Shown here: positions 1-64,000 of the stretch, in pieces | Numbering within the stretch: the stretch's first letter is position 1 | How the letters are laid out: every line of letters begins with the position of its first letter | Assembly: GCF_014656435.1 (NCBI RefSeq) | Contig: NZ_BNCK01000008.1 | Location: 1 to 64,000, forward strand | DNA: 64,000 nucleotides | From: Thalassotalea marina | GTDB taxonomy: Bacteria; Pseudomonadota; Gammaproteobacteria; Enterobacterales; Alteromonadaceae | Direction of reading: 5' to 3' | Program-made: the position numbers and the translations under genes | Notes under the pieces: generated by a model | What the model was told of the DNA's origin: nothing | What the model saw: the letters and a program-made list of their open reading frames with translations, nothing else | Databases searched by the model: none

Positions 1-46
1 GGTCGATCCCACAATAAAAATCATGTAATTTGGTATAGAATTTCAT
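1..46 (-). CDS. IS110-family transposase, 5' end only (cut by window edge)
   Basis: Fifteen codons are visible on the minus strand, reading MKFYTKLHDFYCGID, after a good ribosome binding site (AAGGAG, plus-strand 55-60). This is the usual N-terminus of IS110-family DEDD transposases, in which the Asp of the GID motif is the first RuvC-like catalytic residue. The rest lies left of the window, so completeness cannot be judged. IS110 enzymes recombine a circular intermediate into target DNA. Confidence 0.75.
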   Translation of the reverse strand, partial: MKFYTKLHDFYCGID

Positions 47-149
47 TGAGCTTTCTCCTTTTGGTTTGGTCGCCTAGAAGTTTAGCCAATGGTTAAACTT
101 CGGGGAGAAGGTTCAATAAGTATCAAGCCAATAAAGTGACGGGACTGCT
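47..149 (-). other. Non-coding end of the IS110 element with a hairpin
   Basis: This stretch lies upstream of the IS110 start codon and ends where the inverted repeat of the next element begins. It contains an inverted repeat, AAGTTTA (78-84) and TAAACTT (94-100), with an inner CC/GG pair. In IS110-group elements the non-coding end before the recombinase gene can encode a bridge RNA. That this segment does so is inference, and the element boundary is not fixed. Confidence 0.4.
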
Positions 150-171
150 AAAAAAATAAAGTGGACACCCA
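150..171. repeat. Left terminal inverted repeat of the REP-transposase element
   Basis: A 22-bp sequence (A7 then TAAAGTGGACACCCA) matches the reverse complement of 1698-1719 at 20 of 22 positions; the differences are two adjacent bases (TG versus CA). It lies 70 bp upstream of the transposase gene, so the pair brackets gene and downstream repeat as one unit of about 1.57 kb. No clear target-site duplication is visible. Confidence 0.65.
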
Positions 172-241
172 CCTTTAGTTGGCAAAATTTCAAAACTTAA
201 CTAGGCTTTGACCATCATTATTGTTATCGCAAGGAAGCGAG

Positions 242-1216
242 ATGACTATCGCCAGAAGCCGCCAAGTGTGTTTGGCGGCTACCCCATATTATCATTGTAT
301 TTCCCGTTGTGTTCGCCGTGCTTTTTTGTGTGGTAAAGATGTTGTTACTGGTAAAAGTTATGAACACCGAAGGCAATGGGTTGAGAAGAAACTGTTTCAA
401 CTGAGTGATGTCTTTGCCATTGATGTCTGTGCTTATGCAATAATGAGTAACCACGTTCATTTGGTTCTGTTTATTGATGAAGAGACTGCAAATAATTGGT
501 CAATGGATGAGGTGCTTAAACGCTGGCATCAACTCTTTAATGGCACGTTGCTAACACAAAAGTATTTACGTGGTGAAACGCTATTGGAGCCCATGTTATA
601 CATAGTCAAACAAACCGCTGAGCAATACCGTAAACGCTTAATGGATATCAGCTGGTTGATGCGCTTATTAAATGAATCGATTGCCAGACAAGCAAACCGA
701 GAAGATAACTGTAAAGGTCGATTCTGGGAAGGTCGCTTTAGCTCACAAGCATTACTCGATGAAAAAGCATTAGCCGCTTGTATGGCTTACGTGGATTTAA
801 ACCCGATTAGAGCCAACATAGCTAAAACACCGGAAACCTCAAACTACACCAGTATTAAATTACGCATCAAAGCGGCTATTAAAGGCAAGCAGCCTGAAAA
901 GTTACAACCTTTTGTGGGTAATCCGAGAAAAGATATGCCAACAGGCCTACCGTTTGCTTTAACGGACTATATTGAACTTGTTGAAAAGACAGGGCGTTGT
1001 ATCAGAGAAGATAAAAAAGGTTTTATTACACAGCATCAACCCAAACTGCTCACACGGCTTAATATCAGCGCCGATAACTGGGCTATTTTAAGTCAACAAT
1101 TTAGCCGCTATTTTCGAGGCGCTGTGGGTGATGTTGATAGCTTGACCGAATATTGCCATCACCAACAACGAATACGGCGCACCAATCTCGCTAATTGTGA
1201 GAAGCTATTAGCCTAA
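242..1216 (+). CDS. REP-associated tyrosine transposase (Y1_Tnp, IS200-like HUH family)
   Basis: A 324-residue single-strand DNA transposase of the RAYT type. The HUH metal-binding motif is visible as SNHVHLV near residue 77, after the family's N-terminal YYHCISRCVRRAFLCG segment. These enzymes nick and rejoin single-stranded DNA at hairpin repeats through a tyrosine. I chose ATG 242 because AAGGA (231-235) is 6 nt upstream; a TTG at 221 would add seven residues. The gene looks intact. Its last 15 codons fall inside a tandemly duplicated 274-bp unit, so a second gene tail follows downstream. Terminal inverted repeats at 150-171 and 1698-1719 flank it. Confidence 0.85.
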   Translation: MTIARSRQVCLAATPYYHCISRCVRRAFLCGKDVVTGKSYEHRRQWVEKKLFQLSDVFAIDVCAYAIMSNHVHLVLFIDEETANNWSMDEVLKRWHQLFNGTLLTQKYLRGETLLEPMLYIVKQTAEQYRKRLMDISWLMRLLNESIARQANREDNCKGRFWEGRFSSQALLDEKALAACMAYVDLNPIRANIAKTPETSNYTSIKLRIKAAIKGKQPEKLQPFVGNPRKDMPTGLPFALTDYIELVEKTGRCIREDKKGFITQHQPKLLTRLNISADNWAILSQQFSRYFRGAVGDVDSLTEYCHHQQRIRRTNLANCEKLLA

Positions 1217-1444
1217 ACACCAAATTAACTTAATCGAGTCTAACTATTCTTTAATTGGAAGGGAGATGTTCAGCCAAGATTTCTTAATTACTCTACAGAA
1301 ACACTCAATTCATCTTTTTGATTTGTTTATAGTGATTTATTCCTGTTTTTGATAAAGGTGAATCTGGCGCATCTCAATATTAATTACGTTTAGATATTCA
1401 GTTACTTCTTGTTAATGTTATATTGGGTGTCTGCTTTAGTTTTT
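1171..1444 (+). repeat. 274-bp tandem direct repeat, copy 1
   Basis: Copy 1 starts inside the transposase gene at AATACGGCGCACC and runs to the base before copy 2. The two copies have the same length and differ only by scattered substitutions. The unit includes the last 15 transposase codons and about 228 bp of AT-rich non-coding DNA, and ends with an approximate terminal-repeat sequence (TGGGTGTCTGCTTTAG). Confidence 0.9.
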
Positions 1445-1490
1445 AATACGGCGCACCAATCTCGCTAATTGTGAGAAGCTATTAGCCTAA
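1445..1490 (+). pseudogene. Duplicated transposase C-terminal tail
   Basis: The first 46 bp of repeat copy 2 repeat the final 15 codons and stop codon of the upstream transposase gene (reading IRRTNLANCEKLLA then stop). There is no start codon or ribosome binding site, so it is a by-product of the tandem duplication. Confidence 0.8.
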
Positions 1491-1718
1491 ACACCTAATT
1501 AACCTAATCGAGTCTAACTATTCTTTAATTGGAAGGTAGATGTTCAGCCTAGATTTCTTAATTACTCTACAGAAACACTCAATTCATCTTTTTGATTTGT
1601 TTATAGTGATTCATTCCAGTTTTTGATAAAGGTGAATCTGGTGCATCTCAATATTAATTACGTTTAGATATTCAGTTACTTCTTGTTAATGTTATTTTGG
1701 GTGTCTGCTTTATTTTTT
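1445..1718 (+). repeat. 274-bp tandem direct repeat, copy 2
   Basis: Copy 2 directly abuts copy 1 with no spacer. Its far end carries the better match to the left terminal inverted repeat, so the outer end of the element is here. The arrangement suggests slippage or a misplaced excision/integration at the 3' end of the transposase element. Confidence 0.9.
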
Positions 1719-1719
1719 T
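1698..1719. repeat. Right terminal inverted repeat of the REP-transposase element
   Basis: The reverse complement of this 22-bp segment (A7 then TAAAGCAGACACCCA) pairs with 150-171 with two mismatches. A less perfect version ends repeat copy 1 near 1424-1444. Confidence 0.65.
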
Positions 1720-2102
1720 GTCTAGTCTTCCAACTCTGCCTGCTTGTTAGCTTGTACAAGTTCAACTCTTTCAAAGTCGAACACAGATTTTTTGCCTAAT
1801 ACAACGAGTTATAAGCCTGTTTCTAACACTAGCTTTGAGAGTTTTGGTTGAATTGCCGTTTCAGCAGCAAGATGCGGTTATCAGTCATTTATATGATTGG
1901 CGACTTTAATTATCGCTATCGGACTCTTTTAAAGATAATCAATATCTTAAAATAAAGGCAGGCTTTGCACTTGTCATAAACATCCACTGTGTGGATACTA
2001 AGTACAGAATTGGCTAAATTGAGCCTGTTTATCAACTTCACTATGGCATATTGATGCCGAGTTGGTCGTTCATTTCATTCGTTAAATGCTTAGGGAGTTC
2101 AA
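1720..2102. other. Intergenic region, no supported gene
   Basis: About 380 bp with no gene having a start codon and ribosome binding site. An open frame without a start runs from 1751 to 1909. A hairpin-forming segment lies at 2033-2064 (CAACT/AGTTG arms around GGCAT/ATGCC). The end (GTTAAATGC then TTAGGGAG before the next start) resembles a cassette junction, but no full attC site could be assigned. Confidence 0.5.
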
Positions 2103-2297
2103 ATGGGTAATTGGAACAAAAATGATAACACTAAAAATAACGCAATCGCATTTGGCATTGCTATCGGGGTAGCAATAGGTTCTGGTATTGGCGTAGCTCT
2201 TGGGAATTTAGCTTTAGGTATTGGAGTAGGAATTGCTATTGGAGCTGCGATAGCTTTAGGACAAAAGAGTAAACAAGAAAAAAACAACGATGAGTAG
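2103..2297 (+). CDS. Small glycine-zipper membrane protein, unknown function
   Basis: A 64-residue protein with a hydrophilic Asn/Lys-rich start, a central run of Gly-x-x-x-Gly-like repeats (GIAIGVAIGSGIGVALG, then GIGVGIAIGAAIALG) and a charged KSKQEKNNDE tail. The glycine-zipper core should form one or two tightly packed membrane helices. AGGGAG about 7 nt before the ATG supports translation. The opposite strand also has an open frame here, caused by the repetitive composition. Small orphan genes of this type are often seen in mobile cassettes, and a GNAT gene follows 123 bp downstream in the same direction. Function unknown. Confidence 0.6.
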   Translation: MGNWNKNDNTKNNAIAFGIAIGVAIGSGIGVALGNLALGIGVGIAIGAAIALGQKSKQEKNNDE

Positions 2298-2420
2298 GCT
2301 TGTAATTGGCAAAGAACATAGTCTTCAATAAAGGACTTAACACACTTGGTTTGTTTTCATCACTAAGTTTAGCCAATAGTTTTCTGACGCTTATGACTGC
2401 GTTATACCATTAGGGGAAAA

Positions 2421-2897
2421 ATGAAGCCTAATTTAAACGGAATTAACGTTGTTTTGAGGTCAATTCAAGCCAATGATTTAGATGATTTGTTTGAAATTTA
2501 TGGTGATATTCAAACAATGGAATTTGCCTCAGATCCGGTTTTTACATCAAAAGATACGATATTTCAGATGCTAGAAAGCGTTGCCCAACTAGAAAAGGCG
2601 GGTGAATCCTTTGAATGGGCAGTTGTTGAGCAAGCGACCAACAAAGTTATCGGAACTTGCGGATTACACAGTTTTAGCGCTTGTGGTCATTCTTGTGAGC
2701 TTGGGTGTTTACTAAATTCATCATATTGGCGACAAGGCTTCATGACAGAAGCGCTTGGTTTATTACTTCTTCATGCAAAAACTTTGGGCATTGTAAAATT
2801 GTATGCAGATATCGATGAAGGCAACTTTCGATCTAAAGCTTTGTTTAAAAAATTAGGCTTTAATGTTCAAAATGGTCAGTTTCAGCGCTCGCTGTGA
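2421..2897 (+). CDS. GNAT-family N-acetyltransferase (RimJ/RimL-like)
   Basis: A 158-residue acetyltransferase that would move an acetyl group from acetyl-CoA to an unknown amine. The RimJ/RimL-like layout is visible: an N-terminal LRSIQANDLDDLFEIYGD segment, a central beta strand (VIGTCGLHSF), the acetyl-CoA loop region YWRQGFMTEALGLLL (motif A; the usual Q/RxxGxG/A is diverged) and a C-terminal NFRSKALFKKLGF segment. It is a little shorter than typical members (about 170). ATG 2421 follows AGGGGAAAA. It stands alone in the accessory patch; substrate not predictable. Confidence 0.85.
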   Translation: MKPNLNGINVVLRSIQANDLDDLFEIYGDIQTMEFASDPVFTSKDTIFQMLESVAQLEKAGESFEWAVVEQATNKVIGTCGLHSFSACGHSCELGCLLNSSYWRQGFMTEALGLLLLHAKTLGIVKLYADIDEGNFRSKALFKKLGFNVQNGQFQRSL

Positions 2898-3183
2898 GGT
2901 TTTGCATAACAAAGTACTCTAAAGCAATTCAGCTCGCGTGGTATTTTTATTATACATTTTGAATTAGTAACTAAGGCAGTATTCGAAAGTATTGAAAAGT
3001 GCTCGTCCTACCTTGTTAAGGTGTTATTTTTATGCGCTTGTGCTCGTCAAGTCGCCTGTAATATCTAGTTTTGCTGATGCTTTAAACCTTTTAGCTCTCA
3101 CTATGTAAGCAAATTTATTGTTACAATGAGTATCATGGTTTTAACTGTTACAAAAAGTAATCAATAATTGATTTTTGCTTGTT
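2898..3183. other. Intergenic region before the Zur-type promoter
   Basis: No gene, RNA or repeat was recognised. The segment is AT-rich and ends in the promoter region of the DUF1826 gene, with TTGATT (3168-3173) as a possible -35 element. Confidence 0.5.
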
Positions 3184-3200
3184 ATGTTATATTATAACAT
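3184..3200. promoter_or_regulatory. Candidate Zur box (zinc-uptake regulator operator)
   Basis: A perfect 17-bp palindrome, ATGTTATA-T-TATAACAT, ends 28 bp before the DUF1826 start codon. It matches the core of the known gammaproteobacterial Zur consensus (GTTATAnTATAAC). Its position over the likely -10 region fits repression when zinc is plentiful. The sequence match is direct; binding by Zur is inferred. Confidence 0.8.
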
Positions 3201-3228
3201 TTGTTTTGAATGATTTGATTTAACAGAT

Positions 3229-3882
3229 ATGCTCGCTGAAACTACCATTAATTACCCTTACGCCAATTTAGGCGATACTCCTCAAGCATTCACCGCTATA
3301 TATCAAGAGAACTGTAATATCGGGATATGGCGGCAAAGTGTGCCACCTGCGTTAGTTGATAGCTTATCAAGTGCTGTTGTTGATTACGCTTTCCCCTCTT
3401 TAGCAACCATTGTTGAACCTGAACAAGCCAAAGATCTGATCCTTGAACGATATAGTGATATGACGGGGGTAGAAGCATTTGCAGATCATGTTGCTCTGTT
3501 AATTGACATGTACTGCTGTTTATTTGATTTAAACGCCGCTGGCTTGCGACTCAAAAAGCTAACTGGTGCCATGTGTCCTAAGTTTCATGTTGATCATGTG
3601 CCTTGTCGTTTGGTTGTTACTTATTGTGGGGTCGCGACACAATGGCTGATAGAGGACAACATTGACCGCACTAAATTAGGTATTGCTAGCGCAGGATTAA
3701 CTGATGAACAGTCAGGCATTTGTTTAGATCATACAATGATTGAACAAATGCAAGCAGGCGATGTGGCGTTGCTAAAAGGGGAAAAATGGCTAAACAATGA
3801 GGGGAGAGGGTTAGTGCACCGTTCACCCAGTGCTGCCCCAGATTCGCCTCGTATTGTGATGACATTAGATTTTGCACGTTAA
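3229..3882 (+). CDS. DUF1826 family protein, probable zinc-starvation gene
   Basis: A 217-residue cytosolic protein recognised as DUF1826. Its most striking segment is a His/Asp/Cys-rich centre, CPKFHVDHVPCRLVVTYCG (about residues 115-133), followed by a C-terminal VHRSP segment. The HVDH and later His could bind metal, somewhat like a 2-oxoglutarate-oxygenase fold, but no activity is established. The upstream Zur box and the following MerC-family gene place it in a zinc-limitation response; DUF1826 genes are known near Zur-regulated genes. No signal peptide or membrane segment. A role in metal trafficking is inference. Confidence 0.8.
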   Translation: MLAETTINYPYANLGDTPQAFTAIYQENCNIGIWRQSVPPALVDSLSSAVVDYAFPSLATIVEPEQAKDLILERYSDMTGVEAFADHVALLIDMYCCLFDLNAAGLRLKKLTGAMCPKFHVDHVPCRLVVTYCGVATQWLIEDNIDRTKLGIASAGLTDEQSGICLDHTMIEQMQAGDVALLKGEKWLNNEGRGLVHRSPSAAPDSPRIVMTLDFAR

Positions 3883-3930
3883 ATTCGATCAGATCATGGT
3901 TATCACTATTTGTACAATAGGTACTTTATT

Positions 3931-4329
3931 ATGTATTTTTCCAAGCTCTCTGTATTTTTAGACAAGTTTGCTATTTCTTTGTCTGCTTTATGTGTTATTC
4001 ATTGTTTGATGGCGCCAGTGTTAATTGCGCTTATGCCTGCCTTAGCCGCGTTAGGTTTAGCGGGTGAAAACTTTCATCTGTATATGGTTTATGCGGTATT
4101 ACCATCAAGTGTACTGGCAGCAGTATTAGGGTGTCGTAAACACAAGCGTTATGATGTCACCATCCCGATTTCTATAGGTTTATTTATTTTAGTGCTAACT
4201 GCCATTGTTGGTGGTGAAATATTAGGGCAGGGCATGGAAAGAGCATTGACCTTAGTGGGGGCGGTGATTATCGCTTACGGTCATCTCCTTAACTATCGAT
4301 TATGTCAGCGCCAAGATTGCCATTGTTAA
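3931..4329 (+). CDS. MerC-family integral membrane protein
   Basis: A 132-residue membrane protein with about four hydrophobic helices (near residues 10-35, 43-62, 70-92 and 100-120). The MerC-type Cys pair is visible in the first helix (CVIHCLMAP), and the C-terminus is Cys/His-rich (CQRQDCHC). MerC proteins carry Hg(II) across the inner membrane; non-mer homologues may move other metals. With the Zur-box gene 48 bp upstream, co-transcription and zinc transport is the better guess here. ATG 3931 is preferred over an in-frame TTG at 3910 because MYFSKLSVFLDKFAIS matches the family's N-terminus. Confidence 0.75.
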   Translation: MYFSKLSVFLDKFAISLSALCVIHCLMAPVLIALMPALAALGLAGENFHLYMVYAVLPSSVLAAVLGCRKHKRYDVTIPISIGLFILVLTAIVGGEILGQGMERALTLVGAVIIAYGHLLNYRLCQRQDCHC

Positions 4330-4332
4330 AAC

Positions 4333-4366
4333 AAAAAAGGGAGAGCTTAACTAGCTTCTCCCTTTC
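4333..4366 (+). terminator. Rho-independent terminator after merC-like gene
   Basis: A GGGAGA/TCTCCC hairpin (4339-4362) with inner GCT/AGC pairing, A-rich on its left and T-rich on its right, lies between convergent genes. It could act in both directions. Confidence 0.75.
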
Positions 4367-4384
4367 ATTTAATCAAGTTGTTGA

Positions 4385-5746
4385 TTAAAGTGCGTTGATC
4401 ATATCAAAATCAATGTTTGGTGCATCGGTTTGTTCACGAGTGAATTGAGTACCAAAGGTTGTTGGTCCGGTAAAAAATCCTGTATTTCGTAAGAAAAATT
4501 CACCATTTTCTTCACCACCTTGGTAGTCCATACGTGCTTTTTTGTCTGCAGTTGCATCATAGCTGAAACTCGCTTGGCTAATTGCTTGCCAGTCGCCGCC
4601 ATCGGTACGTAACCACTGGTTACCGTAATATGCTTTACGCTCAAATTGGCCAGCACCGGTAATAAAGTTTTCAAGAAAGGCATGTGGTCTTGCAACATAA
4701 GTTGATGTTTTAGGGCGTCTGAAGCTGGCGATTAACTGCCATTTTTCTAATTCAGGTGCATAAAAATAAGCAGTATAGTCACTATGTTGGTCGATATCTG
4801 CCGGCTTTATACGCAATAAGAAACGATAGCGTGTATCAGGCTTCCAGTTATAAACTAAAAAGCTTTGGCCACCTGAACCTTCGTTACCAAACTTACCTGT
4901 ATTCACATCAGCACCTTTTTTAAGTAGTTTGATGCGATCTTCTTCTGGTATTTCATTTGGGTTGTCAGTTTGGTAAGGGCTCCATACTGAAAAAAGTACA
5001 CGACGTTCGGTTGGAGAGTTTACTTGGATCCCCATGTAACCTTCAGCAAAACCGTTAGCCATAAAATAAGATCCCATCGTATCTTGGCCTTGAGGTACTT
5101 CAAGCTCTGTGTAAAACCATTCATAAGCGGCGTCTGGGTTAGGCACTTGATAGTTTAAATGCACAGAAGGGCCGCGACGTCCCCAGTAAAAGTCGTCTTT
5201 TACATAATAAATATTGCCAGTGCTAGCCGTTCCACCAATGTTAACGTGTTGAATATCAGCGATAGTATCTGCTGAATGATTGATGCCGCGGATAACGATT
5301 CGCTGATATCCTGCTTCATCAATAACAAATTCATCAACATAGATAGCTTTTTGCTCAGTGTTGTTTAAGGTTATTAGTTTTGTTTTTCCTGCTACCTCAA
5401 CTTCTAATGTTGAACTACCTGACGCAACTTTAGTATCAAGGCTTAAGTGAAGGTTGCCAGTATTTTCAAGGTAAACAAAAGTGATAAGTTCTTGGTCGGT
5501 ATTTTTCCAACCTTGCAGGCCATTGTCGCTGATCAAGGTATTTGATGCATCAATATCGTTGGCAATCCAACTGTTACCAGCAACAGGAATTTTAATTTTG
5601 GTTAACTCAGCGGGATCTTTAGTCTCTGCTGGTTTTTCACTAGCTGTTGGTTCTGGTTTACTTGAACTAGAACCACCACACCCCACAAGTAAAGATAAAG
5701 AAAAAAGTAAACTTGCACCAATGTGGCAATGAAGCTGTTTAATCAT
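4385..5746 (-). CDS. DUF5077/DUF3472-type secreted lipoprotein
   Basis: A 453-residue lipoprotein. The signal peptide ends in a lipobox (LLVGC, Cys near residue 23), followed by a Ser/Pro linker. Residues about 50-180 form a beta-rich DUF5077-like module; about 185-380 match DUF3472 (DDFYWGRRGPSVHLNYQVP, then FMANGFAEGYMGIQVNS). Such proteins occur beside polysaccharide-use genes and are thought to bind or process carbohydrate; activity unknown. It lies downstream of the TonB-dependent receptor gene on the same strand, so it may help capture the GalNAc-containing glycan at the surface. GGAG is about 8 nt before the ATG. A hairpin before the gene could reduce read-through from the receptor gene. 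Confidence 0.75.
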   Translation of the reverse strand: MIKQLHCHIGASLLFSLSLLVGCGGSSSSKPEPTASEKPAETKDPAELTKIKIPVAGNSWIANDIDASNTLISDNGLQGWKNTDQELITFVYLENTGNLHLSLDTKVASGSSTLEVEVAGKTKLITLNNTEQKAIYVDEFVIDEAGYQRIVIRGINHSADTIADIQHVNIGGTASTGNIYYVKDDFYWGRRGPSVHLNYQVPNPDAAYEWFYTELEVPQGQDTMGSYFMANGFAEGYMGIQVNSPTERRVLFSVWSPYQTDNPNEIPEEDRIKLLKKGADVNTGKFGNEGSGGQSFLVYNWKPDTRYRFLLRIKPADIDQHSDYTAYFYAPELEKWQLIASFRRPKTSTYVARPHAFLENFITGAGQFERKAYYGNQWLRTDGGDWQAISQASFSYDATADKKARMDYQGGEENGEFFLRNTGFFTGPTTFGTQFTREQTDAPNIDFDMINAL

Positions 5747-5754
5747 GTATTTAC

Positions 5755-5788
5755 TCCAAATAAAAAGGCATGCAAATTGGCATACCTT
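5755..5788 (-). terminator. Terminator-like hairpin between receptor and lipoprotein genes
   Basis: On the minus strand AAGGTATGC and GCATGCCTT pair (one mismatch, 6-nt loop) and are followed by TTTATTT. It sits immediately before the lipoprotein's ribosome binding site, so it could attenuate read-through from the receptor gene. ATGAAAGGTA at its edge resembles half of the candidate AgaR motif. Confidence 0.55.
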
Positions 5789-5818
5789 TCATGTTGATTT
5801 TGTCAGTATTTAAAAAAT

Positions 5819-5849
5819 GGACGTCCATGTCTCCAAGGATAAAATCGAA
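5819..5849 (-). repeat. Duplicated 3'-flank sequence, copy 1
   Basis: This 31-bp segment is closely similar to 6016-6046 (about 26 of 31 positions with one gap each way; shared TGTCTCC core). Each copy lies directly after a stop codon that follows Lys-Phe codons on the minus strand: the remnant here, the intact receptor at the other copy. Confidence 0.7.
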
Positions 5850-5993
5850 CTAAAATTTAATATCAATGCTGAAAATGACGACAGAACCTTTAACACTCAA
5901 AAGTACTTGCTTTCCATGTTCAAGAGAGACAATCACTTTTGTCAGGGGTGCCTCCGGTGCTTGAGCTATTACTTGTCTGCCAATTAACATCAT
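5850..5993 (-). pseudogene. Probable remnant of a TonB-dependent receptor 3' end
   Basis: A 47-codon open frame starting at tandem ATGs and ending in IFSIDIKF. Its last 20 or so codons align with the intact receptor's C-terminus: KQVLLS against EQVRFLS, a shared Gly-x-Val, and a final KF; the DNA shares AGCAAGTAC. The downstream 31 bp is also duplicated. An in-frame stop lies just upstream, and there is no signal peptide or plug domain. The best reading is the leftover tail of a lost receptor copy. A genuine short peptide gene cannot be excluded. Confidence 0.5.
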
Positions 5994-6015
5994 TATTAAA
6001 GTTGATTATAAAATT

Positions 6016-6046
6016 GGACTTCCTTGTCTCCAGGGATAGAAGTCGA
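6016..6046 (-). repeat. Duplicated 3'-flank sequence, copy 2
   Basis: The partner of 5819-5849, directly after the receptor stop codon. GACTTC and GAAGTC within it form an inverted repeat, so the transcript end could fold. No clear T-run follows. Confidence 0.7.
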
Positions 6047-8887
6047 TTAAAACTTCATGTTCACGCCCAGGTTAAACACTCGACCGTAAGTACTTAAGAA
6101 ACGTACTTGCTCTCTGCGGTCAACATATGTCCAGTTACTTTCGTTAGTCATGTTGCGAATACTAAAGTTAACTGTCATGTTTTCGTTGACGTCGTAACTA
6201 GAGCTGAAATCTAACTGACCGTAGTCAACTTCCCAGCTTGCGCCACCCCATTCTTCTGGGTTGATCAGCATTTTGTTGCGCCAGTTGTACGCTATACGAG
6301 CTTGAATGCCGTCTTTTTCGTAGTATATAACTGCGTTATAAGAGTTTTTCGGCATGCGAATAAATGGAAGACCTTCTTTTTCCGGATCTTCATCTTTACT
6401 TTTCACGTAGGTATAGTTGAACTGAACACCAAAACCATCAAATGGCGCAGGAAGGATTTCAGTTAAAGCTTGTTGGTAAGCAATCTCTAAACCTTGTACG
6501 TCAGCACCATATTCGCCTGTAACATAGCTCTTCGTTCTAAAATCACGGCCATCAATCTTAGTAACACCTGTTTCGGCAAAGATAGGGTTAGTAGACTCAA
6601 TATCTTTATAGAAATACGCGGTTGTTAACGCTCCGTATTCAGAGAAGTACCACTCTAATGCAGTATCAAACTGGTTAGCGCGCATTGGCTCTAATCCAGG
6701 TGATGAAGCAGAGTATTCTTGCTTTGATAGGTTTACAGAACTCCACGCAGTTAAATAACCGATGTTTGGACGTGTTAAAACTTTTGCCGCGTTAAAACGA
6801 TAAACTAAATCTTCACGTAGGTTTAACTTGAAGTTAAGGCTAGGTAATACATCGGTGTAAGAATCTGTGTATGATACAGCTTCTTGGTATTGCGCTTGTT
6901 TACCTACAAATTGTAATACTTGTTCAATATTACCTTCGTCATCTTCTCTTTCTACATCTTGTAATTTTACTTTGTCGATGTTTAATGAGTAACCTGTACT
7001 TTTAACTTCAGTTTCAACAGCGCGAAGACCCAAGTTTAACGTGTAAGGTAGGTCAAAAATTTCATTTTCGATGTCAACTTCAACAAATGCTGCTGTTGTT
7101 GTTTCAGATAATGAGAATGAATCTTTTGGCTGAGGTGAACCTTTGATTTGCTCATTTGCTGCATCTTTAGAGATAGACTCATAAAAAGCGAAAAGCTTGT
7201 CGTAATCAAATCGTGCCCACGGCTCAGGGTGTTTACCCGCAACACCAGATAAGAAGTTGTCAAAGTTTGCATCTAACAATACTTCTTTTGGTAATCTGAA
7301 TAGGTTTAAGCCAAACATGTCTTCTGCAGAAGATAAATCTGGGTTGTAGTGCTTGTAACTATCTGATTTGAAGTAAGCACCACCGTTAGAGAACATTGAT
7401 GCGTTAGCAGAACGGAAGTTAGATCTGTCTTTAGTTTGTTTACCGTAGTGAACACCAAATCTTACCGTTGTAATGTAATCATGGTCTAATGCCCATTCAC
7501 CACCAAGACGAACTTCAGTGATTTCATCTTCAACTTCTTCACCTGAGTTGTAGCTGTAGTGAGCGCCAAAAGGAGCGTCAGATGTTAACGGCTCAGACAT
7601 AGTAATGTCTGGTAATAAATTGTTTGAAGATGCATCAATAGTGACATCTTTAACAAAGCCACGGGCAACAATAAAGCGGTTGTCACCACTGTTTTCGTTT
7701 TTAGTTGCCGAGTGTGAAACATCAGCTTCAAAAACTAATGCAGGAGAATAATACCAACGAGTGTTTAAACCCACTTGGAAAGCTTTTGTACGACGAGGTG
7801 TTGAAGAGTTAATTACTTCAGCCATTGCGCCATTACCTAACGTAAGCTTATTGACTAAGCCTTCATCATTAAAGCCTAAGTCGGTAACGTTAGGGATGCC
7901 AGGTGTCCATGATTCATCATAGGTAACAAAAGAAAGGGCATTTCGCGTACCGTCAGTGTCGTAAGACGAGTACAAGCTATCGAAAGCCATTTCGATTTTG
8001 TCGTTTGGCATCCACTGTAAAGCTAAGCTTGCGCCAATACGTTCACGGTTATCTTGCCAGTTATCGTAACGAACATAACCAGGAATAACAGAGCCGTACT
8101 CTTTATCGATAGTTTCGTCAAATTCGCCGTTGCCATCTACGTCTTGGCGAACTGAAATCCAGCTCTCGTTTCCTTCGTTATAGAAACCTTGGCCGTCATA
8201 GCGGTCAGTTCTTAATGTGCGTTCTGAATAAACGCCTGTGAAAAGTGCACCAAAAGTGCCATCAAAAAATGTGTCACTGATTAAAAATGATGCTTGAGGA
8301 TCAAACTCTTCTACACGATCTTCGTAAATACCTTTTACTGAACCGCTTAATGTAAAGCCGTCAAAATCTAGTGGGCGTCTGGTTTTAATATTGATAACTG
8401 AACCAATACCACCTTCTTGAGTACGTGCAACAGGTGATTTATATACATCAACCCCAGATAGTAGCTCAGAAGCAATTAAGTCGTAGTTAAAGTTACGGCT
8501 GTTGTGCTCTGATGCCATACGACGACCATTGATGGTAGCAACGTTGTAATCGCCACCTAAACCACGAACAATAACGTTTTGCCCTTCACCGCCATTACGT
8601 GTGATTGTGATGCCAGTTACACGTTGAAGTGCTTCTGCAATGTTTTGATCTGGAAATTTACCAATGTCTTCAGCAACGATAGCGTCGACAACGTTAACTG
8701 AGTTTTGTTTGATAAAAAGAGATTCTTTAATACTGTTCTTTAAGCCAGTTACCTGGATTACTTCAATTTTATCTTCAGTATCTTTTTTATCTTTATTTGA
8801 TGCTTGAGTATCTTGAGCTTGGGCAGCATAGCTGCACAAAACACTCGAAATGATCAAGCTTAATGTAGTTTTCTTGTGACTTTTCAC
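6047..8887 (-). CDS. TonB-dependent outer-membrane receptor for GalNAc-type glycans
   Basis: A 946-residue outer-membrane transporter. It has a signal peptide (cleavage after AAQA), a possible TonB box near IEVIQVTG, a plug domain at about residues 50-170 (IAEALQRVTGITITRNGGEG, then VIVRGLGGDYNVATING) and a 22-strand barrel ending in a terminal Phe (GVNMKF). It belongs to the large TonB-receptor class typical of marine sugar users. Its place in the Aga locus and the operator motif between it and the divergent agaR gene suggest uptake of GalNAc-containing oligosaccharides with TonB-ExbBD energy. The start is GTG 8887, preceded by AAAGGGGAA. A decayed tail of a related receptor lies downstream. 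Confidence 0.85.
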   Translation of the reverse strand: MKSHKKTTLSLIISSVLCSYAAQAQDTQASNKDKKDTEDKIEVIQVTGLKNSIKESLFIKQNSVNVVDAIVAEDIGKFPDQNIAEALQRVTGITITRNGGEGQNVIVRGLGGDYNVATINGRRMASEHNSRNFNYDLIASELLSGVDVYKSPVARTQEGGIGSVINIKTRRPLDFDGFTLSGSVKGIYEDRVEEFDPQASFLISDTFFDGTFGALFTGVYSERTLRTDRYDGQGFYNEGNESWISVRQDVDGNGEFDETIDKEYGSVIPGYVRYDNWQDNRERIGASLALQWMPNDKIEMAFDSLYSSYDTDGTRNALSFVTYDESWTPGIPNVTDLGFNDEGLVNKLTLGNGAMAEVINSSTPRRTKAFQVGLNTRWYYSPALVFEADVSHSATKNENSGDNRFIVARGFVKDVTIDASSNNLLPDITMSEPLTSDAPFGAHYSYNSGEEVEDEITEVRLGGEWALDHDYITTVRFGVHYGKQTKDRSNFRSANASMFSNGGAYFKSDSYKHYNPDLSSAEDMFGLNLFRLPKEVLLDANFDNFLSGVAGKHPEPWARFDYDKLFAFYESISKDAANEQIKGSPQPKDSFSLSETTTAAFVEVDIENEIFDLPYTLNLGLRAVETEVKSTGYSLNIDKVKLQDVEREDDEGNIEQVLQFVGKQAQYQEAVSYTDSYTDVLPSLNFKLNLREDLVYRFNAAKVLTRPNIGYLTAWSSVNLSKQEYSASSPGLEPMRANQFDTALEWYFSEYGALTTAYFYKDIESTNPIFAETGVTKIDGRDFRTKSYVTGEYGADVQGLEIAYQQALTEILPAPFDGFGVQFNYTYVKSKDEDPEKEGLPFIRMPKNSYNAVIYYEKDGIQARIAYNWRNKMLINPEEWGGASWEVDYGQLDFSSSYDVNENMTVNFSIRNMTNESNWTYVDRREQVRFLSTYGRVFNLGVNMKF

Positions 8888-8978
8888 AGGTTTCCCCTTT
8901 AAGCAATTGTTGTATTAATAGTTAGCTTTATATGTTTCCTGTGTATAATTTATGATTAATGAAAGGTGATTATCAAGT

Positions 8979-9004
8979 ATGAAAGTTAATAAAAACTTTC
9001 GAAA
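8979..9004. promoter_or_regulatory. Candidate AgaR operator, receptor/agaR divergent region
   Basis: ATGAAAGTT and CTTTCGAAA half-motifs lie 7 bp apart between the receptor gene (minus) and the DeoR-family gene (plus). An extra GAAAG lies at 8961. The same halves recur before three other Aga transcription units (11647, 11736, 20026). The repetition is direct; the identity of the regulator is inferred. Confidence 0.65.
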
Positions 9005-9158
9005 AAACTACGAAGACTGCTATATTTATAGCTGGTTGATGAGTTAAGTGGTTGTAAATAAATGGTAAAATTAAAACGAAAGGGTGTTCGTAAAAAATGA
9101 TGAATTGAAAGGTATCGAAAGTGTGTTACTATCTAAGTAACAGTTTCAAGGAGTGTGT

Positions 9159-9920
9159 ATGAGAGCAATAGAGCGCAGGCATGAGATAGTGCAAGATACA
9201 TTGGCACATGGAAAAGTTGAAGTAGATCAATTAGTAGCGCGCTACGATGTATCTGCAGTGACGATAAGAGCCGACCTAAACTATTTAGCGAAAAAAAATT
9301 TACTGGTGAGAACACGTGGTGGCGCTGTCGCGAGTCATAGAATTCAACGAGAGCTGACCATTGACGAAAAGCATAACGCGCAAACAGAAGTAAAAAGGCG
9401 GTTAGCGGCTGCAGCGAAAAGTTTAATTAACGAAGGTGATGCACTAATTTTAGATTCAGGCTCAACGACAGCTGAAATTGCCAAAACACTTGGTGACTTA
9501 GAACATCTGGTGGTGATGACCAATGGTTTAAACGTTGCACAAAACTTATTGCAGCACGACGGCATAGAAGTGTTAATGACCGGTGGCATTTTACGAAAAA
9601 CATCACAATCGTTTTACGGTAGGCAAGCGGAAGACAGTATTGAACGTTATCACTTTAACAAGGTAATACTGGGCGTTGATGGCATTGATTTTAATAGTGG
9701 TTTAACAACCCACTTTGAATATGAAGCGATTCTAAATCGACTCATGTGTAACGTTGCTGGCACCGTTATCGCAGTTACTGATTCATCGAAGTTTAATCGA
9801 GCGGGCGTACATAAAATATGTGGCTTAGAGGATTTAGATGTATTGGTCACTGATGAGGGCGTGCCAGAGATGTTCGTTAAAGAAGTTGAAAAGCTTGGCG
9901 TTAAAGTCATTATCGCCTAG
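9159..9920 (+). CDS. agaR: DeoR-family transcriptional regulator (AgaR-like, copy 1)
   Basis: A 253-residue DeoR/GlpR-type regulator. The N-terminal helix-turn-helix (residues 1-58) starts MRAIERRHEIV and contains VSAVTIRADLNYL; the C-terminal sensor domain shows the family's DSGSTTAEIAK, MTNGLNVAQ and VTDSSKF segments, which bind sugar phosphates. ATG 9159 follows AAGGAG with 5-nt spacing, so an in-frame GTG at 9153 is unlikely. Probable repressor of the GalNAc genes, released by a phosphorylated GalNAc derivative. A close paralogue at 20244-21014 bounds the other end of the locus; which copy controls which promoter cannot be told. Confidence 0.85.
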   Translation: MRAIERRHEIVQDTLAHGKVEVDQLVARYDVSAVTIRADLNYLAKKNLLVRTRGGAVASHRIQRELTIDEKHNAQTEVKRRLAAAAKSLINEGDALILDSGSTTAEIAKTLGDLEHLVVMTNGLNVAQNLLQHDGIEVLMTGGILRKTSQSFYGRQAEDSIERYHFNKVILGVDGIDFNSGLTTHFEYEAILNRLMCNVAGTVIAVTDSSKFNRAGVHKICGLEDLDVLVTDEGVPEMFVKEVEKLGVKVIIA

Positions 9921-10024
9921 CTAATGAATTTTAACTAAGCGTTATTGCTACAAACTACCTTTCCAACCTATAGCAATTCGTATAAATCACCTACCAACTA
10001 GTATGAACCATCAAAAAATCAGTT

Positions 10025-10050
10025 AAAAAAAGGCCCACATTACGTGGGCC
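10025..10050 (-). terminator. Rho-independent terminator of the GH109-like gene
   Basis: GGCCCAC/GTGGGCC forms a 7-bp stem with a 5-nt loop, followed on the minus strand by seven Ts. It lies just beyond the stop of the minus-strand gene at 10093. Confidence 0.9.
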
Positions 10051-10092
10051 AAAGGTATCTACAATTTAAAAGGAAAGTAAGATTTAAGTAGA

Positions 10093-11550
10093 TTAAGAAA
10101 CGATGCCTAGAGGTTTACCTGTTTTCCAAGCACCACGTGTAAAGTCAGGAATTGTCTGACTGTTACTACGATCTGCAACTGACGCCATGCTCAGTGGGAA
10201 GATCACCGACCATGCAGCCGCGTCATAAACGTCTTGATCTAGTGGTTCATTGTTACGTAAACAGTGAACCATACGCCATAACATGATGAAGTCCATACCA
10301 CCGTGACCACCATTACGTACAGCTTCTTCACCCATTCTTGTCCATAATGGATGATCAAAATGTTTGTACCATTTTTCCATGTCGTAATCCCAACTATGGA
10401 AATTCGCAAGATGAGGTTTTCTTCCTTGTTCACCATTAGCTTTCCATTTAGCTAATGCTTCTTTATATTCGTTTTCGTAAATTGCTTTGATTTTTGGTGG
10501 TGCAGTTTCAAGCGCAATACGGTTAGGGAAGCCAGCAAAAGTACCATTAGTACCTTGAATTAAGTTATGTCTGCTGTACGGGCGAGGGCTCGTTGTATCA
10601 TGTTGAACCATGATAGAGCGACCTTTCACTGTTTTAATAATGCTAGTGTTCATGTCACCAGCAACATAATTTAGTGCGTTGCGTGAATGGTTTGCGTCAA
10701 ACTCACGTTTCGCGTAGGCTGCGCGACCAAGTGCAGGTGAACTCATCGACGTTACATAGTCAAAACGGTCACCACGGTTAATGTTCATGTATTGTGCAAC
10801 TGGGCCTAAACCATGTGTAGGGTATAGGTTACCGTTACGTTTAGTATGCCAGAATGTACGCCACGAACCCGTGCTGTGTTCAATTTCTTTCATTTGCCAA
10901 CGCAGTTCATGAATATAAGCAGCTTCAGCATGTAATAGGTCACCAAATAAACCTAAACGTGCCATGTTAAGCACCATCAGCTCATCACGACCATAGTTTA
11001 CGTTTTCCATCATCATGCAGTTTTTCTGCGTTCTTTCAGCTGTGTCAACTAACTGCCAACATTCTTCAACTGTTGTTGCCGCTGGTACTTCAACAAAGGC
11101 ATGTTTACCACTTTCCATGGTATCAACAGCCATTGGTGTGTGCCATTTCCATGGTGTTGAAATAATAACAATGTCGATGTCATCACGAGATAACATGTCA
11201 CGATATGCGTAATCAGAACCTGTGTAACGACCAGGTTTAGGTAAGCCCTTCTTTACTACGTAGTCGATTGACTTGTCTAACATTTCCGCATGTGTATCAC
11301 AAATTGCTTTAATTTCCACACCTTCGATTTGACAGAAATGTTTTACGTGACCGCTACCACGTTGGCCAACCCCAATAAAACCTACACGAACAATGTCTAA
11401 TTGGGTTTTCAAACCCATAACACTGCTGCCTTTAGCTTTTGGAATAAAACCTTGAGTGTTGTTACTGCTAGAAGCACAACCTGCAGCAACCGTAGCTGCA
11501 GAGACTGCTGCTGCAGACTTAAGAAACTTACGACGATCTATCGTTGACAT
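10093..11550 (-). CDS. Tat-exported GH109-like alpha-N-acetylgalactosaminidase (Gfo/Idh/MocA fold)
   Basis: A 485-residue protein of glycoside hydrolase family 109, which removes terminal alpha-linked GalNAc using a tightly bound NAD. A twin-arginine signal ([15 protein letters not shown]) ends in a lipobox-like AAGC, so the folded, cofactor-loaded enzyme is probably exported and membrane-anchored. The Rossmann motif is [13 protein letters not shown] (near residue 47), and family segments include [23 protein letters not shown] and [18 protein letters not shown] 11550 follows AGGGGA; an upstream in-frame ATG (11640) would bury the Tat motif. It has its own promoter and a candidate operator (11647-11663), divergent from agaZ. 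Other linkage specificities are possible. Confidence 0.85.
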
Positions 11551-11646
11551 GATATCCCCTTTTTTAATTAGTTTTGCGTTGAGCACACTATTAATCGTTG
11601 TTGTTGCACATTTATACCACCAAAAATGCAAACAAGGCAATAAAAG

Positions 11647-11663
11647 CTTTCGAAAACTTTCAT
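11647..11663. promoter_or_regulatory. Candidate AgaR operator before the GH109-like gene
   Basis: CTTTCGAAA overlaps an inverted ATGAAAGTT half (plus-strand CTTTCGAAAACTTTCAT), about 97 bp upstream of the minus-strand start codon. It has the same two halves as the other candidate Aga operators but closer together. Confidence 0.6.
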
Positions 11664-11735
11664 AAAATATTTTTTGATATAGGTCTTGGTGTTGTTAAGT
11701 GTTTGAATGTTATGGTTATATTGTCATAAGTTTGG

Positions 11736-11775
11736 CTTTCGAATAATTTTTAGCTTGTGAAAGTAAATGAAAGTT
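11736..11775. promoter_or_regulatory. Candidate AgaR operator cluster before agaZ
   Basis: CTTTCGAA (11736-11743), GAAAG (11759-11763) and ATGAAAGTT (11767-11775) lie 65-105 bp upstream of the agaZ start. They repeat the motifs seen at 8979, 11647 and 20026, with wider spacing. Confidence 0.55.
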
Positions 11776-11840
11776 GCTAGTGTTTATTTAAATTTTCGTA
11801 AAGCTGAACAATTAACGGCTATGAGTTCATTGGACAAGAA

Positions 11841-13145
11841 ATGAAATATTTATTATCTAAGATTCAGGAAAATAGAGAGACAGGTCAAGGTGGTATCTAC
11901 TCTGTATGTTGTGCACACCCATTAGTTATTAAGGCTGCGATGATGCAGGCCGTTAAAGATGGGCAGTCTGTGCTAATCGAATCGACAGCAAACCAAGTAA
12001 ATCAATTTGGCGGTTATACAGGGATGAAGCCTATTGATTTTGTTAATTTTGTTTATGATATTGCTGATGAGCTAGATTTCCCTCGTGAACGCATTATTTT
12101 AGGTGGTGATCATCTAGGCCCTGTTTGTTGGGTAGATAAAGGTGCGGAAGAGGCGATTGAGCTTTCAAAAGATTTAATTGCAGAATATGTGAAAGCTGGT
12201 TTTAAAAAGATTCACTTAGATACAAGCATGGCATGTTTTGGTGATCCACAGGCAGTGCCAGAAGAAGAAATTGCATATCGTGCTAGTGTGTTGTGTAAAG
12301 TTGCTGAACAAACTGCGATTGAAACGTTTGGCTATTCAGATTTACTTTATGTTGTTGGCACTGAAGTACCGGTACCTGGCGGTGAAACAGAAGCAATTGA
12401 AAGCGTCGAAGTGACATCAACGGCAAGTGTCGATCTTACCCTTAAGCATCATTATGATGCGTTTAAAGCGCTAGGCTTAGAAAAAGCGATTTCTCGTATT
12501 ATTGCTATTGTTGTGCAGCCTGGGGTTGAATTCGACCATACACAAGTGGTGGATTATCAGCCAGAAGAAGCTAAAGCTTTAGCTAAGCATATTGAAAAAA
12601 TTGATAATATTGTATTTGAAGCGCATTCAACTGATTATCAAAAGAATGATGCATATAAGGCATTGGTTTCAGATCATTTCGCTATTTTGAAAGTTGGCCC
12701 TCAACTGACGTTTGCATTACGCGAGGGGCTTTTTGCCTTGTCCTATATCGAAGAATATTTAGTTGCACCGGAAAAGCGTTCATATTTACGCGACGTGTGC
12801 GAACAAACTATGTTGGCAGAGCCTGCAAACTGGAAAAAATATTACCAAGTACCAGCAAGCTTAGAGCCATTCTATCGCCATTATAGTTTTAGCGATCGTA
12901 TTCGTTATTATTGGGCAAATGATAGAGTTAACCAAGCAGTTAAACGCATGATGCAAAACCTTTCAGAGGTTGATATTCCACTACCGTTAGTGAGTCAATT
13001 TTTGCCGGAACAATTTCAAGCCATTAGAAATGGCAAATTATCGCTTGATGCACAAGCGTTAGTTATTGATAAAATAATGCAGGTGACTTCGGTATATTCA
13101 AATGCCTGTCAAACAAACAATGCTCAAGAGAAAGCTATCGCATGA
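11841..13145 (+). CDS. agaZ: D-tagatose-1,6-bisphosphate aldolase subunit GatZ/KbaZ-like (AgaZ)
   Basis: A 434-residue member of the GatZ/KbaZ family, needed for full activity and stability of tagatose-bisphosphate aldolase, which splits tagatose-1,6-bisphosphate to dihydroxyacetone phosphate and glyceraldehyde-3-phosphate. Typical segments are an N-terminal GGIYSVCCAHPLVIKAA, the ESTANQVNQFGGYTGM stretch and GGDHLGPVCW. Length matches the family (about 420-430). It heads the operon, and its stop overlaps agaS by 4 bp. No catalytic AgaY/KbaY partner and no tagatose-6-phosphate kinase gene is in the window, so those steps must be encoded elsewhere. Confidence 0.88.
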   Translation: MKYLLSKIQENRETGQGGIYSVCCAHPLVIKAAMMQAVKDGQSVLIESTANQVNQFGGYTGMKPIDFVNFVYDIADELDFPRERIILGGDHLGPVCWVDKGAEEAIELSKDLIAEYVKAGFKKIHLDTSMACFGDPQAVPEEEIAYRASVLCKVAEQTAIETFGYSDLLYVVGTEVPVPGGETEAIESVEVTSTASVDLTLKHHYDAFKALGLEKAISRIIAIVVQPGVEFDHTQVVDYQPEEAKALAKHIEKIDNIVFEAHSTDYQKNDAYKALVSDHFAILKVGPQLTFALREGLFALSYIEEYLVAPEKRSYLRDVCEQTMLAEPANWKKYYQVPASLEPFYRHYSFSDRIRYYWANDRVNQAVKRMMQNLSEVDIPLPLVSQFLPEQFQAIRNGKLSLDAQALVIDKIMQVTSVYSNACQTNNAQEKAIA

Positions 13146-14272
13146 CACATTATTTAACTTTTTCAGAACAAGAACTGAAGCAAAATAACGCCTATTGGAC
13201 AGCAAAAGAGATTGCTCAACAACCTCAAGCCTGGCAACAAGTTTTGCACTCAGTTGAGCAACAACGTGAAGCGTTAGACAGCTTTTTAGCACCGATATTA
13301 GCGCAACCAAAACTTCGTATTATTTATACCGGTGCAGGGACTTCTGCTTATGTTGGTGATGCGGTAGCACCTGAAATCGCCAAGATTACGGGTCGTACCA
13401 GTGTTGCAATTAGCACGACTAATATCGTGAGTAACCCAGAGAACTATTTGTTAGCTGAATATCCTACCTTGGTTATTTCCTACGCTAGATCAGGTAATAG
13501 TCCTGAAAGCTTAGCGGCAGTAGAGTTAGCGGACAGCTTGGTCGATAATTGCTATCACTTGATTATCACTTGTAACCCTGAAGGGGAATTAGCGACAGGA
13601 TCTAATGGCAAAGACAACCGTTATACCTTGTTAATGCCACAGCAAACGCTTGATCAAAGTTTTGCGATGACCAGCAGCTTTACCTCAATGTTAGTTGCAA
13701 CTATGTGTGTGTTTTCAACTGACTCTAGTCAGTTACTTAGTGCTATTAAAACCAGTGATGTATTGTTGGAAAATCAACTTGAAGAGATTAAACAGCAGGC
13801 AGAAAATATGCCTGAGCGAGTAGTTTTCTTAGGTTCTGGTCCATTACTTGGTATAGCCAAAGAAGCGGCGCTTAAATGTTTAGAGTTAACAGCTGGCCAA
13901 GTATTTAGTTACTGTGAAAGCCCACTGGGTTTTAGACATGGACCAAAATCACTAGTTAATGGTAATACTGATATTTTTGTCATGATGTCAAATGACGAAT
14001 ATACACGAAAATATGACAGCGATTTGCTTAGTGAGTTGCAGCGTGATGGTATTGCCAAGTCAATTTATGTTATTGATCAATCTGCTGGCGAATTAGCGAC
14101 TAAAACCGATGATATTTGGGCATCGTTACCGTATATTGTGCACTGTCAGTTGTTGTCATTTTACAAGTCACTACAATTGTCATTAACGCCTGATAACCCG
14201 TGTCCGTCAGGCGAAGTAAATCGCGTCGTTCAAGGTGTGACAATTTATCCGCACCCAAACAGCAGAGTTTAG
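13142..14272 (+). CDS. agaS: Galactosamine-6-phosphate deaminase/isomerase, SIS domain (AgaS)
   Basis: A 376-residue protein with two sugar-isomerase (SIS) domains. The first has IIYTGAGTSAYVGD and SYARSGNSPES, the second VFLGSGPLLGIAKEAALK and ESPLGFRHGPKS. AgaS turns galactosamine-6-phosphate into tagatose-6-phosphate and ammonia. ATG overlaps the agaZ stop (ATGA), indicating translational coupling. Length agrees with characterised AgaS proteins (about 384). The sugar operon context separates it from glucosamine-6-phosphate synthase relatives, which have an extra glutaminase domain. Confidence 0.9.
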   Translation: MTHYLTFSEQELKQNNAYWTAKEIAQQPQAWQQVLHSVEQQREALDSFLAPILAQPKLRIIYTGAGTSAYVGDAVAPEIAKITGRTSVAISTTNIVSNPENYLLAEYPTLVISYARSGNSPESLAAVELADSLVDNCYHLIITCNPEGELATGSNGKDNRYTLLMPQQTLDQSFAMTSSFTSMLVATMCVFSTDSSQLLSAIKTSDVLLENQLEEIKQQAENMPERVVFLGSGPLLGIAKEAALKCLELTAGQVFSYCESPLGFRHGPKSLVNGNTDIFVMMSNDEYTRKYDSDLLSELQRDGIAKSIYVIDQSAGELATKTDDIWASLPYIVHCQLLSFYKSLQLSLTPDNPCPSGEVNRVVQGVTIYPHPNSRV

Positions 14273-14301
14273 GTTAATTTTAAGAAATTTAATGGTTTAA
14301 A

Positions 14302-15222
14302 ATGACAATGTTGACCTACGGTTTGGATATTGGCGGGACTAAAATTGAAACCGCCATTTTTAATGAAAACTTAGAGCAAGTTGATTGCTGGCGTGTAAAA
14401 ACGCCAGTGAATGATTACCAACAATTTTTATCTACAGTGATCGCACAGATTGAGGCGGCTGATGCTAAAAGTCATAGCAAAGGCAGTATTGGTATTGGCA
14501 TGCCTGGATTGATTGATCATCAGGGCAAAGTGCTATCAGCCAATATTCCCTGTGCCACAGGTAAATTAATCAAACCGGATTTAGAATTAGCGCTTAAACG
14601 CAGTGTTGTCATTCACAACGACACTCGCTGTTTTGCTTTATCTGAAGCATGGCATGGCGCTGGTCAAGACTTTAGCCGCGTGTTTTGCGCTATTATCGGT
14701 ACCGGCGCTGCGGGCGGTATGTGTGTTGATGGTAAGTTGCAAAAAACCCAATTGGGTGTTGCTGGCGAATATGGTCATTTACCTTTGTCAGCAGTGTTGC
14801 AGCAAAAATATAAACTGCCTGTTTTGCAATGTGGCTGTGGTTTAATGGGCTGTGTAGAGTCCTACATTTCAGGCCCTGGTATCAGCAAGTTGTATCAGCA
14901 TTTTGCCAATGAACAGATCAGTGCCAAAGAATGGCATTTGCGTCTTGTGCAAGGTGAGCATTATGCGCAAGTGGTTTTATCTTGTTACCTTGATATTTTA
15001 GGTGAAGTGTTTGCCACACTGGTCAAACTAATGGAGCCCGAAGCCATAGTTTTAGGTGGCGGTTTATCTTTGGTTGATGCAATTGTCGACGGTTTACCTG
15101 AATATATTGCCAGACATATGTTCCCAGGCTTTCAATCACCTAAGGTGTTAAGAGCAAAGTATGGTGATTCAAGTGGTGTGCGCGGCGCGGCGATTTTAGG
15201 AGCTAATCATGCAATTTGCTGA
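14302..15222 (+). CDS. agaK: N-acetylgalactosamine kinase, ROK family (AgaK)
   Basis: A 306-residue ROK sugar kinase. Visible are the ATP phosphate loop (YGLDIGGTKIETAIF), the catalytic Asp in VIHNDTRC, the glycine-rich IGTGAAGGMCVDGK loop, and the zinc site CGCGLMGCVESY. It phosphorylates free GalNAc brought in by the permease; this replaces the PTS found in enteric bacteria. It follows agaS by 29 bp and overlaps agaA by 14 bp. GalNAc rather than GlcNAc specificity is inferred from the operon. Confidence 0.88.
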   Translation: MTMLTYGLDIGGTKIETAIFNENLEQVDCWRVKTPVNDYQQFLSTVIAQIEAADAKSHSKGSIGIGMPGLIDHQGKVLSANIPCATGKLIKPDLELALKRSVVIHNDTRCFALSEAWHGAGQDFSRVFCAIIGTGAAGGMCVDGKLQKTQLGVAGEYGHLPLSAVLQQKYKLPVLQCGCGLMGCVESYISGPGISKLYQHFANEQISAKEWHLRLVQGEHYAQVVLSCYLDILGEVFATLVKLMEPEAIVLGGGLSLVDAIVDGLPEYIARHMFPGFQSPKVLRAKYGDSSGVRGAAILGANHAIC

Positions 15223-16396
15223 GTGTTTTTCCATTCGCGCGGGTGAAATATATACCGAGCAGGGAATACTTAAAGATCACTGGTTGTTGGTAGAACAGCA
15301 AAAGATTGTTGCCATTGGCCGTGAACCACACATCGACTGGCCACAATTTGATTTTCCATCCCTGAAAATGGTGCCAGGGATGATTGATTTGCATATTCAT
15401 GGACGTGATGGTTTTGACATCATGGACGGAACCGATGAAGCGATAGACGCGATTTCAGCGTCTTTGGCTAAATTTGGTGTCACTGGCTTTTTAGGTACTA
15501 CCGTCACGGCTAAATGGGATGTCACCCTTGAAGCTTATCAGGCTATTGGCCGAGCAAGAGAACGAAAGTTACCTGGCGCAAAAATTCTTGGTGCATATAA
15601 CGAAGGTTTGTTTTTCAGCGAGGCGCAAAAAGGAGCTCATAATGAAAAGTTCTTTTTACCATTAACGCAAGAGCGAATTGACGCCATTATTGACGCCAGT
15701 AAAGGCTCACTAAAAATGTTTGCTTTAGCACCTGAGCTTGAAGATAACATGGCGATGATCCCTTATTTAGTGGAAAAAAACGTTGTGCCTATGTTAGGCC
15801 ATACCAATGCAAATCATGAACAAACGAAAGAGGCGCTGCGCTTAGGTGCTTGTGGTGGTGTTCATGTATTTAATGGCATGAAAGGTATTCATCATAGAGA
15901 TCCTGGCTGTGCTGGTACCTTGTTGATGGATAAAAAGGCACTTGTGGAAGTGATTGCCGATGGTATTCATTTACATCCGCTGATTATGCAAATGGTATTA
16001 CAGCTTAAAGGCGAAGAAAAAGTGGCTTTGATCAGTGATTGCATCAATGCCGGTGGCCTTGCCGATGGTCAATATCGATTAGGTGAACTTGATATTGTTG
16101 TTGAACACGGGGTTGCTCGTACACTCACCAACTCTTTGGCGGGTAGCACGTTAACGCTCAATAAAGCGGTTAAAAATATGGTAGAGCTTGCTGATGTTAG
16201 CTTTGCTCGTGCAATTAATATGGCAACTAGTTCACCAGCCAAGCACATTCAACTTCAAGAGTCTGTTGGCAGTATCGCCGTAGGTAAATTTGCTGACTTA
16301 GTGTTAATGGCTGAAGATTGTAGCGTACATGGCACTATCATTGATGGGAAACTTTGTTATCATTCGCCACAACTCAGTACTTTTATCAGCGAATAA
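15209..16396 (+). CDS. agaA: N-acetylgalactosamine-6-phosphate deacetylase (AgaA/NagA family)
   Basis: A 395-residue amidohydrolase that removes acetate from GalNAc-6-phosphate to give galactosamine-6-phosphate for AgaS. The metal-site features are present: DLHIHGRDGFDIMDG (HxH, about residue 60), LGHTNANHEQ, DGIHLHP and the catalytic Asp in LISDCINAGG. A C-terminal GSIAVGKFADLV segment is typical of amidohydrolases. ATG 15209 overlaps the end of agaK. GlcNAc-6-phosphate deacetylases are close relatives; the pathway context favours GalNAc. Confidence 0.88.
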   Translation: MQFAECFSIRAGEIYTEQGILKDHWLLVEQQKIVAIGREPHIDWPQFDFPSLKMVPGMIDLHIHGRDGFDIMDGTDEAIDAISASLAKFGVTGFLGTTVTAKWDVTLEAYQAIGRARERKLPGAKILGAYNEGLFFSEAQKGAHNEKFFLPLTQERIDAIIDASKGSLKMFALAPELEDNMAMIPYLVEKNVVPMLGHTNANHEQTKEALRLGACGGVHVFNGMKGIHHRDPGCAGTLLMDKKALVEVIADGIHLHPLIMQMVLQLKGEEKVALISDCINAGGLADGQYRLGELDIVVEHGVARTLTNSLAGSTLTLNKAVKNMVELADVSFARAINMATSSPAKHIQLQESVGSIAVGKFADLVLMAEDCSVHGTIIDGKLCYHSPQLSTFISE

Positions 16397-16408
16397 TAAG
16401 AAACTTGT

Positions 16409-18094
16409 ATGCAGTGTGACGGTGCTTTTGATGCCATAGTGATCGGAAGTGGCATCAGTGGCGGTTGGGCAGCCAAAGAATTAACAGAGCAGGGTTTTAA
16501 AGTGGCCGTGATTGAACGCGGCCGCATGATAGAACATCAAAAAGATTATCACACCGCCGATAAAGAAAATTGGCAACTTCCTCTTGCTGGCCAAGCCAGC
16601 GCCAAAGACAAGCTACGCAAAGCTAAGCAAGGCCGAACAGGTTATGCGTTAAATCAAGATATCAAACATTGGTTTGTTGATGATATCGATCACCCTTATC
16701 AAGAACAGCAACGATTTGATTGGATCAGAGGTTATCATGTTGGCGGTCGCTCAATTACTTGGGGACGTCAGTGTTTACGCTTTAGTGATTTAGACTTTTC
16801 TGCCAACAAACAAGATGGTCATGGTATCGACTGGCCTGTTCGTTACCAAGATATTGCACCTTGGTACGATAAAGTTGAACGTTTTATTGGCGTGATGGGA
16901 GAGGCATTAGCTTTACCTCAATTACCTGATGGCCCTTATTTGCCAGCTATGCCGTTAAATTGTGTAGAAAAAGATTTAAGACAAACCTTAAAAACTAAAT
17001 TTGACCGTCACCTAACTATTGGGCGAGTGGCTCATTTAACCACTCATGAAGGCTTTGAAGGTCGAGCACAGTGTAGTTATCGAAATCGTTGTATGAGAGG
17101 TTGCCCAACCGGTAGTTATTTTAGCGCTAATGCGTCAACCTTACCTGCGGCTACCAAAACTGGGAATTTGACGTTAATCACCGATACTATAGCCAGTGAA
17201 ATTGTTTACGATGATAAAACTGGTTTGGCTCAAGGGGTCAAAACCATAGGTCGCTTGGATAAAAAGCAAAAATATTATCGAGCTCGTGTCATTTTTTGTT
17301 GTGCATCGACAGTAGCCAGCACGGCATTATTGTTACAAAGCACCAGTAAAAGATTCCCTCAAGGTTTAGGCAACGATAGTGGTACGTTGGGGCACTACTT
17401 GATGGACCACCATTTTCGTATCGGCGCTTCTGGCATAGCGGATAAATTTGCTCAAAGTTTTGATATAGGTCGTAGGCCGGTTGGCTTTCACATTCCTAGG
17501 TTTCGAAATGTAGAAAAGCAGCAACAAAGTTTTGTTCGAGGTTACGGTTATCAAGGTTATGCAACACGAGGTGATTGGCGACGAGGCTTTAAAGAGCTAG
17601 AGTTTGGCCAAGACTACGTTGAATCACTGTTTGAACCCGGCCCATGGCGAGTCACTTTGATTGGCTTTGGTGAATGTTTACCTTACAAAGAAAACAAACT
17701 CACTCTAGACCATCAAAAGCTTGATCAATGGGGGTTACCTCAAGTGAATTTTGACTGCACGTTTAAACGCAATGAGCAGTTAATGCGCAACGATATGAAA
17801 CAGCAAGCGATGAAGATGTTAACGGCTGCTGGCTATAAAGATGTTACCCCTTATGATTCAGGATCAGCCCCTGGTCAAGCGATTCATGAAATGGGTACGG
17901 CGAGAATGGGGCATAGTCCAAAAGACTCAATGGTCAATTCAAACAACCAGCTGCATCTAGTTGCCAATGTATATGTGACTGACGGCGCTTTTATGACCTC
18001 GTCAGGCTATCAAAACCCATCGCTTACCTATATGGCGTTTACCGCTCGAGCTGCACATCATGCAGGCAAATTATTGTCTCAAGGAGTGTTTTAG
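16409..18094 (+). CDS. GMC-family FAD-dependent oxidoreductase, large subunit
   Basis: A 561-residue flavoprotein of the glucose-methanol-choline family. The FAD-binding motif is at the N-terminus (VIGSGISGGWAAKEL), and the C-terminal domain has EMGTARMGHSP and the active-site segment SGYQNPSLTYMAFTARAAHH with the expected Asn. Cys-rich segments (CSYRNRCMRGCPTG) suggest a metal or Fe-S site as in sugar dehydrogenase large subunits. It has no signal peptide; its 1-bp-overlapping partner has a Tat signal, so hitch-hiker export is likely. It follows agaA by 12 bp in the same operon. It probably oxidises a sugar hydroxyl, perhaps at C3, and passes electrons to the respiratory chain. Substrate not shown by sequence. 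Confidence 0.8.
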   Translation: MQCDGAFDAIVIGSGISGGWAAKELTEQGFKVAVIERGRMIEHQKDYHTADKENWQLPLAGQASAKDKLRKAKQGRTGYALNQDIKHWFVDDIDHPYQEQQRFDWIRGYHVGGRSITWGRQCLRFSDLDFSANKQDGHGIDWPVRYQDIAPWYDKVERFIGVMGEALALPQLPDGPYLPAMPLNCVEKDLRQTLKTKFDRHLTIGRVAHLTTHEGFEGRAQCSYRNRCMRGCPTGSYFSANASTLPAATKTGNLTLITDTIASEIVYDDKTGLAQGVKTIGRLDKKQKYYRARVIFCCASTVASTALLLQSTSKRFPQGLGNDSGTLGHYLMDHHFRIGASGIADKFAQSFDIGRRPVGFHIPRFRNVEKQQQSFVRGYGYQGYATRGDWRRGFKELEFGQDYVESLFEPGPWRVTLIGFGECLPYKENKLTLDHQKLDQWGLPQVNFDCTFKRNEQLMRNDMKQQAMKMLTAAGYKDVTPYDSGSAPGQAIHEMGTARMGHSPKDSMVNSNNQLHLVANVYVTDGAFMTSSGYQNPSLTYMAFTARAAHHAGKLLSQGVF

Positions 18095-18543
18095 TGGACA
18101 GACGACAGTTTATCCAGTCATTGTTAGCAACTACTGGTGCAGTGGTAAGCCCAGGCGCTTTATCAACGATGTGGCAACAAGCACAGCAGCATAACGTTGA
18201 AAACAATATGCAGGTGCTAGAAGTGCTGCAACCTGCGTTAGTGCCTGTACCTGAGCGCTTTCAACAGCACAACATAAACTTAGTGCCTTTTATTTCGTTA
18301 ATGATTGAGCAAAGTTTGTTGAGTGATGAAAGAATTGCATTAGAAAGAGCGCTTTATTCGTTTCAAAAAAACATACATGGCTTAACACCACAAGAATTAC
18401 ATAGTGAAATTACTAAAGCGATGCAAAATGAAAGATTTGCAGACATGTTAGTCAAGATACGAGATTTTGGCTTAATTGGGCTTTTTTCACATCCTCAAGT
18501 AGCACTCGAATTACCAAGCACAATGGGATATCAACCCTGTTAA
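18094..18543 (+). CDS. Tat-signal small subunit of a sugar dehydrogenase (gluconate 2-dehydrogenase subunit 3-like)
   Basis: A 149-residue protein with a clear twin-arginine signal (MDRRQFIQSLLATTGAVV) and an alpha-helical remainder without further motifs. GTG 18094 overlaps the last base of the GMC gene's stop, after AAGGAGTG. Small Tat-signal partners of this size and position export GMC dehydrogenases, as in gluconate 2-dehydrogenase and glucoside 3-dehydrogenase. No cytochrome c subunit follows, so the electron acceptor is unknown. The family call rests on context and the Tat motif. Confidence 0.65.
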   Translation: MDRRQFIQSLLATTGAVVSPGALSTMWQQAQQHNVENNMQVLEVLQPALVPVPERFQQHNINLVPFISLMIEQSLLSDERIALERALYSFQKNIHGLTPQELHSEITKAMQNERFADMLVKIRDFGLIGLFSHPQVALELPSTMGYQPC

Positions 18544-18577
18544 ATTTTTGTCTTATTTGATGGCAACAAAAAATGCT

Positions 18578-18612
18578 CAATAAAAAACGGACATGAAGTC
18601 CGTTTTTTATTG
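18578..18612. terminator. Bidirectional terminator between the aga operon and agaP
   Basis: A perfect 15-bp stem (CAATAAAAAACGGAC / GTCCGTTTTTTATTG) with a 5-nt loop gives a T-run on both strands. It lies between convergent genes. Confidence 0.92.
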
Positions 18613-18635
18613 AATAATTTGAGGGTTACTAAGCG

Positions 18636-19955
18636 CTAAAGCTTGGCTTTTTTATGTCCCCAAATTGCAAAGTAAGCGATAAATGCATAACAAGGGAACA
18701 TCACAGCGTAAGCTAACTGGCTGTCAATAGAGTCGGCGAGAACACCGTAAATAACAGGAATGATAGCACCACCTGAAATCCCCATAATTAGCCAAGCTGA
18801 ACCTTTTGCCGTGTAGCTGCCTAAATCTTTTAGTGCCATCGGCCATACAGCTGGCCACACAAGAGCATTAGAAAAGCCCAGTAACGCAACAAACAACACA
18901 CTGTTAGGCAAGGCTGGAATATCTAACCAGAAAAATAAGCTGTTCCATATTGAGGCGTCAGTCGTAGAGGATAATATGATCAACATGGTAAAGATCATAC
19001 CTAATAGTGCAGACGCTTTTAACGCGGTCTCTTGCGAAATATATTTTGGAATTAGCACCATACCTAACACATAGGCAACCACCATAAACGCCATGGTGTA
19101 AGAGGTGAGCTGGGCAAAGTTTTGCACCCCCATTTCTTTTCCGTATAAGCCTATGGTGTCACCAGCAACGACTTCAGCACCAACATATAAAAACAAGGTA
19201 ACAACCCCTAAGATCAAATGCGGGAAGTCTTTGATTGATTTATTGCTTGATGCCGTGTCGTTTTGCTCATTGATATTGGGCTCAGGCAACGGAGAAAACT
19301 TGATAAATGCTGCAAGTATTACAAGTGATACCGCCATTAATAGGTATGGGAAAATCAGTCGTTCAGACAATTCCTGTAACTGTGCGTGTTTGTCAACTTC
19401 ACTTAACAAGGCAATTTTTTCTGGGGTAAATTGGTCCATGTCGGCAAGTACCCAAGCGGTAAAAACCAAAGGTGCAATAACACCGGCAGATTTATTCAAA
19501 ATACCCATAATACTGATGCGAACAGCGGCAGTTTCACGGCGACCAATCAATACAATAAACGGGTTAGTGGCCGTTTGTAATAAAGTTAAACCACTTCCTA
19601 AGATAAACAATGCAACAAGAAAAACGCTGTAAAGTTTAGTTTGAGCTGCAGGAATAAAGATTAAGGCACCGATTGCCATGACAAACAAGCCAATAACAAT
19701 ACCTGTTTTATAACCTGTTTTTTCTAGTACGCGAGCAGCAGGTAACGCCATTAATGTGTAGGCGATATAAAACACTAAAGTGACTAAATAAGCTTGTGTA
19801 TGATTTAACTCACAAGCAATTTGCAAAAAAGGTATTAGAGAGCCGTTTAGCCAAGTAACAAAGCCAAACATAAAAAACAACCCACCTATGATGAACATAG
19901 GGAGTAATACACTGTTATTACTGCTATTTTCTTGATTTATTGTTGCAGTAGTCAT
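18636..19955 (-). CDS. agaP: FucP/NagP-family MFS sugar permease (probable GalNAc transporter)
   Basis: A 439-residue major-facilitator protein of the fucose-galactose-glucose:proton symporter group with about 12 membrane helices. The family N-terminus is visible (GGLFFMFGFVTWLNGSLIPF), then QTATNPFIVLIG around residue 127. Proteins of this group import free sugars across the inner membrane; here GalNAc is the likely substrate, matching the presence of a kinase instead of a PTS. It converges on the aga operon and has a candidate operator 70-95 bp upstream of its ATG. NagP-type GlcNAc specificity is the alternative. Confidence 0.82.
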   Translation of the reverse strand: MTTATINQENSSNNSVLLPMFIIGGLFFMFGFVTWLNGSLIPFLQIACELNHTQAYLVTLVFYIAYTLMALPAARVLEKTGYKTGIVIGLFVMAIGALIFIPAAQTKLYSVFLVALFILGSGLTLLQTATNPFIVLIGRRETAAVRISIMGILNKSAGVIAPLVFTAWVLADMDQFTPEKIALLSEVDKHAQLQELSERLIFPYLLMAVSLVILAAFIKFSPLPEPNINEQNDTASSNKSIKDFPHLILGVVTLFLYVGAEVVAGDTIGLYGKEMGVQNFAQLTSYTMAFMVVAYVLGMVLIPKYISQETALKASALLGMIFTMLIILSSTTDASIWNSLFFWLDIPALPNSVLFVALLGFSNALVWPAVWPMALKDLGSYTAKGSAWLIMGISGGAIIPVIYGVLADSIDSQLAYAVMFPCYAFIAYFAIWGHKKAKL

Positions 19956-20025
19956 GTAACTTCCTCATAAGAAATGATCCACAAAAGAAGGATAATTCCA
20001 TAAATTTGCCATTAAAGCAAACCAA

Positions 20026-20050
20026 ATGAAAGTTACGAAACCTTTCGAAA
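20026..20050. promoter_or_regulatory. Candidate AgaR operator between agaP and the second agaR
   Basis: ATGAAAGTT and CTTTCGAAA, 7 bp apart, the same arrangement and spacing as at 8979-9004; a further GAAAG follows at 20060. It lies in the divergent region between agaP (minus) and the second DeoR gene (plus), so it could control both. Confidence 0.65.
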
Positions 20051-20243
20051 TGATTTTGTTGAAAGTGATAAATGTCATGCTAAAGCGCAGGTAAATAAGT
20101 TTTCCCTTTAAAAAAGTATGTTTGCGTTTTAACATGCATCTATTGAAGGCGAATTTTATTCGGATTTTTAACTTCCCAATGTTGTTCTAGGGAATATAAA
20201 TCGAATTCGCCTATCGCGATAATTATTATAAGTGAAAATAAAA

Positions 20244-21014
20244 ATGCTAAGTACTATTGAACGTAGACATGAAATTGTCATGATGACTGAGCAACTCGGC
20301 TCTGTATCGGTTAAAGCCCTCGCTGAAAAATTTGAAATTTCTACTGTTACTATTCGTCACGATTTAAATGAACTCAATAAGCTTGGGCTTATTGTACGCT
20401 CAAGAGGTGGAGCGGTGGCGAGCAACCGTTTAACCAAAGAGCTTTCGATTAAAGAAAAACATAAAAAAAATCACAAAATTAAAAAGCTCATTGGCCGTGC
20501 TGTTGCTGATCTTATCCAAGATGGCGACAGTGTGATAATAGACTCTGGTACCACAACTGAAGAAGTTGCGCAGAGTTTATCAGGGAAAAAAGGCATTACG
20601 ATTTTAACCAATGGTTTAAATATCGCTAACGAACTGGCAGCCAATGATGAATGTGAGTTGATCATCTCAGGTGGTTTTCTTCGCCGAAAATCAATGTCAT
20701 TTTACGGCACACAAGCAGAAGAGAAGCTTAAATATTATAACTTCAATAAAGTGGTGCTAGGGGTAGATGGTATCGATTTACATCGAGGTATTAGTACTCA
20801 TTACGAGCCAGAAGCAAATTTTAATCGCGCCATGTGTGGTGCAGCAGAGCAAGTAATTGTTGCGACAGATTCATCTAAATTTGGTCGTCGTTCGTTGCAT
20901 ACAATCATTAACTTTGAAGATATTGACGTATTAGTGACCGACAGTGGCATACCGCAGGAAGTTGTTAATGAGTTGGATGCATTAAATGTGATGTTGATCA
21001 TTGTTGATAAATAA
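20244..21014 (+). CDS. agaR: DeoR-family transcriptional regulator (AgaR-like, copy 2)
   Basis: A 256-residue paralogue of the regulator at 9159-9920, alike along its whole length: shared N-terminal IERRHEIV, helix-turn-helix ISTVTIRHDLNEL, RSRGGAVASNR, sensor-domain DSGTTTEEVAQ and LTNGLNIA, and ATDSSKFGRR. ATG 20244 is chosen to match the paralogue; a GTG at 20232 would add four residues, and neither has a strong ribosome binding site. It lies divergent from agaP at the right edge of the locus. Either copy could be the GalNAc repressor; the second may sense another intermediate or be redundant. Confidence 0.82.
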   Translation: MLSTIERRHEIVMMTEQLGSVSVKALAEKFEISTVTIRHDLNELNKLGLIVRSRGGAVASNRLTKELSIKEKHKKNHKIKKLIGRAVADLIQDGDSVIIDSGTTTEEVAQSLSGKKGITILTNGLNIANELAANDECELIISGGFLRRKSMSFYGTQAEEKLKYYNFNKVVLGVDGIDLHRGISTHYEPEANFNRAMCGAAEQVIVATDSSKFGRRSLHTIINFEDIDVLVTDSGIPQEVVNELDALNVMLIIVDK

Positions 21015-21228
21015 TCGCATATATCTTTAGCAAACTGCTGAAAAATAAAAAATATAAAATAATTGATTAAATCAAAGTTAATAAGCGATAGAATGCCCTG
21101 TTGAAACATGTTGCCAGCAGGAGTTGAATGCAACAACTATTGGTATAACGAATGGAATTCATAAGCTGATAGTCAAAATAGTGAACTAATTTGTTAACTT
21201 TTCTGTCAAATAAGCGTTAATTTTCAAC

Positions 21229-22872
21229 ATGATAAATATACCTACCACAAAAAACTTACGTGGCGATGCATTTGGGGGCTTATCTGCCGCCATTGTTTCT
21301 TTACCGCTAGCACTTGCTTTTGGTGTGGCAAGTGGCGCGGGGGCGGCCGCTGGTGTTTACGGCGCCGTTCTCATTGGTTTGTTTGCTACCTTATTTGGTG
21401 GAACCAAAACACTTATCTCCGAGCCAACAGGCCCAATGACGGTTGTTTTTACTGTTGTTATTGCTGAAATGTTGGCAAGTAACCCAGAAAATGGCATGGC
21501 AATGGCCTTTACTGTGGTAATGATGGCCGGTGTAGTACAGCTAGTACTGTCGAAGCTTTCCCTCGGTAAATACATTACCATGATGCCGTATAGCGTAATC
21601 TCAGGATTTATGTCTGGCATCGGTTGTATACTTATCTTATTGCAATTAGGGCCTTTATTGGGTGTTAAAGCACCTGAGCCAGGCGCAGCAGGTACCCTCA
21701 ATAACCTAGGCTATATATTTTCTAATATATCTTTACCGGAAGTAGTAATTGCAGCATTATCGCTTGCGGTTCTATTTTTTACCCCTAAAAAGCTTGCACA
21801 AAAAGTACCTGCCCAATTAATTGCTTTAGTTGGTGTTTCAATCTTTTCTCTATTGGTTTTTAGCCACAGTGACGTATCTCGTATTGGTGAAATCAATATC
21901 GGTTTACCACAAATTTATTGGCCAACCTTTGACTATAACTTGTTAGATGACATGTTAGTGGATGCCTTAATCTTAGGTACCTTAGGCTGTATAGATTCGA
22001 TGTTAACCTCGCTTATTGCCGATAACTTAACAAAAGAAGATCACGACTCAGACAAAGAATTAACTGGTCAAGGCATCGGCAACTTAGTTTCTGGCTTTCT
22101 AGGTGGTTTACCTGGTGCTGGTGCAACCATGGGGACGGTTGTTAATATTCAGGCTGGTGGTAAAACAGTTACTTCAGGCGTTATTAGGGTTGTAGCATTA
22201 TGTATTGCAGCCTTTTTGTTGACCGACTGGCTTGAGTTGGTCCCTACGGCATTATTGGCTGCTATTGCCTTTAAAGTCGGTTTAGATATTTTAGATTGGA
22301 GCTTTATCAAACGAGCTCATCTTGTGTCACGTCACTCGTCGATGATCATGTATTTAGTGTTGTTTGTCACAATATTTGTCGACTTGATCATGGCGGTAGG
22401 TATTGGCTTGTTTATCGCCAATATTGTTACTATTGAAAAACTAAGTGCTGCGCAAACACGCAGTATTAAAACCATCACTGATACTGACGATGAGCTTAGG
22501 TTAACCAAAGAAGAGCAGTCAGTATTTGCTCGCTTTAAAGACCAGTTGTTATTGGTTTATCTAAGTGGTCCTATGATGTTTGGTTTATCGCGCGCCATGT
22601 CTAAGCAACACCGTGTATTATCTCAATATAAAATTGTGGTAATGGATTTAACCGATGTGCCCTTTATCGATGATACCATTGCGTTAACCATGGAAAATGC
22701 CATCGCCGAGGCGATAGACTTAGGCGTAACTTTGTTGTTTGTTTACCCTAAAAATGAAGTAGGGGAAAAACTCGATAAAATAGGTGTTACCGAGTTGGTT
22801 CCTGAAGATCAGCGTTTTAGTACGCGTAAAGCAGCATTTGCTTGGTTAGATAGTGAGTTCAATTCACTGTAA
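21229..22872 (+). CDS. SulP-family anion transporter with STAS domain
   Basis: A 547-residue inner-membrane anion transporter. The membrane domain (residues 1 to about 405) has the SulP signature near the N-terminus (GGLSAAIVSLPLALAFGVASG) and about 14 helices; a STAS domain follows (about 430-545, including VVMDLTDVPFIDDT). SulP proteins carry sulfate, bicarbonate or dicarboxylates; sequence alone does not decide. It stands alone after the Aga locus. No sulfatase is nearby, so a link to sulfated sugars is not supported. Its TAA stop overlaps the first bases of a MITE-like element. Confidence 0.85.
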   Translation: MINIPTTKNLRGDAFGGLSAAIVSLPLALAFGVASGAGAAAGVYGAVLIGLFATLFGGTKTLISEPTGPMTVVFTVVIAEMLASNPENGMAMAFTVVMMAGVVQLVLSKLSLGKYITMMPYSVISGFMSGIGCILILLQLGPLLGVKAPEPGAAGTLNNLGYIFSNISLPEVVIAALSLAVLFFTPKKLAQKVPAQLIALVGVSIFSLLVFSHSDVSRIGEINIGLPQIYWPTFDYNLLDDMLVDALILGTLGCIDSMLTSLIADNLTKEDHDSDKELTGQGIGNLVSGFLGGLPGAGATMGTVVNIQAGGKTVTSGVIRVVALCIAAFLLTDWLELVPTALLAAIAFKVGLDILDWSFIKRAHLVSRHSSMIMYLVLFVTIFVDLIMAVGIGLFIANIVTIEKLSAAQTRSIKTITDTDDELRLTKEEQSVFARFKDQLLLVYLSGPMMFGLSRAMSKQHRVLSQYKIVVMDLTDVPFIDDTIALTMENAIAEAIDLGVTLLFVYPKNEVGEKLDKIGVTELVPEDQRFSTRKAAFAWLDSEFNSL

Positions 22873-23135
22873 TACCAATTCTATTAAATATTCGGCCAAC
22901 TTAGAACTTCATTAGCGAGCTTAGAACAAGCTAAATAATTTAAGCATAGTCACTCTATGGTTCGATTATTTAGGGAAGTTATCAGGGCGCTAATGAGTTC
23001 CCAAGGGCGAGTTTAAAAGGCTTATAGACTGTGTTATTGGTTTTAACAAGGGAGCGACCATTCTTTGCAACCAATGCCTTGTCTCTAACCCTTTTAATTC
23101 TCGCTAAGTGACCAAATATTTAATTGAGTTGGTAT
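22872..23135. repeat. MITE-like element with terminal inverted repeats
   Basis: A 264-bp non-coding segment. Its ends are inverted copies: left ATACCAATTCTATTAAATA, right (reverse complement) ATACCAACTCAATTAAATA, extending with small differences to about 33 bp (through CTTAG). It has no open frame of note. It fills almost exactly the space between the stop codons of the SulP gene and nhaR, overlapping the former. A short related palindrome lies at 47411-47435. Such miniature elements are moved by transposases encoded elsewhere. Confidence 0.75.
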
Positions 23136-23138
23136 AAA

Positions 23139-24038
23139 TTATTTTGATAGTTTGCTGGCGCTCTTGACTATTTCAGTCACAGCAGGATGCACAATAGAGC
23201 GCCTTGGTGTTATCAAAAAATATTCCTGAAACACTTTTTCTGCAACGCCAATTCTTTTTACATGAAATTGGCTTTTTATTTCCTGCTCAACAATTAATGG
23301 CGCGGCAAAAAGACCAAAGCCATCTCGACCTAATGTTTTCATTAATGCGATATCAGTGGCATATACGGTTACTTGAGGTTGAATGGCATTGAGGTTAAAC
23401 CAATGTTCAAGTTGAATGCTGATAGGGGTTGCAGTCCCTGGCATTACCATCTTTTGTTGATGCAGTGATTGTGGAAACTGTGCCGCAAGGGCATCTGCAG
23501 TTTTTTCTTCAGCAAAAATACCCATCGCACTTTTACCTATTTTTTGGCATTCAGCTAAATCATGAAAATCAGGTGAAAGGGGGATATCCGTTAAGATCAG
23601 ATCAAGCTTGTGGCGTGATAATAACAAAAGCAAATCGTCGATACTGCCGTCCTCACAATCTAACCTTACCGATGAATTAACTTGTAGCATGGGCGATAGC
23701 CATTTACTAACCAAAGATTTAGGTAAGCCGTCGGTAACTCCAACTCGGCAAATAGCAGTCGCGTTGTGTTCACCGGTGACTGCAGTATTTAACCATTCAT
23801 GTGCTTTAGAAAAGATATCATCGGCATAAGTTTTGGTCACCGCACCAAATTCAGTGAGCTTAAGTGTTCGACCTGATTTTTCGAATAGCTTGTGACCTAA
23901 TCTTTGTTCAAGTGACGAAATTTGGGCGCTGACTGTTTGTGGTGTTAAGTGCAAAACTTCTGCCGCTTTAGACACGCCACCTTCGGTTGCACAAACCCAG
24001 AAATAATATAAATGGTTGTAGTTAATATTGATAAACAT
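23139..24038 (-). CDS. nhaR: LysR-family activator of the sodium/proton antiporter (NhaR)
   Basis: A 299-residue LysR-type regulator. The N-terminal INYNHLYYFWVCATEG and LTPQTVSAQISSLEQRLG segments are characteristic of NhaR, which activates nhaA in response to sodium; the C-terminal part is the effector-binding domain. It is divergent from the Rap1a-like gene and nhaA, the usual neighbour of nhaR. Its stop codon lies 4 bp from the end of the MITE-like element, so the insertion spared the gene. Confidence 0.85.
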   Translation of the reverse strand: MFININYNHLYYFWVCATEGGVSKAAEVLHLTPQTVSAQISSLEQRLGHKLFEKSGRTLKLTEFGAVTKTYADDIFSKAHEWLNTAVTGEHNATAICRVGVTDGLPKSLVSKWLSPMLQVNSSVRLDCEDGSIDDLLLLLSRHKLDLILTDIPLSPDFHDLAECQKIGKSAMGIFAEEKTADALAAQFPQSLHQQKMVMPGTATPISIQLEHWFNLNAIQPQVTVYATDIALMKTLGRDGFGLFAAPLIVEQEIKSQFHVKRIGVAEKVFQEYFLITPRRSIVHPAVTEIVKSASKLSK

Positions 24039-24167
24039 TCGAAAATAACGAACTAACTCTCAGGTTAAAATAGATTTTATCTTAGTGTCTTATTCAGTAG
24101 ATTGCAAAAGAGCGGGTTAAATTTTTGCTGTTAACCTCGCTTAAATTTTTCAATTTGGAGGTGATAC

Positions 24168-24584
24168 ATGCGTAATCTATCTATTGCAGTTTTACTTGTC
24201 GTTTTTTCTTATATTCCAACATCATCAGCCGGGCAGTTTTCAGCCGATGCCTTTATCGCCGAGTGTTTGAGCGATTCAATTAATGCCGAACAAAAACAGA
24301 AATGCCGTGGTTTTTTCTATGGCTTAATTAGTAAGAAACAAAATTTATTAACACGTGATGAAACCGACGGTGTGGTAGATCGAGCGATGAACAATCGCAC
24401 ACCAACTGCCAGTTATGCTGCGGTGACCAAAAGAACATTAGGTGTTGACGAAATTTGTGTGCCAAGTGATTTGAGCTATGACGACTTTAAAAAAGAGTTC
24501 GATCAGTATAAAGAGCATACTAAAAAAGACATCTTGACCGTAGAAAGTATCACAGCAGCGCTTGCCAAAGCGTATAGCTGTTAA
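24168..24584 (+). CDS. Rap1a/Tai-like small secreted protein
   Basis: A 138-residue protein with a signal peptide (to about residue 21, TSSAG) and a mature helical domain with conserved Cys (AECLSDS, KCRGFFYG, EICVPSD, AYSC), matching the Rap1a/Tai family. Tai proteins are periplasmic immunity proteins against type VI amidase effectors, but many relatives stand alone. A strong ribosome binding site (GGAGGTGATAC) precedes the ATG. No effector or secretion gene is nearby. It lies 26 bp before nhaA, so the two are probably co-transcribed. Confidence 0.7.
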   Translation: MRNLSIAVLLVVFSYIPTSSAGQFSADAFIAECLSDSINAEQKQKCRGFFYGLISKKQNLLTRDETDGVVDRAMNNRTPTASYAAVTKRTLGVDEICVPSDLSYDDFKKEFDQYKEHTKKDILTVESITAALAKAYSC

Positions 24585-24610
24585 ACCTTTTGTAGTAGTT
24601 TGAGGTTGAA

Positions 24611-25846
24611 ATGACTTCTTTACGTAAATTTTTAAAGCTCGAAGCATCTGCGGGTATTATTTTGATGTTCGCCACCTTGCTTGCTTTATTGGTGGCTAAT
24701 AGCCCATTGTCTGTGTATTACGAAATGCTAATAGGGATACCGGCAGGTGTTCATATTGGCGCAATTGCTATCGATAAACCGTTATTGCTCTGGATTAACG
24801 ACGGCCTAATGGCAGCGTTTTTCTTCCTGGTTGGTTTAGAGTTAAAACGTGAAATGTTAGAAGGGCAATTATCTAACCCTAACAATGTTGTGTTGCCTAT
24901 TATTGGCGCTGTTGGTGGTATGGTAATTCCTGCAGCTATCTATCTAGTCTTTAACTATAACGACAATGTTAATCGCATGGGCTGGGCAATTCCTGCTGCA
25001 ACTGATATAGCATTTGCTCTTGGTATTTTGGCCTTGTTAGGAAGGCGAGTCCCTACGTCATTAAAAATGTTTTTGGTCACGTTAGCCATTATTGATGACA
25101 TTGGCGCTATCCTAATTATTGCGTTGTTTTATAGTCAGGAAATTGCTCCCGTGCCGCTAGCTATCGCCTTAACCTGTTTAGGTGTATTGACGATGTTAAA
25201 CAAGCGAGGGGTGACCGATATTCCTGCTTATATGTTTGTTGGCGGAATATTGTGGGTATCACTGCTTAAATCAGGTGTACATGCAACCTTAGCCGGTGTC
25301 TTGCTAGCGTTTTTTATCCCAATGTGGGAAAGCAAACGCAAACAGTATTCACCAGTGAAACAATTAGAAAACAGTTTGCATTCATCAGTTGCCTTTGTCA
25401 TTTTACCGATATTTGCTTTTGCCAATGCTGGTATCGACCTAGGGGCAATAAGTGTTGATTCGTTAACACACCCTGTGACCTTAGGGATAGCTGCAGGTTT
25501 GTTTATTGGTAAACCGCTAGGGGTATTTGGTATTTGTTATTTGGCGATTAAGCTTAAGTTAGCCAAACTACCTAAGGGTATTACCTTATCGCAACTGGGC
25601 GGCGTCTCTATTTTATGTGGTGTTGGTTTTACCATGAGTTTATTTATCGGGTCGTTAGCGTTTGAAACGACGGGTAATAATCAAATAGTAGATGAACGAC
25701 TAGGTATCCTTGTTGCGTCAATACTGTCTGCGTTAATTGGTTTTTTCTGGTTGAAAGCTTCATTGCCTGACAAAATAAAAGTCAGACGATTTAGAATGAT
25801 GTCACATTTGATCCAAATGCGTAGCGAACGTGTTAGTGGCAGGTAA
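24611..25846 (+). CDS. nhaA: Na+/H+ antiporter NhaA
   Basis: A 411-residue membrane antiporter exchanging protons for sodium (or lithium), with about 12 helices. The ion site is visible as TDIAFALGILALLGRR and the Asp pair in IIDDIGAILIIALFYS; other family segments are DGLMAAFFFLVGLELKRE and CGVGFTMSLFIGSLAF. Length fits (E. coli 388) with a slightly longer basic C-terminus. nhaR is divergent upstream, so sodium-responsive activation is likely. Confidence 0.93.
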   Translation: MTSLRKFLKLEASAGIILMFATLLALLVANSPLSVYYEMLIGIPAGVHIGAIAIDKPLLLWINDGLMAAFFFLVGLELKREMLEGQLSNPNNVVLPIIGAVGGMVIPAAIYLVFNYNDNVNRMGWAIPAATDIAFALGILALLGRRVPTSLKMFLVTLAIIDDIGAILIIALFYSQEIAPVPLAIALTCLGVLTMLNKRGVTDIPAYMFVGGILWVSLLKSGVHATLAGVLLAFFIPMWESKRKQYSPVKQLENSLHSSVAFVILPIFAFANAGIDLGAISVDSLTHPVTLGIAAGLFIGKPLGVFGICYLAIKLKLAKLPKGITLSQLGGVSILCGVGFTMSLFIGSLAFETTGNNQIVDERLGILVASILSALIGFFWLKASLPDKIKVRRFRMMSHLIQMRSERVSGR

Positions 25847-25868
25847 TAATTATCCCTAACTAAATGTT

Positions 25869-25900
25869 TGAAGGTAATGGCTGTTTGGTCATTACCTTCA
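25869..25900. terminator. Hairpin after nhaA, possible terminator
   Basis: An 11-bp perfect stem (TGAAGGTAATG / CATTACCTTCA) with a 10-nt loop lies 23 bp after the nhaA stop. No T-run follows, so it may stabilise the transcript end rather than terminate. Confidence 0.45.
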
Positions 25901-25978
25901 CATTAAATGCAAAATACTCTTTGATAAATTTTGTACTTTTCTGTTTAATGTTGCGATTATTTTTGAAAGTACAAAACC

Positions 25979-27991
25979 ATGCTGTTTCTTATTGTTATAT
26001 TCCTCGCAGCCTTTTTGCTGTTTCAGGTCCAACCGCTAATTGCTAAACAAATCCTGCCTTATTTTGGCGGAGGCTCGTCAGTTTGGACAACCTGTATGTT
26101 GTTTTTCCAAGGAACTCTGTTACTTGGGTACGGTTATAGTCACTTAATTGCTAAGTACTTACCTGTTAGGAAACAGCTTTTCTGTCATGCCTCATTGCTG
26201 GTCTTGTCTCTGTTATTACTGCCCATTGGCTATGAAGCGTTATCGAGTGAAGCAAGCCAGTCGCCGCTTACCGATATTTTACTGATCTTGTTTCTAAGTG
26301 TCGGCGTGCCATATTTTACTTTATCGGCAACGGCACCTTTGGTGCAAAAATGGTTTGCTTTGGTTAATGAAGGAAAATCACCGTATTTTCTCTATTCTTG
26401 GTCAAATGCCGCTTCCTTGTTGGCATTGCTTTCATTTCCTTTTGTTATTGAGCCAGTCTTATCTTCTAGTACTCAAAATGTTACCTGGTCACTAGTTTAT
26501 GCTGTGTTTGTTGCTGCGTTTTTATCTATGTTGTGGCAAATAAGTAAAAGCGAGAAATTTAATCAAGTGAAATCAGCGGAACAAGCAGGTTCAACGGTTA
26601 AGCTTTCATCGTTTTTATTTTGGTTTGGTTATTCTGCATTAGGGGTGATTTTCCTCGTGGCAACTACCAATGCAATTACCCAAAATGTGGCACCTATTCC
26701 ATTTTTATGGATATTACCTTTATGTTTGTATTTGCTGTCTTTTATCGTCTGCTTCCATCATGAAAAATGGTACGTACGTTGGTATTGGTTGGCGTTTTTA
26801 GCCTTGTGTTCTGCCATTGCCATCTTCCTTTTCTTTATCGGCGCACAGTTTGATTTTATCACTCAATTAGTGCTTTTTAGCTGTGTATTATTTACAGCCT
26901 GTATGGTGTGTCATGGTGAGCTAGCTAAAGCAAAACCTGACGCTAGCCAATTGACGCCATTTTATTTAACGATGTCGTTTGGTGGTTTTGCTGGCTCAGT
27001 GTTTATTGCATTAATTGCCCCACAAATTTGGACGCAGTTCCTTGAATTTCCTCTAGCATTTATTGTGTTATTTGCCTTGATTGCTGTGCACCAATTTAAC
27101 CAACAAGGCATGAAAAAGCTGCCAGTGGTAAGCTTTGTCATTGCCGGTTTAATTTCCGCACTTTTTGTGACACTTAACAGTGCTTATCAACAAACCGATA
27201 TTTATCAAGAGCGTAATTTCTTTGGTGTGTTAAGTGTTAAAGAAGTAGAAATACAAGGGGAAATGGAGCGCCGTTTAATTGATGGTACAACGTCTCATGG
27301 CACTCAATATGTTGATAAGAATAAACATCATATCCCGTTGAGTTATTTTAGGGCGGGAACTGGTGGCGCACTCGCCATCCAAACAGCACAACAAAATGGT
27401 GCTATTAATGCCGGTTTTATCGGTTTGGGTGCTGGTGCACTTGCTGCTTATGGCAAAGCTGGTGATACCTTTACTTTTTATGAATTAAACCCTTCAGTAA
27501 TTAACGCGGCAAACAATTATTTTACCTTTTTGTCTGGCAGCAAAGCTGACGTAAAAGTGATCGAAGGTGACGCTAGATTGTCTTTGGCATCATTATCAAA
27601 TTCTGACTTTAAACCTCTAGATCTGTTAGTGCTTGATGCGTTTTCTGGTGACAGTATTCCTCAGCATTTAATTACGGTGGAAGCCATCAAACTGTATCAG
27701 AAGCTAGTAAAAGAGCAGGGCATATTGGCGTTTCATATCTCAAATAGCCACTTACATCTGTTACCGCTAATGGTGGGCTTATCGAAAGAACTTGGTTATG
27801 AACTGATGTATTTTAGAACCAAGGCCGATTATGAAGGGCAACATGATACCGATTGGGTGTGGATGACCAACAACCCTGCAGTCATCAACTCAGCAAAATT
27901 AAAACTGACTCAAACACCTGTTAATGTACCCAAAGACAAACAGGTCATATGGACAGACGACTTCAGTCACTTGTTATCTCTGTTAAAATAA
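25979..27991 (+). CDS. Fused membrane protein/spermidine synthase-like methyltransferase-fold protein
   Basis: A 670-residue fusion. About residues 1-410 hold roughly 10-12 membrane helices starting FLLFQVQPLIAKQILPYFGG; the rest is a spermidine synthase-like Rossmann domain with FIGLGAGALAAYGKAGD, an acidic nucleotide-binding YELNPSV segment, IEGDARLSL and LVLDAFSGDSIPQHL. Relatives are annotated as fused MFS/spermidine synthase; biochemical function is mostly unknown. The core helix fold is intact but the substrate-site signature of true polyamine synthases is not obvious, so polyamine synthesis should not be assumed. Single gene with a strong terminator. Confidence 0.75.
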   Translation: MLFLIVIFLAAFLLFQVQPLIAKQILPYFGGGSSVWTTCMLFFQGTLLLGYGYSHLIAKYLPVRKQLFCHASLLVLSLLLLPIGYEALSSEASQSPLTDILLILFLSVGVPYFTLSATAPLVQKWFALVNEGKSPYFLYSWSNAASLLALLSFPFVIEPVLSSSTQNVTWSLVYAVFVAAFLSMLWQISKSEKFNQVKSAEQAGSTVKLSSFLFWFGYSALGVIFLVATTNAITQNVAPIPFLWILPLCLYLLSFIVCFHHEKWYVRWYWLAFLALCSAIAIFLFFIGAQFDFITQLVLFSCVLFTACMVCHGELAKAKPDASQLTPFYLTMSFGGFAGSVFIALIAPQIWTQFLEFPLAFIVLFALIAVHQFNQQGMKKLPVVSFVIAGLISALFVTLNSAYQQTDIYQERNFFGVLSVKEVEIQGEMERRLIDGTTSHGTQYVDKNKHHIPLSYFRAGTGGALAIQTAQQNGAINAGFIGLGAGALAAYGKAGDTFTFYELNPSVINAANNYFTFLSGSKADVKVIEGDARLSLASLSNSDFKPLDLLVLDAFSGDSIPQHLITVEAIKLYQKLVKEQGILAFHISNSHLHLLPLMVGLSKELGYELMYFRTKADYEGQHDTDWVWMTNNPAVINSAKLKLTQTPVNVPKDKQVIWTDDFSHLLSLLK

Positions 27992-27999
27992 CTTCAGAT

Positions 28000-28027
28000 A
28001 AAGCGCCGTTAACGGCGCTTTATTTTT
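28000..28027 (+). terminator. Rho-independent terminator
   Basis: The 22-bp palindrome AAAGCGCCGTT/AACGGCGCTTT (28000-28021) followed by ATTTTT ends the membrane/spermidine synthase-like gene. Confidence 0.9.
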
Positions 28028-28214
28028 CCTACAATTTTTAGTGTTTTATCAACATTGCTCTTTTGAACAAATCTCACCTATTCTTAATACTTTACTGCAA
28101 CTTAATTTAATAATGGCAGTGAGTAATCGATTTATCAGTTTTATTCGTATATTAGCCCTAGATCGAATTTTGCTTGTACAAGCCTGATTCTAGACGCACA
28201 AAGTAAAGGAGTAA

Positions 28215-30365
<2,151 letters not shown>

Positions 30366-30379
30366 GTTAAGAAAAACAG

Positions 30380-30403
30380 GGGCTAAGCTTGCTTAGCCCT
30401 TTA
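30380..30403 (+). terminator. Terminator after katG
   Basis: GGGCTAAGC/GCTTAGCCC forms a 9-bp stem with a 2-nt loop, followed by a short T-rich tract. It lies between katG and the convergent gloA. Confidence 0.8.
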
Positions 30404-30426
30404 ACAACTTTACTTCTTTGATGCCT

Positions 30427-30846
30427 TTACCAAGTGCCAGTATTTTCCATACTGACCCACGGCTCTTGTGGTGCTAACGCTTCGCCTTTTTGTAATAGCT
30501 CAACGGAAATGCCATCTGGCGATTTAATAAATGCCATACGACCACAACGTGGTGGACGGTTAATAACCACACCTTTATCCATTAATGATTGGCAAAGTGC
30601 GTAAATATCATCAACTTCATAAGCAACATGACCAAAATTACGCCCAGCAGTGTAAACTTCGTCTGAATCCCAGTTATGGGTTAGTTCTATTTCTGGTGCG
30701 CCAGGTTCAGTTGCTAAAAAGATCAAAGTAAATTTACCTTCTGGCACGTCATAGCGGTTGGTTTCAACTAAGCCTAGTTTATTTACAAAAAAATCTAATG
30801 ACGCATCAACGTCGGAAACGCGGATCATGGTATGTAAGAATTTCAT
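30427..30846 (-). CDS. gloA: Lactoylglutathione lyase (glyoxalase I)
   Basis: A 139-residue vicinal-oxygen-chelate enzyme that isomerises the methylglyoxal-glutathione hemithioacetal to S-lactoylglutathione. The four metal ligands of GloA can be placed: His5 (FLHTMIRV), Glu in EIELTHNW, His in FGHVAYEV and Glu in [11 protein letters not shown] 30846 gives the standard N-terminus; an upstream in-frame ATG (30888) would add 14 unlikely residues. Single gene, convergent with katG. Confidence 0.92.
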
Positions 30847-31163
30847 GGTAGCCCTTAATCTAGCAAAACAAATTATGTGAACATACACCTCTTTTATTTT
30901 TGCCCTAACTTAAAAGAGGTAATTAACTTTTCTGTCGCCAAGCACTTATTAACAAAACGATGATTGGAAAATATAGCGACCAACGGTTTTATCATATCAA
31001 TAAGACATAACAACACGCTCTAATATCATTCACTAACATATGGCCAAAACATCAAGTTTAAAGGTTCATCTTATGTAGGTTTAATAACAAAAGCCTTAGT
31101 ATAGATATTTTATTGAAATTAATTGTAGACAAAATAACCACTTTAAATTACCTTCATTAAATA

Positions 31164-31177
31164 ACTGACTGGTCAGT
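31164..31177. promoter_or_regulatory. Candidate TetR-family operator
   Basis: An inverted repeat, ACTGAC-TG-GTCAGT, ends 11 bp before the start of the TetR-family gene. TGACTGG/GTCAGTCA-type sites are common for AcrR/TetR regulators, and the position suggests autoregulation of the whole efflux operon. Confidence 0.75.
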
Positions 31178-31188
31178 CATTTAAGGTT

Positions 31189-31827
31189 GTGGTAGTGCAA
31201 ACAAAAACAAGAGCAATTTCAGAGCGCGATAAAGAGAAGCGCAAACAAGTGATATTAATGGCTGCGTTAGAGCAGTTTTATCTACAGGGTTTTAAAGCAA
31301 CTCGTATGGATGATATTGCTAATATGGCAGGAGTGTCTAAAGGCACCTTATATCTTTATTTCAAAACCAAGGAAGAATTATTCCAAGCCATTATCGAGCA
31401 AGTAGCGTTACCTAAATTAGGTGAATTAACCCAACTTCTTGAGCAATCGCCATCGGTTAAACAAGGGTTGAGCAATATGTTCAACTTTCTGCCTAAGGTT
31501 ATCCTTTATAGCCCTTTGCCTAAGCTTATCAAGGTGATCATCAGTGATTCATTTGCTTTTCCAGAAGTTGCACAAAATTACCGTGAGCAAGTGATTGAAA
31601 AAGGTTTGATGGCATTAACAAAATTGTTAGATAAAGGTAATACCAACAAAGAAATTAACGTTGAAAATAGCAAAGTAATGGCACGGTTAGTGATCGCGCC
31701 GGTAATTTTTTCTGTGATTTGGTATGTGATTTTAAATGGCGATAACAAAAGTGAAAACGATATTAACGCGCTGTTTCAACAGCACTTGCGTAATATGTTC
31801 TGTTCGCTTGGCATTAAGGAAAATTAA
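31189..31827 (+). CDS. TetR/AcrR-family transcriptional repressor
   Basis: A 212-residue regulator with the TetR helix-turn-helix at residues about 15-62 (GFKATRMDDIANMAGVSKGTLYLYFKTKEELF) shown here only in part as MDDIANMAGVSKGTLYLYF. The C-terminal ligand domain is family-typical and unassigned. The start is GTG 31189 without a strong ribosome binding site. It is directly followed (no gap) by the membrane-fusion lipoprotein gene, so it heads the efflux operon, resembling E. coli cecR-ybhGFSR. Its ligand is probably a toxic compound exported by the pump. Confidence 0.85.
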   Translation: MVVQTKTRAISERDKEKRKQVILMAALEQFYLQGFKATRMDDIANMAGVSKGTLYLYFKTKEELFQAIIEQVALPKLGELTQLLEQSPSVKQGLSNMFNFLPKVILYSPLPKLIKVIISDSFAFPEVAQNYREQVIEKGLMALTKLLDKGNTNKEINVENSKVMARLVIAPVIFSVIWYVILNGDNKSENDINALFQQHLRNMFCSLGIKEN

Positions 31828-32766
31828 ATGAAATATGTCACGTTAAGCGTCTGTTTACTGCTGGTTGCTTGTAGTGAACAAACACAAGAAAAGCCAACAT
31901 ACTCTGGCTACATTGAAGGTGAGTATAGCTACGCAATAACACCACAAGATGGCTTTATTGAAGAATTATTAGTGGATGAAGGTGACAAACTCCTTGCCTC
32001 ACAGCCAATTGCTCAGCTAGATCAATCATTGCAAGCGCTGCAAATAAAGCAACTTTCAAATGAGCTGAAAAGCCAATCTTATCTAGTCGATGATATGAAA
32101 CATGGCGCGAGAGCGGAGGAAATTGCGGTAGTGAACAGTCAAATGTTAGCACTTCAAGAAGAGTTAAAGCTGGTAGAAAAAAATATCACTAGAACCAAAG
32201 AGCTCATCACGAAAGCGTTAAGCAGTCAAAATGAATTAGATTTGTTGTTAACTAAAAAAGATGTTCTTAAGCGACAAATTCAAAGTTATCACTCTCAAAT
32301 TGCCGCATTAAAACTGCCTGCTAGAGAGTTAGCAACCTTAGCACAAAGTGAGCTTTATTTGGCCAAACAAGCCAAGTTAAATCAGCAGCAATGGCTGAAT
32401 GACCAACGTAACATAGTATCGCCTTCGGCTGGCTCGGTAAGCCAAGTTTTTTATCGTCAACGAGAGTTTGTTAAAGCAGGCACACCGATTTTATCTGTTT
32501 TATTGGATGATATTAAAAAGGTGCGTTTTACCGTACCACAAAGTGACTTAGCCAGCTTTCAATTGGGGGAAACGGTTTGGGTTAATCAAGATAAAACAGA
32601 AAACCCTATTAAAGCTAAAATTTCCTTTATTGCTAAAAAGGCGGAATTTACCCCGCCTGTACTTTATGGGCCGAGGGTGCGAGATAAGCTAGTGTTTACC
32701 GTTGAGGCTGAAATGGAAAACAATTTGTTAAATATTGGTCAGCCGGTAGATGTGTATGTCGAGTAG
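31828..32766 (+). CDS. HlyD-family periplasmic adaptor lipoprotein of an ABC exporter
   Basis: A 312-residue membrane-fusion protein linking inner-membrane ABC exporter and outer-membrane channel. The N-terminus is a lipoprotein signal (LLLVACSEQ, lipobox Cys near residue 15). Residues about 25-60 are the first biotinyl-like half (DGFIEELLVDEGDKLLASQP), about 65-180 form the coiled-coil hairpin, and the second half follows (SPSAGSVSQVFYRQREFVKAG). It matches the YbhG type. It overlaps the ATPase gene by 17 bp. Confidence 0.85.
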   Translation: MKYVTLSVCLLLVACSEQTQEKPTYSGYIEGEYSYAITPQDGFIEELLVDEGDKLLASQPIAQLDQSLQALQIKQLSNELKSQSYLVDDMKHGARAEEIAVVNSQMLALQEELKLVEKNITRTKELITKALSSQNELDLLLTKKDVLKRQIQSYHSQIAALKLPARELATLAQSELYLAKQAKLNQQQWLNDQRNIVSPSAGSVSQVFYRQREFVKAGTPILSVLLDDIKKVRFTVPQSDLASFQLGETVWVNQDKTENPIKAKISFIAKKAEFTPPVLYGPRVRDKLVFTVEAEMENNLLNIGQPVDVYVE

Positions 32767-33688
32767 TGAATTAGCTATATCGGTGCGTGGTTTAACCAAA
32801 CGTTTTGGTAAAACTGAGGTGGTAAGTCAAGTTAGCATTGACATGCCAAAAGGGCAGGTTTGGGGATTTTTAGGCCCTAACGGCTCAGGAAAAACCACGA
32901 CAATTCGCATGATCTGTGGTTTGTTAAAACCTTCAGAAGGACAAGGGGAATGTCTAGGATTAGATATTTTACGTGATAGTGAAAAAATTAAGCTGCAAAC
33001 TGGCTACATGACACAAAAATTCTCATTCTGGGAAGATCTCACCATTAAAGAAAACTTAGATTTTGTTGCCCGCATGTATCACTTAGCCAATAGAAGTGAA
33101 CTAGTTGATAACACGTTAAAAAATTTAGGCTTGTTTCATCGTAAAAACCAGCTTGCTGGCGCGTTATCTGGTGGCTGGAAACAAAGGTTAGCACTTGCTG
33201 CGGTGACCATGCACAAACCTAAGCTGTTGTTGTTAGATGAACCCACTGCTGGGGTAGATCCGCAAGCACGACGAGAATTTTGGCGCGAAATCCATACCTT
33301 AGCAAACCACGGTATGACAGTGTTAGTCTCCACACATTATATGGATGAGGCGGAGCGTTGTGATTCAATTGTTTATTTAGCTAATGGCAAGTTAATCACC
33401 CAGGGTAGTGTTGCCCAAGTGACCAAAGGATCTCAATTAGTAACCTATCGCGCTGATGAGCCCAATGTGCGTGCTATTAGCGAGGCTCTAAATCAAGAAG
33501 ATGGCGTAGAGTTCGCCGCATTTTTTGGTTCGGCAATTCACGTTAGTGGGACTAATCAAGCGCTGTTAAACCAAGTATTACAGTCACCGCCTTATAACCA
33601 ATTGACTTGGCATCAGGTCAAGCCAAGTCTTGAAGATGTTTTTATTTCACTGATGACAAGAAGTGGCTTAGATTTGAGGCAACATTAA
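32750..33688 (+). CDS. ABC exporter ATP-binding protein (YbhF/DrrA-like)
   Basis: A 312-residue ATPase with one nucleotide-binding domain: Walker A GPNGSGKTTT (about residue 39), Q-loop in YMTQKFSFWEDL, signature LSGGWKQRLALA, Walker B LLLLDEPTAGVD and switch His in VSTHYMDEAE. The C-terminal extension resembles DrrA-type drug exporters. E. coli YbhF has two such domains, so this is a single-domain version. It overlaps the adaptor gene and shares TAATG with the permease gene. ATG 32756 is an alternative start two codons in. Confidence 0.88.
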   Translation: MCMSSSELAISVRGLTKRFGKTEVVSQVSIDMPKGQVWGFLGPNGSGKTTTIRMICGLLKPSEGQGECLGLDILRDSEKIKLQTGYMTQKFSFWEDLTIKENLDFVARMYHLANRSELVDNTLKNLGLFHRKNQLAGALSGGWKQRLALAAVTMHKPKLLLLDEPTAGVDPQARREFWREIHTLANHGMTVLVSTHYMDEAERCDSIVYLANGKLITQGSVAQVTKGSQLVTYRADEPNVRAISEALNQEDGVEFAAFFGSAIHVSGTNQALLNQVLQSPPYNQLTWHQVKPSLEDVFISLMTRSGLDLRQH

Positions 33689-34815
33689 TGCAATACTTAA
33701 TTCGAACATGGGCCATTTTAGTTAAAGAGCTGATCCAAATGCGCAGAGATCGTATGACCTTTGCGATGATGATAGGTATTCCTATTATTCAATTGGTACT
33801 ATTTGGGTACGCCATTAATACTGACCCTAAAAGTTTGCCAACAGCAATTTATGCGGAAGAAAACACAGAGTTTACGCGTGCTATGTTGAAGGGGTTTGAA
33901 AACTCAGGTTATTACCAGTTTACCCAACAAGTACAAAGCTACCAGCAAGCTGAAGCTATGCTTAGTCGAGGTGAAGTTTCCTTTGTTATTTATATACCTA
34001 AAGGATTTACTCGCCAGTTGGTTAAGCAACAAATGCCTCAAGTGTTAATTGAAGCTGATGCGTCAGATCCGTCGGCATCATCCAATGCAATTAGCCGAGT
34101 AAAAGATATCATCGCTCAAAGTATTGCACCGTTATCTGTTGGCGCGTTGTCTTATCTTAAGCAAAAGCCCCAAGCGATTGACGTTGTTATTCACAACAAA
34201 TATAACCCAGAAAATATTACCCAGTTCAATATTGTCCCTGGGCTACTTGGCGTTATCTTGACCATGACAGGTGTGATGATCACCTCGATGGCCATGACCA
34301 GAGAAAGTGAAAAAGGCAATTTAGAAAATATTTTAGCCATGCCAGCAAAGCCGTTTGAAGTGATGTTAGGTAAAATATTGCCATACGTTTTGGTGGGTTT
34401 AGTGCAAACCGTGGTGATTTTACTAGCCGCCAAATATTTGTTTGCCGTGCCGTTTCAAGGTAGTTTTAACCTGCTTGTATTGGCGGTATTGGTTTTTATT
34501 ATTGCTAACCTATGTTTAGGGTTTACCTTCTCAACTATTGCCAAAACTCAAATGCAAGCGATGCAAATGACTTTCTTCTTTTTTCTACCGTCAATTTTAC
34601 TTTCTGGCTTTATGTTTCCATTTCGTGGCATGCCAGTGTGGGCGCAATACATTGGGGAAGTGCTGCCATTAACGCATTTTCTTAGAATTGTCCGTGGCAT
34701 TATGCTTAAAGGTGCGCCATTTGCTCAGCTAACGCATGAGTTCTTCGCTATGTTATTGTTCATTCTAGTGGTGGGCTGTTTGGCCATTTTACGTTATCGC
34801 AGAACCTTAGATTAA
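33688..34815 (+). CDS. ABC-2 type permease of the exporter
   Basis: A 375-residue ABC-2 permease: one N-terminal helix (about 24-42), a large periplasmic region to about residue 175, then five helices ending near residue 370. The family segment MTRESEKGNLENILAMP precedes helix 3, and GLLGVILTMTGVMITSMAM is helix 2. Likely acts as a homodimer, since there is only one permease gene where E. coli has ybhS and ybhR. Substrate unknown; drugs or toxic organic compounds are plausible. Last gene of the operon. Confidence 0.85.
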   Translation: MQYLIRTWAILVKELIQMRRDRMTFAMMIGIPIIQLVLFGYAINTDPKSLPTAIYAEENTEFTRAMLKGFENSGYYQFTQQVQSYQQAEAMLSRGEVSFVIYIPKGFTRQLVKQQMPQVLIEADASDPSASSNAISRVKDIIAQSIAPLSVGALSYLKQKPQAIDVVIHNKYNPENITQFNIVPGLLGVILTMTGVMITSMAMTRESEKGNLENILAMPAKPFEVMLGKILPYVLVGLVQTVVILLAAKYLFAVPFQGSFNLLVLAVLVFIIANLCLGFTFSTIAKTQMQAMQMTFFFFLPSILLSGFMFPFRGMPVWAQYIGEVLPLTHFLRIVRGIMLKGAPFAQLTHEFFAMLLFILVVGCLAILRYRRTLD

Positions 34816-35231
34816 TCATCCAAATTAATATTTACCACGTAAATACAACGGACAAATCAAACGCAAATTGTCTAGCATTGTTTAGCAGCTAGTTATGTAT
34901 CAAATACGCGATTGTTGATTAATCGTAGCTGTTTTAACTGATTTAAGGGTTTCAGTTTTCGCTGTGCAGGCAGGCTCAATTCTCATGAAATGTGTTTGTT
35001 TTATTTGTTGCTGCTATTGTTATATACCAATTTTTGTAGCCAGCCAATGAATAATATTGGTGGTAATTTACTGATCCAAAAACTATTTTCGAAAAGTTGA
35101 GAAGTTAGAGGGAATTAACCACCCGCTCATAATATTTTAAAGTACCAACCTAAAGTTGCCCTCTATTAAAATAGGCAAGTTTAGAAGTGTTTGCTTAGTT
35201 AGTTAAAATTTAGAAGGAGCTTAACTAACTT
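34816..35231. other. Intergenic region with a terminator-like hairpin
   Basis: No gene is supported here. AGTTAGTTAA (35197-35206) pairs with TTAACTAACT (35221-35230) as a 10-bp stem, followed by TTTATT on the plus strand, a possible terminator next to the nth fragment. ATACCAATTTTTG near 35025 recalls one end of the MITE-like element, but no partner end was found. Confidence 0.5.
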
Positions 35232-35300
35232 TTATTCGAGCTTTTCCTTAAACTCTCATAAATTTTCAATGATGCAAGCTCCCATTTAGGCTCACGTGCA
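35232..35300 (-). pseudogene. Decayed copy of the 3' end of nth (endonuclease III)
   Basis: About 51 bp matches the 3' end of the intact nth gene (38405-38465) at roughly 44 positions, in the same orientation, with a 1-nt deletion and a nearby 6-nt gap. It covers the codons of the C-terminal Fe-S region (KPKCGACIIEDLCEFKEK); the deletion shifts the frame and one Cys codon is now TGA. The intact gene lies 3.1 kb away, and everything between is foreign to nth. This looks like a displaced original gene end next to an insertion. Confidence 0.6.
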
Positions 35301-35640
35301 AATCTATCAAATTTATTAGCTATAAATTTTTAATTGTTTGATTCTATTTTTATTTTTTGGGGCTTTATTCTGCAGGCTTATTTCACTATGCCTTCTTCAC
35401 TCAAAAACTAAAAAGAGTGGTTATTAAATTAAATTGAGTAAAGTCGCTTGTTAAAACAATACAAACTTATGTGTTTAACGTTCAGATTTTAAATGAAATC
35501 ATTTTAGTGAATATACTAAAACTAGGGTTTGAATTCCAAAGGGACGGCTTAATTAAAAAAATATTTAGCCAATATGACACAATCGTGTTTTATCACCGAC
35601 TAATTAAATATCTATCCAAAAGGCAAAATGCAGATATCAG
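35301..35640. other. AT-rich intergenic region before the ECF sigma gene
   Basis: Very AT-rich. A 64-codon open frame (35471-35665, GTG start) overlaps the sigma gene start, has no ribosome binding site and looks fortuitous. No promoter motif could be fixed; a self-activated ECF promoter would be expected here. Confidence 0.4.
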
Positions 35641-36117
35641 ATGCGTAAAGAATTCGAACAAATGATCATCAATAACCAAGGACGGATCAGGTATATAGCG
35701 TCTAGGTATAGTCATGAAGGCGAATTTGATGATATGTATCAAGAAATATTGCTGCAACTTTGGAGAAGTTTTGAGTCTTTTAGTGGTGAGTCAAAACAAG
35801 AAACATGGGTATATAAAGTGGCACTAAATACAGCCTGCACATTTGCTCGTGTGGCAATAAAGATAAAAGAGATTAAACAATCTCCGTTACACCAATCTAT
35901 TCAAGAGCTTCTGCCACCGCAAGAAAATTGTCAGGCCGACATTCTAAATCGCTTTATGGATAGTTTAAGTGACACAGACGCAAGTTTGCTGATGATGTAC
36001 CTAGATGGTCTTTCGTCGGACGACAGCGCTAAGGTGCTTGGTATAAGTTCCAATGCCGTTAGATCGCGCATAAAGCGCATTAAAAATGAATTTGAAAGCA
36101 AGTACATAGGAGATTGA
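35641..36117 (+). CDS. ECF-type RNA polymerase sigma factor
   Basis: A 158-residue extracytoplasmic-function sigma factor: region 2 at about residues 8-70 (YSHEGEFDDMYQEILLQLWRS, given here as EFDDMYQEILLQLWRSF), and region 4 at about 100-155 with the helix-turn-helix SSDDSAKVLGISSNAVRSRI. It would redirect RNA polymerase to a small regulon. ATG 35641 has only a weak ribosome binding site. The next gene, a membrane protein, starts 1 bp after its stop, the normal layout for a sigma/anti-sigma pair. Confidence 0.85.
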   Translation: MRKEFEQMIINNQGRIRYIASRYSHEGEFDDMYQEILLQLWRSFESFSGESKQETWVYKVALNTACTFARVAIKIKEIKQSPLHQSIQELLPPQENCQADILNRFMDSLSDTDASLLMMYLDGLSSDDSAKVLGISSNAVRSRIKRIKNEFESKYIGD

Positions 36118-36118
36118 T

Positions 36119-36730
36119 ATGAATCTAGATGAATTAAAGCAAGGCTGGCAACAAGCTATTACAACCAAATCAACTCCTGAAGACTTAACCGAGATGATAG
36201 ACATGATTGAGCAACAAACATCTAAGATTGATAAAGAAATTAAACGTCGTGATTTTCTAGAAATTGGAATAGCGATATTACTTATCCCAGTTTGGATTCT
36301 GGGTTTATTGAATTCAGCCAGTACGATGCAAAGTATAGGTTGCATAATTGCAATCGTCGCCAGTGTTTATATCCCATATCGTTTAACATCTGCAAAAAAA
36401 GTGGCTGTTAAAAAGAGTGATAGTGTTAAAGATTTTTTAATTCAAGAAAAACAAAAAATTCAACAACAAAAACAAATGCTAGAGTCTATTGTGTGGTGGT
36501 ACATAGGACCATTAACAGTTGCTATTTTGCTTATCACTTTGGGGGCAAACGTAAACGAATCTGGTGTACCACAAATATCTGGCAACATGCATTGGTATTA
36601 CATATGTGTTGGCCTATTGATGGTGGGAGTGTATTTTTTAAATAAACGCGCAGCCAAAGAAAAGTTCGGCCCTTTACTAAAAAATATTGAACAACGTCTG
36701 TCGGAAATTAGCTCGCAGAGCCGTCAATAA
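36119..36730 (+). CDS. Membrane protein, candidate anti-sigma factor
   Basis: A 203-residue protein with a cytosolic N-terminus (residues 1-45, MNLDELKQGWQQAI), two helices at about 47-90, a basic coiled stretch (about 90-120) and two helices at about 125-175. It has no recognised zinc-type anti-sigma motif (HxxxCxxC). Translational closeness to the sigma gene and the cytosolic helix are the only arguments for an anti-sigma role. I do not recognise a named family with certainty. Confidence 0.6.
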   Translation: MNLDELKQGWQQAITTKSTPEDLTEMIDMIEQQTSKIDKEIKRRDFLEIGIAILLIPVWILGLLNSASTMQSIGCIIAIVASVYIPYRLTSAKKVAVKKSDSVKDFLIQEKQKIQQQKQMLESIVWWYIGPLTVAILLITLGANVNESGVPQISGNMHWYYICVGLLMVGVYFLNKRAAKEKFGPLLKNIEQRLSEISSQSRQ

Positions 36731-36862
36731 AATCGATTAAATAACTAGTCGTTTATCGACGACACTACGACAACCGTAACCTCTTAAAATAATGTTTTGA
36801 GCGACTTGCTGAGAAAGTCGCTTAGGACAAGTGTGGCCAAAATTTATTAAGGAATATCGACA

Positions 36863-38257
36863 ATGAACAATAAACAACCAAGAAACAGCAAAGCTTCCTT
36901 TTCAGGGATGATCGTCATAATTATTACAATAATGATTGCAATTATCTCTGGTAATTCAAAAGCTGCATCAGCTAATACTGCATTGGAGAGTGTGCTTAAA
37001 CACAAAGTAGAAACGGAAAAAATAAGTGTAGGAGTCGCAGCTGCTATCATAGAAAACGGTGAGGTGAGCTTCATTAATGTTGGCATGGCAAACAAGGAAA
37101 CAGCGCAAAAAGTTGACCAAAACACTTTGTTTGAAATCGGCTCAATAAGCAAAGTACTTACCTCAACAGCACTTGCAACCTTTGTCGATGAAGGCCAATT
37201 AACATTGTCTGATGCAGTGCAAAATTATTTGCCTAAGTCCGTTAGATTACCAATAAAAAATAACAAAGTTATTACGTTCGAGTCATTGGCAAATCATCAT
37301 TCGGGCTTGCCTAGACTTCCTAGTAATATGCCGTTTGGAAAGCCATTAAACCCTTACGCTGATTACACAAAAGAAATGATGTACGAATTTCTTCGCCACT
37401 TCAAGTTACCGCGAGAAGTTGGTGAAGCACCTGAGTACTCAAACCTTGCCGTTGGTTTATTGGGACTTACTCTGGCAGAAATTGATAATTTAAATTACGA
37501 ACAAATGTTGAACCAACGGGTATTAACACCATTAAAGATGAAGGAAACCTATGTCAATGTGCCTGAAGCTAAGCATACAAGAAGAAGCATAGGACATAAT
37601 GGCAGCCTTGAACCCACTGAATATTGGCAGTTACCAGCAATGGTTGGCGCAGGTGGTGTTGTTTCTAGTACTTCCAACATGGCACTTTTTTTAAAAGCTA
37701 ATATGCATCAGAACAAGTTGGCGTCAGCAATCAAATTGACTCACCAGCCGACAGCTAAATTTGGTCATTCGAATACTAAAATAGGATTAGGTTGGATCAT
37801 ACAGAATACAGACGAAGGTGATGTTTATTTGCACAATGGTCAAACAGGTGGATTCGCTTCGTTTATTGGCTTTAATCCTAATTTGAATAAAGGTATCGTA
37901 ATTTTATCAAACACTTCAATATTGTTAGATGAGATTGGTTACAGTTATTTGACTAACTCTTTAGCATCTTTAAAGCTAACAACTCCTGCCAAGGTAACTG
38001 AAGAAGCTTTAGCAAAATTGATTGGAAAGTATGAGCTGGTGCCAGGCTTTGTTTTGTCGATAACTCATAAAGGAGATAAGTTATTTGTCCAAGCCACGGG
38101 GCAACCAATATTGCCTTTAACCGCCAACTCAAATTACGAATTTGTTAACAATGCAGTAAAAGCGAGAATTCAATTTGAACTTGATATTGAAGGCGTCGCA
38201 ACCTCACTTATTATGTATCAAGGTGGTCAATCACTGCCAGGTAAGAAACTGGATTAG
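36863..38257 (+). CDS. Serine hydrolase of the beta-lactamase/penicillin-binding (class C-like) family
   Basis: A 464-residue secreted or membrane-anchored hydrolase. A hydrophobic N-terminus (about 14-32) is a signal or anchor. The catalytic motifs are visible: SISK (nucleophile Ser94, Lys97), YSN within PEYSNLAVGLLG, and HNGQTGG in place of KTG. A C-terminal extension (about 375-464) resembles the beta-barrel tails of esterase or peptidase relatives (DUF3471-like). It could act on peptidoglycan peptides, D-amino acid peptides or esters; resistance to beta-lactams is not implied. It follows the sigma and membrane genes after 132 bp and may belong to their regulon. Confidence 0.82.
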   Translation: MNNKQPRNSKASFSGMIVIIITIMIAIISGNSKAASANTALESVLKHKVETEKISVGVAAAIIENGEVSFINVGMANKETAQKVDQNTLFEIGSISKVLTSTALATFVDEGQLTLSDAVQNYLPKSVRLPIKNNKVITFESLANHHSGLPRLPSNMPFGKPLNPYADYTKEMMYEFLRHFKLPREVGEAPEYSNLAVGLLGLTLAEIDNLNYEQMLNQRVLTPLKMKETYVNVPEAKHTRRSIGHNGSLEPTEYWQLPAMVGAGGVVSSTSNMALFLKANMHQNKLASAIKLTHQPTAKFGHSNTKIGLGWIIQNTDEGDVYLHNGQTGGFASFIGFNPNLNKGIVILSNTSILLDEIGYSYLTNSLASLKLTTPAKVTEEALAKLIGKYELVPGFVLSITHKGDKLFVQATGQPILPLTANSNYEFVNNAVKARIQFELDIEGVATSLIMYQGGQSLPGKKLD

Positions 38258-38375
38258 TAAGAGTTCTATTTATAGGTCGAAGTAAACAGTTTGTTATGAA
38301 TACTGATCAGTTTACTTAAATAGAACCACGTAAAAGCAATCAAAATAGTCTGATTGTTCACAACGATTCAAACTG

Positions 38376-38398
38376 CGCCTTAATAATAAGGCGTCTTT
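38376..38398 (+). terminator. Terminator-like hairpin after the serine hydrolase gene
   Basis: CGCCTTA/TAAGGCG (7-bp stem, 4-nt loop) followed by TCTTTG lies directly next to the nth stop codon, between convergent genes. Confidence 0.6.
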
Positions 38399-38401
38399 GT
38401 A

Positions 38402-39034
38402 CTACTCAGATTTTTCCTTAAACTCACATAAATCTTCAATAATACAAGCGCCGCATTTTGGCTTTCTAGCGGTGCAGACATAGCGACCATGCAATATTAA
38501 CCAGTGGTGCACATCAACTTTAAATTCTTTCGGCACGACCTTGATTAGCTTTTGCTCAACATCATCAACCGTTTTGCCCATGGCAAATTTAGTTCTATTA
38601 CATAAGCGATAGATATGGGTATCTACAGCAATGGTAGGCCAGCCAAACGCGCAGTTAAGCACGACATTGGCTGTTTTTCTGCCAACACCGGGTAGGGCTT
38701 CTAAAGCTGCTCTGTTTTCTGGTACTTCACCGCCATGTTGTTCAACCAAAATACGGCAGGTTTTTATCGTGTTTTCGGCTTTAGTGTTAAATAGGCCAAT
38801 CGTTTTAATATATTCTTTTAGCTTATCTAAGCCTAAGTCTAAAATGGCTTGTGGCGTATTAGCAACAGGGTAAAGTTTAGCTGTCGCTTTATTTACACCA
38901 ACGTCGGTCGCCTGTGCTGAGAGTAAAACGGCAATGAGTAACTCAAAAGGCGTGGTAAAGTTTAGCTCTGTTTCGGGATGTGGATTGTCGTCGCGCAGAC
39001 GAGTTAAAATCGCCAGTCGTTTTTCTTTATTCAT
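38402..39034 (-). CDS. nth: Endonuclease III (DNA glycosylase/AP lyase)
   Basis: A 210-residue base-excision repair enzyme removing oxidised pyrimidines. Present are the helix-hairpin-helix ALPGVGRKTANVVL with the catalytic Lys, the catalytic Asp in VDTHIYRLCNR, and the C-terminal Cys cluster for a 4Fe-4S centre (CTARKPKCGACIIEDLC). Length matches E. coli (211). It is the last gene of the rnf operon, as in many gammaproteobacteria, after a 116-bp gap holding a hairpin. A degenerate copy of its 3' end lies at 35232. Confidence 0.95.
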   Translation of the reverse strand: MNKEKRLAILTRLRDDNPHPETELNFTTPFELLIAVLLSAQATDVGVNKATAKLYPVANTPQAILDLGLDKLKEYIKTIGLFNTKAENTIKTCRILVEQHGGEVPENRAALEALPGVGRKTANVVLNCAFGWPTIAVDTHIYRLCNRTKFAMGKTVDDVEQKLIKVVPKEFKVDVHHWLILHGRYVCTARKPKCGACIIEDLCEFKEKSE

Positions 39035-39055
39035 GGTATAGCCATATTTTGTTTA

Positions 39056-39092
39056 GCGTGGGTAAACCATTGCCCAGTGGTTTACCCAGCGC
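39056..39092 (-). other. Stable hairpin between rnfE and nth
   Basis: GGGTAAACCA and TGGTTTACCC form a 10-bp stem with an 8-nt loop, extended by GCG/CGC after a mismatch. No T-run follows on the minus strand, so it is more likely an RNA-processing or stability element than a full terminator. Confidence 0.5.
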
Positions 39093-39150
39093 ATTATTTT
39101 TTGTTATACGATCAAAACATTCGTTGCCCAGCGCTGTTCGGTGTTGGCCG

Positions 39151-39855
39151 TTAACTGTCGAAGTTTACCCTTACACGTTCAATAGATTGTTCAGCTTTTT
39201 TCGGTTGCTTTTCTGCAATGCTGGCATCAATTTTATTTTTTAAGGCGATTAAAAAGCCCATGGCGATAAAGGCACCTGGTGGCAATATAGCCAATAAAAA
39301 TTGATTGTCTAAGGCAAATACTTCTATTCGTAACGACGCTGCCCATGAACCTAATAGTAAATCGGCGCCGTCAAACAAGGTGCCTTGGCCTAATACTTCT
39401 CGTATAGCGCCCAAAGCTAACAACACTAACAAGAAGCCAACACCCATAATAAAGCCGTCATAACTTGCTTGTTTTAAAGGGTTTTTAGAGGCGTAAGCTT
39501 CTGCCCGACCAATAATGGCGCAGTTAGTTACGATTAGTGGTAAAAAGATCCCTAATGATTCGTACAAGCTAAAAGCAAAGGCATTCATTAGTAATTGTAC
39601 ACAGGTAACAAAGGCGGCAATGATTAATACAAAAATTGGGATACGGACTTCTTTTGGCACCCATTTTTGTACCACAGATACCGTGGCGTTTGAACATACT
39701 AAAACAAACAGGGTTGCTAAACCTAAACCTAATGCATTCACTACGGTTGAAGTTACGGCAAGTAGTGGACACAAGCCTAGTAGTTGAACTAAACCAGGGT
39801 TATTTTTCCATAACCCTTGCCATGTTAAATCTTTATACTCTTGAGGAATGTTCAT
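39151..39855 (-). CDS. rnfE: Rnf complex membrane subunit RnfE
   Basis: A 234-residue inner-membrane subunit of the Rnf ion-pumping ferredoxin:NAD oxidoreductase, with about six helices and the NQR2/RnfE-family segments [19 protein letters not shown] and [17 protein letters not shown]. The Cys in CPLL and TNCA contribute to the membrane 2Fe-2S centre shared with RnfA. ATG 39855 shares its first base with the rnfG stop; an upstream ATG (39870) is less likely. The C-terminus is basic and polar. Confidence 0.93.
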
Positions 39856-40481
39856 TAGTCCTCCTGACAAGATTGTGTTGAACTAAATAACGTTTGTTTA
39901 TGCTCTGAAAAGTAAAGCAAGGTGCGTTTAGTGGCATTAACTACTGCTCTAGGTGTTATGGTTGCACCAGTAAACTGATCGAAGGTACCGCCGTCTTTTT
40001 TCACTGCCCAGTGAGAGTCATCGTCCGATTCGATAGTTTTGCCATTAAAACTGAAGATCCAGTCACTTTTTCTTGTTTCTATTTTATCGCCCAAGCCCGG
40101 TGTTTCTTGGTGTTTTAAAGTTCGTACACCCGTTACTTGATTCTGATAATTTACGGCGACTAATAAGTAAATGTTACCGCTGTAACCATCAGGTGCCGTT
40201 GTAGTAATCGCAGCAGCGACAGGTGTGTCACCCTTAAAAGCAAGGTATGCTTTTTGTGGTTCGCTGCCTAAAGTGTCATCTTGAATAATGACGCAGCTTT
40301 GTGTCATATCGTTATCGTGAGATGTTGGGTCGACAATTTGAGACAGTGTTTTAATTAAATAGCGTTGTTCTTGTTTGTTAATGGTGTCTTTTGTTAATAA
40401 GTTAACAATACCTACCACAGCCGTACATGCGATGGCAAAAACAGCAAGAATTCTGGCGTTGCTCTCTATTGCTTTTTTCAT
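39855..40481 (-). CDS. rnfG: Rnf complex FMN-binding subunit RnfG
   Basis: A 208-residue subunit with one N-terminal membrane anchor (about 9-28) and a periplasmic FMN domain. The covalent FMN site is the Thr in [12 protein letters not shown] (near residue 175), and [14 protein letters not shown] is the conserved preceding segment. It carries electrons between the other Rnf flavins and the quinone- or NAD-side centres. Overlaps rnfE by 1 bp. Confidence 0.93.
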
Positions 40482-40490
40482 ACGACTTCC

Positions 40491-41540
40491 TTATTGGTGA
40501 CCATATGTTCTAGGGCGAGTAAATTGGTCGATTAACGGTGCGGCCATATTACATAACAAAACAGCAAAAGCGACAGCATCTGGGTAACCACCATATTTTC
40601 TGATGATGAAGACTAAAAAGCCGGCTAGTGCGGCAAACACTATACGTCCTTTTACACTGGTAGCTCCTGAAACTGGGTCAGTTAAGATAAAAAATGCCCC
40701 TAACATGGTAGCGCCACTAAACCAGTGGAACATAGTTGAAGTGTTAGTGTCAGGGCTAACCATAAAAGCAATAAAGCTACAGACAAAAATACTGGCTAAG
40801 AAGCTAGCTGGCGTCACCCAAGAAATCGCTTTTTTGTATATTAAAACAAAGCCACCTAATAAAAAGGCCGCATTTATCCATTGCCAACCTACAGAAAAGT
40901 ACTCACCAATCACAGGGCTTGTCATCGCTTCTTCCACAGTTTTACCCATAGTTAACGCTGTTTTTACTGTGTCTAACGGTGTAGCCATAGTAAAGCCGTC
41001 AATATGTGTTCTAAGCTGCTCTACTGAATAACCGTCTAGGGTAAAGTTAGTGAAAATAACCGAAAGCGTGTTAACAAAATCCAGTTGATGATGCATTAAG
41101 CTTAGTGGAGGTTGCCACAAGGTCATTTGTACAGGAAAAGAGATTAGCAACATTACATATGCCGCCATTGCGGGATTAAATGGGTTATGACCCAAGCCGC
41201 CATACAGTTGTTTTACTATAGCGATAGCAAACAAAGCGCCAAGTACCGAAACCCACCAAGGCGCGAGGGCAGGTATACTGATACCTATTAATACGGCGGT
41301 TAATATTGCACTACCATCAAATAATTGCTCTTTGATGTTTTTTTCCCGAAGCGACAATACTAAAAACTCGGCAATTAATGCGGTTACGGTCGCCAAACCA
41401 ATTTGAATTAGGTTACCCCAACCGAAGAAATACCACTGAGCAATAATGCCTGGGATAGTGGCGTAAATTACAAGACGCATTAATGCAGATGTTTTGTCTT
41501 GTATATGGTTATGTGGTGAGCTTGCGATCCAATAGGCCAT
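40491..41540 (-). CDS. rnfD: Rnf complex membrane subunit RnfD
   Basis: A 349-residue membrane subunit with about nine helices. The SGATMLGAFFILTDPVSGAT stretch holds the Thr for covalently bound FMN; GGLGHNPFNPAMAAYVMLL is another family segment. It forms the core of the ion-translocating module with RnfA and RnfE. Nine bases separate it from rnfG and four from rnfC. Confidence 0.94.
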   Translation of the reverse strand: MAYWIASSPHNHIQDKTSALMRLVIYATIPGIIAQWYFFGWGNLIQIGLATVTALIAEFLVLSLREKNIKEQLFDGSAILTAVLIGISIPALAPWWVSVLGALFAIAIVKQLYGGLGHNPFNPAMAAYVMLLISFPVQMTLWQPPLSLMHHQLDFVNTLSVIFTNFTLDGYSVEQLRTHIDGFTMATPLDTVKTALTMGKTVEEAMTSPVIGEYFSVGWQWINAAFLLGGFVLIYKKAISWVTPASFLASIFVCSFIAFMVSPDTNTSTMFHWFSGATMLGAFFILTDPVSGATSVKGRIVFAALAGFLVFIIRKYGGYPDAVAFAVLLCNMAAPLIDQFTRPRTYGHQ

Positions 41541-41544
41541 TTAA

Positions 41545-44139
41545 TTAACTCGTTTGATTATCTTTTTGTGCTTTTTCTGCTAGTTTTTTAGCTTTTGCCT
41601 TGGCGACAGCTGCGGCAATACGTGCTTTTTTATCATCTTGTGCAGATGTTGATGTCTCGCCAGCAGCTTCAACATCAGCTTCAGCCGTGACATTGGTTTT
41701 ATCTTTGGTGCTGGCTTTTGCTTCACCTTCTACTTGCTTAACATCGGTATCTGCATTGGCCGCTTGTTTTTTCGCTTTTGCCTTGGCAACCGCAGCCGCT
41801 ATACGCGCTTTTTTATCATCTTGTGCAGAAGTTGATGTTTCTTGCATAGGTTCAACAACAGCTTCGGCGGTGACTTCAGCTTTATCTTTAGTGCTTGCTT
41901 CTGCTTCACCTTCTGTACGCTGGTCATCTGAACCTGTATTTGCTGCTAGTTTTTTCGCTTTTGCCTTGGCAACCGCTGCCGCTATACGCGCTTTTTTATC
42001 ATCTTGCGTAGAAGTTGATGTTTCTTGGGGTGGTTCAACAATTGCTTCGGCCATGACATCATCTTTGTCTTTGGTGCTTGCTTCTGCTTCACCTTCTGTA
42101 CGCTGGTCATCTGATTCTGTATTTGCTGCTAGTTTTTTAGCTTTTGCTTTGGCAACAGCTGCTGCAATACGTGCTTTTTTAGCGTCCTCTGCCGTACTAG
42201 ATATCGTCTCAGGTGATTTACCTGTATCGTCTGTTCCTACGTCGCTTGGTTGTTCTTGAGCTGCTAGTTTTTTCGCCTTTGCTCTAGCAACCGCAGCGGC
42301 AACACGAGCTTTTTTATCATCTTGTGCACTAGTAGGTTTTGTTTCTACTGCGTTGATGTTTTCTTCTGCTGAATCATCATTTGCTTGTTCTTTAGCTGCG
42401 AGCTTTTTAGCTTTTGCTCTTGCAATTGCAGCGGCGACTTGCTGTTTTTTATCATCGCCAGCATCACCATTTGGCGCGCTTTGACCAGCTTTTTTCGCTT
42501 TTGCACGTGCTATAGCGTCAGCTACTTGTGATTTTTTATCATCATTTGTTGTATTAGCTTGAACACCTGATTGTTGAGCCTTCTTCGCTTGAACACGAGC
42601 TAACGCAGCTGCTACAGCTGATTTTTCTTTGTTAGCTTCTTCAGTGCCTGAGTTCATACGTGCTCGACGAGCTTCAGCTGCTTTTTTGTGTTTTTCTTCT
42701 CGAGCTTTTTTATCGCGTTCTAATCTGGCTTTACGTGCTTCGAAGCGCTGTTTTGCCTTTTCTGCTTTAATATCGAGTAGCTTTTGTTGACGTATTTCAG
42801 CTTTGGAAACTCGGTAATAATGAACTAGCGGAATGTGGCTAGGGCATACGTACGCGCAGGCACCACACTCTATACAGTCAAACAAGTTTAACTTAGTCAG
42901 TTGTTCACTATCTTTGGCTTTAGCGTGCCATTGTAATTCTTGCGGAAGTAGTTGAGCCGGGCATACTTCGGCACATTGACCACAGCGAATGCACTCAATC
43001 TCTTGATTGGCATCGGGGATTTCTTTTTCACTTGGCGCTAGAATACAGTTTGTGGTTTTTACAACAGGGACTTGAGTATTTGGTAAGCTAAAGCCCATCA
43101 TTGGGCCGCCCATTATGATATGTCTTTTCTGTTGTTGTGGATACTGGCACTCTTGCAGTAAATGCTCGATTGGGGTGCCCAGTAAGGCCCATACGTTTTG
43201 AGGTTTTTCTAACGCTTGGCCTGTTACCGTCACCACACGTTTTATCAGTGGCGTGTCAGAAATAACTGCTTCAGCAATAGCGTGGCAAGTGCCTACGTTT
43301 TGCATCACAATGCCTAAACTGCTAGGTAACACACCTGAAGGTACTTCTTTACCCGTTAAAATTTTTATAAGCTGTTTTTCACCACCAGTAGGGTACTTGG
43401 TGGGAACAACACACAGCTTGATTTTATCAAACTGTTTAATTTCATGGTTAAGTGCATCAATTGCTTCAGGCTTGTTATCTTCTATACCTATCAGGATAAA
43501 CGCTGGCTCTAAAATTTTATCGAGTATTTTTATACCTTCAATTACAGATGCTGCATGTTCTCGCATCAATAAGTCATCCGCGGTGATGTAAGGTTCACAT
43601 TCGGCGGCATTGATAATTAAAAAGTCGATTTTTGCTTTAGTATTGACTTTGATATGGGTTGGGAAGCCAGCTCCCCCCATGCCTGCGATACCGGCATTAG
43701 CAATTTTTTCAACTAGGGTATTTTTGTCTAATTGGCTGTAGTTTTCGACAATATGGCGTTCGCGCCATCTGTCTTCACCGTCAGGCATTAAAATCACTGA
43801 CATCTCATTCAAGCCAGACGGATGGGCGATAATATGATTTTCAATACTTGCTATAGTGCCACTTGTTGGGGCATGAATAGGAACCGCCAAAGGTACTGTG
43901 GTTTTAGTTAGCGGCTGGCCTTTAAGTACATAATCACCTGGCTTAACAATAAGTTCACCTGCTTCACCAATGTGTTGTTGTATTGGCAAAACGAGTCGTT
44001 GCGGTAGCGAAACCGTTCTAATTGGTTTATTTGTGGTTAAGAACTTCATTTCAGGTGGGTGAATACCACCGTGAAATTGCCAGAAGCGGCCTTGTTCTAT
44101 ACGCTCAATAACAGTTTCCAACGTTTCCTCTTTAATCAA
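41545..44139 (-). CDS. rnfC: Rnf complex subunit RnfC with repeat-rich C-terminus
   Basis: An 864-residue peripheral subunit that carries the NADH/FMN site and two 4Fe-4S clusters. Residues about 1-440 are the conserved core: [11 protein letters not shown] and [14 protein letters not shown] for nucleotide/flavin binding, then [17 protein letters not shown] and [18 protein letters not shown] for the clusters. Residues about 470-864 are a basic Ala/Lys-rich tail with eight degenerate copies of a [16 protein letters not shown]-like unit, longer than in many species. The start is TTG 44139, overlapping rnfB by 8 bp. Confidence 0.93.
41560..42640 (-). repeat. Tandem coding repeats in the rnfC tail
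   Basis: Eight units encode variants of [18 protein letters not shown]. The last four are nearly identical, with a period of about 61 codons (about 183 bp) including the EAEASTKDK and QETSTSAQ linkers; the earlier ones are shorter and more diverged. The frame is kept throughout. The opposite strand is open here only because of this composition. Confidence 0.9.
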
Positions 44140-44686
44140 TTTGTGTGACTGGAATGTTAGCTAAATCCCACTGCCAATTTCGTGTGGTTTGGGGAATAGG
44201 TCGCATCTCTATGCAATCCACAGGACATGGAGCAACACAAAGATCACAGCCAGTACATTCATCAGCAATAATGGTGTGCATTTGTTTGGTAGTGCCGATA
44301 ATCGCGTCAACAGGACAGGCTTGTATACACTTAGTACAGCCAATACAATCTTCTTCGATAATAAAGGCAACTTTTGGTGTATTGTCTGTTTCATGTGCTT
44401 CGTCCATAGCTATAGGCTCAACACCCATCAAATCAGCTATTTTTTTGATGGTGTCGTCACCACCTGGAGCACATTTATTTATCGCTTCGCCATTGGCAAC
44501 AGCGTCAGCATATGGTTTACAGCCTGGGTAACCGCATTGTCCACATTGAGTTTGCGGTAATATCGCGTCAATTTGTTCAGCAAGCGGATCGCCTTCAACC
44601 TTAAACTTTACTGAAGCAAAACCGAGTAGGGCGCCAAAGGCTAAACTGATAAGCCCAACAACAAGAATGGCAATTAATACAGTCAT
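44132..44686 (-). CDS. rnfB: Rnf complex iron-sulfur subunit RnfB
   Basis: A 184-residue subunit with one N-terminal membrane helix (about 2-25), a Cys-rich 4Fe-4S domain ([15 protein letters not shown]) and two ferredoxin-type clusters ([32 protein letters not shown]). It is the electron entry/relay from ferredoxin. It overlaps rnfC by 8 bp and meets rnfA by 1 bp. Confidence 0.95.
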
Positions 44687-45267
44687 TACAATTTCACCAA
44701 CCCGGTAAAGCCCATAAATGCCAGAGACATCAAACCTGCGGTGATCATCGCAATGGCAGAACCTTTAAACGGTTTGGGAACATCTGCATTGGCCAGTTTT
44801 TCACGCATCGCCGAAAACATCACCAACACTAATGAAAAGCCAAGCGCCGCACTAAAACCATAAATTATCGATTCTAAAAAGTTATGTTTTTCGTAGGTAT
44901 TTAATAACGCTACACCTAAAACGGCACAGTTAGAGGTGATTAGTGGTAAAAATATACCAAGAGAGCGATAAAGGTTAGCACTGGTTTTATGCACTACCAT
45001 TTCAGTGAACTGAACTACTACCGCAATAACCAGTATGAAAGTCATTGTGGTAAGGTATTGTAGCGATAACGGCTCAAGTAAATAGGTATCTACTAAGTAG
45101 CTTAGTAGTGACGCTAATGTCATTACAAAGGTAGTAGCAAATGACATTCCAATTGCAGTTTCAACTTTTGAAGATACCCCCATAAAAGGACACAAGCCTA
45201 AAAACTTCACTAAGACGAAGTTATTGACTAATACTGTGCCTATTAGGAGCAATAGGTAGTCTGTCAT
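44686..45267 (-). CDS. rnfA: Rnf complex membrane subunit RnfA
   Basis: A 193-residue membrane protein with six helices and inverted symmetry to RnfE. Family segments: [20 protein letters not shown] and [15 protein letters not shown], whose Cys form the intramembrane 2Fe-2S site. It is the first gene of rnfABCDGE-nth, so the operon promoter should lie between here and csrD (45268-45525); I could not fix it. Confidence 0.95.
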
Positions 45268-45525
45268 TTTGATTAGAAAAATTTCGCTATAAAATTCCGC
45301 TTATTATCCGCGTTTCTAGCAAAAATCACAATAGTTTACTTAGTGTTTGTTGTTGCATATGCAATATAAAAGTGGGGTGTTTTATGAAAAGCAGTAAAGT
45401 TTGTCGTACAACCTTACTGCGAGTAAGGAATTGATCTACTTGATTAATCGAAATAATATTTTTAATTTGTGCTTCAGTTTTTAAAATCAAGCAACCAATA
45501 AATTTAAGCTTTTTGTGGTGATAAT

Positions 45526-47385
45526 CTAAATTTTTTCCGGTTTACCTAAGTAATAACCTTGGCATCCATCAACAAATAACTTTTCTAAGGTAAACTTTTC
45601 TTCCTGACTTTCAACGCTTTCAGCTAACACGCTAATGCTTAACCTGTGTGCTAAATCAATCATTAAACGCAGGAAGTATTGGTTGTTTTTATCTTCATCG
45701 ATATCACGAGTATAGGTGCTATCCATTTTGATAAAGTCAGGCTTGAGATCTCGGAAAAATTTAAATGAGGTTAAGCCTACACCAAAACGCTCTACGGTAA
45801 TTCGAGCACCGGCTCGGTGCACCATGTCGATAAAACGTTTACTGGTTTTAATGTTTTGCTGCAAGCCATACTCAGTAATTTCAAACACAAGATTTGAACT
45901 GATTGCAGGGTCTCTTAATAGTCGTCTCTCTAACCAAATTAGAAAATGTTCGTCATGTATAGAGCGTGCACTAATATTGATGCCAAATTGTTGGTCAGTT
46001 AAGTTCTTTTCTTTGATTAGGCTAAATGCCTTATCGATAATCATGCGATCTATTTCAACAATTTTATCTAACTTTTCCGCCATAGCGAGAAATGATGCGG
46101 TAGGTAACATTTCTTCACTAGAATTTAAAAAACGTGCTAAAAATTCGCCATATACTTTGGTATTTCGAGAGTTCGGTTTAATTGGTTGTACTAACAAGGT
46201 GACACGTTGATTTTCTAATACGCTGTCGATCTCTTGTCGCCAGCTTTGGTTACCATAACTGGCACTTTTGCTTTCTAAAATGCTGCTATCAGTTTGAGAG
46301 TACCAGGCGTTTTTCTGTTTTGTTTGGGCAACACTAATACCGGTATCGGCTAACGCCAATAATTCGCCCAGAGGACTATCGCTAGTAAAGGCAACTAAGC
46401 CAGTATAGCCGACTGAATCTAAGTCTGATGCTCGTTGATAATCATTAAATTTGTTTGTTAAGTTATCAGCGAATGTCTCTGCTGCTTTAATGGTGACGTT
46501 GGGTAAAATACAGGCAAAATCTGAACTATTTAAACGAAATACAGCGCCACCTTTAATCCGGCTTATTTCATTTTTAATAATGTTGGCTACTTGGGTAATG
46601 TAGTTATCACCCTCTTTATAACCGTGAATTTGATTAATTGTTTGCAGCTCTGAGCATCGTGTGATTGTCAGCACACCAAACTCCATATTGTCATCTTTTG
46701 CTTCAAAGGATTGAACAAAACGAGTTCGATTATCAATTTGGGTTAATGGGTCTACGTATGCTTTATTTTCAAGCGTTGAGGTATTTTCTAAGTGGCCTGA
46801 CAGCAAGCTTTGGATCTCTTTGATACCTTGTTCAAGCTCAGGTAAGTCAAATGCTAATTGATGAGTAATTTCGCTATCATCACTAAAGGCTATTTTAATT
46901 TGTTGATTAATCTGTGTAACGATATTGCCGTAGCGTGAAATACTTACTCTTGCTGAAACTATTGCAAGTACCAACGAAAGTACTAAAACCACAGAAAATA
47001 CCACTAACATGAGGTTAACACTAGATGTTGGATTTAGTTGAAAGTTGATTGAAAGTTTTGATTTAGGGGCTGATATTTTTGTTGGTGTAGGCGCAAATAA
47101 ACTAGCAAGTGCTGATAGTTGAGATGTTTGATTAACGATAGCTTTCGACGTTGAATCTGTAATGCTTAATGATGAAAGCGTGTCGCTGTTTAACCAGAGT
47201 TGGCTTAATTGGGGCAGTGTTTGTTCGTCTACATTATCGACTGTAGTAGTTAATTGTTGACCAAACAAAGTTTGCTTTTCGGCTAGATTGCTTGATAGAA
47301 AAACACTTCCAATGGCCATAACGGCGATGTTAAAACAAACAGCTAGTGCAATATTGCGTAAAACTAATTGTGTAAATGTATACAT
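45526..47385 (-). CDS. csrD: CsrD-like degenerate GGDEF/EAL regulator of CsrB/C RNA decay
   Basis: A 619-residue membrane regulator: helices at about 12-32 and 125-145 flank a periplasmic loop, followed by a HAMP-like linker, a GGDEF-like domain (about 210-350) and an EAL-like domain (about 370-615). The active motifs are altered: SSDF stands where GGDEF/GGEEF is expected (RLNSSDFACIL), and EFL replaces EAL (VYGEFLARFL), so cyclic-di-GMP turnover is unlikely. This pattern and length fit CsrD, which directs RNase E to the CsrB/CsrC RNAs. A non-CsrD degenerate dual-domain protein is the alternative. Confidence 0.75.
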   Translation of the reverse strand: MYTFTQLVLRNIALAVCFNIAVMAIGSVFLSSNLAEKQTLFGQQLTTTVDNVDEQTLPQLSQLWLNSDTLSSLSITDSTSKAIVNQTSQLSALASLFAPTPTKISAPKSKLSINFQLNPTSSVNLMLVVFSVVLVLSLVLAIVSARVSISRYGNIVTQINQQIKIAFSDDSEITHQLAFDLPELEQGIKEIQSLLSGHLENTSTLENKAYVDPLTQIDNRTRFVQSFEAKDDNMEFGVLTITRCSELQTINQIHGYKEGDNYITQVANIIKNEISRIKGGAVFRLNSSDFACILPNVTIKAAETFADNLTNKFNDYQRASDLDSVGYTGLVAFTSDSPLGELLALADTGISVAQTKQKNAWYSQTDSSILESKSASYGNQSWRQEIDSVLENQRVTLLVQPIKPNSRNTKVYGEFLARFLNSSEEMLPTASFLAMAEKLDKIVEIDRMIIDKAFSLIKEKNLTDQQFGINISARSIHDEHFLIWLERRLLRDPAISSNLVFEITEYGLQQNIKTSKRFIDMVHRAGARITVERFGVGLTSFKFFRDLKPDFIKMDSTYTRDIDEDKNNQYFLRLMIDLAHRLSISVLAESVESQEEKFTLEKLFVDGCQGYYLGKPEKI

Positions 47386-47410
47386 ATCAGCCCTTGAAAA
47401 TTCACCACTA

Positions 47411-47435
47411 ATACCAAATTTAATTGAGTTGGTAT
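47411..47435. repeat. Short palindrome related to the MITE-like element ends
   Basis: A 25-bp sequence with ATACCAA/TTGGTAT arms is nearly the same as the right end of the element at 22872-23135 (shared TTTAATTGAGTTGGTAT). It may be an internally deleted copy or a solo end. Confidence 0.6.
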
Positions 47436-47619
47436 AACAACATAACTTACTTTAAAGACAAACGTTTAGCGCTAAAATCACAGCCACATAACAAAGTTAT
47501 AACATGAAATGTTCTACAATACTAACATCTGAATGTCTTCGAGGTTAGGCGTGTGGCACCTACTTGCTATTAATTATTCATTTTAATCGGTAAATTCCTA
47601 GCTTTTTGGGGTTAGTCCC

Positions 47620-47648
47620 TTGCGCTTATTGTGTCATCGCTATATAAT
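47620..47648 (+). promoter_or_regulatory. Sigma-70 promoter of the rimP-nusA-infB operon
   Basis: TTGCGC (47620-47625) and a consensus TATAAT (47643-47648) are 17 bp apart. Transcription should start near 47655, giving a leader of about 230 nt before rimP. Confidence 0.8.
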
Positions 47649-47654
47649 CGGCGG

Positions 47655-47883
47655 CAACTTTTTCGGTACGGTAAAAACACTGAAGGCGAATATTGAAATT
47701 TTCATATTCGTTATTACTTTATCGAATAGACGATAATGTTATCGTCAGACATTGCGGGCTTCAGTGTAATAGGCCCCGTAATGGGGTTTTTTTGTACTTT
47801 TTATAAAGTACTTACAGCATGAATTATCGCTGGGCTTAAAGCCCTTTTTTTGTTTCTGAACACTAGAAAATTGGAGAAAGTGA
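47655..47883 (+). ncRNA. Structured leader of the rimP operon with internal terminator
   Basis: The leader holds a GACGATAA/TTATCGTC hairpin (47729-47746), an upstream CGAATAT/ATATTCG hairpin, then CCCC-gtaat-GGGG followed by seven Ts (47774-47793), and finally GGGC/GCCC plus seven Ts shortly before rimP. Two terminator-like structures inside a leader suggest attenuation. Premature-terminator leaders before rimP have been described in enterobacteria; homology here is not shown. No tRNA such as metY is present. Confidence 0.6.
47774..47793 (+). terminator. Intrinsic terminator within the rimP leader
   Basis: A 4-bp GC stem with a 5-nt loop and a 7-T tail, about 90 bp before rimP. GGGC at 47755-47758 could pair with the terminator's CCC arm as an anti-terminator. 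Confidence 0.65.
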
Positions 47884-48342
47884 TTGGCTAAATTTGAAGA
47901 CAAGTTAACAGAAATGCTTAGACCGGCCGTTGACGCAACAGGCAAAGAGTTACTAGGTGTAGAGTTTGTTAGTGCAGGCAAACATTCTATTTTGCGCGTG
48001 TTTATTGATCACGAGCAAGGCATTACTGTCGATGATTGTGCGGAAGTTAGTCATTCTGTGAGTGCCATACTCGATGTAGAAGATCCAATAAGTACGGAAT
48101 ACAACTTAGAAGTATCGTCACCTGGGTTAGATAGACCGCTATTTTCTTTAGCGCACTATCAAGAAGTTATCGGTGAAGTGGTCAATGTCAAACTTAACAT
48201 GCCACTGAATGGCCGCCGTAAATTTAAAGGTGAATTAAAAGCGATCGAGAATGATGTATTAGTCGTTGTAGTAGACGGTGAATCTTATGAACTTATCTTT
48301 AGCAATATAGATAAGGGCAATTTGGTCCCACAGTTTAACTAA
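47884..48342 (+). CDS. rimP: Ribosome maturation factor RimP
   Basis: A 152-residue protein needed for 30S subunit maturation. The two-domain family layout is clear: LLGVEFVSAGKHSILRVFID and DDCAEVSHSVSAILDVEDPI in the N-terminal domain, EVSSPGLDRPLF linking to the C-terminal beta-barrel. The start is TTG 47884 after GGAGAAAG. First gene of rimP-nusA-infB, 39 bp before nusA. Confidence 0.95.
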   Translation: MAKFEDKLTEMLRPAVDATGKELLGVEFVSAGKHSILRVFIDHEQGITVDDCAEVSHSVSAILDVEDPISTEYNLEVSSPGLDRPLFSLAHYQEVIGEVVNVKLNMPLNGRRKFKGELKAIENDVLVVVVDGESYELIFSNIDKGNLVPQFN

Positions 48343-48381
48343 TCAATGTAGTGAAAACGAATTTTATAAAGGCAAAGTAGC

Positions 48382-49878
48382 ATGAGTAAGGAAGTATTAC
48401 TGGTTGTAGATGCCGTTTCAAATGAAAAAGCATTACCGCGTGAAAGCATTTTTCTAGCAATGGAAACAGCATTAGAAACAGCAACAAAGAAAAAATATGA
48501 GGGTGATATTGCCGTAAGAGTATCAATCGACCGTAAAACTGGTGAGTTTGATACTTTTAGACGTTGGTTAGTGGTGGAAGATTCAGAAGCTCCGATGGAA
48601 AATCCATATGCGGAAATCGGTCTAGCAGCGGCGCAATACGAAGAGCCTGAAATCCAACTTGGTGATTATGTTGAAGAACAAATTGAATCAATCAAGTTTG
48701 ACCGTATTACCACACAAACGGCTAAGCAAGTTATCGTACAAAAAGTACGTGAAGCTGAGCGTGCACTTATTGTTGATTCATACCAAGATCAAGTGGGTGA
48801 GTTAATTACGGGTGTTGTTAAAAAAGCGAGTCGCGATAGCGTAATTTTAGATTTAGGTAACAATGCAGAAGCGATTATTTATCGTGACGACATGTTACCA
48901 CGCGAAGTTTTCCGTCCGGGTGACCGTGTACGTGGTTTACTTTATGCGATTAAACCTGAAGCTCGCGGCGCACAGTTATTTGTTTCACGCACTAAACCTG
49001 AAATGCTTATTGAGCTTTTCCGTGTTGAAGTACCTGAAATTGGTGAAGAAATGCTTGAGATCCGTGGCGCTGCTCGTGATCCAGGCTCTCGCGCAAAAAT
49101 TGCCGTTAAGTCTAATGACAAGCGCATCGACCCTGTGGGTGCATGTGTTGGTATGCGTGGTTCACGTGTACAAGCCGTGTCAGGTGAACTTGGCGGTGAA
49201 CGTGTAGATATCGTGCTATTTGATGACAATCCAGCACAGTTTGTTATCAATGCTATGGCGCCTGCGGAAGTTGCATCAATTATTGTTGATGAAGACAGAC
49301 GCACAATGGATATTGCTGTTGAAGAAGGTAATTTAGCAATGGCAATTGGCCGAAACGGCCAAAACGTACGTTTAGCAAGCAACCTAACAGGTTGGGAGCT
49401 AAATGTAATGACAGTGGAAGATATGACAGCTAAGCATCAAGCTGAAAATGACAAGGTATTAAACCTGTTTACTGAAAAGCTTGATATTGATGATGATTTT
49501 GCCACGTTACTGGTTGAAGAGGGTTTTACCTCGTTAGAAGAAATTGCATACGTACCAGTGGCTGAGCTGTTAGAAATTGATGGCATGGATGAAGACATCG
49601 TAGAAGAGCTTCGCGAGCGAGCAAAAGCGGCGTTAACAACGCAAGCACTTGCAAGTGAAGAATCATTAGAAAATGCAGAACCAGCAGATGATTTATTAAA
49701 TCTAGAAGGTATGGAACGTCACCTTGCTTTTGTTTTAGCAAGTCGTGGTGTTGCAACACTTGAAGACCTTGCGGAACAAGGTGTTGATGATATTTCAGAT
49801 ATTGAAGAGCTTGACGAAGAAAAAGCAGGACAGCTTATCATGGCTGCTCGTAACATTTGTTGGTTTAACGAAGAATAA
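48382..49878 (+). CDS. nusA: Transcription termination/antitermination factor NusA
   Basis: A 498-residue RNA-polymerase-binding factor: N-terminal domain (1-130), S1 domain (about 135-200, [19 protein letters not shown]), KH1 and KH2 ([36 protein letters not shown]) and two acidic C-terminal repeats ([33 protein letters not shown]) typical of gammaproteobacteria. Length matches E. coli (495). Confidence 0.97.
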
Positions 49879-49899
49879 TCACCGGGGGAACACAATAAG

Positions 49900-52569
49900 A
49901 TGGCATCGGTAACAGTAGAACAACTTGCCAGTGAAATAGGTGCACCGGTCGAGAGATTGGTTAGTCAATTGGCAGATATTGGTATTTCAAAATCTGCTCA
50001 AGATAATATTACTGAACAAGAAAAAGAGTCATTGTTGGAACATTTGAAAAAACAACATGGTGATGACTCTGCGGCTCAACCAAGCAAAATGACCCTAAGC
50101 CGTAAGAAAAAATCTACGCTTGTACTTGGTAGCGGCAGCAAAGCTAAGTCAGTGCAAGTTGAAGTGCGTAAGAAGCGTACTTATGTAAAACGCAGTGATC
50201 TTGAGGAACAGCAATTTGCTGAAGCTCAAGCAAAAGCGGAAGAAGAAGAAAAAGCACGCGCAGAAGCTGAAGCTCAGGCGAAAGCTGAAGCAGAAGCGAA
50301 AGCAAAAGCTGAGGCAGAAGCAAAAGCAAAAGCCGATGCAGAAGCTAAGGCAAAAGCTGATGCAGAAGCAAAAGCAGAAGCCGATCGCAAAGCTAAAGAG
50401 GCAGCTCGTGCTAAAGCGGCAGAAATTGAACAAGCTAAAGTGTCTGAACCAGTAGAAAGCGAAGAAGCTCGTATTCTTCGTGAACAAGCTGAAAAAGAAG
50501 CTGCAGTAAAAGCCGAAGCTGAGGCAAAAGCTGCTGCAGAAGCTGCACGTAAATTAGCTGAAGAAAATGAAGCGCGCTGGAAAGCTGAAGAAGCTGAACG
50601 TAAAGCACATGAAAACGACGTTGTACACGTTACTTCATCTAAGTATGCACAAGAAGCAGAAGATGCTGTTGATGCTGAAGAAGAGGGAAATCGTCGCCGT
50701 CGTAAGAAAAAGAAAAAGCCGGAAGAAAAGCCAGTTACCATAGGTAAGGGCAAGAAGAAAACACTATCAGCACCGAAGAGCTTAAAACACGGTTTCCAAA
50801 AACCTGTTGAAGCAAAAACGAAAGAAGTTCGCATTAGTGAGACTATTTCTGTTGCTGAGTTAGCAAATAAGATGGCCGTTAAAGGTGCTGAAGTTGTTAA
50901 AGTGATGTTCAAAATGGGTGCTATGGCAACCATTAACCAAGTGATTGACCAAGAAACAGCTGCACTTGTTGCAGAAGAAATGGGTCATAACGTGATTTTA
51001 GTGAAAGAGAATGCGCTTGAAGAAGCGGTACTTTCAGATCGCGGTGATGCAGGTGAAGCAATTACACGTGCTCCAGTTGTGACTATTATGGGCCATGTTG
51101 ACCACGGTAAAACATCATTACTTGACTATATTCGTGAAGCTAAAGTAGCAGCAGGCGAAGCTGGTGGTATTACGCAACATATTGGTGCATACCATGTTGA
51201 GACTGAAGGTGGCATGGTTACCTTCTTAGATACTCCAGGTCACGCTGCGTTTACAGCTATGCGTTCACGTGGTGCTAAAGCGACAGATATCGTAATTATC
51301 GTTGTAGCGGCAGATGATGGTGTAATGCCTCAAACCATTGAAGCTATTCAGCATGCTAAAGCGGCGAATGCGCCTATTATCATCGCTGTAAACAAAATGG
51401 ATAAAGAAACGGCTGATCCAGATCGTGTTAAAACTGAATTGTCACAACACGACGTTATCCCAGAAGACTGGGGTGGTGATGTACAGTTTGTTCATGTATC
51501 AGCAAAAACTGGTTTAGGTATTGATGAACTTCTAGATGCCGTATTGTTACAATCTGAAGTATTAGAGTTAACTGCTGTTATTGACCAAATGGCAACGGGT
51601 GTTGTTGTTGAATCTAAACTTGATAAAGGCCGTGGTCCAGTTGCGACTATCCTTGTTCAAGAAGGTACTTTAAGACAAGGTGACATCGTTTTATGTGGTC
51701 TTGAGTACGGTCGTGTACGTGCTATGCGTGACGAACTAGGTAGACAAATTGATTCTGCTGGGCCATCAATTCCGGTAGAGATTTTAGGTCTTTCTGGTGT
51801 ACCTCAATCAGGTGATGAAGCAACTGTTGTTAAAGATGAGAAGAAGGCTCGTGAAGTAGCGCTTTATCGTCAAGGCAAATTCCGCGATGTTAAACTAGCT
51901 CGTCAACAAAAAGCGAAATTGGAGAACATGTTCTCTGATATGGCAGAAGGCGAAGTATCAGAAGTTAACGTGGTACTTAAGTCTGACGTACAAGGTTCAT
52001 TGGAAGCAATTTCAGACGCTCTTGTGAAGCTATCAACTGATGAAGTAAAAGTGAAAATCATTGGCTCTGGTGTTGGTGGTATCACAGAAACTGACGCATC
52101 GCTTGCGGCAGCTTCTAACGCTATCGTTGTTGGTTTTAACGTTCGTGCTGACGCATCTGCTCGCCGAGTGATTGAATCAGAAGGCGTAGACTTACGTTAC
52201 TACAGCGTAATTTATCATCTAATTGATGAAGTTAAGCAGGCAATGAGTGGTTTACTTGCTCCAGAATTCAAGCAAGAAATCATTGGTTTAGCTGAAGTGC
52301 GTGACGTATTTAAATCACCAAAAATTGGTGCAATTGCAGGTTGTATGGTAACAGAGGGTATCATCAAGCGTAATAATCCAATCCGTGTACTTCGCGATAA
52401 CGTTGTTATTTATGAAGGTGAGCTTGAGTCATTACGTCGCTTTAAAGATGACGTACAAGAAGTTCGTAACGGTACTGAGTGTGGTATCGGTGTTAAGAAC
52501 TACAATGACGTAAGAGTTGGTGACCAAATCGAAGTTTACGAAGTAGTGGAAGTGAAAAGAACACTATAA
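49900..52569 (+). CDS. infB: Translation initiation factor IF-2
   Basis: An 889-residue GTPase that places initiator tRNA on the ribosome. The N-terminal domain (1-50) is followed by a long Ala/Glu/Lys coiled helix of [14 protein letters not shown]-like repeats (about 105-240), a basic RRRRKKKKK patch, then the G domain ([12 protein letters not shown] near 395; [12 protein letters not shown]) and the C-terminal tRNA-binding domains. Length matches E. coli IF2-alpha (890). Shorter forms from internal starts, as in E. coli, are possible. Confidence 0.97.
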
Positions 52570-52604
52570 TGTGTTAACTTTTACTTAAGTAATTTACATC
52601 AAAT

Positions 52605-52625
52605 GGGGGCTTTGCCCCCGTTTTT
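52605..52625 (+). terminator. Terminator-like hairpin between infB and rbfA
   Basis: GGGGGC/GCCCCC with a 3-nt loop, then GTTTTT. It could limit read-through into rbfA-truB. Confidence 0.8.
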
Positions 52626-52650
52626 ATCTGAGTATTTCAAAGGGGTTTCT

Positions 52651-53037
52651 ATGAGCAGAGATTTTTCTCGCACCGACCGAGTAGGTCAAGAAATTCAAAA
52701 AGAAGTGGCGATGATCATTCAACGCGAAGTGAAAGATCCTCGTATGGGCATGGTCACCGTGAACGCGGTAGAAGTGACGCGCGATCTTGCCTACGCTACT
52801 ATCTATGTAACGTTTTTTACTCTTGAAGGGCAAAACGTTGAACAATCAATTGAATTGTTAAACGAAGCATCAGGCTTTATTCGTGGCTTATTAGCAAAAC
52901 GCATAAAAGCACGTATTATGCCTGAACTACGCTTTGTCTATGATAAATCAATGATTGAAGGTGTGCGCATGTCAAGCCTTGTAGATCAAGCGGTCGCGTC
53001 TGATCAACAAAAGAAAAATGATAAAGGTGATGCGTAG
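52651..53037 (+). CDS. rbfA: Ribosome-binding factor A
   Basis: A 128-residue KH-fold 30S assembly factor with family segments RTDRVGQEIQKEVA, VTVNAVEVTRDLAYATIYVT and LRFVYDKSMIEG. ATG 52651 follows AAAGGGG; upstream in-frame codons overlap the terminator and are not used. Its stop is directly followed by the truB ATG. Confidence 0.95.
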   Translation: MSRDFSRTDRVGQEIQKEVAMIIQREVKDPRMGMVTVNAVEVTRDLAYATIYVTFFTLEGQNVEQSIELLNEASGFIRGLLAKRIKARIMPELRFVYDKSMIEGVRMSSLVDQAVASDQQKKNDKGDA

Positions 53038-53985
53038 ATGGCAAAACGCAGAAAGGGCAGGCCAGTCAATGGGATTGTTCTGCTTGATAAGCCGTATGAC
53101 ATTTCGTCTAATAATGCGTTGCAAAAAGTAAAGCGTATTTACTTTGCACAAAAAGCAGGTCACACCGGTGCACTTGATCCGTTAGCAACGGGGATGTTGC
53201 CTGTTTGTTTGGGCGAAGCGACTAAGTTTTCTCAGTTTTTACTCGATACAGACAAAACGTATCAAGTCACAGCAAAACTTGGTGTAAGAACAACGACAAG
53301 TGATCTCGATGGTGAAGTGGTATCAACAAAACCTGTTGATGTTTCAGAAGCAGCCTTGATAGCAGCTTTAGACACCTTTCGTGGTAAAACTCAGCAAATA
53401 CCTTCGATGTATTCAGCGTTAAAATACCAAGGTCAGCCTTTGTATAAATATGCAAGAGAAGGTATTGAAGTTCCTCGAGAGTCTCGTGAAATCGAAGTGT
53501 TTCAGCTCGATTTATTACGCTTTGAGGGTGATGAAGTTGATCTTGAGTTACACGTATCTAAAGGCACTTATATTCGAACCATTATTGATGATTTAGGTGA
53601 ATTTTTAGGTTGTGGGGCACATGTTGCTGCCTTGAGACGTGTTGCAGTTGGAAGTTACCCTAGAGAAAAAATGGTAACGCTAGAACAACTTGAACATTTA
53701 CTTGAACAAGCAAGAGGCAATGAACAGTCACCATCTGAGTTGCTCGATCCACTGTTATTACCGATGAATACTGCAGTGGTTGATTTGCCGAAAGTATCTG
53801 TTGACCCGATGAGTGCATCATTTTTAAGAAATGGTAATCCAGTTCAAGCGTCAAGCTGTCCTGTTGAAGGTAATGTGCAGGTATATATTGAGCATGAAGA
53901 TGAACAAGAGTTTATAGGCGTCGGTGTGATCGACGATAATGGCTTAGTGGCTCCTAAACGAATTACCGTGATCAGTGAGCAATAA
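53038..53985 (+). CDS. truB: tRNA pseudouridine(55) synthase TruB
   Basis: A 315-residue enzyme that makes pseudouridine at position 55 of tRNAs. The catalytic Asp is in [20 protein letters not shown] (near residue 48); [17 protein letters not shown] and [20 protein letters not shown] are further signatures. The C-terminal domain is typical. It starts at the base after the rbfA stop. Confidence 0.96.
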
Positions 53986-53991
53986 ATTAGA

Positions 53992-54019
53992 TTGCTTTGT
54001 TGCTAAATACTGATAGAAT
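53992..54019 (+). promoter_or_regulatory. Probable rpsO promoter
   Basis: TTGCTT and TAGAAT are 16 bp apart, about 80 bp before the rpsO start. The leader between would allow the translational autoregulation known for S15. Confidence 0.6.
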
Positions 54020-54097
54020 ACGCGCTCTTTTGAACGTCTTGCTGAGTTAGTGTTCGGCTTGACGCGATTGTTAAACACTAAAATTAAGGTACATATT

Positions 54098-54367
54098 ATG
54101 TCTTTAAATGCTGAACAAAAAGCTGCTATCGTAGCGGAATATGCGACTAAAGAAGGTGACACAGGTTCTTCTGAAGTTCAAGTTGCTTTGTTAACTACAC
54201 AAATCAACCACCTACAAGGTCACTTCAAAGCACACATCCATGATCACCACTCACGTCGTGGTTTATTACGCATGGTTAGCCAACGTCGTAAGCTTTTAGA
54301 CTACTTAAAGCGTAAAGATGTTGAGCGTTACTCAGCGTTAATCGCTAAATTAGGTCTACGTCGTTAA
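54098..54367 (+). CDS. rpsO: 30S ribosomal protein S15
   Basis: An 89-residue ribosomal protein that binds 16S rRNA, with the signature [20 protein letters not shown] and [23 protein letters not shown] 54098 gives the standard N-terminus ([11 protein letters not shown]); an upstream in-frame start would add 16 residues not found in the family. It is followed by a terminator and not by pnp. Confidence 0.97.
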
Positions 54368-54388
54368 TCGATGTCCTGATATTGAAAA

Positions 54389-54411
54389 AGGAGCCGAATG
54401 GCTCCTTTTTT
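54389..54411 (+). terminator. Rho-independent terminator of rpsO
   Basis: GGAGCC/GGCTCC with a 4-nt loop and seven Ts, preceded by an A-run, so it may also serve the convergent gene. Confidence 0.92.
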
Positions 54412-54435
54412 GATCTTGGAGAATAAATTTTTGAT

Positions 54436-55041
54436 TTATTCGCCTAGTTCCAGTGCGATCGCTTCGACTATTTTTTCAGGCGCGCCAATGTATAAGTTGT
54501 GATTTAACAACACTAATTCATCGTCAACGGCTAATAGCAGAGCAGGAATAGCTTGTGTGCCGATAATTTGTTGGATTTCGTCAATATCACCTAAAGCGAA
54601 TTCAGCTTCTTTTGCCATGGCGTCAGTTTTTAAACATTTGCCTGGTGGCGACAATTTGTATGCCTCTATTATTTCTGAAAGCTCTTCAACGTTCTGCAGT
54701 GCTTTACCTTCGACAAAAATAGCTTTTTGAATTGCATTAAGTAAGGTTAGCGATTTACCTTGTGCTTTTTGTTCAACCCAGCTCATTACGTTAGCAACTA
54801 ATGTGGCGTTAAACTTTTTGTCACATTGCTCCATATAGTTATTGGAAAATTCTACATTTGATAACGCTTTTACTTGATTAATTGTGTCATTATCGATTGA
54901 AAAATCACCATCAAAATGGCAAGCGTGCAGCGTGTGAATATTAATATCTGATCTCGCTTGTGCGACTGCATTGAGTAAAGGGGTTGCCGCGTAACTCCAC
55001 GGGCAGTGGCTGTCGTAAATAAAGTAAAGTTCTAAGGCCAT
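54436..55041 (-). CDS. DsbA-family thioredoxin-fold protein (cytosolic)
   Basis: A 201-residue DsbA-like protein without a signal peptide. A thioredoxin-type CPWS motif (YDSHCPWSYAATPLL, near residue 13) has a single Cys, and the helical insertion and a cis-Pro segment (TQAIPALLLAVDD) complete the fold. A Ser in the second position points to a glutathione-dependent isomerase or transferase (FrnE/hydroxychromene isomerase-like) rather than a disulfide oxidase. It sits alone between rpsO and rpsB on the opposite strand. Function unknown. Confidence 0.75.
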   Translation of the reverse strand: MALELYFIYDSHCPWSYAATPLLNAVAQARSDINIHTLHACHFDGDFSIDNDTINQVKALSNVEFSNNYMEQCDKKFNATLVANVMSWVEQKAQGKSLTLLNAIQKAIFVEGKALQNVEELSEIIEAYKLSPPGKCLKTDAMAKEAEFALGDIDEIQQIIGTQAIPALLLAVDDELVLLNHNLYIGAPEKIVEAIALELGE

Positions 55042-55259
55042 TGTAACTATTTATTCGTTTAAAAAATTGGCGTTATTTTAACTGTTGTCATAGTTCTCTG
55101 TACAATATTTTCTCGTATTAGTTCTACCGTTTTAAATTTATCAGCGAACATCCATTTAACGGTCCCCAGTAAATTCACGAAATATAGAAAGTGTCAAAAG
55201 TCGTTCTATGTCGTTGTGTTATCCAAAATAACAATAGAATTTAAGCTGTGGATGTGGTA
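55042..55259. other. Intergenic region upstream of the rpsB leader
   Basis: No gene seen. It should contain the divergent promoters for the DsbA-family gene and rpsB; TATAAA at 55258-55263 is a possible rpsB -10 element, without a convincing -35. Confidence 0.4.
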
Positions 55260-55444
55260 TAAAGTGCGCCGCTGAAACTGGGTCTGGATACAAGTTACTT
55301 GTTTTCTGCTTAAGTTCGGTGACTGGTTGTACCAAAAAGGTACTTTTAAATAAACTCACATACATCTAGCAAAGATATATCGGGGTGCGCATTTAGCGTC
55401 GAATATATTGGGTGTATGAACGCTTAACCCCAAAGGAAAATATT
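55260..55444 (+). promoter_or_regulatory. rpsB leader, candidate S2 autoregulatory RNA
   Basis: A leader of about 180 nt ends in a structured block: GGGGTGCGCATTTAGCG near 55382 can pair with CGCTTAACCCC near 55422, just before the AAAGGA ribosome binding site. Gammaproteobacterial rpsB leaders carry a conserved structure through which S2 represses its own synthesis; the GGGGTGCGC/CGCTTAACCCC pairing fits that idea. Confidence 0.6.
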
Positions 55445-56173
55445 ATGCCAAACGTATCTATGCGTGACATGCTTAAAGCAGGTGTTCACTTCGGTCACAA
55501 AACTCGCTACTGGAACCCAAAAATGAAGTCTTACATTTTTGGTGCTCGTGATAAAGTTCATATCATTAACTTAGAGCAAACTGTTCCTATGTTCAACGAA
55601 GCTTTAGCTTTCATTTCTGGCGTTTCTGCTAAGAAAGGTAAAGTATTATTTGTTGGTACTAAGCGCGCTGCAAGCGAAGCGATCAAAGAAGCTGCTCTTA
55701 AGAGTGACCAATACTACGTTAACCACCGCTGGTTAGGTGGTATGTTGACTAACTGGAAAACAGTTCGTCAATCTATCAAGCGTCTTAAAGACTTAGAAAC
55801 TCAAAGCACTGACGGTACTTTCGAAGCGTTAACTAAGAAAGAAGCGTTAATGCGTACTCGTGAAATGGATAAGCTTGAGAAGAGCTTAGGTGGTATCAAG
55901 AACATGGGTGGTTTACCTGACGTTCTTTTCATCATCGATGCTGATCACGAGCACATTGCGATTAAAGAAGCGAACAACCTAGGTATTCCAGTAATTGCTG
56001 TAGTTGATACTAACTCAAACCCTGATGGCGTTGATTACATCATCCCTGGTAACGACGACGCGATCCGTGCAGTAAGCCTATACACTGAATCAGCTGCAAA
56101 CGCTGTTTTAGAAGGTCGTGAGAAAGACATCGTTGTTCAAGCTGAAAAAGACGGCTTCGTAGAAGCTGAGTAA
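55445..56173 (+). CDS. rpsB: 30S ribosomal protein S2
   Basis: A 242-residue ribosomal protein with signatures [20 protein letters not shown] and [19 protein letters not shown], and [22 protein letters not shown] 55445 after AAAGGAAAA gives the standard start; the upstream in-frame codons belong to the leader. First gene of rpsB-tsf. Confidence 0.97.
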
Positions 56174-56193
56174 TTCAGTCTTTTCTAACGCGA

Positions 56194-56228
56194 CATTGCC
56201 ATAAATACTTAACAGGTTTATGGCAATG
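56194..56228 (+). other. Intercistronic hairpin between rpsB and tsf
   Basis: A perfect 12-bp stem (CATTGCCATAAA / TTTATGGCAATG) with an 11-nt loop and no T-run. Enterobacteria also have a hairpin/attenuator at this place; it may set the S2:EF-Ts ratio or protect the transcript. Confidence 0.7.
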
Positions 56229-56264
56229 TATTTAAACATATCTGAAAATTTGAGGAATTAACTC

Positions 56265-57104
56265 ATGGCAATTACTGCTGCAATGGTTAAAGAATTACGC
56301 GAGCGTACTGGCGCTGGCATGATGGACTGTAAAAAAGCCCTTCAAGAAGTTGACGGTGATATGGAACTTGCGATTGAAAACATGCGTAAGTCTGGTCAAG
56401 CTAAAGCTGCTAAAAAAGCAGGTAACATCGCTGCTGAAGGCCAAATCATCATTAAAGATGGCGCTTTAGTTGAAGTTAACTGTCAAACAGACTTCGTTGC
56501 TAAAGATGACAACTTCTTAGCATTCGCTAACAAAGTAGCTGATGCAGCTGCTGCTTCTAAGCCTTCAATCGAAGAACTTCAAGCACAATTTGAAGAAGAG
56601 CGTGTTGCCCTAGTTGCTAAAATTGGTGAAAACATCAATGTACGTCGCGTAGCTTACGTTGAAGGTACTGCTCTTGCTTCTTACAAGCACGGTGCAAAAA
56701 TTGGTGTTGTTGTTGCTGGTGAAGGCGACGCAGAAACTCTTAAGCACATTGCAATGCACGTTGCTGCTTCTAAGCCAGAATACGTTAATCCAGAAGACGT
56801 TCCTGCTGAAGTAGTTGAAAAAGAGAAAGCTATTCAAATCGAAATCGCGATGAACGAAGGCAAGCCTGCTGAAATCGCTGAGAAAATGGTTTCTGGCCGC
56901 ATGAAGAAATTCACAGGTGAAGTTTCTTTAACGGGTCAACCTTTCATCATGGAACCAAAGCGTTCTGTTGGTGAAATCTTAAAAGAGAAAGGTGTTTCTG
57001 TTTCTACATTCGTTCGCTTAGAAGTAGGTGAAGGTATCGAGAAGAAACAAGAAGACTTTGCTGCTGAAGTAGAAGCGCAAATCGCTGCTGCTAAAGGTGC
57101 ATAA
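56265..57104 (+). CDS. tsf: Elongation factor Ts
   Basis: A 279-residue nucleotide exchange factor for EF-Tu. The UBA-like N-terminus has [20 protein letters not shown], followed by [16 protein letters not shown] and the coiled-coil/C-terminal module ([18 protein letters not shown]). A little shorter than a typical 283. Follows rpsB by 91 bp. Confidence 0.97.
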
Positions 57105-57139
57105 TCTGCTTTTAAATTCGAAAGAATTTGTTTAAAAAA

Positions 57140-57161
57140 GGTGGCAATAGCCACCTTTTTT
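57140..57161 (+). terminator. Rho-independent terminator of rpsB-tsf
   Basis: GGTGGC/GCCACC with a 4-nt loop, flanked by A6 and T6, so it is efficient and potentially bidirectional. Confidence 0.92.
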
Positions 57162-57288
57162 GCGTTTTATAAATAAAAAGTGTTATTCATTTTCTTTATC
57201 GGTCATCAGCATATCGGCTTTTGGCGCGAATAATTCCATCAAATTAACTAATAAATAATCAATAAAATCGCTTTTTTAATATTAAGCT

Positions 57289-57316
57289 TTCGATAGTGTG
57301 AAAAAACGATTAAAAT
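57289..57316 (+). promoter_or_regulatory. Possible pyrH promoter
   Basis: TTCGAT and TAAAAT are 16 bp apart, about 75 bp before pyrH and after the tsf terminator, where a new promoter is needed. Confidence 0.45.
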
Positions 57317-57390
57317 AGCCGCGGTCTTCGACCATAGCTAGTTTATTGTCTGCATTTATTGCAATTTATCATTACAGGAATGTTTGTTTT

Positions 57391-58131
57391 ATGAGCACAA
57401 ACCTAAAACCAAAATATCGTCGTATCCTTCTAAAACTTAGTGGTGAAGCCTTAATGGGCGATGAAGGCTTCGGTATCGATCCTAAAATTTTGGATCGCAT
57501 GGCGCAAGAAATCAAAGAGCTCGTTGAAATGGGCATTCAAGTAGGTTTAGTTATTGGTGGAGGCAACCTCTTTAGAGGTGCTGGTCTTGCTGAAGCGGGT
57601 ATGAATCGCGTAGTCGGTGACCAAATGGGTATGTTAGCCACTGTGATGAACGGCTTAGCGATGCGTGATGCTTTGCACCGTGCATTTGTCAACGCTCGTT
57701 TAATGTCAGCAATTGACTTGGCTGGTGTTTGTGATACTTACAACTGGGCTGAAGCAATTAGCTTGTTAAAATCTGGTCGAGTAGTTATCTTTAGTGCGGG
57801 CACAGGTAACCCATTCTTTACAACTGACTCGGCTGCATGTCTTCGTGGCATTGAAATTGAAGCCGACGCAGTACTTAAAGCGACTAAAGTTGATGGTATT
57901 TATTCAGACGATCCCGTTAAAAACCCGGAAGCTGAATTGTATAACCATTTAACATACCCAGAAGTATTAGAAAAAGAATTAAAAGTAATGGACTTGGCGG
58001 CATTTACGTTAGCACGTGATCACAGCATGCCAATTCGTGTATTTAACATGAACAAGCCAGGTGCATTAAAAGCAGTGATCATGGGCGACGAAGAAGGTAC
58101 AACCATAGATCATGCTGAAAATTTAGCTTAA
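57391..58131 (+). CDS. pyrH: Uridylate kinase (UMP kinase)
   Basis: A 246-residue hexameric kinase that turns UMP into UDP. Signatures: [40 protein letters not shown] and [22 protein letters not shown] 57391 gives the family N-terminus; upstream in-frame codons lie in the leader. Followed by frr after 24 bp, the usual order. Confidence 0.97.
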
Positions 58132-58155
58132 TTGAGCAAACTAAGGATTATCAAC

Positions 58156-58713
58156 GTGATTAAAGAAATTAAACAAGACGCGCAAGAGCGTATGGCAAAA
58201 AGTATTGAAGCGTTAAAGAACAGCTTAAACAAAGTAAGAACTGGTCGTGCACACGCTTCTTTATTAGATAGCATTTCAGTTGAATATTACGGTGTAGATA
58301 CGCCATTAAGCCAAGTGGGTAATATTTCAGTGCCAGATGCACGTACTATCGCAGTGACTGTGTTTGATAAAAGCATGATCTCGGCTGTAGAGAAAGCCAT
58401 TATGGCCTCTGATCTTGGATTAAACCCTTCATCTCAAGGTACATTAATCCGTATTCCTTTACCTCCGCTTACAGAAGAACGTCGTAAAGACTTAGTAAAA
58501 GTAGTTAAAGGTGAAGGCGAAAATGGCAAAATCGCTATTCGCAACATTCGTCGTGATGCAAATTCAGACATTAAAGCACTGAACAAAGACAAAGAGATCA
58601 GTGACGACGAAATGCATCAAGCTGAAGATGAAATTCAAAAAATCACAGATACCTTTGTCAAGCAAGTAGACGTTATCCTTGCTGATAAAGAATCTGAATT
58701 GATGGAAATTTAA
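58156..58713 (+). CDS. frr: Ribosome recycling factor
   Basis: A 185-residue tRNA-mimic protein that, with EF-G, splits post-termination ribosomes. Segments [41 protein letters not shown] and [20 protein letters not shown] are typical. GTG 58156 after AAGGA gives exactly the standard length; an in-frame TTG at 58132 is not needed. Confidence 0.97.
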
Positions 58714-58732
58714 TTTACTATCCATTGTATAA

Positions 58733-58761
58733 CGTCGCAGTATTAAACTGCGGCGTTTTTT
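58733..58761 (+). terminator. Rho-independent terminator after frr
   Basis: CGTCGCAGT/ACTGCGGCG (one G-U pair) with a 5-nt loop and six Ts. Confidence 0.88.
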
Positions 58762-58791
58762 ATTATCTTGAATTTTTATCAGGGAGCACGT

Positions 58792-59547
58792 GTGGCAGAG
58801 GCAATAACGACAGATAATAGCACTGAACAAACACCACAACATGTCGCGATCATTATGGATGGTAACGGTCGTTGGGCTCAACAAAGGGGTAAAACTCGCG
58901 TTGTTGGCCATAAAAACGGTGTAGAATCAGTTCGTGCTGTTGTATCTACTGCGAGGAAAGAAGGGGTTAAAGCGCTAACCTTATTTGCTTTTAGCAGTGA
59001 AAATTGGCGTAGACCTGAACAAGAAGTCAGTGTATTGATGGATTTGTTCATGCTGGTGCTGACACGCGAAGTTAGAAAACTCCACAAAAATGGTATTCGT
59101 TTTCAAGTCATAGGTGATGTGTCTCGATTTTCTGAAAAACTAAGAAAGAAAATTAACGAGGCGCAAACTCTCACGCAAGACAATACCGACATGGTTTTAT
59201 CCGTTGCAGCCAATTATGGTGGGCGCTGGGATATAACTAATGCTGCAACTCAAGTTGCTGCAAAAGTCAAAAGTGGCGAACTAGACCTTAACCAAATAGA
59301 TGAATCCGTTTTTGATTCCTACACCAGTTTAGGGGATTTACCAGACCTAGACTTATTGATTCGAACGGGTGGTGATTATAGGATAAGTAACTTTCTGCTG
59401 TGGCAGGCGGCATATGCAGAGTTTTACTTTACCGATATACTTTGGCCAGATTTTAGAGAAGACGCTTTCAAAACGGCTATTAATAGCTTTGGAAATCGCG
59501 AAAGACGTTTTGGCCAAACCGGTGAACAAGTACAAGAAAGTAGATAA
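58792..59547 (+). CDS. uppS: Undecaprenyl diphosphate synthase
   Basis: A 251-residue cis-prenyltransferase making the C55 lipid carrier for peptidoglycan and O-antigen. Signatures: VAIIMDGNGRWAQQRGK with the catalytic Asp, FAFSSENWRRP, and DLLIRTGGDYRISNFLLWQ. GTG 58792 after GGGAG gives the best N-terminus; an in-frame TTG at 58768 is less likely. Heads the uppS-cdsA-dxr-rseP-bamA series. Confidence 0.96.
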   Translation: MAEAITTDNSTEQTPQHVAIIMDGNGRWAQQRGKTRVVGHKNGVESVRAVVSTARKEGVKALTLFAFSSENWRRPEQEVSVLMDLFMLVLTREVRKLHKNGIRFQVIGDVSRFSEKLRKKINEAQTLTQDNTDMVLSVAANYGGRWDITNAATQVAAKVKSGELDLNQIDESVFDSYTSLGDLPDLDLLIRTGGDYRISNFLLWQAAYAEFYFTDILWPDFREDAFKTAINSFGNRERRFGQTGEQVQESR

Positions 59548-59583
59548 CAACAATAACTACATTAAATATAAAAGGGTTATCTT

Positions 59584-60453
59584 TTGTTAATTAAACGTGT
59601 AATTACTGCAATTATATTAGCTCCGGCTGTTATTTTTGCTATTTTTTATCTTTCGCTAGAACAGTTTTCATTATTGATCATGGCCGTTATGGCAATTGGC
59701 GCTTGGGAATGGGGTCCACTCATGGGCTTTGAAAACAAACGTCGAAGAATTGCTTTTGTTGTCACCACTTGTGTGTTGATTTCTGCATTTTGGTATATGG
59801 TGCCACTGGAACAATTATGGCAAGCGGATGGCTCTCTTAACAGCAATGTTAGCTATGTGTTGTGGCTAGCTATTTTATGGTGGGCTGTTTCGGCAACGCT
59901 AACGTTTATGTACCCAAGATGCAGTTCATTTTGGTCAAGTCATCGCTCAATCCGTGGCCTTTTTGGATGGCTAACCTTAGTTCCTACATGGCTTGCTTTT
60001 GTGGTGTTAAGGGCAAGTGATTATCAAGCCGACAGTTACCATGGCGCTCAGCTAATCATGTTCCTATTTTTGATGGTATGGAGTGCCGATATAGGTGCTT
60101 ATTTCGTTGGTAAATCTATTGGTAAACATAAGTTAATGCCGCAAGTTAGCCCAGGTAAAACGATGGAAGGTTTTATTGGTGGTGTTATCTTTGCCTGTAT
60201 TTTAGTTTGTGTAGCTGGTTTCTTTTTAAATTGGCAGCTTCAACAGTATCTATTGGTCGTTGGTGTTACCGGCATTATTACCACTATTTCAGTATTAGGT
60301 GATTTAAATGAAAGTATGTTTAAGCGCCAAGCAGGAATAAAAGACAGTGGTTCTATTTTACCAGGTCACGGTGGTGTGCTTGATCGCATTGATAGTTTAA
60401 CGGCAACAGCGCCTGTATTTGCATTATGCTATGCCTTATTAGGTTGGTCTTAA
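59584..60453 (+). CDS. cdsA: Phosphatidate cytidylyltransferase
   Basis: A 289-residue inner-membrane enzyme making CDP-diacylglycerol, with about seven helices. The family signature is near the C-terminus (SMFKRQAGIKDSGSILPGHG, then GVLDRIDSLTATAP). The start is TTG 59584, giving MLIKRVITAIILAP as in relatives. 36 bp after uppS, 9 bp before dxr. Confidence 0.95.
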   Translation: MLIKRVITAIILAPAVIFAIFYLSLEQFSLLIMAVMAIGAWEWGPLMGFENKRRRIAFVVTTCVLISAFWYMVPLEQLWQADGSLNSNVSYVLWLAILWWAVSATLTFMYPRCSSFWSSHRSIRGLFGWLTLVPTWLAFVVLRASDYQADSYHGAQLIMFLFLMVWSADIGAYFVGKSIGKHKLMPQVSPGKTMEGFIGGVIFACILVCVAGFFLNWQLQQYLLVVGVTGIITTISVLGDLNESMFKRQAGIKDSGSILPGHGGVLDRIDSLTATAPVFALCYALLGWS

Positions 60454-60462
60454 GGAATATTT

Positions 60463-61686
60463 GTGCGTAAGTTAACTATTTTGGGCTCGACTGGGTCTAT
60501 TGGTGTAAGCACGTTAGATGTTGTCTCGAGACACCCAGACAAATACCAAGTCATTGCCTTAGCCGCAAATCGAAATGTAGAGTTAATGCTGTCGCAGTGC
60601 CAACAGTTTAAGCCACAAATGGTGGTGATGGTATGTGAGCAAGCTGCTAGTCAGTTATTAGTAAAATTCGAGCAACACAAGATCGCAGACATTAAGGTGC
60701 TTAGTGGAAAACAAGCATTAATAGAGGTGTCAGAGTTACAACAAGTCGATACTGTCATGGCGGCCATTGTTGGCGCGTCAGGCATGTTGCCAACACTAGC
60801 TGCGGTTGAAGCGGGCAAAAGAGTTTTACTTGCAAATAAAGAAGCATTAGTGACTTCAGGGCAAATTTTTATTGATGCCATGAAAAAATCCAACGCCGTC
60901 ATTTTACCAATCGACAGTGAACACAATGCGATTTTTCAATGTTTGCCACAACATGGTCAGCAAAATGTCGGCACGTGCCAACTCGCATCTGAAGGCGTGA
61001 GTAAAATATTATTGACCGGTTCAGGCGGACCTTTTAGAACCCGAGCAATAAATACCTTAGATTTAGTGACGCCAGAAGAAGCTTGCGCTCACCCCAATTG
61101 GGATATGGGACAAAAAATTTCTGTCGACTCAGCCACTATGATGAACAAAGGATTAGAGTTTATCGAAGCAAAGTGGCTGTTTAATGTTGACGCTGACGAT
61201 ATCCAAGTGGTGTTGCATCCACAAAGTACTATCCATTCTATGGTGCAATACAAAGACGGCTCAGTGTTAGCGCAAATGGGTAACCCTGACATGCGAACCC
61301 CAATTGCACACGCTTTAGCTTACCCAGAAAGAATTGAAGCTGGTGTCGAACCTCTGGATTTCTTTAAAACTGCGTCGTTTGAGTTTCAACAGCCAGACTT
61401 CAAACGTTACCCCAACTTAAAATTAGCTATTGAAGCATGTAAGTCAGGCCAAGCGGCATGTACTGCTCTTAATGCAGCAAATGAAATAGCCGTTGCCGCA
61501 TTTTTAGACAATAAAATTAAATTTACCGATATCTTCAGTATCAACAAAGCCTCGGTAACCCAGTTTGTTGCTAATACTGTAGAAACCATTGAACAAGTCA
61601 TTGCCCTTGATAGCAAGGTCAGAAAATATGCTCAATCAATGATTGAAGGTTTAGCTACTGATAGTTATACAAAGGAAAAGGAATAG
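60463..61686 (+). CDS. dxr: 1-deoxy-D-xylulose-5-phosphate reductoisomerase
   Basis: A 407-residue NADPH enzyme for the second step of the MEP isoprenoid pathway. The NADPH motif is LTILGSTGSIGVSTLDVV; the metal and substrate sites are in PIDSEHNAIFQCL, LLTGSGGPFR and SATMMNKGLEFIEAKWLF. The start is GTG 60463 after AAGGAA. Five bases separate it from rseP. Also named ispC. Confidence 0.96.
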   Translation: MRKLTILGSTGSIGVSTLDVVSRHPDKYQVIALAANRNVELMLSQCQQFKPQMVVMVCEQAASQLLVKFEQHKIADIKVLSGKQALIEVSELQQVDTVMAAIVGASGMLPTLAAVEAGKRVLLANKEALVTSGQIFIDAMKKSNAVILPIDSEHNAIFQCLPQHGQQNVGTCQLASEGVSKILLTGSGGPFRTRAINTLDLVTPEEACAHPNWDMGQKISVDSATMMNKGLEFIEAKWLFNVDADDIQVVLHPQSTIHSMVQYKDGSVLAQMGNPDMRTPIAHALAYPERIEAGVEPLDFFKTASFEFQQPDFKRYPNLKLAIEACKSGQAACTALNAANEIAVAAFLDNKIKFTDIFSINKASVTQFVANTVETIEQVIALDSKVRKYAQSMIEGLATDSYTKEKE

Positions 61687-61691
61687 TCATC

Positions 61692-63047
61692 GTGTTCGAA
61701 TTTTTACGGGATCTAAGCTCATTTGTTATTGCATTAGGCGTATTGATTACCGTACATGAATACGGACACTTTTGGGTTGCACGAAAAAATGGAGTGAAAG
61801 TTCATCGTTTTGCAATTGGTTTTGGTAAACCCATTTGGCGCTTTTATGATAAACATGGCACCGAATTTGTCATCGCGTTAATCCCATTGGGTGGGTACGT
61901 CAAAATGCTCGATGAACGCGTAGATGACGTCAAGCCAGAAGACAAACCTTATACTTTCAATAATAAATCAGTCTATCAACGTATCGCTATCGTCGGAGCA
62001 GGTCCTTTAGCAAACTTTCTTTTTGCTATCTTTGCGTTTTATTTGATGTTTCTTGTTGGTGTCCCCAGTGTAAAGCCTATAGTTGGTGACGTTACCGAAA
62101 ATTCAATTGCTGCCAATGCAAACATAACAAATAAAAGTGAAATAATAGAAGTAGCAGGCCAAACAACACGTGATTGGCAAGACGTAAATCTTGCGCTAGT
62201 CGCCAATATCGGCGAACCATCAATTGAAATAAAAACCAAAGAACAAGGTAATGTATCGGCGACATTACATCAATTAGATACTAGAGATTGGAAATTTGAA
62301 CCGGAAAAAGCCTCGGCAATTGATAGTTTAGGCATCCAAATATTCAGGCCTAAAATTCTTAATGAAGTAGGCTTAGTTCAAGAGAAAAGCCCTGCAGCTA
62401 ACGCTGGATTTTTACTCGATGATCAAATTATTAGCATCGACAATAAGCAAATAAACGGCGATTGGCAAAAATTCACGGAACTAATTCGCACTTACCCTAA
62501 TCAAACGATTGCAATTGAAGTATTACGTGCTGGAAAAGTGGTAGTTTTAACTGCTACACCCAAAGCTCGAGAAGTAAATGGCGAAACACAAGGGTATTTA
62601 GGGTTAAGTCCCAAGTCTGAACCTTATCCTTCAGAATACCGCATCGAATTATCTTACGGCTTATATTCAGCTCTAGAGCAGAGTTTAGCTCGAACCTGGC
62701 AACTAATCGTGCTCAGCTTTGATATGATCGGTAAGTTAATTACGGGTGATGTTTCGGTAAAAAACTTGAGTGGCCCTATATCAATTGCACAAGAAGCAGG
62801 TAACCATGCTGGTTATGGTTTTGTGTATTTTTTAGGCTTTTTGGCGCTAATTAGTATTAATTTAGGAATAATTAACATTTTACCTATTCCAGTACTTGAT
62901 GGCGGCCATTTAGTTTATTACCTTATAGAGCTTTTAACGGGAAAGCCCGTTTCGCAAAAAGTTCAAGAAATAGGTTTTAAATTTGGTACACTAGCCATAT
63001 TAGGCCTGATGAGTATCGCATTATTTAACGATTTATCGCGGTTATAA
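61692..63047 (+). CDS. rseP: Site-2 intramembrane metalloprotease RseP
   Basis: A 451-residue inner-membrane zinc protease that cuts the anti-sigma factor RseA in the envelope stress response and clears signal peptides. The HExxH site is VHEYGHF (near residue 24), two PDZ domains occupy about 115-310, and the LDG motif is in PIPVLDGGHLVYYLIE. Four membrane helices. The start is GTG 61692. bamA follows by 29 bp. Confidence 0.96.
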   Translation: MFEFLRDLSSFVIALGVLITVHEYGHFWVARKNGVKVHRFAIGFGKPIWRFYDKHGTEFVIALIPLGGYVKMLDERVDDVKPEDKPYTFNNKSVYQRIAIVGAGPLANFLFAIFAFYLMFLVGVPSVKPIVGDVTENSIAANANITNKSEIIEVAGQTTRDWQDVNLALVANIGEPSIEIKTKEQGNVSATLHQLDTRDWKFEPEKASAIDSLGIQIFRPKILNEVGLVQEKSPAANAGFLLDDQIISIDNKQINGDWQKFTELIRTYPNQTIAIEVLRAGKVVVLTATPKAREVNGETQGYLGLSPKSEPYPSEYRIELSYGLYSALEQSLARTWQLIVLSFDMIGKLITGDVSVKNLSGPISIAQEAGNHAGYGFVYFLGFLALISINLGIINILPIPVLDGGHLVYYLIELLTGKPVSQKVQEIGFKFGTLAILGLMSIALFNDLSRL

Positions 63048-63076
63048 ATAACAAGAAGTAATAAAGTTTAGTTTTT

Positions 63077-64000
63077 ATGATGATGAAAAAGATAGCCTTG
63101 GCGGTAATGTTAGCTGCTACAGGCGTAAGCGCGAATGCAGCTGAAGAATTTCAAGTTGAAGACATTCAGGTTAAAGGACTACAGCGTGTTGCATTAGGTG
63201 CGGCATTGACCCATATACCGTTTAATGTAGGCGATACTCTTAATGAATTTAGAGTGTCTCAATCTATTAAAGCTCTATATAAATCTGGTCACTTTAACGA
63301 TATATCAGTTTCACGTGATGGTAATCGAGTTATCTTTCGCGTTAAAGAGCGTGAAACGATAAGCGAAATTGAATTTGACGGTAACAAAGATCTTAAAGAA
63401 GAGCAGCTAGTAGAAAGTCTTGAAGGTCAAGATATTCGTGTTGGCGAAACTTTAGATCGCACTGTGATTTCTAACCTAGAAATGGGTTTAGAAGATTTTT
63501 ACCATTCAATTGGTAAATACAATGCAGACGTTAAAGCTGAAATAACACATCTACCACGTAATCGTGTCAATATTAAGTTTGTGTTTTCAGAAGGGGAAGC
63601 AGCGGCCATACAACGTATCAACATTGTTGGCAACGAAGTGTTCTCTGATCAAGAATTGTTAGAACGTGCTGAATTGACATTTGACTCTCCTTGGTGGGAC
63701 TTTATGGCTCAAGATCGCTATCAAAAGCAAAAGCTTGAAGGCGATATGGAAACTATCAAAAGTCACTATCTTGACCGCGGTTATCTACAATACAAAGTGG
63801 ACTCAACTCAGGTATCAATGACACCTGACAAAAAAGCTGTATATATCACCTTGAATATTACTGAAGGTGAAAAATATACGGTAAGTGAGGTTGACTTTAT
63901 AGGTGATATGGCAGGCTTTGAAAAAGCGATTCGTGCCATTAACCCAATGGCAGCAAATGAACTATATAATGGCACATTAGTTACATATACCGAAGAATCG
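63077..64000 (+). CDS. bamA: Outer-membrane assembly factor BamA, N-terminal part (cut by window edge)
   Basis: 308 codons are open to the window end with no stop. Three tandem ATGs (63077, 63080, 63083) start a signal peptide ending GVSANA, then POTRA domains 1 to about 4: FQVEDIQVKGLQRV, ISEIEFDGNKDLKEEQL, IQRINIVGNEVFSDQELL and YTVSEVDFIGDMAG. POTRA domains bind BamB-E and client barrels; the barrel itself lies outside the window. Position after rseP is the conserved one. Confidence 0.95.
   Translation, partial: MMMKKIALAVMLAATGVSANAAEEFQVEDIQVKGLQRVALGAALTHIPFNVGDTLNEFRVSQSIKALYKSGHFNDISVSRDGNRVIFRVKERETISEIEFDGNKDLKEEQLVESLEGQDIRVGETLDRTVISNLEMGLEDFYHSIGKYNADVKAEITHLPRNRVNIKFVFSEGEAAAIQRINIVGNEVFSDQELLERAELTFDSPWWDFMAQDRYQKQKLEGDMETIKSHYLDRGYLQYKVDSTQVSMTPDKKAVYITLNITEGEKYTVSEVDFIGDMAGFEKAIRAINPMAANELYNGTLVTYTEES

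What the first reader, a model, noticed from the sequence alone, without database searches (positions are those of the whole stretch)
16409..18543. GMC dehydrogenase plus Tat small subunit embedded in a GalNAc operon with a Tat-exported GH109-like enzyme
Known Aga operons of Shewanella type contain kinase, deacetylase, deaminase and permease genes but not, to my knowledge, this oxidoreductase pair. GH109 enzymes work through transient C3 oxidation by NAD. A periplasmic FAD dehydrogenase beside one suggests an oxidoreductive route, for example 3-keto-glycoside formation before cleavage, or scavenging of a sugar variant that hydrolysis alone cannot handle. The operon could be a combined hydrolytic/oxidative GalNAc-glycan system.
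Basis: partly seen in the sequence, partly recalled or inferred. Interest (0 to 1): 0.7.

Follow-up and report, generated by a model that had tools for sequence, protein, structure and literature searches.

The report
Sugar dehydrogenase in a GalNAc operon
Some bacteria of the Alteromonas family carry, as the last two genes of their operon for eating the sugar N-acetylgalactosamine, an exported flavin dehydrogenase related to enzymes thought to oxidise sugars at carbon 3, which suggests a still untested oxidative step in breaking down GalNAc-containing glycans.

Summary
GMC (16409-18094) and a small Tat-signal gene (18094-18543) end the operon agaZ-agaS-agaK-agaA-GMC-small; AgaR-type boxes lie in the agaZ/GH109 gap, and GH109 is a genuine family member. 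The pair is in 4 of 4 same-genus genomes surveyed and in 9 of 52 agaS loci (295 family genomes examined; 5 genera): a real but accessory module. The 9 GMC proteins form one clade and keep the His493/Asn536 pair and the three Cys of a [3Fe-4S]-type site. They are nested among relatives several of which neighbour 3-keto-disaccharide hydrolase, TIM-barrel and Gfo/Idh genes, the parts of the known 3-keto-glycoside route. No PF06439 or PF01261 gene lies in the nine Aga loci, but 8 and 9 of the 9 genomes encode them elsewhere; GH109 is beside the pair in 8 of 9. Best reading: a periplasmic, probably C3-type sugar dehydrogenase recruited for GalNAc-containing substrates. Regiospecificity, substrate and any link to GH109 are inferred. 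GH109 occurs without GMC in 18 of 26 Aga loci, and no GH109 change clearly goes with GMC. The window's small subunit is short and divergent; only profile comparison and orthologues tie it to Gluconate_2-dh3.

The parts
16409..18094 (+). GMC-family FAD dehydrogenase, catalytic subunit; Cys222/228/232 (3Fe-4S-type site), His493/Asn536 catalytic pair
18094..18543 (+). small subunit with Tat-like motif (DRRQFIQ), divergent Gluconate_2-dh3-type 'hitchhiker', 149 aa; GTG start overlaps the GMC stop
10093..11550 (-). GH109 alpha-N-acetylgalactosaminidase-like protein; Tat-like signal RRKFLK (TAT models just below cut-off) followed by a lipobox-like AAGC; GGHGG at residue 414
   Evidence: start taken at ATG 11550; one search lists an upstream TTG at 11640
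11841..13145 (+). agaZ (GatZ/KbaZ family; TIGR02810 above cut-off)
13142..14272 (+). agaS (SIS domain; AgaS-family model is best hit, below its cut-off)
14302..15222 (+). agaK (ROK-family sugar kinase)
15209..16396 (+). agaA (NagA-type deacetylase; TIGR00221 above cut-off)
18636..19955 (-). NagP-type MFS permease, convergent
   Evidence: NF046060 below its cut-off; TIGR01272 above
20232..21014 (+). agaR (DeoR family), second copy
   Evidence: NF040755 above cut-off
9153..9920 (+). agaR (DeoR family), first copy
   Evidence: NF040755 above cut-off
11647..11661 (+). AgaR-type box CTTTC-N5-CTTTC in the GH109/agaZ gap
11759..11773 (-). AgaR-type box, second, GH109/agaZ gap
9107..9121 (-). AgaR-type box between the TonB-dependent receptor gene and agaR1
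18576..18614 (-). terminator-like hairpin (17 pairs) between the small subunit gene and nagP
   Evidence: pattern match; 14 such sites in the region, 8.1 expected
6047..8887 (-). TonB-dependent receptor, putative outer-membrane glycan importer
4385..5746 (-). DUF5077-DUF3472 lipoprotein, recurrent neighbour of GH109/TonB receptor in other Aga loci

Best explanation
The two genes encode a periplasmic dehydrogenase of the FAD plus [3Fe-4S] type. The catalytic GMC subunit has no signal peptide of its own and is exported folded, bound to the small Tat-signal subunit ('hitchhiker'). Substrate hydride goes to FAD, and electrons pass through the iron-sulphur site to a respiratory acceptor not encoded here. 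The gene descends from glycoside-3-dehydrogenase-like enzymes of 3-keto-glycoside loci and entered the AgaR-controlled GalNAc operon as one gene lineage. There it most likely oxidises C3-OH of GalNAc, or of a sugar linked to it, in the imported glycan, making the glycosidic bond labile to elimination. Shown here: gene identity, operon membership, conservation, ancestry of the gene, conserved catalytic and cluster residues. Inferred: C3 regiospecificity, GalNAc-containing substrate, export by hitchhiking, electron acceptor. Open: who finishes the 3-keto product - GH109 next door, PF06439/PF01261 enzymes encoded elsewhere in the genome, or spontaneous elimination. Rough odds: sugar dehydrogenase of the hitchhiker type 0.9; C3 rather than C1/C2 attack 0.65; GalNAc-containing substrate 0.6.
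For: Operon: gaps of 29 bp or less, or overlaps, from agaZ to the small gene, and AgaR-type boxes in the agaZ/GH109 gap. Conservation: same order in 4 of 4 same-genus genomes; GMC in 9 of 52 agaS loci. The 9 GMC proteins at 65% identity or more among 295 family genomes (list sorted by E-value and cut far below them) all lie with their midpoint 3.5-3.9 kb from that of agaS. Selection: GMC dN/dS 0.063 between two same-genus species, like agaZSKA (0.036-0.064). Ancestry: the 9 are one clade (SH-aLRT 100) in a set of 13 (96) with L143, L144, L146 and one Bacteroidetes row; L143 and L144 have PF06439 3-keto-disaccharide hydrolase next door. More distant relatives, such as the genome's own C1 paralogue, sit with Gfo/Idh, PF01261 TIM-barrel and MFS genes, the gene kinds of the Agrobacterium pathway in PMC10628242 (passages). 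C222/C228/C232 in 103 of 103, H493 in 102, N536 in 101 of 103 GMC rows, matching BcGDH Cys212/218/222 and its His/Asn pair (PMC6719666 passages). Fold search: best hits fructose dehydrogenase and BcGDH. Small subunit: hhalign 99.9% to a Gluconate_2-dh3-type set. Pocket: 17 positions fixed in the 9 and rare elsewhere, 4 of them within 520-545 around N536, among them Tyr534 (0 of 94 others).
Against: No characterised glycoside-3-dehydrogenase sequence was in the tree, so C3 is inferred from the neighbours of related genes; the nearest solved relatives attack other carbons (glucose C1; fructose C5, recalled). No PF06439 or PF01261 gene in the nine Aga loci. No CxxCH cytochrome subunit near. 18 of 26 GH109-bearing Aga loci lack the pair. 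On the AgaZ+AgaS tree the carriers are not one clade (4 changes; AU p 8e-56, quick tree with several long branches), so the pair was lost or exchanged repeatedly. The window's small subunit is 149 aa against 171-209 aa in the other seven rows of A1, has no Pfam match, its gene evolves fast in the genus (dN/dS 0.25) and its model finds no solved fold. The box motif was derived partly from the window, so its enrichment there (3 against 0.11 expected) is not an independent test. The active-site enrichment is weak (p 0.027 uncorrected, segments chosen after seeing the positions; control clades 0/30, 1/22, 2/6, 0/6).
Confidence: 0.45

Rival explanations
1. C1 oxidation: the complex is an aldose dehydrogenase that turns free GalNAc (or another hexose set free from the glycan) into the lactone/onate in the periplasm, for quick electron supply or overflow, as gluconate and glucose dehydrogenase complexes do.
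For: Closest solved relatives are the fructose dehydrogenase and Burkholderia glucose dehydrogenase complexes; BcGDH oxidises the first hydroxyl of glucose. No PF06439 or PF01261 gene in the Aga-GMC loci.
Against: Only 19-22% identity to these; the nearest relatives by tree include genes in 3-keto loci. No gene for handling an onate was recognised in the operon; oxidising GalNAc at C1 would withdraw it from AgaK (inference).
Confidence: 0.2
2. The dehydrogenase serves a different sugar of the same glycan, for example terminal galactose or glucose residues, and is in the Aga operon because these sugars are met together; the 3-keto product is cleaved spontaneously or by 3-keto enzymes encoded elsewhere in the genome.
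For: Neighbours of related Aga-GMC loci point to complex O-glycan-like substrates: GH2 in the 4 other same-genus loci (not in the window's), M60 peptidase in G066, GH20 in G260. 8 of the 9 carrier genomes have a PF06439 gene above cut-off and 9 of 9 a PF01261 gene, away from the Aga locus. A FAD-dependent glycoside oxidoreductase has a broad glycone range and its 3-keto product can break down spontaneously (PMC4650693, abstract and passages).
Against: In the window's genome the one PF06439 gene sits beside its own GMC pair, so it may serve that one alone; G260 has the Aga GMC but no PF06439. Clade-specific residues near N536 hint at a changed substrate, weakly.
Confidence: 0.2
3. A co-inherited bystander: the pair was inserted at the end of the operon and kept for a function unrelated to GalNAc.
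For: Missing from 43 of 52 agaS loci; patchy on the operon tree. One locus (L142) has 270 bp with 17-bp inverted ends between agaA and GMC, so tight spacing is not universal.
Against: All 9 of this clade found among 295 family genomes are in Aga loci; same end-of-operon position in 5 genera; purifying selection.
Confidence: 0.12

Closest known systems
LacABC-type lactose 3-dehydrogenase plus DUF1080/PF06439 3-keto hydrolase (Caulobacter; PMC9007349, passages seen)
   Same: Periplasmic sugar dehydrogenase with separate 3-keto handling; several relatives of the window's GMC sit next to PF06439 genes
   Different: No PF06439 gene and no third subunit recognised in the Aga loci; sits in a GalNAc operon. 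No Lac sequence was compared here
Agrobacterium glycoside pathway: GMC GlycDH, O-glycoside eliminase, hydratase, Gfo reductase (PMC10628242, passages seen); FAD-GO of Rhizobium (PMC4650693, abstract and passages seen)
   Same: GMC flavoenzyme, His catalytic residue; loci of more distant relatives carry PF01261 and Gfo/Idh genes
   Different: Aga-GMC loci lack PF01261 genes and a separate Gfo reductase; only GH109, itself Gfo/Idh-fold, is there
BcGDH and fructose dehydrogenase hitchhiker complexes (6a2u, 8xcm)
   Same: GMC fold, three-Cys cluster motif, His/Asn pair, small Tat-signal partner
   Different: About 20% identity; no cytochrome subunit gene recognised; sugar unknown
Bacteroides thetaiotaomicron BT4240-4250 locus (PMC11992087, passages seen)
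   Same: GH109, GalNAc kinase, GH2 and M60 peptidase in one GalNAc/O-glycan locus; GH2 or M60 also flank some Aga-GMC loci
   Different: The word oxidoreductase does not occur in that paper's main text, and the genes named in the passages include no GMC dehydrogenase
Shewanella Aga pathway (PMC2996990, passages and table seen)
   Same: agaK, agaA-II, agaS, permease, TonB receptor
   Different: The table lists an auxiliary gene agaO whose nature is not given in the passages seen; I could not tell whether it is GH109-like or GMC

Membership tests
GMC oxidoreductase | GMC N and C domains, FAD-binding motif, His/Asn (or His/His) catalytic pair | tested here: met
   PF00732 and PF05199 above cut-off; G13-S-G-x-x-G-G motif, H493, N536
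FAD/3Fe-4S hitchhiker dehydrogenase complex (BcGDH type) | C-x5-C-x3-C cluster motif in the catalytic subunit | tested here: met
   C222, C228, C232 in 103 of 103 rows; alignment to fructose dehydrogenase
FAD/3Fe-4S hitchhiker dehydrogenase complex (BcGDH type) | small subunit of the Gluconate_2-dh3 family (PF13618) with Tat signal | tested here: inconclusive
   Window protein: no PF13618 match, missed by the PF13618 search of its genome; orthologues L118 6e-12 and L142 7e-8 match; profile-profile 99.9%; no solved fold match
FAD/3Fe-4S hitchhiker dehydrogenase complex (BcGDH type) | cytochrome c electron-transfer subunit in the locus | tested here: not met
   Among the non-overlapping ORFs of at least 80 aa taken from the 64-kb window, CxxCH occurs in one, a 670-aa protein at 25979 far from the operon
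glycoside 3-dehydrogenase (LacABC/GlycDH/FAD-GO type) | oxidation of C3-OH of a glycoside | not testable with these tools
   needs an assay
glycoside 3-dehydrogenase (LacABC/GlycDH/FAD-GO type) | locus with 3-keto-processing enzymes (PF06439, PF01261 eliminase/hydratase, Gfo reductase) | tested here: not met
   none in the nine Aga-GMC loci except GH109; present elsewhere in 8 of 9 (PF06439) and 9 of 9 (PF01261) of these genomes; met in several related loci
glycoside 3-dehydrogenase (LacABC/GlycDH/FAD-GO type) | position in the family tree with characterised members | tested here: inconclusive
   clade nested among relatives of 3-keto loci, but no characterised sequence was in the tree
GH109 | Gfo/Idh NAD domain, GH109 C-terminal domain, GGHGG loop | tested here: met
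   PF01408, PF21252 above cut-off; 6t2b E 2.2e-143; GGHGG at 414
Aga (GalNAc) catabolic operon | kinase, deacetylase, AgaS, AgaZ, permease, AgaR regulator together | tested here: met
   (AgaS and NagP models best hit but below cut-off; kinase by PF00480); AgaR-type boxes

The most novel reading that the evidence does not exclude
A split oxidative deglycosylation: the GMC complex, driven by the respiratory chain, makes 3-keto-GalNAc glycosides in the periplasm, and GH109, which normally makes and consumes the same 3-keto intermediate with its bound NAD, takes them up in its NADH form and completes elimination, hydration and reduction. The pair would let GH109 be re-primed, or let the cell open GalNAc linkages that GH109 cannot oxidise itself, in place of the eliminase-hydratase-reductase set of ordinary 3-keto loci.
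Probability: 0.12. Interest if true: 0.75.

Novelty: new variant of a known kind. Interest (0 to 1): 0.5.

Why it matters
Oxidative (3-keto) glycan breakdown is described for glucosides and lactose; a conserved case wired into a GalNAc operon would extend it to amino-sugar glycans and offers a testable link between a respiratory flavoenzyme and a NAD-dependent GH109 glycosidase. Even the modest reading gives a defined two-protein complex and 9 related sequences for substrate tests.

Tried and rejected
Bystander hypothesis tested by survey: not favoured, because the 9 members found lie in Aga loci. Search for GH109 changes that go with the GMC: 7 positions fixed in 8 GMC-bearing loci and rare in 19 others; five lie in or next to an insertion that 16 of the 19 lack; at four of the seven, GMC-less G126 has the same residue; two (Ala367, Ile422) are shared by none of the 19; nothing points to the catalytic GGHGG loop (the G260 row was left out). 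Whole-genome box search: 18 sites in 4.87 Mb, 3 of them here; the tool's reversed-pattern control is uninformative because the pattern reads the same backwards. Of the 15 other sites I looked at 6: four lie inside ORFs, two between ORFs, one of these upstream of a peptidase-S9 lipoprotein gene; I judged the rest of the neighbours only by the start of their translations. Foldseek of the small subunit: nothing at E 0.001 or better. PDB profile searches: three weak Rieske matches to the signal region for the paralogue set, none for the Aga set. Literature: two wanted papers are not held; the rows listed by searches (judged by title and abstract start) show no paper on a flavin dehydrogenase in a GalNAc operon; the library is open-licence only.

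Known weak points: the tally printed (GMC 8, GH109 25, both 7) leaves out the window through a parsing slip; one search gives 26 GH109 and 8 both, GMC being 9. Several agaS loci are on short contigs (G217, G099, G059, G160), where absence of neighbours is not proven. The GMC tree used 75 of 103 sequences (every second one of the 'other' loci among L038-L117 was dropped). Its label 'other' underestimates 3-keto neighbours: L128 has PF06439.
Full report
What is there. The operon reads agaZ 11841-13145, agaS 13142-14272, agaK 14302-15222, agaA 15209-16396, GMC 16409-18094, small 18094-18543. A NagP-type permease (18636-19955, minus strand) converges on it, with a 17-pair terminator-like hairpin at 18576-18614 between them. 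The small gene starts with GTG, whose first G is the last base of the GMC stop codon, with AAGGAG just upstream, so the two look translationally coupled.

GH109. The divergent gene at 10093-11550 carries PF01408 and PF21252 and matches Akkermansia GH109 6t2b at 2.2e-143 and the structure 2ixa at 1.2e-80. It has the GGHGG loop, which a title in the reference list seen names as the home of the GH109 acid-base residue. Its N-terminus reads [20 protein letters not shown], a Tat-like signal with a lipobox-like end (TAT models just below cut-off), so it may be a Tat-exported lipoprotein.

Regulation. Promoter regions of ten Aga loci are enriched in CTTTC words, and of 16 CTTTC pairs at most 24 bp apart, 12 are spaced by 10 bp (some of these genomes are close relatives). 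In the window, CTTTC-N5-CTTTC occurs 3 times against 0.11 expected, in the GH109/agaZ and TonB-receptor/agaR1 gaps; the motif was drawn partly from these same gaps, so this is a description rather than an independent test. That it is the AgaR operator is inferred from the two AgaR genes in the window and from recalled similarity to the E. coli AgaR site.

Survey. Of 295 family genomes, 51 have agaS at E 1e-60 or better (52 places). GMC proteins at 65% identity or more occur in 9 genomes, each with its midpoint 3.5-3.9 kb from that of agaS. In 52 loci (the window and 51 fetched), GMC is in 9, GH109 in 26 and both in 8; 18 have GH109 without GMC. The ninth GMC locus, G260, has GMC after agaA but its GH109 about 50 kb away. 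The gap from agaA to GMC is 6-26 bp in 8 of 9 loci; the ninth (L142) has 270 bp with 17-bp inverted ends, readable as a small mobile element. No relative of 65% or more was met outside the family: a sample of 394 genomes of the order gave 5 with a match at E 1e-180, own genome included, all in the family; of 80 loci kept from the genome collection (89 relatives found) only Lacimicrobium has agaS and agaZ.

Ancestry. In a tree of 75 GMC proteins the 9 Aga ones are one clade (SH-aLRT 100). They group with L143, L144, L146 and one Bacteroidetes row (set of 13, SH-aLRT 96). L143 and L144 lie beside PF06439 3-keto-disaccharide hydrolase genes; L146 has none that I found. Loci of more distant relatives, including the window genome's own paralogue at C1, carry Gfo/Idh, PF01261 TIM-barrel and MFS genes, the gene kinds of the oxidation-elimination-hydration-reduction route described for Agrobacterium (PMC10628242, passages). 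Of the 103 GMC loci labelled by nearby genes, 9 are Aga, 14 have a 3-keto hydrolase, 20 have Gfo, TIM-barrel or MFS neighbours and 60 have none recognised, so the 3-keto link is seen for part of the family only. L144 is notable: GMC, small subunit and PF06439 next to, but convergent with, a NagP-NagA-SIS-kinase-GH20 cluster (SIS and kinase read by eye). On a tree of AgaZ plus AgaS the GMC carriers need 4 changes and one clade is rejected (p 8e-56). So the gene is one lineage but has been lost or exchanged between operons, and is for example missing in G126 and G308.

Function at residue level. The three cluster cysteines are in 103 of 103 sequences, His493 in 102, Asn536 in 101. BcGDH uses the same spacing for a 3Fe-4S cluster and has a His/Asn pair (PMC6719666, passages). 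The AlphaFold model (mean pLDDT 75.5, under 50 around 111-122, 492-514 and 526-536, that is at the active site) matches fructose dehydrogenase and BcGDH best. Seventeen positions are fixed in the 9 Aga proteins and rare in 94 others; Tyr534, two residues before Asn536, occurs in 0 of 94, and His361 stands where 91 of 94 have Tyr. Four of 17 fall near Asn536 (p 0.027, uncorrected, segments chosen afterwards), against 0/30, 1/22, 2/6 and 0/6 in four control clades. This hints at a retuned pocket and no more. GMC is under purifying selection in the genus (dN/dS 0.063).

Small subunit. Its family is only indirectly assured. The window protein has no Pfam match and is missed by the PF13618 search of its own genome, is 149 aa long, and resembles its orthologues at 16-26%. 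Two orthologues match PF13618, and the profile of the eight aligns with the Gluconate_2-dh3-type set at 99.9%. The model is nearly all helix (pLDDT 81 for the best of five, 52-59 for the rest) without a solved match. dN/dS between two other species of the genus is 0.25: fast, but still constrained.

Mechanism. Most likely the complex is carried out by Tat on the small subunit's signal and oxidises a secondary hydroxyl, probably C3, of a GalNAc-containing substrate. What follows is open. No PF06439 or PF01261 gene lies in the nine loci (nearest: 31 kb away in G112); only GH109 itself answers the Gfo/Idh query, in 7 of the 8 other loci. But 8 of the 9 genomes have a PF06439 gene above cut-off and 9 of 9 a PF01261 gene at other places, so a 3-keto product could be finished by them. 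GH4 enzymes do oxidation, elimination, hydration and reduction in one site, and GH109 is held to work the same way (recalled), so it could finish a 3-keto product in its NADH form. Spontaneous breakdown is also on record for a related flavoenzyme (PMC4650693). Against coupling stand the 18 GH109 loci without GMC and the lack of GH109 changes that clearly follow the GMC. The neighbours GH2 (4 of 4 other same-genus loci, not the window's), M60 peptidase (G066) and GH20 (G260) suggest O-glycan-like substrates, much like the GH2-GH109-M60-kinase set of Bacteroides (PMC11992087, passages).

Verdict. A real, conserved, accessory module: known enzyme kind, new setting.

Noticed in passing
L144:8871-19136: GMC dehydrogenase, small subunit and PF06439 3-keto hydrolase convergent with a NagP-NagA-SIS-kinase-GH20 cluster: a possible GlcNAc counterpart of the finding
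   Followed up: partly
window 4385-5746: DUF5077-DUF3472 lipoprotein that recurs beside GH109 and the TonB receptor in many Aga loci; function unknown, possibly a GalNAc-glycan binding or cleaving protein
   Followed up: partly
window 9153-9920 and 20232-21014: two AgaR paralogues flank the Aga region, each above the AgaR model cut-off; among the loci only G126 clearly shows two as well
   Followed up: no
L142:10820-11089: 270-bp stretch with 17-bp inverted ends between agaA and GMC in G112, looks like a small non-coding mobile element inserted in the operon
   Followed up: no
L138:17643-19640: M60 (enhancin-like) peptidase with a ricin-type lectin domain beside GH109, as in mucin O-glycoprotein loci
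   Followed up: no
L053:1531 and 9884: a Saprospiraceae contig with a GH109 (44%) about 8 kb from a 53% GMC relative: a possible independent pairing
   Followed up: no
window 18094-18543: small subunit is the fastest-evolving gene of the operon in the genus (dN/dS 0.25) while its partner is strongly conserved (0.063)
   Followed up: partly
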